A stretch of 30,849 nt of DNA, taken from positions 1 through 30,849 of IMG/VR virus record IMGVR_UViG_3300021368_001504. One strand, written 5' to 3'. Positions 1 through 30,849 of this stretch are shown in pieces. The notes under the pieces were generated by a model. It ran no database searches and had not been told where the DNA came from. It worked only from the letters and a program-made list of their open reading frames with translations. The first letter of the stretch is position 1. Each line of letters opens with the position of its first letter. The DNA comes from a virus. The position numbers and the translations under genes were made by a program.

Positions 1-850
1 CTTTATTACAGCCAGTGCAGAAGTTGATGCACTAACATCGAATGGTGGCGCAGACTTTAGTCAGAACGGACAGTTTGTTGCTGTACGTAGACTTTCAGCT
101 ACACCAGTACCGGGCTCAAACGTTGTGTTTGATAGCTTACCAGGACAGTTCTTTAAACTTGTAAACACAGTTTCACTTGTTGGTACTAACGATGGTTCTA
201 AAACAGCGTTCTTACAACTATCACCAGACATGAGTATCACAGATGCTCCTGCAAACGGTGATCCGGTAACTATGCGTATTAGATTTAGCCAAGTACGTCT
301 AACAGGACACGACTTCCTTGATATAGGTACAGGTAACTTTACTACAACAAATTATCCTGGAGTGCCTACTATTGCTCCAGACCAAGCTAAAGAAACCAAA
401 GATAGCAACGGAGGACGAGTGTTCTTTACAGCTACTGACCAAGATGGTAACTTTAGAGTTGGTGACTTGTTTAGTATTGAACAGGCAACAGGTGTTGCAA
501 CATTGAATGCTGAAGCATTTAACATTGCAGGTCTACAAGAACTTACGCTAGGTGAAGTTACACTAGGTGGTAACTCTGCAAGTGTTACAGAATTTAGTAC
601 GGATCCATTCTTTACTGCAAACAGTGATAGTGTTGTACCAACACAACGAGCTGTTAAGGCTTATATTGAGGCACAAATTGGTGGCGGTGGCGCTACCCTA
701 AACGTTAACAGTGTAACAGCTGGTGACATATTTGTAAACACTAACCAAATTACAACGGTGAGTGGAGAACAGATAAATATAAAAGCAAATGTAAACTTCA
801 GCAAGAGTGTACTTGGTTTACCACTAGCTTATAATTACTTTTTAAGATAA
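1..850 (+). CDS. Tail-fibre/baseplate-type virion structural protein, C-terminal part (5' partial)
   Basis: The reading frame is open from base 2 with no stop, so the gene begins upstream of the window; the internal GTG at 125 is not needed as a start. The visible 282 residues are Thr/Asn/Ser/Gly-rich and contain the phrases 'GNFRVGDLFSIEQATGVATL' and 'SDSVVPTQRAVKAYI', which I recognise from long structural (tail-fibre-like) proteins of marine T4-like phages. The C-terminus ends in a short Gly run followed by a beta-rich tail. It is followed 16 bp downstream by a small structural gene, consistent with a virion gene run. The exact position in the virion is unknown; fibre or baseplate periphery is the family expectation. 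A GATAAATA motif near 772-779 inside the gene could be a late promoter for the next genes. Confidence 0.8.
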   Translation, partial: FITASAEVDALTSNGGADFSQNGQFVAVRRLSATPVPGSNVVFDSLPGQFFKLVNTVSLVGTNDGSKTAFLQLSPDMSITDAPANGDPVTMRIRFSQVRLTGHDFLDIGTGNFTTTNYPGVPTIAPDQAKETKDSNGGRVFFTATDQDGNFRVGDLFSIEQATGVATLNAEAFNIAGLQELTLGEVTLGGNSASVTEFSTDPFFTANSDSVVPTQRAVKAYIEAQIGGGGATLNVNSVTAGDIFVNTNQITTVSGEQINIKANVNFSKSVLGLPLAYNYFLR

Positions 851-866
851 ACGGAGAAAAAAGAAA

Positions 867-1187
867 ATGGCAACAGGAATATTAGGAACAGCAGATTTAG
901 CCGCAGCCACAAACACAACCGTGTACACTGTGCCTGCAGATACGTTTGCAGTTGTTACTGTTAACATAACAAATAGGAACACAGCATCAAGAGATGTTAG
1001 GTTAGCTATTTCGGCAACAGGAACACCAACAAACGCAGAATACCTTGAATATAATACTGAACTACTAGGCAACGGTAGCCTAGAAAGAGGCGGTATTGTT
1101 TTAGATGCAACAAAAAATATTGTAGTCCAGTCCAATAGTACAGATGTTAATGTTGTGGTATATGGTATAGAAACAGCAACGGCATAA
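867..1187 (+). CDS. Small virion structural protein, function unknown
   Basis: A 106-residue protein starting 'MATGILGTADLAAATNTTVY'. It is short, beta-rich and Thr/Asn/Val-rich without Cys, membrane segments or recognisable catalytic motifs. The composition and opening resemble small structural proteins found beside tail-fibre genes in marine T4-like phages. A purine-rich ribosome site (ACGGAGAAAAAAG) lies just before the ATG. It is flanked by fibre-like genes on the same strand with 10-16 bp gaps, so it is very probably co-expressed with them. A single compact beta domain that attaches to the fibre or baseplate is a guess. Confidence 0.75.
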   Translation: MATGILGTADLAAATNTTVYTVPADTFAVVTVNITNRNTASRDVRLAISATGTPTNAEYLEYNTELLGNGSLERGGIVLDATKNIVVQSNSTDVNVVVYGIETATA

Positions 1188-1197
1188 AGGAGAGGCT

Positions 1198-1899
1198 ATG
1201 CGTAGGATAAACACAGGAACAGTTGGAAGACCACTACTAGCTCGATTAGTTAGTGTTGATAACAAATTATCAAGTTTGGTTCCAAACGAAAATATTACAA
1301 TTGAACCCAACGGTTCGGGTGATGTCGTTATATCTGCTACGCCTCAACTGTTAGTTCAAAATACAACAAACGCTACCGCTACTAATGAAGGCGGCGCAGT
1401 GTTTAGTGGAGGCATAGGTGTAGCAAATAATATATATTCAGGTGGTAATATTAATTCCACAGGACATTTAACAACACAATATTTGACAGCATCAGCTTCA
1501 ACTCACATGACAATACCAAGTGGTACAACAGCACAACGCCCCGGTTCTCCGTCCGAAGGTATGGTGCGTTTTAACACTGACTATGGTCATTTAGAGTGGT
1601 ATACAGGATCTGGATGGACAGTAGGCGGCTTCCAAGATGTTACAGTATCAGCAAACAGAACAACATTAAGTTGGCAAACTAATTGGGTACAAGGTAACTA
1701 TACAGTTACACTTCCAAGTGCGCCAGCAAGAGGCGATAGAGTAAGATTTTTCTTAGTAAGTGGATCTAACATGACTGTTGCTAGAAATGGTAAATTAATT
1801 AACAGTGATGCAAGTAACCTAACAGTTACAACAGAGGACGCGGCTTTTGAATTAGTGTTTAACAATGACACATACGGATGGCGAATCTTTACAATCTAA
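1198..1899 (+). CDS. Tail-fibre-like virion protein
   Basis: A 233-residue protein. An N-terminal segment (1-60) is followed by a short repeat-like fibre segment containing 'NEGGAVFSGGIGVANNIYSG'. At about residues 95-150 is the common phage fibre phrase 'TTAQRPGSPSEGMVRFNTD' followed by 'LEWYTGSGWTVGG', which marks a small beta domain found near the tips of many phage tail fibres. The last 80 residues are beta-rich. It starts at an ATG with AGGAGAGG just upstream (around 1189-1196). Next comes the first of three Cys-rich proteins, so it may act as a fibre or connector for them. No enzyme motifs are seen. Confidence 0.8.
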   Translation: MRRINTGTVGRPLLARLVSVDNKLSSLVPNENITIEPNGSGDVVISATPQLLVQNTTNATATNEGGAVFSGGIGVANNIYSGGNINSTGHLTTQYLTASASTHMTIPSGTTAQRPGSPSEGMVRFNTDYGHLEWYTGSGWTVGGFQDVTVSANRTTLSWQTNWVQGNYTVTLPSAPARGDRVRFFLVSGSNMTVARNGKLINSDASNLTVTTEDAAFELVFNNDTYGWRIFTI

Positions 1900-1911
1900 T
1901 AGGAGTTTTGA

Positions 1912-2694
1912 ATGGCCACATACGAAAGTTATAAGAAAGTCACAAACGAACAGATTATTGACGGTACTGTTACTGAAGATAAACTGGGCACCGATGTTCG
2001 ACATAGATTATGCACAAAATGGCTTATAGGTAACGCATGTCGTTGTTCAGCAGGATGCTGTTGTTTATGGACAGTGCCTGGATGTACAAGACGTGTGTTC
2101 TTCGAACTATGGGGCGCAGGAGGCAATGGTAATGGTGCGTGTTCATGTAACAGATGTCATCACTATCAAGGCGCCGGCGGCGGATCTTATAATTCCAAAA
2201 TGGTTTCAACCACACCAGGGTGTACATATAGGATGTGCGCTGGTGGCGTGTATAGATGTTTGAGTAGAAACTGTTCTGCTTGTAACGGATGTATATCATA
2301 TGTTTGTGGGTATAATGCATGTCAACTTTGCACAGTTGGCGGACGTTGTGCCAATGCAAACACCAACTGGACAGAGTATTGTTACAGTTGTTGGAACTGT
2401 TGTATAGGTCCAGGATGTTCTACAGGTAGAGGTGATTTTCACATAATGAGTCACACAGGACATTTTAGCGGAATATTTAACTGTCACTGTCACCATCAAT
2501 ATGTAAGACCAACAGCGGCTCCTTTCCTAGGAGGAAATGTTGCAACATCACAATCTGTGTGTTGGATACGTTGTGGTTGTTGGATTGCACCTCCAGGACA
2601 TGGCGCACAAGGTGCTATGAGTTCATACTGTGGACGTTGTTGTGGACAAGGTGGCACAGGTGGTCCAGGAGTGGTAAAATTAACATTTACGTAA
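1912..2694 (+). CDS. Cysteine-rich Gly-domain tail adhesin candidate, paralogue 1
   Basis: A 260-residue protein with 33 cysteines (nearly 13%), exceptional for a phage protein. The N-terminal 30 residues ('SYKKVTNEQIIDGTVTEDKL') look like a fibre-attachment segment. Then come a Cys cluster 'CRCSAGCCCLWTVPGC', a Gly-domain start 'FELWGAGGNGNGACSCNRCHH', 'CTYRMCAGGVYRCLSRNC', a variable centre (about 125-215) and a conserved end 'CWIRCGCW...YCGRCCGQGGTGGPG'. The 'WTVP...ELWGAGG' frame matches the glycine-rich domain of phage tail adhesins, here with many positions taken by Cys. The ribosome site AGGAG precedes the ATG. It is the first of three tandem paralogues. Disulphide-stapled or metal-binding receptor binding is inferred; I know of no characterised member. 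Confidence 0.8.
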   Translation: MATYESYKKVTNEQIIDGTVTEDKLGTDVRHRLCTKWLIGNACRCSAGCCCLWTVPGCTRRVFFELWGAGGNGNGACSCNRCHHYQGAGGGSYNSKMVSTTPGCTYRMCAGGVYRCLSRNCSACNGCISYVCGYNACQLCTVGGRCANANTNWTEYCYSCWNCCIGPGCSTGRGDFHIMSHTGHFSGIFNCHCHHQYVRPTAAPFLGGNVATSQSVCWIRCGCWIAPPGHGAQGAMSSYCGRCCGQGGTGGPGVVKLTFT

Positions 2695-2704
2695 GGAATA
2701 ATTA

Positions 2705-3484
2705 ATGGCGAGTTATGCAAGTTATAAAAAGGTACATGGCGATCAAATGGTTAACGGTACGTTAACCGATAATGATATTAACTCAAATACACTTAATAAC
2801 TTTGGTGTAAAATGGTTTCATGGTATACCTTGCAGATGTTCTTCAGGATGTTGCTGTAACTGGACAGTGCCATCAGGTGTATGTAGAATGACCATAGAAT
2901 TATGGGGAGCTGGCGGTAACGGATCAGGCGCATGTTCATGTAATAGATGTCATCACTTTAAGGCCGCTATGGGGGGAAGTCATAATACCAAAACTATAGC
3001 TACAAGAGGTGGCTGTACTTATACTGTATGTGCAGGAGGAGTACATAGATGCTTGAGCCGCAACTGTACAAGCTGTAACGGCTGTACAACATATATGAAC
3101 GGTTATAATTTATCAGGATTCTGTGCTTGCGGTGGCTATAGAGCAGAAGCAAATACATCTTGGTCGAACGGATGTTTTGGAATTAATGTATACTGTAGAT
3201 GTCCTACTCATAACAATGGAGAAATGTATGTTGTTCCACAGAATCCTGGATGGTCAACAGCAGGAACATACTGTCATTGTCATCCACAAGAAATACATCA
3301 AGGACAAGCGGCTTTGATTGGAGGCGTCTCTACACAAGGTCTTAGACAGTGTTGGATGAAATGTGGTTGCTGGAGTGTTCCTTATGGAACAGGCGGGCAA
3401 AGTGCAATGAATACGTACTGCGGACGTTGTTGCGGGCAAGGCGGCACAGGTGGAGGTGGCCTAGTAAGGGTTACTTACATATAA
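2705..3484 (+). CDS. Cysteine-rich Gly-domain tail adhesin candidate, paralogue 2
   Basis: A 259-residue protein with 28 cysteines, clearly paralogous to its two neighbours. It shares the N-terminal 'SYKKV', the blocks 'CRCSSGCCCNWTVP', 'ELWGAGGNGSGACSCNRCHH', 'CAGGVHRCLSRNC', and the end 'YCGRCCGQGGTGGGG'. It is the most divergent of the three: it lacks the early Cys seen near residue 34 in the others, and it has fewer Cys in the central segment (about 120-215), which also differs in sequence. AAGGAATAATT precedes the ATG, and the gap from paralogue 1 is 10 bp. The centre is probably the specificity-determining part, with the ends conserved for folding or attachment. No catalytic motif is seen. 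Confidence 0.8.
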   Translation: MASYASYKKVHGDQMVNGTLTDNDINSNTLNNFGVKWFHGIPCRCSSGCCCNWTVPSGVCRMTIELWGAGGNGSGACSCNRCHHFKAAMGGSHNTKTIATRGGCTYTVCAGGVHRCLSRNCTSCNGCTTYMNGYNLSGFCACGGYRAEANTSWSNGCFGINVYCRCPTHNNGEMYVVPQNPGWSTAGTYCHCHPQEIHQGQAALIGGVSTQGLRQCWMKCGCWSVPYGTGGQSAMNTYCGRCCGQGGTGGGGLVRVTYI

Positions 3485-3493
3485 GGAAAGAAT

Positions 3494-4306
3494 ATGGCGA
3501 ACTATAGAAGTTACAAAAAAGTTACAAGTACAATGGTAGTAGATGGAGCTGTAGACAGCGGCCATATTGCTACAGGTGTACGTGATAACTGGTGTGTAAA
3601 ATGGGTATATGGTAATCCGTGTAGATGTTCTGCAGGATGCTGTTGTTTATGGACTGTTCCAAGTTGTACAAGACATGCTACATTCGAAGTGTGGGGTGCA
3701 GGTGGTAACGGAAACGGTGCTTGTTCATGTAATAGATGTCATCATACTAAGCCAGCCGGCGGCGGAGCATATGCAAGTAGGCATACCCAAACAAATGCAG
3801 GTTGTACATATAGGATGTGCGCAGGTGGGGTTTATAGATGCCTAAGTCGTGAATGTTATGGTTGTAACGGTTGTACTTCTTATGCTTGTGGCTATGGAAT
3901 TTGTAGTCTTTGTGCATGTGGCGGACAACTAGGCTGTGCTAACACATCATGGACAGATCAATGTTTTAGTACAATGCCATACTGTATACGTCCGGGTTGT
4001 GTAGGTACTTGTGCAAGCGGTGATTATGCAGGATTTACACACGGTGGTAACTTCCAAGGACAATCATCATATATGTATCCAGGTAGTGCATGTCACTGTT
4101 GGAAACACAACGGACATTCAACTGGCGCAGTAAGATTAAACACAGGCTATGCAGAACAAAATTCTAATGTTTGCTGGATACGTTGTGGTTGTTGGATTGT
4201 TCCTTACGGACATGGCGGACAATCAGCAACATCAAACTATTGTGGTAGATGTTGCGGGCAAGGTGGTACAGGCGGTCCGGGACTAGTGAAAGTAACGTTC
4301 TTTTAA
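3494..4306 (+). CDS. Cysteine-rich Gly-domain tail adhesin candidate, paralogue 3
   Basis: A 270-residue protein with 33 cysteines, the longest of the three tandem copies. The framework 'CRCSAGCCCLWTVPSC', 'EVWGAGGNGNGACSCNRCHH', 'CTYRMCAGGVYRCLSREC' and 'CWIRCGCWIVPYG' is nearly identical to paralogue 1. The central region (about 150-225) carries an insertion, 'GGNFQGQSSYMYPGSACHCW', absent from the others. A ribosome site (AAGGAAAG) precedes the ATG with a 9 bp intergenic gap. Together the three genes look like a recently duplicated adhesin set with variable centres. The role in host recognition is inferred from the location among fibre genes and the Gly-domain frame. Confidence 0.8.
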   Translation: MANYRSYKKVTSTMVVDGAVDSGHIATGVRDNWCVKWVYGNPCRCSAGCCCLWTVPSCTRHATFEVWGAGGNGNGACSCNRCHHTKPAGGGAYASRHTQTNAGCTYRMCAGGVYRCLSRECYGCNGCTSYACGYGICSLCACGGQLGCANTSWTDQCFSTMPYCIRPGCVGTCASGDYAGFTHGGNFQGQSSYMYPGSACHCWKHNGHSTGAVRLNTGYAEQNSNVCWIRCGCWIVPYGHGGQSATSNYCGRCCGQGGTGGPGLVKVTFF

Positions 4307-4316
4307 ATAAATAAAG
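4303..4316 (+). promoter_or_regulatory. Putative phage late promoter (AATAAATA)
   Basis: AATAAATA at 4306-4313, straddling the stop of the third Cys-rich gene, resembles the T4 late promoter TATAAATA. The same octamer occurs before 5177 and 22275. An AAGGAGA ribosome site follows at about 4319-4325, before the ATG at 4336. AT-rich sequence produces such matches by chance, hence the moderate confidence. Confidence 0.4.
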
Positions 4317-4335
4317 TACAAGGAGAAAATATATT

Positions 4336-5064
4336 ATGCCAATGGTACAATTCCAATTTACATACGATATACCAAACGAATTGTGTGTTGATCACTCGTT
4401 TACTGACGGTAATACGAGAACTACAACTTATGACGGACCTGATAAACTTTTCTTCATTGTAGATGAAAATGGAAGAGAAGAATTAGGACCAGTAACTGAA
4501 ATTGAAAAAAATGACGGGCGTCCTGTTCCTGATAATTGTAGATATGTTGAAATAGATTGTATTGACAATCCAGTTTTGTGTCAACTTAGAGGACCTATTA
4601 TTGATGAGGAAGAAGAAGATCATACAGGTGAAGCGACACCTAGCACAGGTGCAACTACTGTGACAGGATACAAGCCTTTTACATATCAAACACCAGTGTT
4701 ACCATATCAGTTTTATGACCCACTTGCAATTGTGTTCAACGCAGATAACACATATACAATTCCAGTGCGCGAGCCAAGAGACACAGTAATGGGACTAGAT
4801 GTAGACAGAGACCTTACTTGGAACGATGTTAGAGCAAAAAGAGATTCGCTGTTGAAAAACAGTGACTCAGAACTCGTAGATGATATGCCACAGTCTTTAA
4901 AAGATGCGTGGAAGGATTATAGACAAAGATTGCGTGACTGGCCCAATAGAATGCAGGCCGCAGGTAACTCACCGTTATTTGCGTATTACATGGAGCCAAT
5001 ACAAGTTGGAGCAGATCCAGAAACAGGAATGATTGATCCAGATACAGATTCAATTATAATGTAA
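4336..5064 (+). CDS. Virion-associated protein with tail-assembly-chaperone-like C-terminal domain
   Basis: A 242-residue acidic protein. The N-terminal 90 residues form a beta-rich unknown domain, followed by an acidic/Thr linker (about 90-112, 'DEEEEDHTGEATPSTGATT'). Residues about 159-206 ('LTWNDVRAKRDSLL' ... 'AWKDYRQRLRDWPNR') match the signature of small phage tail assembly chaperones encoded next to tail fibres (the 'W.EVRAKRD.LL...W..YRQ.LRD.P' pattern). In other phages such proteins help fibre trimerisation or attachment. Being the last gene before a terminator, and directly after the three Cys-rich adhesin candidates, it could act as their chaperone; this is inference. It starts at ATG 4336 with an AAGGAGA site. 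Confidence 0.7.
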   Translation: MPMVQFQFTYDIPNELCVDHSFTDGNTRTTTYDGPDKLFFIVDENGREELGPVTEIEKNDGRPVPDNCRYVEIDCIDNPVLCQLRGPIIDEEEEDHTGEATPSTGATTVTGYKPFTYQTPVLPYQFYDPLAIVFNADNTYTIPVREPRDTVMGLDVDRDLTWNDVRAKRDSLLKNSDSELVDDMPQSLKDAWKDYRQRLRDWPNRMQAAGNSPLFAYYMEPIQVGADPETGMIDPDTDSIIM

Positions 5065-5068
5065 TTTT

Positions 5069-5095
5069 AAAGCGAGAGCTTGTCTCTCGCTTTCT
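5069..5095 (+). terminator. Rho-independent terminator
   Basis: A perfect inverted repeat AGCGAGAG / CTCTCGCT (5071-5078 and 5084-5091) with loop CTTGT, extendable by two A-T pairs, is followed by TTTCTC. It lies 5 bp after the stop of the preceding gene and separates the adhesin genes from the metabolic cassette. Confidence 0.8.
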
Positions 5096-5116
5096 CACCT
5101 TTACAAACATTTTACC

Positions 5117-5124
5117 AATAAATA
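5117..5124 (+). promoter_or_regulatory. Putative phage late promoter upstream of the cassette
   Basis: AATAAATA is identical to the motif before 4336 and 22275 and similar to the T4 late consensus TATAAATA. It overlaps the start of a sigma-70-like element, so the cassette could be expressed both early and late. Confidence 0.35.
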
Positions 5125-5126
5125 TC

Positions 5127-5155
5127 TTGCATTACTTTTAATATGGTGTTATAAT
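5127..5155 (+). promoter_or_regulatory. Sigma-70-like promoter for the cassette
   Basis: TTGCAT at 5127-5132 and a perfect TATAAT at 5150-5155 are separated by exactly 17 bp. An AAGGAG ribosome site at 5165-5170 precedes the TTG start at 5177. The -35 is weak (TTG matches). Its position directly after a terminator supports an independent transcription start for the cassette. Confidence 0.6.
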
Positions 5156-5176
5156 TTACACTATAAGGAGTTTATT

Positions 5177-6193
5177 TTGACAAGATCCACTGCATTTTTT
5201 ATTAACGGAGGAGCAGGTAGAGTAATCTGTTCTATTCCTGCATTTGAACTATACGAAAAAGAATACCCTGAAGATGATTTTATAATTGTATGTGAAGGAG
5301 GTATGGACTTTTATAAAGGACATCCTACCCTACATAATAGAGCATATGATCATTGGCACAAAGGGCTATTTGAAGAACACATTAAACACAGAAATTGTAT
5401 TACACCTGAACCTTACAGGATATGGGAATACTACAATCAAAAGTGCGATCTTGCACAAGCATTTGATATTGAAATAAATGGCAAAGGTGTTCGTAAGTTA
5501 GACAAACCCAACATTTATATCAACAAGCAAGAAATGGTTACTGCGGCATCTATTGTAGAGGAAGTAAAACAAAAAACAGGAAAAGATAAAGTACTAGTAG
5601 TACAACCATTTGGACGTTCTACAGAAACACACGGAGACTTTATTATTGACCCTACAAGTAGGAGTTTTCAACTTAACAACATTGTAGATGTAATAAACAC
5701 ATTAAAAAAGGAATATAGCATTATATTAATGAGTGAAATACCTGTTCCATTAGAAGAAGGTGAAAACACAAAGTATCCTGTAGCACAACCTCAAATTCCA
5801 GAACTACGTATTTGGGCAAGTATAATTGATGTAGCGGATCATTTCTTAGGTTGTGACAGTCTAGGACAACACATGGTTAAAGCATTAGAAGGAACAGCAA
5901 CTATAGTTACAGGAAGTACTTATCCTGTAAATATTTCTTATCCAGATGATCCTAAGTTTGACATTATCGATGTAGGTGACGGTAAAAGGGTATATGCTCC
6001 CATACGTCTAACGATGGAAGAAGAACAAGATAGGCACAACGACGAAGTTATGGAGTTATCAGAAAAACAAATAAAACAAATTTGTGATAGTGTTAGAAAA
6101 GTTTTAGGAACAAGTACAAAGAAAACAAACCCTGCAGGAACAAGTAAACTACAAGCCGGCAGTGGTAATTTGACTTTTGGAGATAAAAAATAA
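5177..6193 (+). CDS. Glycosyltransferase, GT9/heptosyltransferase-like
   Basis: A 338-residue protein; the TTG start is chosen because AAGGAG lies 6 bp upstream. The N-terminus 'FFINGGAGRVICSIPAFELY' (7-26) corresponds to the Gly-rich acceptor loop of GT-B heptosyltransferases. 'VLVVQPFGRS' (139-148) begins the second Rossmann half, and 'ADHFLGCDSLGQHMVKALEG' (220-239) matches the nucleotide-sugar region of GT9 ('D(S/T)G..HLAAAL'). Length is typical of GT9 (about 320-350). It likely transfers a sugar from ADP-heptose, given HldE, HldD and GmhB in the same gene run, but other donors are possible. The C-terminal 25 residues are a polar tail. It is first in the cassette, and its stop overlaps the next start (TAATG). 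Confidence 0.65.
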   Translation: MTRSTAFFINGGAGRVICSIPAFELYEKEYPEDDFIIVCEGGMDFYKGHPTLHNRAYDHWHKGLFEEHIKHRNCITPEPYRIWEYYNQKCDLAQAFDIEINGKGVRKLDKPNIYINKQEMVTAASIVEEVKQKTGKDKVLVVQPFGRSTETHGDFIIDPTSRSFQLNNIVDVINTLKKEYSIILMSEIPVPLEEGENTKYPVAQPQIPELRIWASIIDVADHFLGCDSLGQHMVKALEGTATIVTGSTYPVNISYPDDPKFDIIDVGDGKRVYAPIRLTMEEEQDRHNDEVMELSEKQIKQICDSVRKVLGTSTKKTNPAGTSKLQAGSGNLTFGDKK

Positions 6194-8004
6194 TGGCAAC
6201 ATGGATAGCAGGTATCACTAGAGGACATAACGCTGGTGTATGTTTGTTAAAAGATGGCGAGATTGTTTTTGCAGTAGAAGAAGAAAGACTTTCACGTGCA
6301 AAATATGATGGTGGACCTTATGCAAGTATTGTTAAGATTTTAGATTATACAGATAAATTAGATTATTTAATAGTAGCACATACACAACCTTTAGCTAATA
6401 GTCCTAACAGAGTTGATTTTACAGGTGATGATGTATATACAGGATTATGTAGAAAATTAGGACTTATTGATAATAGTCCAAATGTAAATGTCTACAATCA
6501 TCCTCAAGTTGTAGATTTAAGTCATATGCATCATAAACTTCATGCGGCATGTGCATTTTATAGAAGCGGATTTGAAACTGCTACTAGTGTAATTGTAGAT
6601 GGCGCAGGTACATTTATTCCTATGAAACATATCCTTAATGACAACGATATGTTATATGAATTAGAAACAATTTTTACGTGTGAATATCCTGCAAAATTTA
6701 CGACAAAATGGAAACACTTGGGAGCTAATGGACCTTTTATATCAAGTCGTGTTGATAATATGACAAGTGAGAAATACGAAGAAGAAGGCACCCACATTGC
6801 TATTATGGACGAAATGGCAGGCATTGTAAAAGCATATGAAGCAGTTACACAATACTGTGGCTTTACTGCTATTGAAGCAGGGAAAACTATGGGGCTTTCA
6901 CCGTATGGCAAGCCTAACGATAAAATTCCTACTATCTACGAAAAGCACGGAGACTGGACAAGTGCAAATAGACATCTTATAACACCTACATATCCAAATG
7001 GTGCTAGAATTGCAGAAGGGCGATGGGAATTTTTAGCAACACCAGAAGAGCTTTATGATAATCCAAAGCAACTAGCAGATTTTGAGAATAGAAGAGATCT
7101 AGCGTATGCTATACAAAAAGAAAGCCAAGAACAGGTACAAAAAATTATATTAGACGCTGTTGAAATGACTGGTAATAAGAATGTTGTACTATCAGGCGGA
7201 TACGGACTTAACTGTGTAGCAAACTATTTTTACAAAGAAGAACTTAACAAACACGGAATTAACTTATACGTTGAACCTATCAGTAGTGATGCAGGTACTG
7301 CTGTCGGTGCGGCAATGTTTGCCTGGCATGAAATAAGTAAAAGCGAAACTGTATTACCATTTGCAGATAGTTTATATTTAGGTCCATCTTATCAGTATGA
7401 CGATGTAGAAATTGAAAATACTGCCGACAAATACAATGCCACATTAGAAAAAGTAGAAATGGCAGATGTAGTAAAATTAATGATGAATAAAAATATTGTT
7501 GCTATGTTCCAAGGACGCTCAGAAGCAGGACCAAGGGCACTTGGTAATAGGAGTTTGATGTATGATCCAACTGATCCAAACGGTAAAGATCATGTAAACA
7601 AAGTTAAACGTAGAGAATATTTCCGTCCGTTTGCAGGTACAATACTTGCTGAACATGCACATGAATGGTTTGATATGCGTGGACTAGATGAATCTCCGCA
7701 TATGATGTACGCTATGAATTGTCAACCTGGCGTAGAAGAAAGGATACCATCAATTATACACGTAGATGGTACATGTAGAATACAGACAGTAACAAGAGAA
7801 CAGAATCCATTATACTATGACTACATTAATGAATTCTATAAACAGACAGGTGTTCCTATTATATTCAATACATCATTTAACTTAGGTGGCGAACCACTAG
7901 TAGAAACTTTAGATGATGCATTTAGAACTCTTGCAAATAGTGATATTGAATATTTGTATATTGCGGAACACGGAATTTTAGCAAAGGTAGAAAATGTTAA
8001 TTAA
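6193..8004 (+). CDS. Carbamoyltransferase, NodU/CmcH (TobZ-type) family
   Basis: A 603-residue protein of full family length. The N-terminal ASKHA-fold domain shows 'GITRGHNAG' (7-15), 'AVEEERLSRAKYDGG', the metal/carbamoyl-adenylate site 'SHMHHKLHAACAFY' (His111, 113, 114, 117) and 'VDGAG' (135-139). Further on are 'TMGLSPYG' and 'VVLSGGYGLNCVANY'. The C-terminal domain has the hallmark 'QGRSEAGPRALGNRSLMYDP' and 'REYFRPFAGTIL'. These enzymes transfer a carbamoyl group from carbamoyl phosphate via carbamoyl-AMP to sugar hydroxyls. In a heptose cassette the probable acceptor is a glycan or nucleotide sugar, but this is inferred. It overlaps both neighbours. Confidence 0.93.
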   Translation: MATWIAGITRGHNAGVCLLKDGEIVFAVEEERLSRAKYDGGPYASIVKILDYTDKLDYLIVAHTQPLANSPNRVDFTGDDVYTGLCRKLGLIDNSPNVNVYNHPQVVDLSHMHHKLHAACAFYRSGFETATSVIVDGAGTFIPMKHILNDNDMLYELETIFTCEYPAKFTTKWKHLGANGPFISSRVDNMTSEKYEEEGTHIAIMDEMAGIVKAYEAVTQYCGFTAIEAGKTMGLSPYGKPNDKIPTIYEKHGDWTSANRHLITPTYPNGARIAEGRWEFLATPEELYDNPKQLADFENRRDLAYAIQKESQEQVQKIILDAVEMTGNKNVVLSGGYGLNCVANYFYKEELNKHGINLYVEPISSDAGTAVGAAMFAWHEISKSETVLPFADSLYLGPSYQYDDVEIENTADKYNATLEKVEMADVVKLMMNKNIVAMFQGRSEAGPRALGNRSLMYDPTDPNGKDHVNKVKRREYFRPFAGTILAEHAHEWFDMRGLDESPHMMYAMNCQPGVEERIPSIIHVDGTCRIQTVTREQNPLYYDYINEFYKQTGVPIIFNTSFNLGGEPLVETLDDAFRTLANSDIEYLYIAEHGILAKVENVN

Positions 8005-8641
8005 CGGCAAGGAAGCAAAAGATTTAGCAGAATTTGATTTAGCAGAAGATCAAATGATTGTAATAGATGACTTATTCCCTCAATATGTTATCGAGCATGT
8101 TCATGATCAAGTTTTTAATACATACAGTTGGTTTTATGGACACACGAGTAACTATCCTGATGATCCAAGAACTGATGTAGGTGCAATACCAGATTGGCCG
8201 GAGGTCCCTGCACTCAAACAACAAATTTATCCTCCTAACAGTCCTAATGCACACGATGCATCTTGGAATATGATTTATAATGCAGTCGCACAAATGATTC
8301 CATTTGAATTAGAAATAGGAGAAATATTAGTTAACGGACAGCAATGGATACACAACACAGTTGAACATACTGATTGTCAGTGCGACAACGGTATTAGTTG
8401 GATCTACTATGTGAACAGAGAATGGAAAGAAGAATGGGGCGGAGAAACTGTAATTCAATTAGACGGCGAATGGAAAAAAGTTTATCCTAAACCAGGACGT
8501 GTTTTCTTATTCAAAGGCAAAATTCCACACCACGGAAATCCACCAAACGATTCATACAAAGGACTAAGAGCAACGCTTGTGTATAAAACCATGCGAGCGC
8601 AACCATTACCACCTAAACACCAACAACCTTGGAGGACTTAA
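7994..8641 (+). CDS. 2OG-Fe(II) oxygenase, prolyl-4-hydroxylase-like (cassette oxygenase A)
   Basis: A 215-residue protein overlapping the carbamoyltransferase by 11 bp. The facial triad is visible as His125-Thr-Asp127 ('VEHTDCQCDNGISWIYYVN'), the distal His179/180 ('IPHHGNPP') and Arg192 ('LRATLVYKT') for 2-oxoglutarate. The 'EEWGGETVI' turn and 'GRVFLFKGKIPHH' are typical of P4H-like phage oxygenases. It probably hydroxylates a protein side chain or sugar using 2OG, O2 and Fe(II). The cassette context suggests modification of the glycan product or a virion protein; the substrate cannot be read from the sequence. Confidence 0.85.
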   Translation: MLINGKEAKDLAEFDLAEDQMIVIDDLFPQYVIEHVHDQVFNTYSWFYGHTSNYPDDPRTDVGAIPDWPEVPALKQQIYPPNSPNAHDASWNMIYNAVAQMIPFELEIGEILVNGQQWIHNTVEHTDCQCDNGISWIYYVNREWKEEWGGETVIQLDGEWKKVYPKPGRVFLFKGKIPHHGNPPNDSYKGLRATLVYKTMRAQPLPPKHQQPWRT

Positions 8642-9156
8642 TGCGTTATGATATCTTTAGTACACCTGTTTTTATAGACACTGTCGATTTAACAAAAATA
8701 GATATAAGTGATGAACCCACTGAACCAACTTGGCTTAGTGAAACTCCTAGTACCTTTACTAAAGAACATAAAATTGCACCTGCAACATTTGAGTATTTGG
8801 TCGAAATCATAACAGAAAATTTGCAAAATCTAGTGGGCCCTAATCCAAGATTCGGACCTATTTGGAGGAACAAGTACAAAGAACACGATTGGCAAGACAT
8901 ACATATACATCCTAATAGTGCATGGAGTTTTATAATATACGAAACTGTTAAAGAATCTAAAACTGTTTTCATGAATCCTTTGTTTAGAGACATACAAAAT
9001 CATTTAGGTACAAATGTAGAAGGATTTCCTTTAGATTTTAGACCAGAATTGACCGCCGGTGATATGATTATTTTTCCTAGTTATCTAGAACATTTTGTAC
9101 GTCCTGGTTCAATAGGATCAACAATCAGCGGAAACATTTACATGGATTATCAATGA
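8641..9156 (+). CDS. 2OG-Fe(II) oxygenase-like cupin-fold protein (cassette oxygenase B)
   Basis: A 171-residue protein. I chose ATG 8641, overlapping the previous stop as TAATG, because GGAGG sits at 8631-8635; an upstream TTG at 8629 would place this site inside the gene. 'WQDIHIHPNSAWSFIIYE' (His88, His90) and 'AGDMIIFPSYLEHFVRPGS' (His151) give the HxH...H pattern of the short 'FPSWLxHxV' oxygenase family also represented at 11593. The usual 2OG-binding Arg after the distal His is not evident ('SIGSTISGNIYMD'), so activity is less certain. It lies between oxygenase A and HldE. Confidence 0.65.
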   Translation: MRYDIFSTPVFIDTVDLTKIDISDEPTEPTWLSETPSTFTKEHKIAPATFEYLVEIITENLQNLVGPNPRFGPIWRNKYKEHDWQDIHIHPNSAWSFIIYETVKESKTVFMNPLFRDIQNHLGTNVEGFPLDFRPELTAGDMIIFPSYLEHFVRPGSIGSTISGNIYMDYQ

Positions 9157-10304
9157 AAGTTCTTATAATTGGTGATATTATATTAGACAAATATATCTAC
9201 GGCACAAGCAAACGTCTAAGTCCGGAGGCACCTGTACCGGTGGTTACACAAGAACGTACTGTAGAAACACAAGGTGGCGCAGGCTTAGTTTACAAAAATT
9301 TAGAAAGTTTAGGTGTTGATGTAGAACTATTCAATTATTACTATCCTAAAAGCACTAAAACAAGAGTATTGTGTGATGGACATTATATTACACGTATAGA
9401 CGATGATGTTATTGTACCTGGTGAAAATACATTAGAAGATATTTTAAAAAAGGACTTTAGTGAATACACATTTGTTATACTAAGCGATTACAACAAAGGT
9501 GTATTAGAATACTCAAACGATATTATAAAACATATTAATAGTTTCAATTGTAAAGTTATTGTAGATCCTAAACGTCACATAAGTTGTTACGAAGGTGCTT
9601 GGTTAATAAAACCTAATAGCAAAGAATATAAAGAATTTGAAGTTGATCAGTGGACTGGTAATTTTATTACAACAAATGCAGGAGATAATGTTATTGCTGA
9701 TATAGATAATATCATGTACAGTATTCCTGTAGAAAATGTAGAAGTTTCAGATGTAACAGGTGCTGGAGATTGTTTTTTAGCAGGTTTTGTTTATGGACTA
9801 ACAAAAGGATACGATTTCAAAAAAGCCTTAGAACTTGGTGTAAGAGGGTCAACCGAAAGTGTCAAACACGTAGGTACTTATATCTTAACTGAAAAGGACC
9901 TAATTAAACGTGTTGTGTTTACTAATGGGTGTTTTGATGTGCTTCACAAAGGACATCTTACATTATTGAAAGAAGCACGTATGCAAGGTGATAAGTTAAT
10001 AGTAGGATTGAACAGTGACGAAAGTGTTAAACGGTTAAAAGGTGACTCAAGACCAATCAACGATGTTAACACACGTAAAGAACAACTTTTGCTTATTCCT
10101 TATGTAGACGAAGTAATTATATTCGATCATGATACTCCATATAAACTTATAAAAGATATACAACCAGACTTAATTGTAAAAGGCGGCGACTATACCGTAG
10201 AAGAAATTGTAGGACACGATTTATCACCAGTATATATAGTTCCAACAGTAGAAGGGCATAGCACCACAAGGATAATAAATGAAAATATTGATTACAGGAC
10301 ATAA
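9153..10304 (+). CDS. hldE: Bifunctional heptose-7-phosphate kinase / heptose-1-phosphate adenylyltransferase (HldE)
   Basis: A 383-residue fusion. The kinase half (1-240, PfkB fold) starts 'VLIIGDIILDKYIYGTSKRL' and has 'SPEAPVPVV', 'QGGAG' and the catalytic 'TGAGDCFLAG' with Asp206. The adenylyltransferase half (about 250-383) has 'FTNGCFDVLHKGHL' with HxGH at 265-268, 'VGLNSDESVKRLKG' and 'DLIVKGGDY'. These match HldE (RfaE), which phosphorylates D-glycero-D-manno-heptose 7-phosphate at C1 and later adenylylates heptose 1-phosphate. It is about 95 residues shorter than the E. coli enzyme, mainly through a compact kinase half. It couples to its neighbours by an ATGA overlap upstream and a 26 bp overlap with the epimerase gene downstream. 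Confidence 0.92.
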   Translation: MKVLIIGDIILDKYIYGTSKRLSPEAPVPVVTQERTVETQGGAGLVYKNLESLGVDVELFNYYYPKSTKTRVLCDGHYITRIDDDVIVPGENTLEDILKKDFSEYTFVILSDYNKGVLEYSNDIIKHINSFNCKVIVDPKRHISCYEGAWLIKPNSKEYKEFEVDQWTGNFITTNAGDNVIADIDNIMYSIPVENVEVSDVTGAGDCFLAGFVYGLTKGYDFKKALELGVRGSTESVKHVGTYILTEKDLIKRVVFTNGCFDVLHKGHLTLLKEARMQGDKLIVGLNSDESVKRLKGDSRPINDVNTRKEQLLLIPYVDEVIIFDHDTPYKLIKDIQPDLIVKGGDYTVEEIVGHDLSPVYIVPTVEGHSTTRIINENIDYRT

Positions 10305-11088
10305 AGGTTTTATAGGACAAAATCTTATGTCCTATTTAGAGACTGACCACGAAGTAGCTGGATATGATTTTCATCCAGAAAACTTGCCTCTTGTTAAAGA
10401 TTATGATTGGGTAATACATTTAGGCGCAATTAGTTCAACTACTGAAACAGATGTAGATAAAGTTATATTACACAACTATGAATTTTCCAAGTGGTTGTTT
10501 AATCAATGTAATCAATATAATGTAAACATGCAATATGCTTCAAGTGCAAGTGTTTACGGAAGCACAACACATTTCAAAGAAGACGGACCTAGTGACCCTA
10601 AAAGTCCATATGCCTGGAGCAAGTATTTGTTTGATAGATGGGTAACAGGTATACATCCAAAAATTATATTCCAAGGATTTCGTTATTTTAATGTATATGG
10701 TCCTAACGAAGAACACAAAGGCAATCAAGCAAGCCCTATTACAAAATTTACAAAACAAGCAAAAGAAGAAGGTAAAATTACAATTTTTACAGATAGCGAA
10801 AACTATAAAAGAGATTTTGTGTGTGTTAGTGACATATGTGAGATACATGAAAAAATGTTTGACGTAAAAGAAAAAGGTGTGTATAATGTAGGAACAGGAA
10901 CAGCAATCAGTTTCAAGGAAATAGCGGATTTAATTGCACAAAAGCACAACGCAGAAATAAAATATATACCTATACCAGATAATATAAAAAGTCAGTATCA
11001 AAAATTTACGTGTGCCAACCTTGAACGTTTAAGTACTGTTGTAAAACACAACTTTAGAACAGTAAAGGAATATATAAATGAGCACTAG
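10279..11088 (+). CDS. hldD: ADP-heptose 6-epimerase-like extended SDR (HldD-like)
   Basis: A 269-residue protein with Rossmann GxxGxxG at 7-13 ('TGHKGFIG'), 'HLGAISSTTETD' (the HldD signature), 'SSASVYG', catalytic Tyr111-x3-Lys115 ('YAWSK'), 'RYFNVYGPNEEHKGNQAS' (HldD has 'YGPREGHKGSMAS') and 'KRDFVCVSD'. These point to ADP-L-glycero-D-manno-heptose 6-epimerase rather than a generic UDP-sugar epimerase. It is about 40 residues shorter than bacterial HldD. It begins inside the 3' end of hldE and overlaps the next gene by 11 bp. It would convert ADP-D,D-heptose to ADP-L,D-heptose for the upstream transferase. Relation to HldD is strong; exact substrate is inferred. Confidence 0.85.
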   Translation: MKILITGHKGFIGQNLMSYLETDHEVAGYDFHPENLPLVKDYDWVIHLGAISSTTETDVDKVILHNYEFSKWLFNQCNQYNVNMQYASSASVYGSTTHFKEDGPSDPKSPYAWSKYLFDRWVTGIHPKIIFQGFRYFNVYGPNEEHKGNQASPITKFTKQAKEEGKITIFTDSENYKRDFVCVSDICEIHEKMFDVKEKGVYNVGTGTAISFKEIADLIAQKHNAEIKYIPIPDNIKSQYQKFTCANLERLSTVVKHNFRTVKEYINEH

Positions 11089-11596
11089 TCTTTTTATTGT
11101 TGATGATTTTCTACCTAAGCCAGATCTAGTAAGAGAACAAGCAATTCAATTAGATTATCCGACTATAGGATCTTTCCCCGGCATGCGTACACTTGCGGCA
11201 GATGATGCCTATCAGATGTATTGTAAAACAAGATTTGAAGATATCTTGGGTGTAAAAATTATAAATTGGCTTATGGATAGCTTTTGCTTTCAACTGTGTT
11301 ATGAAGGTGCAGAGACTTGGGTTCACAAAGATCCTAGCATGTGGGCAGGTGTTTTGTATCTTAGTCCAGATGCGCCTATAGAAGCTGGAACAGGAATATT
11401 TAAAGAAGTTGCACCACAAGATTTTGAATTAATTGATGCCATCGGAAATGTATACAATAGATTAATTTTATACAGAGGTGATTTGTTGCATAGAAGTTTA
11501 CTATCTGGTTTTGGCAACTCACCCGAAACAGGAAGATTGACGCAAGTATTCTTTTTTGATGTAAATGCACAGCCTGCAGGAGGATGGGAAGCATGA
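11078..11596 (+). CDS. 2OG-Fe(II) oxygenase-like protein, DUF6445-like (cassette oxygenase C)
   Basis: A 172-residue protein. 'SFCFQLCYEGAETWVHKDPS' contains His83-Lys-Asp85, followed by 'WAGVLYLSPDAP' and 'GTGIF', then 'LILYRGDLLHRS' with the distal His138 and Arg153. This is the HxD...H...R layout of Fe(II)/2OG enzymes and resembles the family I know as DUF6445. The opening 'LFIVDDFLPKPDLVREQAIQ' is also usual for that family. It overlaps hldD by 11 bp and the next oxygenase gene by 4 bp. The substrate is unknown. Confidence 0.75.
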   Translation: MSTSLFIVDDFLPKPDLVREQAIQLDYPTIGSFPGMRTLAADDAYQMYCKTRFEDILGVKIINWLMDSFCFQLCYEGAETWVHKDPSMWAGVLYLSPDAPIEAGTGIFKEVAPQDFELIDAIGNVYNRLILYRGDLLHRSLLSGFGNSPETGRLTQVFFFDVNAQPAGGWEA

Positions 11597-12195
11597 GTAC
11601 AGATGCAATATGGCCAACGTGGATTTATAATACTGTTGTAAAAAATCATGAAGAAGTATACAAAGAATTCCTGCCAATGCTAAATGATGATGACAACTTT
11701 GACAGTCCTTGGACATTTGGAGACTGTAAAAGTAGTATTAGGAATAAAAACAACGATAGTTTTCCTTGGCAGGCATGGTTTGAGGAAATTAGACCATATG
11801 TAGAAGAACATTTGCAAAGTTTAGAACCTATAGAACCATACATGATACACAGTGACGAATTTTGGGTAAACATATACAGTAAAGGTGATTATCAAGAAAG
11901 CCATGAACATGCATTTCCCGGACGTTCACTTAGTGCAATTTATATTATGGAATTAGATAAAGACACAGAAGGTGGAGAATTAGTTTTTGAGTGTCCTAAT
12001 TTTTCAACTGTAAAGTTTAGTGGGTTAAATAGAATATTTAATAAATGGCAATATCAGCATATTATGCCTAATTTGGAACCAGGAACTCTGTTGTTATTTC
12101 CTAGTTGGCTGACACACTATGTTTTACCTTTGAGATCTGAAAAAAGAAGAATAACACTAGCCGCAAATTTTAGTATTAAGGAAGCAAATGAGTAG
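11593..12195 (+). CDS. 2OG-Fe(II) oxygenase, 'FPSWLxHxV' family (cassette oxygenase D)
   Basis: A 200-residue protein. I chose ATG 11593 because AGGAGG lies at 11578-11583, 9 bp upstream, and it gives the ATGA overlap with the previous gene; the ATG at 11584 abuts the Shine-Dalgarno. 'WVNIYSKGDYQESHEH' carries the HxH pair (104, 106), 'LSAIYIMELDKDTEGGELVF' the jelly-roll centre, 'PGTLLLFPSWLTHYVLPL' the distal His175, and 'EKRRITLAANF' the 2OG-binding Arg. This is a textbook member of the putative 2OG-Fe(II) oxygenase family common in marine T4-like phages, and a complete version of the fold seen at 8641. Confidence 0.85.
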   Translation: MSTDAIWPTWIYNTVVKNHEEVYKEFLPMLNDDDNFDSPWTFGDCKSSIRNKNNDSFPWQAWFEEIRPYVEEHLQSLEPIEPYMIHSDEFWVNIYSKGDYQESHEHAFPGRSLSAIYIMELDKDTEGGELVFECPNFSTVKFSGLNRIFNKWQYQHIMPNLEPGTLLLFPSWLTHYVLPLRSEKRRITLAANFSIKEANE

Positions 12196-12550
12196 ATTAC
12201 AAGGTGAAGTTGAAAAAGGTTGGGGTAGCGAAACAATATTTGCTACAAATGATTTGTATTGCGGCAAATTATTAAACTTTCACACAGGTGCAAAGTTTAG
12301 TATGCATTTGCACAAAGACAAAGATGAAACTTGGTACGTGCTAAGTGGTAAATTTGTAGTAAAAACCATTGACACAAAAACTGCTGATATAGTTGCTACG
12401 TCTTTGAAAAAAGGAGATACATGGCATAATCCACCTATGCTACCACACCAATTATTGTGTTTAGAAGAAGGTACAATTATAGAAGTAAGTACCCCTGACA
12501 GTGTGGAAGATAATTACAGAGTTGAAAAAGGAGATAGCCAGATTGTCTAG
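12188..12550 (+). CDS. Single-domain cupin, mannose-6-phosphate isomerase type II-like
   Basis: A 120-residue cupin. The beginning 'VEKGWGSETIF' resembles the 'V.KPWG.E' start of type II phosphomannose isomerase/cupin domains. Cupin motif 1 is 'HLHKDKDETWYVLSG' (His40, His42, Glu47) and motif 2 'PPMLPHQLLCLEEG' (His87), so all four metal ligands are present. 'DNYRVEKGD' near the C-terminus also fits sugar-cupin families. Such proteins isomerise or bind phosphosugars. Its role in the heptose cassette is uncertain, and an unrelated sugar-modifying reaction is possible. It overlaps both neighbours (8 bp each). A distant paralogue is encoded at 23369-23728. Confidence 0.8.
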   Translation: MSRLQGEVEKGWGSETIFATNDLYCGKLLNFHTGAKFSMHLHKDKDETWYVLSGKFVVKTIDTKTADIVATSLKKGDTWHNPPMLPHQLLCLEEGTIIEVSTPDSVEDNYRVEKGDSQIV

Positions 12551-13352
12551 AACTTTGTTTATAGGTTGTAGTCATACTATGGGTTATTTAGATCCAAACC
12601 CTACATCAGACACACCTCCTAAACCGTGGCAAGACAACAATTACGCAGAATATTATGCAAAAGAAAATAATAAACCTGTTGTAATAATGGCAAGTGCGGG
12701 AGCAGGTAATAGTTTATGGCCAAGATTTTTAGCCTATGCTTTTCAAAATTATTATGACATAGATGAAGTTTTTGTTCAAAGCACATATTGGGGAAGATTT
12801 GCTATTGCAATGAATCCTAATTTAGATGCACATAATATTTTGCCTATTGATTATTTTATAGAAAAAGAAAAAAGCGACGAGCTTGTTGAGAGATATAGTT
12901 TAGGATTATATCAAGATAAGTTTGTTGAATATTATCTTAAACCAGAATCATACGATTATGATGAACTGCCTTATAATCGTTATACTGCACCGTTTGTTGC
13001 AGAGCCCGATGTTAGACGTAGTAGTCATATGTACATAAGAATGTGGCATTATTCAAATACACATTTAGATCAATATGATTATTTTAAAGATGTATTAGCT
13101 TGCGATGCACTTTGTCATTACAATAACGTCAAGATGCATTTATGGAATATAAATGATAGATGTTTTATACCAAAAGAAACAAACAGTTGGTTGACAACTT
13201 TACAGGCAACAAAAATTGCAAACGTAGATGCAGAAAGTTTTTTAAAAAATAAAAATAAAAATATTAAATTAGCTGACACCGAACACTACTCAAAAGAAAC
13301 ACATGAGTTAATTGCAAAAGAATATATACCTTATGTAAAGGATACACAATGA
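12543..13352 (+). CDS. SGNH/GDSL-like hydrolase family protein
   Basis: I chose the TTG at 12543 because AAGGAG lies at 12528-12533, 9 bp upstream, and the conserved core begins at once: 'SRTLFIGCSHTMGYLD'. A GTG at 12501 would add 14 residues with no ribosome site. 'GCSHT' takes the place of GDS(L) with Ser as putative nucleophile, 'ASAGAGNSLW' provides Gly/Asn block residues, and 'DTEHYSKETHELIAKEY' near the C-terminus supplies the Asp-x2-His pair. The product is 269 residues. SGNH enzymes remove or transfer acyl groups on glycans and lipids, so glycan acetylation or deacetylation would suit the cassette. The fold assignment is good; the reaction is inferred. Confidence 0.6.
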   Translation: MSRTLFIGCSHTMGYLDPNPTSDTPPKPWQDNNYAEYYAKENNKPVVIMASAGAGNSLWPRFLAYAFQNYYDIDEVFVQSTYWGRFAIAMNPNLDAHNILPIDYFIEKEKSDELVERYSLGLYQDKFVEYYLKPESYDYDELPYNRYTAPFVAEPDVRRSSHMYIRMWHYSNTHLDQYDYFKDVLACDALCHYNNVKMHLWNINDRCFIPKETNSWLTTLQATKIANVDAESFLKNKNKNIKLADTEHYSKETHELIAKEYIPYVKDTQ

Positions 13353-13927
13353 AAGATGATTATAACGGAATAGAAGAATATCCGCTTGCTTACGAGGAAG
13401 AATATTGTGAAGAAATAATCAAACACTTTACAGTAATGGCTAGAAATGCAGTTACATACAAACAAGACAAACTTGAAGTGAATCAAGATGAACGTATTGT
13501 ATTTGATTGGGCTCATACACAAAATCAATATCACTATGATTTTAAATTATGCGATTATTTTTACAAAAGATTACATGAAGTTTATACAACAGCCTATATG
13601 GAAAAATATCAAATGTTAAAGAACAGTGAGCAACATAGTCCTAAAGGCATGAGTATACAAAAATCAAAACCACATCAAGGATATCACGCCTGGCATGCTG
13701 AAGCCGCTGATATTGGTTCCTGTTCAAGAGTAATGAATTACATGTTGTATCTAAATGATGTAGAAGAAGGCGGCGAAACAGAATTCCTATATCAAGGAGT
13801 AAAACTTAAACCAGAAACAGGTAAGCTAGTTATCTTTCCAACAAGTTATATGTATCCTCACAGAGGCAATCCTATTTACAAAGGCGAGAAATATATAATA
13901 ACAGGTTGGTATACATATGATAGATAA
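13349..13927 (+). CDS. 2OG-Fe(II) oxygenase, P4H-like (cassette oxygenase E)
   Basis: A 192-residue protein with ATGA overlap to the preceding gene. 'YHAWHAEAADIGSCSRVMNY' gives His116-x-Glu118, with Glu rather than the common Asp as the carboxylate ligand. 'YLNDVEEGGETEFLYQG' is the characteristic P4H turn, 'GKLVIFPTSYMYPHRGNP' provides the distal His171, and 'KYIITGWYTYD' the C-terminal strand with Lys181 in the place usually held by the 2OG-binding residue. The pattern is recurrent in marine T4-like phage hydroxylases. It probably hydroxylates a protein or sugar; substrate unknown. It overlaps gmhB by 11 bp. Confidence 0.85.
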   Translation: MKDDYNGIEEYPLAYEEEYCEEIIKHFTVMARNAVTYKQDKLEVNQDERIVFDWAHTQNQYHYDFKLCDYFYKRLHEVYTTAYMEKYQMLKNSEQHSPKGMSIQKSKPHQGYHAWHAEAADIGSCSRVMNYMLYLNDVEEGGETEFLYQGVKLKPETGKLVIFPTSYMYPHRGNPIYKGEKYIITGWYTYDR

Positions 13928-14513
13928 GTATAAAGTTGCAAACGCGGCTCCTGCAATTCCTACAAAGTGTGTAATAGGATTAGACAGAGACGGAGTAATT
14001 AACAAAGACTTAGGCACATATGTTACCTCACCTAGCCAATTTGAACCAATTGACGGCAGTCTTGAAGCAATAGCTCACATGCGAAGGCTAGGACATCGTA
14101 TTGTTATTCTGACCAACCAAGGAGGAATAGAAAAGGGTATTATGACTCCTGAACATGTAGATAAAGTACATGAGCATATGCTAGATTTATTTGGGCAAGC
14201 CGGTTGTCCTAGTATTGAAGGAATATACTATAGCGAAAGCAGTCAAAAAAATGATATGTATGCAAAACCAAACGCAGGTATGTTCAAACGGTGTGCAAAA
14301 GAGGTTCCAGGAATAAAATGGTCACAAGGATTTTTTGTTGGTGACAAAATGAGTGATCTACGTGCCGCTATTAAAGTAGGAGCAAGGCCTGTCCTAGTTA
14401 GAACCGGATATGGACTTGAAACAGAAAAACAGCTAAATAAGTATACATATAGGGACATTCGAAAGAAAACCTATGTATTTGACGATTTAGCTGATTTTGC
14501 AAGCCAGCTTTAA
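13917..14513 (+). CDS. gmhB: HAD phosphatase, GmhB-like (heptose 1,7-bisphosphate 7-phosphatase)
   Basis: A 198-residue HAD enzyme: motif I 'GLDRDGVINKD' (Asp23, Asp25), 'ILTNQGGIEKG' (Thr66, Asn67), 'KPNAGMF' (Lys117) and motif IV 'FVGDKMSDLRAA' (Asp143). The DRDGVIN and TNQ motifs are those of the GmhB/histidinol-phosphatase subfamily. The Cys/His zinc loop normally lying before the KP(N/H) motif is absent: residues 104-116 are 'YYSESSQKNDMYA' with no Cys. In an ADP-heptose cassette it would remove the C7 phosphate between the two HldE reactions. It is the last gene of the cassette. Without the zinc loop, substrate choice could differ from bacterial GmhB. Confidence 0.8.
   Translation: MIDKYKVANAAPAIPTKCVIGLDRDGVINKDLGTYVTSPSQFEPIDGSLEAIAHMRRLGHRIVILTNQGGIEKGIMTPEHVDKVHEHMLDLFGQAGCPSIEGIYYSESSQKNDMYAKPNAGMFKRCAKEVPGIKWSQGFFVGDKMSDLRAAIKVGARPVLVRTGYGLETEKQLNKYTYRDIRKKTYVFDDLADFASQL
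14433..14439 (+). promoter_or_regulatory. Possible phage late promoter (CTAAATA)
   Basis: CTAAATA near the 3' end of gmhB is the same heptamer found before the gp18 gene at the window's right end. It lies about 90 bp before the next virion gene (ATG 14528). It overlaps coding sequence and may be chance. Confidence 0.2.
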
Positions 14514-14527
14514 TAGGAGAAAAATAT

Positions 14528-14860
14528 ATGCCATACGCAGTTAAAAAACCGCATCCTACAAGGGAAAACGTAATGCTTTATCATACATGGGATCCTGATG
14601 GTGACGGTTACGAAGAAATTAGAAAATTCCCAGATGAAGCAAAAGCAAATGAATTTGCTGCCAATCATGCAGGTGCTGTTGTAGTAACTATTGGTTATGA
14701 AATTGATCAGACTGATGATATGATTGCTGAAAGATATGCTCAGTCTATTGATCCGACACAGTCTCATGGTAGTGTTACACTTTCAACAAATACTGATCAA
14801 GAGCATAGATTTGAGCCAAGTGCAATTACAGCATTTACCGCACACGGCATTTTAGGTTAA
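14528..14860 (+). CDS. Small protein of unknown function at the start of the second virion block
   Basis: A 110-residue, acidic, soluble protein I do not recognise. 'YHTWDPDGDGYEEIRKFPDE' has a DxDGDGxxE stretch reminiscent of a calcium-binding loop, though a single short loop is weak evidence. The remainder has 'AKANEFAANHAGAVVVTIGYE'. No signal peptide, membrane segment or cysteine is present. AGGAG at 14515-14519 precedes the ATG. It lies 14 bp after the metabolic cassette and 9 bp before a large tail protein, so it is probably transcribed with the virion genes. Confidence 0.65.
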   Translation: MPYAVKKPHPTRENVMLYHTWDPDGDGYEEIRKFPDEAKANEFAANHAGAVVVTIGYEIDQTDDMIAERYAQSIDPTQSHGSVTLSTNTDQEHRFEPSAITAFTAHGILG

Positions 14861-14869
14861 GGATAACCT

Positions 14870-16402
14870 ATGGCTTTCCCAGTAGCTCCCGTATTCGATA
14901 GAATTAGACTAGTACCTCGTCCAACTGATTTTTTGGACAGGAATACGGGTGCTAGTGGTGAGCTATTTTACGAAAAAGAAACCAAAACACTTCGTGTATA
15001 CAATGGATTACAACGTGGCGGGTTTGAAGTTGTAAGCGAAGAACGTTTAAGAATAAACACAGCAAACTTAGAAATTGCAACAGTAAAGTATAATACATTT
15101 ATAGGCAATGATGGTGTAGCTAACAAATATTATTTTAATAACGATTTTACAAACTATGCTCCTGCATTGACTTTTGTAGTAGGATTTACATATAGATTTG
15201 ATCAATCAAATTACACGAATTTGTTTTATCCTAATCCAGAAGGCGGCACTCTAAATCCGCATCCGTTAGAATTTAGTGTGCAAGAAAATGGCACATTAGG
15301 TGGAGGTGTTCAGTACACTGAAGGTGTTGTATATCTTTTAGATGATGCAGAAGTAACTAGAGAAAAATACTTAGAAGATTTTACTAGCTCTACAACTAGA
15401 GCAATACAAATTACAGTAACATCAAATACTCCCACTACATTATATTATTATTGCACAAATCATACAGGTATGGGAGCAGTTATTAATGTTGGCATGCCTG
15501 GATCAGGATCAGGAGGCGGAACGTCTAGCGGTAGTGCAAGTATTACAGCAAGTGATACAGCACCAACTGAACCTAATGCAGGAGCTCTTTGGTATAATAG
15601 TGCAACTGGTTATTTGTATGTTTATGTAGATGACGGTGATAGTCAACAATGGGTACAGCCTGTAGCAGGTAATGTTTTCAGCGGTGTGTATGGAGATTTA
15701 GTAGGTACACCTACTTTTGCAACTGTTGCTAACACCGGCGACTGGAATGACATCCAAAACAAGCCAACTATACCTGCAACACTTACTGATTTAGGTATTT
15801 CAGACGGCACTGCTAATCAAGTCTTAACCACAGACGGTGCAGGCAATTTTACATTTGAAGATGGAGGTGGAGGCTCAGCCTATGATCAAAGTCTTAACAC
15901 TACAGACGATGTAACGTTTGATGAAATCACTGCCACAACAAGTGTAACTGCACCTAGTGTAATTACAAATGGTGTAGGAGTTACAAACTTTACAAGTTCG
16001 ACAAGTTTAACATTATCAGCAACAGACGGCGTGTTCCTTTCAGGAATAGCAAGATCAAGCGAAATAGTAAACACTCTAACTGGAGCAACGTCAACTGTAG
16101 ATCATAGTTTGAATCAAGGTAGTGTATGGAATCACACAAGTATTGCCGCAAACTTTACTGCAAACTTTACAAATGTGCCCACAACAAATGACAGAACTAT
16201 TTCGGTTGCATTGATACTGAATCAAAGTGCATCACCATTTCTTCCTAATGCTGTTCAAATTAACGGAGGCGCTCAAAGTATAAACTGGGAAGATGCATCT
16301 GCACCGACACCTAATGCAAACCAAACAGATGTTGTTGTCTTTACACTTGTACGTACAGGCGGTTCATGGAGCGTGTTAGGGAGTTTAACAACATATGGCT
16401 AA
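14870..16402 (+). CDS. Large tail-fibre-like virion protein with cupredoxin-like domain
   Basis: A 510-residue protein. The N-terminal 'FLDRNTGASGELFYEKETKT' is a typical attachment-type segment of marine T4-like fibre proteins. Residues about 65-207 form a beta domain ending 'LYYYCTNHTGMGAVINV'; with His131 ('NPHPLEFS'), Cys195, His198 and Met201 give the H...Cxx Hxx M ligand order of type-1 copper proteins. A Gly/Ser linker follows (210-225), then 'PNAGALWYNSATGYLYVYVD' and 'TGDWNDIQNKPTIPATLTDL' fibre repeats, and a C-terminal beta domain (about 390-510). It overlaps the next gene by 8 bp. Virion location is well supported by context; copper binding is inference. Confidence 0.8.
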   Translation: MAFPVAPVFDRIRLVPRPTDFLDRNTGASGELFYEKETKTLRVYNGLQRGGFEVVSEERLRINTANLEIATVKYNTFIGNDGVANKYYFNNDFTNYAPALTFVVGFTYRFDQSNYTNLFYPNPEGGTLNPHPLEFSVQENGTLGGGVQYTEGVVYLLDDAEVTREKYLEDFTSSTTRAIQITVTSNTPTTLYYYCTNHTGMGAVINVGMPGSGSGGGTSSGSASITASDTAPTEPNAGALWYNSATGYLYVYVDDGDSQQWVQPVAGNVFSGVYGDLVGTPTFATVANTGDWNDIQNKPTIPATLTDLGISDGTANQVLTTDGAGNFTFEDGGGGSAYDQSLNTTDDVTFDEITATTSVTAPSVITNGVGVTNFTSSTSLTLSATDGVFLSGIARSSEIVNTLTGATSTVDHSLNQGSVWNHTSIAANFTANFTNVPTTNDRTISVALILNQSASPFLPNAVQINGGAQSINWEDASAPTPNANQTDVVVFTLVRTGGSWSVLGSLTTYG

Positions 16403-17996
16403 TGAAAAAGAATATGTGGTTGTTGTACATAGAGGCATAGATTTAGAAGCATTTGATGCAGAGCTTGCCGCTGAAACAGGTGAAGGACCAATTCCAAACA
16501 GAGCAGTAGAAGTAGCAAATCCTAGATGGGGATCAAAACGTATGACCCATTGGATGCTAACAGACGAAGAAGCAGAAGAACTTGCAAACGATGAACGTGT
16601 ATTATCAGTTGAAATACCCGTTGATCAAAGAGATGACATTGAAATTGGGTTAAATGCAAGTCAGTCAGAAGTTTGGTACAGAGCATTAAGCACAGACAAC
16701 AGTCATGTCAATTGGGGCTTGCGTAGATGCATAGAAACAACTAATATCTTTGCCGATACTGTGACATTGCCAGGAGATTACACATATCCCTTAGATGGTA
16801 CTGGTGTAGATTTTGTTGTGCAAGATAGCGGTATAGATCCCGACCATCCTGAATTCCAAGATGCAAATGGTGTTAACCGTGTTCAGCAAATTGACTGGTT
16901 TTCAGGTAGTGGTATAGGCGGCGAATCACAGGATGATAATTTTTACACAGACTATGATGGTCACGGCACTCACTGTGCAAGTACAGCAGTAGGTAAAACT
17001 TTTGGTTGGGGTAAAAATGCAAGAGTATACTCCCAAAAACTAGCAGGACTAGAAGGTGCAGGCGATCCTAACAGTGGTATTAGTATTGCAAATGCATTTG
17101 ATACTATAAGAATATGGCATAATAATAAACCAGTAGATCCTGATACAGGTTTCAAAAGGCCCACAGTTATAAACATGAGTTGGGGCTATGGAACAACACG
17201 ATTTGGCGATCCTACAGATGGAACTTATAGAGGTACTGCATGGACCTATGGTGTTGATTACAATACCAGGGCAGATTTAGAAGCAAACACAGGTGTTCCA
17301 AGAAATAGGATTACGTCTGGAGGTGTTCCTGTTGCGGTTAGATTAAGTATAAGAGTTCCTAGTGTTGATGCAGAAATAGAAGATATGATAGACGACGGCA
17401 TTCACGTTTGTATTGCCGCAGGTAATAATTATCAAAAAATTGATAGCGGTGCAGGCAGTGACTATGCAAACGTAGTCAACTTTGGAGGTAATGTAAGTTA
17501 TCATCAAGGAAGTTCACCTTATAGTACAAGAGCATTTATGGTTGCAAGTGTAGACAGTTTTGTAAATGCATCTAATGAAGAAAAGCCAAGTGTGTTTTCA
17601 AGTAGAGGTCCAGGATGTACCATTTGGGCTCCAGGCAGTAATATAATGGCCGGAACTAGCAGAAATTATGATAATACTAAGTTTAGTCCAATAGAATATT
17701 TTGGTGATAGCGACCATTTCCAAATGTCTATATCAGGAACCAGTATGGCAACACCGCAGGTAGCAGGCGTATGTTGTTTACACCTACAGGTATTTCCTGA
17801 CTTATCACCAGAACAATTACAACAACGTATACTCAGCGACACACAAAATGCTATGGCAACAACAGGATCAGAAACAGATTATGACGATGTTGAAAATACA
17901 TTGCTAGGGCAAACACGACAATTTTTATACAGTAAATACAATCAGGAAAATCCGTGGACACTTACAGGTCCTTCGAATATATCAATAGGAAGTTAA
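16395..17996 (+). CDS. Subtilisin-like serine protease (S8), probably virion-associated
   Basis: A 533-residue protein. The N-terminal 90 residues ('KEYVVVVHRGIDLEAFDAEL') form an inhibitor-I9-like prodomain candidate. The catalytic triad is complete: Asp144 in 'VVQDSGIDPDHPEF', His190 in 'DGHGTHCAS' and Ser450 in 'SGTSMATPQVAGVCCLH'; Asn344 in 'AAGNN' is the oxyanion residue. There is no signal peptide, so it is presumably incorporated into or processes the virion. It sits between two tail-fibre-type genes, overlapping the first and 1 bp from the next. Roles could be maturation of large tail proteins or digestion of host surface protein during attachment. S8 family membership is certain; the role is inferred. 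Confidence 0.92.
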   Translation: MANEKEYVVVVHRGIDLEAFDAELAAETGEGPIPNRAVEVANPRWGSKRMTHWMLTDEEAEELANDERVLSVEIPVDQRDDIEIGLNASQSEVWYRALSTDNSHVNWGLRRCIETTNIFADTVTLPGDYTYPLDGTGVDFVVQDSGIDPDHPEFQDANGVNRVQQIDWFSGSGIGGESQDDNFYTDYDGHGTHCASTAVGKTFGWGKNARVYSQKLAGLEGAGDPNSGISIANAFDTIRIWHNNKPVDPDTGFKRPTVINMSWGYGTTRFGDPTDGTYRGTAWTYGVDYNTRADLEANTGVPRNRITSGGVPVAVRLSIRVPSVDAEIEDMIDDGIHVCIAAGNNYQKIDSGAGSDYANVVNFGGNVSYHQGSSPYSTRAFMVASVDSFVNASNEEKPSVFSSRGPGCTIWAPGSNIMAGTSRNYDNTKFSPIEYFGDSDHFQMSISGTSMATPQVAGVCCLHLQVFPDLSPEQLQQRILSDTQNAMATTGSETDYDDVENTLLGQTRQFLYSKYNQENPWTLTGPSNISIGS

Positions 17997-17997
17997 A

Positions 17998-19977
17998 ATG
18001 CCACGTCTGACACAAGTAGCAGGAATAGGAAAAGGACCAAGTGTAGCCGCATTTGTTACTCCTACTATGGTTTTTGGTGACGATACTACTACAGGTCCTA
18101 TAAATGAAGGCGGCAATATACAAATACAAATTCTTACCACAGGAATACCTGATGGCGGGTCTATACAATATAATCGAGATGGTGGTACTGCAACAGCTAG
18201 TGATTTCAGTATAAGTAGCTTGAGCGGAACCATGACAGTTAACAGTGATAAGGCATTATTAAATTTTACAGTCAACGAAGATTTAACAACAGAAGGTAGT
18301 GAAGAACTTAGATTAAAATTTGAATATGACTATGTTGATCCTACCCTTGGAAATAGGACATTAACTTTAGGTACTCTTGCTATTACTATAACCGACTCAA
18401 GCACCACACCAAGTGTTCCTACATATATTCTCAACAGAAGTTCAGAGTTTGCAAACGAAGGAACCAATTTTACTATCACATTGGTTACTGCTAATGTTAG
18501 CGCGGGCACTACAGTACCCTACACAATTACAGGAGTTTCTAGTGCTGATATAGGCGGAGTAAGTTTAACCGGCTCTTTCGTTACTGGTACGACTGACGAT
18601 GTGACCTTTAATGTTACAGCAGACGCAACTACAGAAAATCAAGAAACATTTAATCTTGCACTTGACAATGGCGAAGATAGTATTACTGTAACCATTAATG
18701 ATACAAGCCTTGATCCAACATATGCTGTAAATGCAAGTAGAGCATCAGTAAACGAAGGAGAAAGTTTTACAGTCAATCTCACAACCACAGACGTACAAGA
18801 CGGAGTTGGTTTAGCATACACAATTACAGGTGTGTCGAGTGCAGATATTGAAGGTGCTTCTCTCACAGGAAGTTTTACTGTTAATAACAATGCCGCTAGT
18901 TTAACTGTGAATACTAGTGAAGACGTAACACTAGGAGAAGGCGAAGAGACATTTACACTATCTCTTGATAATGGTGCAGATGATGTTAGTGTGACTATTG
19001 CTGATACCAGTGTAGATACAACTCCTACATATACAAACTTTTCTTTGCAATCAGCAACATCAGTAAATGAAGGTGGTGCATCAACTTTTAGAATTACAGG
19101 AAGAAATATTGCACAAAACACAACAATAGATGTTAATCTTGTTGGTGTTACAGGAACAATAGCGGCAAATGATTTTGCACCGGCAAGTTTAACAAGAACT
19201 GTTACATGGACTGGAGCAAGTAACCCTATCACACAATCGCAAGACTTTACAATAACATTATCTGAAGATGAAATTACAGAAGGTGCAGAATCCTTTAAAT
19301 GTGTACTAGCATCTACAGACAGCAACGGTACATCAACTGGAGATTTAGAATCTGCTACAATAACAATAGGTGACACTTCATTAACACCTGTTACAGGACA
19401 AGCAGAATATTCCGGTTTAACCACAGGAAACCGTGTAACCACTTTTACAGTACCAGAAGGTGTAACAAGCATCAGCATGTTATGCATAGGTGGTGGCGGA
19501 GGTGGTGGTGGATGTAGTAATATCTACGCAGGTGGCGGAGGTGGTGGTGGTGGCCTATCATATGCAAACAACGTTTCGGTCACTCCAGGAGAAACATTAA
19601 ATATCCAAGCAGGCGGCGCAGGTGCCGCAGGATCCAGAGACGGTAATGGTGGTGCAGGTGGAACAAGCAGTATATCTAGAGGAGCAACTGCACTTTGCTC
19701 TGTAGATGGAGGCGGTGCAGGCACGAGCTCTAATACTGGCGGCACAGGAGGAGGATCAACAGGTGTAGGAACTAGATACTCTGGCGGAGCTGGTGGTACT
19801 GGACAAACATATAGCCGTGGTGGTGGTGGTGGTGCGCTGCCGGATATAGTGGAAACGGTGGAAACGGTCAAAACGGTAGTTCGTCTTTCGCAGGTGGAAA
19901 TGGAGCTGGTGGCGGAGGTGGCGGTGCTGGTTCAGTATCAACTACACAGCCTGGGCAATCAGGTGGAGGTGGTGTAG
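17998..19977 (+). CDS. Giant Calx-beta/Gly-rich virion adhesin, N-terminal part (frame lost near 19831-19841)
   Basis: The frame gives 659 residues, of which about the first 612 look genuine. Residues about 30-465 contain four Calx-beta-like repeats, each with 'NEG..F.I.L.T..V..GT.' strands and ending '.TINDTS' or '.ITDSS'. From about 480 a Gly-domain begins: 'TFTVPEGVTSISMLCIGGGG', the same 'VPxGVT' entry as in phage Gly-rich adhesins. Near base 19831 the Gly-rich reading moves to the -1 frame and this frame continues as 'LPDIVETVETVKTVV', which is unlike the domain. One missing base ('GGTGC' where 'GGTGGC' would keep frame) would restore a continuous protein of about 1,418 residues to base 22253. 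It follows the subtilase by 1 bp. Confidence 0.75.
   Translation: MPRLTQVAGIGKGPSVAAFVTPTMVFGDDTTTGPINEGGNIQIQILTTGIPDGGSIQYNRDGGTATASDFSISSLSGTMTVNSDKALLNFTVNEDLTTEGSEELRLKFEYDYVDPTLGNRTLTLGTLAITITDSSTTPSVPTYILNRSSEFANEGTNFTITLVTANVSAGTTVPYTITGVSSADIGGVSLTGSFVTGTTDDVTFNVTADATTENQETFNLALDNGEDSITVTINDTSLDPTYAVNASRASVNEGESFTVNLTTTDVQDGVGLAYTITGVSSADIEGASLTGSFTVNNNAASLTVNTSEDVTLGEGEETFTLSLDNGADDVSVTIADTSVDTTPTYTNFSLQSATSVNEGGASTFRITGRNIAQNTTIDVNLVGVTGTIAANDFAPASLTRTVTWTGASNPITQSQDFTITLSEDEITEGAESFKCVLASTDSNGTSTGDLESATITIGDTSLTPVTGQAEYSGLTTGNRVTTFTVPEGVTSISMLCIGGGGGGGGCSNIYAGGGGGGGGLSYANNVSVTPGETLNIQAGGAGAAGSRDGNGGAGGTSSISRGATALCSVDGGGAGTSSNTGGTGGGSTGVGTRYSGGAGGTGQTYSRGGGGGALPDIVETVETVKTVVRLSQVEMELVAEVAVLVQYQLHSLGNQVEVV
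19815..19850 (+). other. Apparent -1 frameshift site in the giant adhesin gene
   Basis: Upstream reading is in one frame through the GGT run to 19834. Downstream, 'GGA TAT AGT GGA AAC GGT' from 19842 continues the Gly-rich domain in the -1 frame. A stop in the downstream frame at 19812-19814 limits where the switch can occur. Options are a one-base sequencing or assembly loss in the (GGT)n run, a genuine inactivating deletion, phase variation, or programmed slippage. No canonical X XXY YYZ heptamer is seen. Confidence 0.8.
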
Positions 19978-20156
19978 GTAATAAAGGACAAGGTAGTAAT
20001 GGAGTAGGAGGAAATCTTTACCAAGATGGTGGAGGTGGTTCTGCAGGAGAGTCAGGTCAGGATGGTATAGGAGGAGCCTTTGGAGGAGGCGGCTCTGGTA
20101 CATATAGAACAGGTAATCCTGCTCAAGGTTCTGGACAAAGAGGCGGCGTTGGATCA

Positions 20157-22253
20157 GTGCGTTTGATGTGGCCAGGCACAAGTAGACAATATCCTACTAC
20201 TCGTACAGCAAATGAAAATGTAGTCACAGGAACATATGATACACTTGTAGCAAATAAAACAACAGCCGATGAAGACCCATACACAAATGCAACTCAAACT
20301 ATAACTTTTACACTTACAACCAGTGATGTTCCTGAAGGAACTACTGTAGGATACACTTTTGCAAATATTCAAGGAACTGTTACTGCTAGTGACTTTATCA
20401 ACAGAGACACTATGTTTACAATTGGAAGTGACGGAACTGCAACAGTAAGTATGCAACCAACAGGCGATTTTGCTACAGAAGGTACAGAGATATTTAGATT
20501 ACAACTAGCGGCAACTGATAGTGTAGGATTTGATACTGATGATCTGCAAAGCCAAAATGTAAGCATTGTAGATGATTATCCTGCTACTGTTTACAATGGC
20601 ATAAGTTTAGATAAAACAAATTACAACGAAGGTGAAACTGTAACTATCACAGTGGATTATACAAATAACACAGATAAATCAGTTCAAGTAGCATATACTG
20701 CATCAACAAGTGCAGGCAATCAAACAGATGACCTAAATTACACCTATGGAACTTTAACATTAGTAGACGGTAATACATATGAAGGTTCTCCGTATAACGG
20801 AAATAAAATTGTAATTTCACAAGATTTAACCACAGAGGGTGCAGAGACTCTTACTATTCGCTTGAATGATGAGGACATAAACGGTAATCCGACTAACAAT
20901 AGATCCGCAACAGCAACCATCAACGATACAAGTTTGACGCCAAGAGTTCCAGGACAAAGTCTTGATGGATATATCCAGAAACCTAATTATGACGATCAAG
21001 TAGGTGGTGCAAGACCTTCAGCAGGCTGGGGAAGTGTTTTAGGCGGAGACGACGATTTTGTAGTTGTAGGAAGTTATCTTTCACCAAGGCCAAGCAGTGC
21101 TGGAAGCTATGAAGCGGCTCATGGACAAGTATATATTTATAATAGACAAACAAAAGCGTTACTACACATCATCGAAAATCCACTGACAGGATCCACATAT
21201 GAAAGTGAAAGAAAAATAATGTTTGGAGCAGGAGTTGGTTTATCTAAAGTAGGAAGCACATATTATCTTGCTGTTGCAGGTGATAACTTCAAATACAACG
21301 GAGTTAGTTACTATGATCCAAGAATTTTCGTTTATAAATCTACTAACAACTGGTCAACTTACAGTCTACATAAAACTGCAAGATTAGGAACAGCAGATAC
21401 AGGTAATCCAAACACCCAAAGTGAAAAAAGATTTAGAGTAGGCGGAGATTATCTAGTTTATGGATACAATAACATGTCTAATTCAGGAACTGTAAGATTT
21501 TTGCAATTGAGTTCAAATGGCACTTCAGATCTTTCAACACCAGTATCTCAATGGGAATCAATGGCTAGTAATACATTACAGCAGTACCAAAACTGGGAAG
21601 CTGGTAGTACTGCGGATACCGATGGCACATATATTTTATATGGTAGCTATGAAAGAGATGCTGTACAAGGACCTAATACATATCAAAATGCAGGAGCTGC
21701 CAATATAAATTTCATTTCTAACGGAAACCAATATAGAAGCCAATTAGGAACGTCTTACGCAGGCAGTTCTAGTAATTACACTAATTTTGAATTTGGGAAA
21801 GGTGTTGCTCTTGCTGGTAATTACTATGCTGTAGCATCAGGAGGCGATGATTACAGTGGAAACACAGATGCAGGAAGAGTAAGAACTTTTCTAATATCTT
21901 CAGGAGCAACAAGAGGAACTATAAATAGACCTGTGTTTAGTGAAGGTATTTCTGGAGGAGGAGGATCCAAATTTTATGGAGGTCAGCTAGTTGGAAATTC
22001 AGACGGCTACATAGCAGTTTTATGGCAAGATATCTACGGTTCCGATAATAACACATTAAGAATATATGATGCAAGCAACGGTAGCCAAGTAAATATTGTT
22101 CCTCATCCAGGAAATGTTTTGTATAGCACTAATCTATATAAAAATTTATATCATTATGACTGTATACATTTGACTGATAGTTATGTCTTTACACGAACAA
22201 CTGCTTTAAACACAGACGGAGGCGCGGCCTATGTCCGGATATACATACATTAA
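20157..22253 (+). CDS. Giant Calx-beta/Gly-rich virion adhesin, C-terminal part (beta-propeller-like)
   Basis: The start given is the GTG at 20157, but coding in this frame clearly extends back to about 19836 ('AAGYSGNGGNGQNGSSSFAG'), so this is the downstream half of the gene at 17998 rather than a separate gene; no good ribosome site precedes 20157. After the Gly-rich domain ends ('GGVGSVRLMWPG') come two more Calx-beta-like repeats (about 20190-20575 and 20600-20940, each with 'TEG.E...L.L'). A roughly 430-residue repeat region follows with phrases such as 'DDFVVVGSYLSP', 'GQVYIYNRQT' and 'MFGAGVGLSKVGSTYYLAVA', which resemble FG-GAP/integrin-type beta-propeller blades. A calcium-stabilised stalk with a propeller tip for surface binding is inferred. 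Confidence 0.75.
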   Translation: MRLMWPGTSRQYPTTRTANENVVTGTYDTLVANKTTADEDPYTNATQTITFTLTTSDVPEGTTVGYTFANIQGTVTASDFINRDTMFTIGSDGTATVSMQPTGDFATEGTEIFRLQLAATDSVGFDTDDLQSQNVSIVDDYPATVYNGISLDKTNYNEGETVTITVDYTNNTDKSVQVAYTASTSAGNQTDDLNYTYGTLTLVDGNTYEGSPYNGNKIVISQDLTTEGAETLTIRLNDEDINGNPTNNRSATATINDTSLTPRVPGQSLDGYIQKPNYDDQVGGARPSAGWGSVLGGDDDFVVVGSYLSPRPSSAGSYEAAHGQVYIYNRQTKALLHIIENPLTGSTYESERKIMFGAGVGLSKVGSTYYLAVAGDNFKYNGVSYYDPRIFVYKSTNNWSTYSLHKTARLGTADTGNPNTQSEKRFRVGGDYLVYGYNNMSNSGTVRFLQLSSNGTSDLSTPVSQWESMASNTLQQYQNWEAGSTADTDGTYILYGSYERDAVQGPNTYQNAGAANINFISNGNQYRSQLGTSYAGSSSNYTNFEFGKGVALAGNYYAVASGGDDYSGNTDAGRVRTFLISSGATRGTINRPVFSEGISGGGGSKFYGGQLVGNSDGYIAVLWQDIYGSDNNTLRIYDASNGSQVNIVPHPGNVLYSTNLYKNLYHYDCIHLTDSYVFTRTTALNTDGGAAYVRIYIH

Positions 22254-22259
22254 TAAATA
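22252..22259 (+). promoter_or_regulatory. Putative phage late promoter (AATAAATA)
   Basis: AATAAATA overlaps the TAA stop of the giant adhesin gene and lies 16 bp before the ATG of the next tail gene, with GAGAGG between. It is identical to the motifs at 4306 and 5117 and close to the T4 late consensus. Confidence 0.4.
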
Positions 22260-22274
22260 CATAGAGAGGTTATT

Positions 22275-23126
22275 ATGGCAATAGATTTTCCAAATTCACC
22301 AGCATTAAATGATACACATATCGTAGGTAACATCACGTGGACATGGACCGGCAGTGCTTGGGCTATACTAAGCAGTGTAGGTGGCGGCGGCGGAGTAGGC
22401 ACACAGAATACTTTTGCTACAGTAGCCGGTGACTCAGGCAGTGTAGAAGCATCTAGTCCAACAGATACTCTTACAATAGCTGGAGGCACAGACATTTCAA
22501 CCACAGTTACAGGTTCAACAGTAGAAATAGCATACACCGGATCTGGTGGTGGAGGAGGAGGAGGTGGTGCATCATCACTTAACGAGCTGTCAGATGTAAA
22601 TATTTCAAATCCTCAAGAAGGTGAAGTGTTAAAATACAGTGCAGGGGAATGGGCAAACGGCACAGACGCTACAGGAGAAGGCGGTGGCGGTGGCGCATCT
22701 AACTTCACAGATCTAGGAGATGTACCAACAGGTTTGACACCTGCAAGTTTTTATGAACATGCTATTGCAACACTAAGAGTTGATAATGTAAACGCAGATG
22801 CATACACATTCAACAGTCATTACAGCGGAGACAATCCTACAATATATGTAATAAGCGGAACAACAATTGCTTTTGATTTAACAGATATTAGTGGACACCC
22901 GTTTTTGATACAAGATTCTACAGGTAGTAACATTACTACAGGACTTGTACACATTGCAACAGATGGAACTGTAAGTTCAAATACAAATGCACAAGGTCAA
23001 TCAAGCGGAGTATTGTATTGGAGGATTCCAGAAACTCTAGCAAGTCCTCCAAACTATAGATATCAATGCCAAAGCCATAGTTCTATGGTAGGGCCTATAA
23101 CTATAAAACGTCTAAGTACCCTTTAG
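22275..23126 (+). CDS. Tail-fibre-like protein with cupredoxin-like C-terminal domain
   Basis: A 283-residue protein. The start 'MAIDFPNSPALNDTHIVGNI' followed by 'TWTWTGSAW' is a widespread attachment module of marine T4-like fibre proteins. Gly-rich linkers at 35-41, 90-99 and 134-140 separate short segments such as 'LNELSDVNISNPQEGEVLKY'. Residues about 155-283 form a beta domain containing 'ISGHPFLIQDS' (His208) and 'YRYQCQSHSSMVGPITIK' (Cys265, His268, Met271), the same ligand order as in the protein at 14870. It is the last plus-strand gene of the block and overlaps a convergent minus-strand gene by 15 bp. Copper binding is plausible but unproven. Confidence 0.8.
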   Translation: MAIDFPNSPALNDTHIVGNITWTWTGSAWAILSSVGGGGGVGTQNTFATVAGDSGSVEASSPTDTLTIAGGTDISTTVTGSTVEIAYTGSGGGGGGGGASSLNELSDVNISNPQEGEVLKYSAGEWANGTDATGEGGGGGASNFTDLGDVPTGLTPASFYEHAIATLRVDNVNADAYTFNSHYSGDNPTIYVISGTTIAFDLTDISGHPFLIQDSTGSNITTGLVHIATDGTVSSNTNAQGQSSGVLYWRIPETLASPPNYRYQCQSHSSMVGPITIKRLSTL

Positions 23127-23369
23127 AAAATTTTTTAATTTTACACGTAAATCTGTAAGTTCGACAATATTTGGCCTCAGTGTGTGCGGATCAATGTTAC
23201 CATCATTGTTACTTGCATGTCCTTCATCAATAAGATTTGCCTGATTAACAATTTCATTAAGTAAAGTTTGTGCATAATGTTTGTTTTTTTGTATCAGAAT
23301 CCTATTAATTTGACTTTGAAACTCTTGTAATTCTGTAATGTATTTTGGATCTTTTGATAATTTTAACAT
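23112..23369 (-). CDS. Small helical protein of unknown function
   Basis: An 85-residue, predominantly helical and charged protein ('LKLSKDPKYITELQEFQSQI', 'LTDLRVKLKNFL') that I cannot assign. It has no cysteine and no membrane segment. Its start overlaps the stop of the upstream cupin gene as TAATG, indicating translational coupling at the 3' end of the minus-strand neck operon. It converges with the fibre gene at 22275-23126, overlapping it by 15 bp and leaving no room for a terminator hairpin between them. Confidence 0.65.
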   Translation of the reverse strand: MLKLSKDPKYITELQEFQSQINRILIQKNKHYAQTLLNEIVNQANLIDEGHASNNDGNIDPHTLRPNIVELTDLRVKLKNFLKGT

Positions 23370-23728
23370 TATTCTTCTCTTAGTACAGGACGTAGTTGAT
23401 AGAAATCATCTTTAGTATCTTTGTTGCTTGTTTGGGTAATACTGCCTCCATCTACTAAACTTTCTAATCCTACCGGCATGCAAGGAGGTACATGAAACAC
23501 ACTTCCTTCTTTTACATCTTTTTCATACAACATTCCGTCACTTGTGTCTATCCATGCAATTTTAAAATTTCCTGTGTTTACAAACCAAGTTTTTTCTGTA
23601 TCTTTGTGAAAGTGCATAGGCAACCCACTGCCAACACTATCAAACACTAGTATTTTACTTACATAGTAGTCAGTTTTAGCCCACATTGCTTCATAACCAA
23701 AATGACTTTTTTCTACATTATTGCTCAT
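23369..23728 (-). CDS. Single-domain cupin protein
   Basis: A 119-residue cupin. Motif 1 is 'MHFHKDTEKTWFVNTGNF' (His39, His41, Glu45). In motif 2 the expected His is replaced ('PPCMPVGLES'), leaving only three first-shell ligands unless His79 in 'VFHVPP' substitutes. Overall layout and length match the cassette cupin at 12188 ('EKxxxGxE' start, 'HxHKDxExTW', 'G..(W/F)H.PP..P'), so the two are distant paralogues. It may bind a sugar or act structurally rather than catalyse. It is coupled to the Nudix gene by a 4 bp ATGA overlap. Confidence 0.75.
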   Translation of the reverse strand: MSNNVEKSHFGYEAMWAKTDYYVSKILVFDSVGSGLPMHFHKDTEKTWFVNTGNFKIAWIDTSDGMLYEKDVKEGSVFHVPPCMPVGLESLVDGGSITQTSNKDTKDDFYQLRPVLREE

Positions 23729-24156
23729 AATAAATCCATAACTTTGAATACAGTTTCTAATTTAGTTTGATTAACTTTATTACTAAGGGTGTTTTTCAAA
23801 CCGTTGTGTAGTGGTTTTGGCCAACTTTTAAATGTTGTCCAAGCATACCCGTTGTGTTCACCATTTAAGTTGGGTATAAATTCGTTGTCTACTACACAAA
23901 GGTAAGTGTGAAACTGGAACTTGCTATCGTTAGAAACAAATGTTTCCAAAGGCACTGTCTTAATAATATCTATTTCACCTATTTCTTCAAATATTTCACG
24001 TCGTAGTCCTTCCCAAGGAGTTTCAGCTTCTTCATTTGTACCACCTACAAGGCCCCATACATCTTTTGCTCTGCCTTGTGTTCTATGAAGTAACAAAAAT
24101 CTTTTGGTTGTCCGTGCATAGACTAATGCACCACTACATACAATATGTTTGTTCAT
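23725..24156 (-). CDS. Nudix hydrolase
   Basis: A 143-residue protein with a Nudix box at residues 39-61: Gly39-x5-Glu45-x7-'REIFEEIGE'. The final hydrophobic position of the consensus is Glu instead, otherwise the box is intact and the metal-binding Glu residues are present. 'VWGLVGGTNEEAETPWEGLR' and 'LLLHRTQGRAKDVW' are typical of Nudix enzymes acting on nucleotide sugars or damaged nucleotides. In view of the ADP-heptose genes elsewhere, cleavage of a nucleotide sugar is one possibility. It lies downstream of gp15 on the minus strand without a clear ribosome site. Confidence 0.85.
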   Translation of the reverse strand: MNKHIVCSGALVYARTTKRFLLLHRTQGRAKDVWGLVGGTNEEAETPWEGLRREIFEEIGEIDIIKTVPLETFVSNDSKFQFHTYLCVVDNEFIPNLNGEHNGYAWTTFKSWPKPLHNGLKNTLSNKVNQTKLETVFKVMDLL

Positions 24157-24169
24157 ACTAGTAATTATC

Positions 24170-25648
24170 TTAGAAATTTAAATACCAGGTGCCAACTGGA
24201 TAAGAACCGTCATAGGCTAGGACCCATTCATCATTGGCATACTTATATTGCTTGCCAGTGTTAAGATTAGTTGTGTATACTACAGTACTATCATCTTCGC
24301 TTGCATCAAATACTATATGCCAACGTGTGCCGTCCCATTCAACAATGTCATTAGCACCTGCTATAAAGTCTGATCCGTCAGCATTTTTCCAAGCATCTGG
24401 TCCATCATAAGCACTATCACCTACAGAGTCGCTTGTGTTAATAGGTTCTAATATTAATATTCTTGCATCGCCAGCTTTAATTGTATCTGGATTTGTTTTA
24501 TATGGATTTATTATGTAATCTATTTTATTTCTATTACCGGACGGTCCAGACATGATAGTGTCTGCAGGTAGTGTATCTGTATCCCAGTTTATGCTTAGTT
24601 CATATTCATCCAACGGATTTATAGTAACAGTGCCTACAATTTCGTTATCGAGGTCTGCTCTGCGTAAGTGTAGATTTGTTACACCTGCGTTGAAATCAAA
24701 CGGTAAAGATTTTATGTAACCTGTCCACGTTTCTGCACCTACTATGCCTTTCCCTACAAGTTTTGCTGTATTACCTAACACTAACAATTCATAATTATCA
24801 TGTGCAGTAGTTACTGTTGCTGTAACATCTAACTTTACAACACCTTCTGTTGATGTTTGCTCTTCGATTTCACCAGTACCTGCTACTGCAATTCTTATGT
24901 TTTGATCGTTCTCAGGTTTAGGTGTTCCATCATACCCCTGTATAGTAGGTCTCGATAAATCAAGATCGATAGTGCCTTGTGTTTCATTGAAAATACTTGT
25001 AACAACTTGTGTAATAACACCAAGTCTTTTTACTTTTACAGGTGGGCTTATAAAGATAGGTGTGTTAAATGTTAGTGTTGCAACATCTATTTCACTATCT
25101 ACTCCTACAGGTACACTCCTACTGCTAAAAGTAATGTTTTCAAGATTCACTACACTTAGACTTGTCCAATCAATATAATTATCTGTGGTTTGTATTTCTA
25201 GGCTTGGATTAAACAGCATAAGTATCTGTTCTAGGATTTGTAATTTTTGATCAGTATTGCTAGACCATACATCTACATTCACTGTAAGCGTGTAAGGTGT
25301 TGGCATTAATCTTTCTACTGTGTAATTTTTACCTTCTTTATCTAGATATTCATTACCTACGCTATCATACTTTTGTTCACGAATATTAACTTTATTAACA
25401 TAACTTGAATCTGCAAGTCGTGCAGTATCCATTGCAAGGCCAGTGATATACACTGCCATGCGCGGCGCACTTGGTATTTTATTCTCAGAATTTTCTCTAA
25501 TTATATTTGCTACTTGACGTGTAAGATCTCCATACATTACAGGAACTTGAGTAAGAGCACCTTTACCATCTTTATAGGAAAAGTTACTCATTAACCGCAC
25601 CATTTGCGTAATGTACCTTCTTATTTGTCCGTCATAAAAATGTTGCAT
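24170..25648 (-). CDS. 15: Tail completion / proximal sheath stabilisation protein gp15-like, C-terminally extended
   Basis: A 492-residue protein. The first 240 residues align by eye with T4 gp15: 'FYDGQIRRYITQMVRLMSNF' (T4 'FYNSSFRRYATLMGDLFSNI'), 'VPVMYGD', 'MPTPYTLTVNVDVWSSNTDQ', 'ILEQILMLFNPSL' and 'LTFNTPIFISPPV'. Gp15 caps the tail tube and sheath and joins the tail to the neck. T4 gp15 has 272 residues; here about 220 extra residues contain beta-rich sequence and 'NDIVEWDGTRWHIVFDAS', a fibre-like motif I associate with marine relatives. Its start overlaps the stop of the preceding gene as TAATG, in one operon with gp14. Confidence 0.75.
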   Translation of the reverse strand: MQHFYDGQIRRYITQMVRLMSNFSYKDGKGALTQVPVMYGDLTRQVANIIRENSENKIPSAPRMAVYITGLAMDTARLADSSYVNKVNIREQKYDSVGNEYLDKEGKNYTVERLMPTPYTLTVNVDVWSSNTDQKLQILEQILMLFNPSLEIQTTDNYIDWTSLSVVNLENITFSSRSVPVGVDSEIDVATLTFNTPIFISPPVKVKRLGVITQVVTSIFNETQGTIDLDLSRPTIQGYDGTPKPENDQNIRIAVAGTGEIEEQTSTEGVVKLDVTATVTTAHDNYELLVLGNTAKLVGKGIVGAETWTGYIKSLPFDFNAGVTNLHLRRADLDNEIVGTVTINPLDEYELSINWDTDTLPADTIMSGPSGNRNKIDYIINPYKTNPDTIKAGDARILILEPINTSDSVGDSAYDGPDAWKNADGSDFIAGANDIVEWDGTRWHIVFDASEDDSTVVYTTNLNTGKQYKYANDEWVLAYDGSYPVGTWYLNF

Positions 25649-26721
25649 TATTCGTCGCCTAAATCTAAAGGATAATGTAAAGGTGATGGAGGCTTTTTAC
25701 CAAATCTTAATGTCCTTGGGCTATTTGGATGTCTATAAATTTTAAATCCGATCATACTGAATATCCTGCTTAACTCTCTTACAAAGGTAATAGGAACTTC
25801 AGGATCATATTTTATATCATTGAGTATGTCATTACCGATAGGTACTCCAAATTTTTCTTTGTATGCTATAATTACCTCTTTGAAATGTGCAGGCGTTTCA
25901 ATTCTTTTCAATGCTCGAATTATTCTAGCTTCACTTGTTCCTAATCCTTCTATTCCTGCTCTTACTTCGTCAATAATTTCTGGAACAATTGCTTTCTGTC
26001 CTTCAGTAGCACCTGCTTCTCCTTCTTTGCCTGATTTGCCTTCTCCTGACTTGCCAGCATCACCTCCAGGCGCCACAATACCAACCATTAGCTTTTGACC
26101 AGGATTTTTTCGCATGTATTCTCGCATTGTTTTTTCAAACGGAGTGCCTTTAATTGCACCAACAGCAGTTCCAGTTGCAGGATCAACTAATGCACCAACT
26201 TGATCCTGCTTTTCATGTCTAGTGTCTAATATAATTAATTCTTTAAGCCTATCTTTATCATAGTCGAGGGCTTTAGGATCTTTCCCCCACTCGGATTGTG
26301 AATCATCTTTCAAAAATTCTCTGTAATCTTTTATTACTTTACTGACCCTAACCGGATCATAATTTACAATTCCTCCTATTATCTTGTAACCTTTATCTTT
26401 TTGAGCATTTTTGTCACCGTCATTTGAGGGGAAAAGATCTGTAATAGGCATTTCTCTACCGTTTTTATCTACAGTTTGAATGGCTACAATTTTAAAAGAT
26501 TTATCAATGTCTTTGTAATTTTGTAAGATAAAATCGGTCATTGCCTTATATACCTTTTCTTTACCTTGTTGGATAAAATCCCATGGAACTTTATCAACAG
26601 AAAACTTTTCGGTTTGAGTATCAACAGTAATTACAAGTTTAAATAAATCTTTCCCATCATACCCAAAGGAGGTTAAACCTTTTGCTTCTTTTTCTATAAT
26701 TTTTATATCAGTGTATCTCAT
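25648..26721 (-). CDS. Neck-operon protein with an annexin-like repeat
   Basis: A 357-residue protein between gp14 and gp15. Residues 1-210 are an unrecognised alpha/beta region. Residues about 219-241 form a short Gly-rich collagen-like linker ('GGDAGKSGEGKSGKEGEAG'). Residues about 247-303 contain 'AGIEGLGTSEARIIRALKRI' and 'IIAYKEKFGVPIGNDILNDI', which match the annexin repeat pattern (GLGT-D/E near the start, 'AYKEKFG' and a final acidic residue). In eukaryotic annexins this type-II site binds calcium and phospholipid. Only one repeat is seen here. The C-terminus is basic and Pro-rich. Virion association is likely from context; function is unknown. Confidence 0.7.
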   Translation of the reverse strand: MRYTDIKIIEKEAKGLTSFGYDGKDLFKLVITVDTQTEKFSVDKVPWDFIQQGKEKVYKAMTDFILQNYKDIDKSFKIVAIQTVDKNGREMPITDLFPSNDGDKNAQKDKGYKIIGGIVNYDPVRVSKVIKDYREFLKDDSQSEWGKDPKALDYDKDRLKELIILDTRHEKQDQVGALVDPATGTAVGAIKGTPFEKTMREYMRKNPGQKLMVGIVAPGGDAGKSGEGKSGKEGEAGATEGQKAIVPEIIDEVRAGIEGLGTSEARIIRALKRIETPAHFKEVIIAYKEKFGVPIGNDILNDIKYDPEVPITFVRELSRIFSMIGFKIYRHPNSPRTLRFGKKPPSPLHYPLDLGDE

Positions 26722-26730
26722 AGCATCTCT

Positions 26731-27729
26731 CTAACTAAAGTCCGGCAACGGAATAATCTCAGGATTGTTTTCATCTGGCACTTCTGTAGGCGGCACCTTC
26801 TTAGGTGGTTCCTTCTTAGGTGGTTCCTTCTTAGGTGGCTCTTTCTTAGGTGGCTCCTTCTTAGGTGGTTCTTTCTTAGGTGGCTCTTTCTTAGGTGGCT
26901 CTTTCTTAGGTGGTTCCTTCTTAGGTGGTTCTTTCTTAGGTGGTTCCTTCTTAGGTGGTTCTTTTTTCTCTGGCGGCGTTTTTTCTGGTTTTGCAGGTTT
27001 TTCTTTTTTAGGTGGCTCTATCTTTTTAGGTGGCTCTTTCTTTATTTCCGGCTTTGTCTTTTGTTTTGGCGTAACAGGAACACCGTCATCCCAATTATCA
27101 TCGGGTTTTTGTATTGTAGGTGTATCTTTCTTTACGTCAGGCTTTTTAATAGTTTTATCAGTATCAGGCGTTGTTTCCGGTTCTACTGTTCCAGGTTTTG
27201 TAGGTATAACTTTGTCTAACTTATCTGTTTTAAGTTCTCCACCTGGTGTTGTAATGTCGCTATCACCACCACCTGATGTATCATTGCCTGGTAATTTACT
27301 AGGTGGTGTATATCCTCGAATTCCAGGATCACCGTCTCCGCCCTTGTCTGTGCCTTTATCTCCTAGGCCATCGCCTGTACCTTTATCACCTATACCGTCA
27401 CCTGTTGTGCCTTTACCCAGTCCTTCTCCATCTTCCCCGCTACCTTTATCTTTGCCCTGGGTACTGTTACCTGGTCCGTCACCCGGAACTTTACCTGAGC
27501 CCGAACCTTTGAACGGTCCTTTACCTGGACCTTCTGAACACGCCATAAGATATTCAGTCCACTGTGGGTAATCTACTAAGAATTCATCTCTGTTTCTATC
27601 TGCTAAACTTATACGTTTTGCATTTTTACTTGCATAAGCATTTGTGATTGCGGCACAAAGTTGAACAGGACCTTTATAACCTTCAATAAGTCTTTCTTCG
27701 CATTTTTTTAAATCTTTATTGTATTTCAT
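26731..27729 (-). CDS. Low-complexity (KKEPP)n protein of the neck operon
   Basis: A 332-residue protein in three parts. Residues 1-66 are a folded-looking domain with three Cys ('KKCEERLIEGYKGPVQLCAA'). Residues about 67-150 are Gly/Lys/Asp-rich. Residues about 190-320 are Pro/Lys/Glu-rich, including about ten tandem KKEPP pentapeptides. The ordered head may anchor it to the neck or tail while the long extended arm protrudes. Proline/lysine arms resemble TonB-type periplasm-spanning rods in composition, but no TonB domain follows. It begins directly at the gp14 stop and ends 9 bp before the next gene. Confidence 0.7.
   Translation of the reverse strand: MKYNKDLKKCEERLIEGYKGPVQLCAAITNAYASKNAKRISLADRNRDEFLVDYPQWTEYLMACSEGPGKGPFKGSGSGKVPGDGPGNSTQGKDKGSGEDGEGLGKGTTGDGIGDKGTGDGLGDKGTDKGGDGDPGIRGYTPPSKLPGNDTSGGGDSDITTPGGELKTDKLDKVIPTKPGTVEPETTPDTDKTIKKPDVKKDTPTIQKPDDNWDDGVPVTPKQKTKPEIKKEPPKKIEPPKKEKPAKPEKTPPEKKEPPKKEPPKKEPPKKEPPKKEPPKKEPPKKEPPKKEPPKKEPPKKEPPKKEPPKKVPPTEVPDENNPEIIPLPDFS
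26793..26965 (-). repeat. 15-bp tandem repeat encoding KKEPP, about 11 units
   Basis: On the plus strand the unit reads close to CTTCTTAGGTGGTTC, and the core TTCTTAGG recurs every 15 bp eleven times. Units differ only at synonymous positions (TTC/CTC and CTT/TTT alternation), so the pentapeptide is conserved. A multiple-of-3 period keeps copy-number changes in frame. Confidence 0.9.
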
Positions 27730-28865
27730 TATTCATCTGCCTTTGGTCTAAGTGCTTCAGATAGACTCTGTCTTTCTACAACAGATTCGCCGCTGATGGT
27801 GTTTGTTGTAGTGTTATTTATGAATGTACCTTTTTGCGTTGACCTACTATTTGATTGGGTCATTGTCATACGCACATTGTCTTCTTGTTTTACCCATCTA
27901 TTGCCGTCATATCTAAACAGTCTGTTGGGGTTAAAATCTGTTCTAAGGAAGTAATCGCCTTCTGATTGGTTAGTTGGAAAGGATATTCCATGCCCAAATT
28001 CTGCTCCGTTAGTTGGAATACCATCTCCGAGCAGATAACCATTATAACCTGACTTATTTACTGTTTTCATAGTGTCAGGTATATTATCATCATCAGTGTC
28101 TACTAATTCTGTATTTCCGTTAGCATCTAATTGTAAACTATAGTAATGGCTAGTGTCATACCCTGACTTGGCGGCATCTGCTTCTGCTTGTTTTACAACT
28201 GCATCATTTATTTGCATTTCTTTTTCGTATGTACTCAACATCTTACGCAATGTATCATCACCAGTTGCACCTTCTTCTGCAGGTAGATCTAAAATTTCTT
28301 TGTATTCTTGTCCGTCATATATTTGCTTTAGTTTTAGTCTATACAAGTGTGGATACCATGTTTGTGAAAAACCTTCTGCGGCTCTGTTTACATCTTCAAC
28401 AACATAAAATCGTTTTAGAGCGTAAGATAGATCGTTAAGGGCATATTCATCCTTCAAATGTGGTAATTCTACAACATCACCTGCTATTATTTTTCTGCCA
28501 AGTGTTTTTACACTGCTGTTAATATGAATTGTTAAAAACAATGTATCATTGCTTAGAAACAATCCGAATTGACTAAGATTGAAGTCAATGTCTTGCACAT
28601 TGTAAATACCACGCATTGTATATACATCTGGATCGTATTTTCTATCTCTGTTTTCAAGGAACAAAAGATCTTGTATATTTGTTTCAGAAACTGCATTGTA
28701 CTGAGGTTGATCAGCAGTAGCATTTTCTTCGGTAGGATTTTCTGCACCTAAGAACTTGTGTATATTGATATCTGTACCACCAACAGTAAACATTTCATAT
28801 ACTTGTTTGTCTATGAATGAATAATCGTTGGTTTTTTGTGGTCTATATAAACTTAATCTAGGCAT
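27729..28865 (-). CDS. 14: T4 gp14-like neck protein
   Basis: I start at the ATG encoding 'MPRLSLYRPQKTNDYSFIDK' (base 28865), giving 378 residues; the frame is open further upstream but the extra 31 residues are translated promoter sequence. 'VYEMFTVGGTDINIHKFLG', 'NIQDLLFLENRDRKYD', 'GIYNVQDIDFNLSQFGLFLS' and 'LPHLKDEYALNDLSYALKRF' are signatures I know from gp14 of marine T4-like phages. Gp14 forms the neck ring with gp13, joining head to tail. A C-terminal stretch (about 270-378) is more variable. It is first in the minus-strand operon and divergent from gp13. No ribosome site is visible before the start. Confidence 0.85.
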   Translation of the reverse strand: MPRLSLYRPQKTNDYSFIDKQVYEMFTVGGTDINIHKFLGAENPTEENATADQPQYNAVSETNIQDLLFLENRDRKYDPDVYTMRGIYNVQDIDFNLSQFGLFLSNDTLFLTIHINSSVKTLGRKIIAGDVVELPHLKDEYALNDLSYALKRFYVVEDVNRAAEGFSQTWYPHLYRLKLKQIYDGQEYKEILDLPAEEGATGDDTLRKMLSTYEKEMQINDAVVKQAEADAAKSGYDTSHYYSLQLDANGNTELVDTDDDNIPDTMKTVNKSGYNGYLLGDGIPTNGAEFGHGISFPTNQSEGDYFLRTDFNPNRLFRYDGNRWVKQEDNVRMTMTQSNSRSTQKGTFINNTTTNTISGESVVERQSLSEALRPKADE

Positions 28866-28871
28866 ATACAT

Positions 28872-28879
28872 ATTTATCG
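28872..28879 (-). promoter_or_regulatory. Putative late promoter for the minus-strand neck operon
   Basis: On the minus strand AACGATAAATATG carries GATAAATA, one mismatch from T4 TATAAATA, directly before the gp14 start. If T4 spacing applies, transcription would begin at or very near the ATG at 28865. Confidence 0.5.
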
Positions 28880-28894
28880 TTACTAAACAATTAC

Positions 28895-28902
28895 GATAAA
28901 TA
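28895..28902 (+). promoter_or_regulatory. Putative late promoter for gp13
   Basis: ACGATAAATAC contains the same GATAAATA octamer as the opposing minus-strand site 15 bp away. A GGAG ribosome site follows at 28907-28910 and the gp13 ATG at 28920. Confidence 0.5.
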
Positions 28903-28919
28903 CTACGGAGACTATAAAC

Positions 28920-29669
28920 ATGGCAATACAAAAACAAGATATATTCGATTATGTACATTCAATGCTAGGTGGAGGCATGGTTGATGTAGAACTTGATCCT
29001 GTGCATTATGAAACAGCTCTTACAAAAGCATTGACTCGTTTTAGACAAAGGTCAGATAATTCAGTTGAAGAATCATATTTTTTCATGCCAACTATTATTG
29101 ATACAAACGAATATACATTACCAAATGAAGTTGTAGAAGTAAGGAAAATATTTAGGCGCAGTGTTGGTAGTAGAACAGGCGGCGGCGATGGCGGTAGTAT
29201 TTTTGAACCGTTTAACCTAGCCTATACAAATGCTTATCTTCTTTCAAGTAGTAATTTAGGGGGACTTGCAACATATGATATGTTTAGCCAATACCAAGAA
29301 TTAGTTGGACGTATGTTTGGTAGTTTTATAGAATTCAAATGGAATTCTTATACAAAGAAACTTACACTATTACAACGCCCTAGAGCAGAAGAAACACTGC
29401 TACTATATTGCTATAATTATCGTCCAGACGAAAACCTAATAAACGACTATCTTGCTCAACAATGGATAAAAGATTACACACTTGCGGCATGTAAGTACAT
29501 GCTAGGAGAAGCAAGAGAAAAGTTTGCTACTATTGCTGGTCCGCAAGGTGGTACAAGCCTTAACGGACAAAGTCTAAAATCAGAAGCACAGCAAGAAATG
29601 GAAAAACTAGAACAAGAAGTTATACAACAAGTTTCTGGCGGTGCAGGATACGGCTTCCTAATAGGATAA
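28920..29669 (+). CDS. 13: T4 gp13-like neck protein
   Basis: A 249-residue protein. 'DIFDYVHSMLGGGMVDVELD', 'YTLPNEVVEVRKIFRRSVGS', 'EPFNLAYTNAYLLSSSNLGG', 'FSQYQELVGRMFGSFIEFKW' and the C-terminal 'GGAGYGFLIG' are highly characteristic of gp13 from marine T4-like phages. It forms, with gp14, the neck that seals the packaged head and receives the tail. It is transcribed divergently from gp14, the two starts separated by 54 bp holding two opposing late-promoter motifs. It is somewhat shorter than T4 gp13 (309 residues). Confidence 0.9.
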   Translation: MAIQKQDIFDYVHSMLGGGMVDVELDPVHYETALTKALTRFRQRSDNSVEESYFFMPTIIDTNEYTLPNEVVEVRKIFRRSVGSRTGGGDGGSIFEPFNLAYTNAYLLSSSNLGGLATYDMFSQYQELVGRMFGSFIEFKWNSYTKKLTLLQRPRAEETLLLYCYNYRPDENLINDYLAQQWIKDYTLAACKYMLGEAREKFATIAGPQGGTSLNGQSLKSEAQQEMEKLEQEVIQQVSGGAGYGFLIG

Positions 29670-29675
29670 TTTTTC

Positions 29676-29704
29676 TTGACATTAAAGGTATTTTCTACTA
29701 TAAT
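29676..29704 (+). promoter_or_regulatory. Perfect consensus sigma-70 promoter
   Basis: TTGACA (29676-29681), 17 bp spacer, TATAAT (29699-29704), all matching the bacterial housekeeping consensus. It sits in the 58-bp gap before the dNMP kinase gene, with AGAGG about 7 bp before that ATG. This implies expression by unmodified host polymerase, i.e. early. Confidence 0.85.
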
Positions 29705-29727
29705 AAACGTATTATAGAGGAACATTT

Positions 29728-30339
29728 ATGATCATTGGCATTTGTGGATTAATTGGTAGCGGTAAAGGTACTGTTGCTGATGTATTAGTTGAACAACATA
29801 ATTTTACAAAAATAAGTTTTGCAGACAAATTAAAAGATGGTGTTGCAACCGTGTTTGGTTGGGATAGGGCAATGCTTGAAGGAGATACTGATGAAAGCAG
29901 AGAATGGCGAGAACAAGCAGACAAATTCTGGTCAACCGAAACTAATGAGCACATTACCCCTAGATTGGTCCTTCAAATGTTTGGCACTGATTGTATGCGT
30001 AATGGCTTTTATGATGGTATTTGGGTAAGTCTTGTAAAACAACAATTGCTACATGATACTACAAAAAACTATGTAATACCTGATGTAAGATTTCCAAACG
30101 AAGCTGACATGATACATTCTCTAAAAGGACAAGTTTGGCATGTCAAACGAGGTCCTGATCCAGTTTGGTTTCGCATGTACCAGGACATAGGTGTTGAACC
30201 TAAAGATGTACATGAATCAGAATGGCGTTGGGCAAATGTAAACTTCAATGCTATTATTGGTAATAACACAACGATCGATGATCTTAAAAGTCAGGTATCA
30301 AATCACCTTGCTTCCAACGCACACCTTGTTTCTGCATAA
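29728..30339 (+). CDS. 1: Deoxynucleoside monophosphate kinase (T4 gene 1-like)
   Basis: A 203-residue P-loop kinase: Walker A 'GLIGSGKGTVAD' (7-18, Lys13). 'FADKLKDGVATVFGWDRAML' followed by 'EGDTDESREWRE', 'TPRLVLQMFGTDCMRNGFYD' and 'IPDVRFPNEADMIH' are shared with T4 gp1 dNMP kinase and relatives. It phosphorylates dNMPs derived from host DNA breakdown to feed phage DNA synthesis in the cytoplasm. It is slightly shorter than T4 gp1 (241). It lies among late structural genes but has its own sigma-70 promoter. Its 3' end overlaps the convergent HNH-like gene by 56 bp. Confidence 0.88.
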   Translation: MIIGICGLIGSGKGTVADVLVEQHNFTKISFADKLKDGVATVFGWDRAMLEGDTDESREWREQADKFWSTETNEHITPRLVLQMFGTDCMRNGFYDGIWVSLVKQQLLHDTTKNYVIPDVRFPNEADMIHSLKGQVWHVKRGPDPVWFRMYQDIGVEPKDVHESEWRWANVNFNAIIGNNTTIDDLKSQVSNHLASNAHLVSA

Positions 30340-30619
30340 TACGTTGACAATTGGCACAGATTGTTTTTAAATTCATAGGACTGCAATTATTTAAATCTCC
30401 GTCTATATGAAATACGTTAAACTGTTCTGGGTGCTTTGACTTATAACCACACTTTTCGCAAGTATCTTTTTTATCGTAACCTCTGAGTTTCCATTTAGGA
30501 ATACCTACGTTGATACCTCCGCGCAGGCATCGTTCACATAGTTTTCTATAGTAAATTTTTTTTCCTTTGCGATAGTTAATAGCCGCAGGTCTTTGTCCAC
30601 ACTTGCATAAAGGTCTCAT
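30284..30619 (-). CDS. HNH endonuclease-like zinc protein
   Basis: A 111-residue protein. Cys pairs 'CKC' (5, 7) and 'CERC' (28, 31), then 'CEKC' (54, 57) and 'CANC' (88, 91), give two zinc sites. The core 'FHIDGDLNNCSPMNLKTICANC' (70-91) has the His71, Asn and CxxC arrangement of HNH nucleases. I recognise this protein next to tail-sheath genes in marine T4-like phages; it may be a free-standing homing-type nuclease or a packaging/repair nuclease. The start ATG at 30619 is preceded by GGTGAGG on the minus strand. It overlaps the end of the dNMP kinase gene antiparallel, and its upstream region faces the gp18 promoter. Confidence 0.75.
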   Translation of the reverse strand: MRPLCKCGQRPAAINYRKGKKIYYRKLCERCLRGGINVGIPKWKLRGYDKKDTCEKCGYKSKHPEQFNVFHIDGDLNNCSPMNLKTICANCQRIMQKQGVRWKQGDLIPDF

Positions 30620-30687
30620 ATTGTATTTACCTCACCTTTTCGGCCCCTTTTTCATGGTGATATAACGTACCTTTTTATTATATTATG

Positions 30688-30694
30688 CTAAATA
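30688..30694 (+). promoter_or_regulatory. Putative late promoter for the tail sheath gene
   Basis: CTAAATA within TATGCTAAATATATG, about 38 bp before the gp18 ATG, resembles the late-promoter motif of marine T4-like phages. An AGGAGA ribosome site is at 30718-30723. Confidence 0.5.
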
Positions 30695-30731
30695 TATGTA
30701 GACACTAAGATTCCAACAGGAGAAAAAAATT

Positions 30732-30849
30732 ATGGCTTTAACATCACCAGGAGTACAGGTCAGCGTAATAGACGAAAGTTTCTATACCCCAGCTGAGCCA
30801 GGTACAGTGCCTATGATTTTTGTTACCTCTGCAAGTAACAAACCAAATG
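30732..30849 (+). CDS. 18: Tail sheath protein gp18, N-terminus (3' partial)
   Basis: 39 codons are visible before the window ends. 'MALTSPGVQVSVIDESFYTP' followed by 'PMIFVTSASNKPN' is the standard N-terminus of contractile tail sheath proteins in T4-like phages ('SPGVQV.E.D.S'). The sheath surrounds the tail tube and contracts during infection. The start has a good AGGAGA ribosome site 8 bp upstream and a late-promoter motif. Confidence 0.92.
   Translation, partial: MALTSPGVQVSVIDESFYTPAEPGTVPMIFVTSASNKPN

Follow-up and report, generated by a model that had tools for sequence, protein, structure and literature searches.

A tail-adhesin gene read in two frames in a marine phage contig is a single open reading frame in its relatives

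Results

The virus record IMGVR_UViG_3300021368_001504 is a marine phage fragment of 30,849 bases, which we analyzed over its whole length and refer to as the window. Its tail and structural genes are typical of a contractile-tailed phage, and the nearest counterparts of its tail-sheath-like protein come from large phages, PA5oct and Atu_ph07 among them; the source is a jumbo-myovirus-like marine phage. On the plus strand, an S8 subtilase gene recognized by a domain match and by its relatives (16395..17996) is followed by the coding region studied here (17998-22253) and then by a baseplate wedge/tail fibre connector-like gene supported by a profile match and relatives (22275..23126). The subtilase stands before the adhesin in seven of seven related records. 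Tail-gene neighborhood and domain content together suggest that the encoded tail protein is probably cell-binding, and it is in this sense that we call it an adhesin.

Frame A is open from an ATG at 17998 to a TAG at 19975 (ORF 17998-19977), while frame B, offset from it by -1, stays open from 19815 to a TAA at 22251 (end 22253). The preliminary description of this DNA had proposed a giant adhesin split by a -1 frame change near 19831-19841; homology confirms the split and places the crossover at 19833/19834, inside a glycine-rich domain and adjoining a five-unit GGT run at 19819-19833 (run and crossover point together, 19819..19841, plus strand). In a DNA alignment each of the four closest relatives has exactly one base more than the window at 19833/19834, and the window shows nothing else unusual there. 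The profile phrog_4474 matches the upstream ORF product (residues 352-613 against profile positions 75-290, E 2.4e-19) and continues in the downstream frame (residues 1-130 against positions 278-405, E 4.4e-13), and in tblastn every relative carries both halves in a single uninterrupted frame. The crossover is therefore not a product of chance, and the 17998-19977 ORF and frame B (19815-22253) are two pieces of one gene. As it stands, the upstream ORF encodes 659 residues, the last 47 of which form an out-of-frame, valine-rich tail (19834..19977, plus strand) ending at the TAG at 19975.

The comparison with relatives called for in the preliminary description found the gene as a single ORF of 1,387-1,472 codons in seven related records from five lineages; none of the seven is frame-shifted, and in one the end of the contig truncates the gene. 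The closest are L004 (1,410 codons), L005 (at least 1,302 codons, identical to L004 and cut by the contig end), L006 (1,424 codons) and L007 (1,428 codons); the more distant L028, L052 and L031 have single ORFs of 1,387, 1,387 and 1,472 codons. Intact orthologues lie on the IMG/VR contigs 3300035135_001837, 3300042731_005770, 3300020401_001611 and 3300020446_000004, the 3300042731 copy being identical to that of 3300035135 and cut at its contig end. These four share with the window the order S8 protease, adhesin, connector and a protein identity of 52-82%, but theirs is a single ORF of 1,410-1,428 codons whereas the window copy is split. The intact ORFs bear out the earlier expectation that restoring the missing base would yield a single protein about 1,418 residues long. 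At the crossover all four close relatives encode six glycines in mixed GGN codons, as many as the window, and nine further viral contigs also carry the glycine-rich motif in an open frame. Viral contigs searched for an exact copy of the junction string gave no hit, a gapped search for either allele was equally empty, and no second contig of the window's population was thus recovered. In an annotated phage collection the upstream half gave partial Calx-beta matches only and the downstream half no relative, and the upstream half also found none among bacterial or archaeal genome contigs.

Read across the crossover, the protein would begin with Calx-beta-like repeats and the first half of the glycine-rich domain in frame A (17998..19833, plus strand), continue in frame B with the second half of that domain and more Calx-beta-like repeats (19836..20948, plus strand), and end in a beta-propeller-like tip (20949..22253, plus strand). 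Calx-beta repeats had been described in both halves, and this holds at the level of repeat similarity: alignment of the downstream half to the upstream repeats in relatives gives 29-31% identity. The Pfam evidence is thinner, since in the window the Calx-beta match stays below threshold upstream and is missing from the downstream half, although it is above the cut-off in L006. The Pfam model Gly_rich_2 (PF21722) covers window residues 479-612 with its first 60%, the domain being interrupted there, whereas relatives match the whole model. The window resembles phrog_4474 (unknown function) and phrog_863 (annotated as tail fiber assembly) in combining Calx-beta-like and glycine-rich parts; relatives match these families without a break, but the window copy is spread over two frames. 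The profile match across the glycine-rich region places the gene in the phrog_4474 glycine-rich tail-protein family.

The propeller-like end of the downstream half, also anticipated earlier, agrees with structure prediction: AlphaFold2 models the 434-residue C-terminal region as an all-beta, propeller-like structure with predicted repeated four-stranded blades, at moderate confidence (mean pLDDT 67, pTM 0.78). Fold searches with this model returned WD40, integrin and FG-GAP-type propellers, among them an Atu_ph07 protein named hemagglutinin, at a TM of only about 0.5, although many of the WD40 and FG-GAP-type matches have a probability of 1.00. The nearest relative of the gene changes at about 20949, from L004 before that point to L006/L007 after it, the tip sharing 84% protein identity with L006 vs. 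35% with L004. Such a pattern reads as a domain exchange between phage lineages, the usual modular swapping of tail-protein tips, and the gene belongs among the ordinary modular tail adhesins, its beta-propeller tip having been exchanged. A frame break at the recombination boundary was considered and rejected, the identity pattern switching near 20949, more than 1 kb downstream of the break.

The two halves of the gene have similar dN/dS. Against L004, L006 and L007 the ratio is 0.22-0.25 upstream, and downstream it is about 0.15-0.21, taken to 20940 against the same three records and over the propeller against L006/L007 only, since the exchanged tip is too diverged from L004 for the measure. 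On the window's own lineage we count 35 synonymous and 7 non-synonymous changes upstream and 35 synonymous and 10 non-synonymous changes in 19839-20940 (p=0.59 vs. upstream). By these counts the downstream half is still under purifying selection, with no decay, and the break is therefore either very recent or absent from the living phage.

The adhesin is also the only broken gene among the window genes that have a comparable relative, all others being in frame; this comparison excluded two genes at 25648-27729 that lack a close match. No frame break occurs at about 80 S8-protease loci of the same collection, and frame breaks are thus uncommon in it, yet one in 30 kb is not surprising.

Discussion

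A single gene with a private one-base lesion, no slippery site and no decay downstream leaves a choice among several origins. We consider it somewhat more probable than otherwise that the contig carries a consensus error at 19833/19834, with a recent private mutation as the main rival. One base lost from this record breaks a single tail-adhesin frame; the loss is private to the record and without a programmed role, and on this reading it would have arisen through a sequencing, amplification or strain-mixed assembly slip in a G-rich, low-complexity stretch. The living phage would then make a single protein about 1,418 residues long, the presence of the base in real molecules being inferred, in which a Calx-beta-like stalk, a glycine-rich middle and more Calx-beta-like repeats lead to a beta-propeller tip, the probable point of contact with the host. 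The per-read rate of Illumina indel errors is low, at about 3-5 per million bases (PMC4787001), and a pure read error is therefore unlikely if the contig is well-covered Illumina; the intact frames at about 80 S8-protease loci of the collection also weigh against an error. Strain mixing or amplification, we infer, can drop a base from a G-rich repetitive tract. The sequencing or assembly slip offered as an alternative in the preliminary description thus becomes the best single reading, one whose proof would take reads.

Host selection can change phage tail genes, and a real, recent and private frameshift in the phage population is a serious, if less probable, account. The protein would then stop at 659 residues and lack the propeller tip, with the adhesin either crippled or its loss tolerated by way of another receptor-binding protein. 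The difference is a single clean base in a contig otherwise frame-intact, and the rarity of Illumina indel errors (PMC4787001) speaks for such a mutation as well. Against it, the window lineage bears no sign of relaxed selection downstream, seven of seven related records are intact, and the product would end in 47 out-of-frame residues within a half-built glycine-rich domain. Programmed -1 ribosomal frameshifting yielding a minor long form would have the right direction and a precedent in phage structural genes, where Ig-like extensions of virion proteins of T3 and A2 are made in this way (PMC5009743), and the window shares with those systems a beta-sandwich-bearing structural protein and a -1 frame change. 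It differs from them in having no slippery site and a frame change that is not conserved: the overlap (19813-19977) holds no X XXY YYZ heptamer, the best P/A-site re-pairing reaches 3/6 bases, the one 90-base stretch of downstream RNA folded does no better than its shuffles (z=0.33), and relatives need no shift, with a single ORF in seven of seven. We regard programmed frameshifting as very improbable.

The earlier suggestion that the tract is a phase-variable switch, with GGT-run slippage toggling short and long adhesins at a contingency locus, is unsupported and, in our estimate, even harder to credit than programmed frameshifting. The short pure GGT run at the break does recall the repeats of SSR phase-variable genes (PMC7911514), which likewise sit at a frame break, but the window's repeat has a three-base unit, is too short at only five units and is invariant among relatives. 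GGT slippage keeps the frame because it moves by three bases; the tract is thus neither a homopolymer nor a repeat with a unit that is not a multiple of three, and the longest homopolymer nearby is AAA. Nor does repeat number vary between on and off states among relatives: glycine number is constant at six, in mixed codons, in the four close ones, and no shifted relative occurs among the seven records. That both forms coexist, a segregating one-base change giving phages with and without the propeller tip and hence a bet-hedging adhesin switch, we likewise hold to be very improbable. Least credible of all is a pair of separate genes in which translation of the second begins at GTG 20157, where a 698-codon ORF is listed. 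The preliminary description had seen no independent start downstream; this GTG is a possible one, but it has no convincing ribosome-binding site and lies 180 bases past the upstream stop, family homology extends 320 bases further upstream in frame B, the site falls within one ORF in all relatives, and re-initiation there would skip more than 300 bases of conserved coding sequence in frame B.

The split giant adhesin of this metagenomic phage contig is one gene and should be annotated accordingly rather than as two proteins or a switch. Should the change turn out to be genuine and to recur, it would provide a rare example of a phage that disables the receptor-binding tip it carries.

Other features of the window

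Orthologues of the window subtilase in L031, L052, L055, L058-L062, L073, L079 and L066-L071, L083 carry in-frame inserts of about 310 or about 130 residues at one common position, just after the catalytic-Asp motif; inteins were considered as their identity and rejected, the insert ends not being intein-like. A sugar-related cluster at 5177-14513 encodes a carbamoyltransferase, an epimerase, a HAD phosphatase, a cupin, a PfkB kinase-cytidylyltransferase fusion (HldE-like), four 2OG-Fe(II) oxygenase-like proteins and one DUF6445 protein, a gene content suggesting that the phage makes or modifies surface sugars. At 1912-4306 lie three tandem paralogues of about 260 residues each, cysteine- and glycine-rich and with no match in a Pfam search, which are conserved in L007's contig. 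Finally, the reverse strand at 26731-27729 encodes a protein with a long PPKKEPPKK repeat array.
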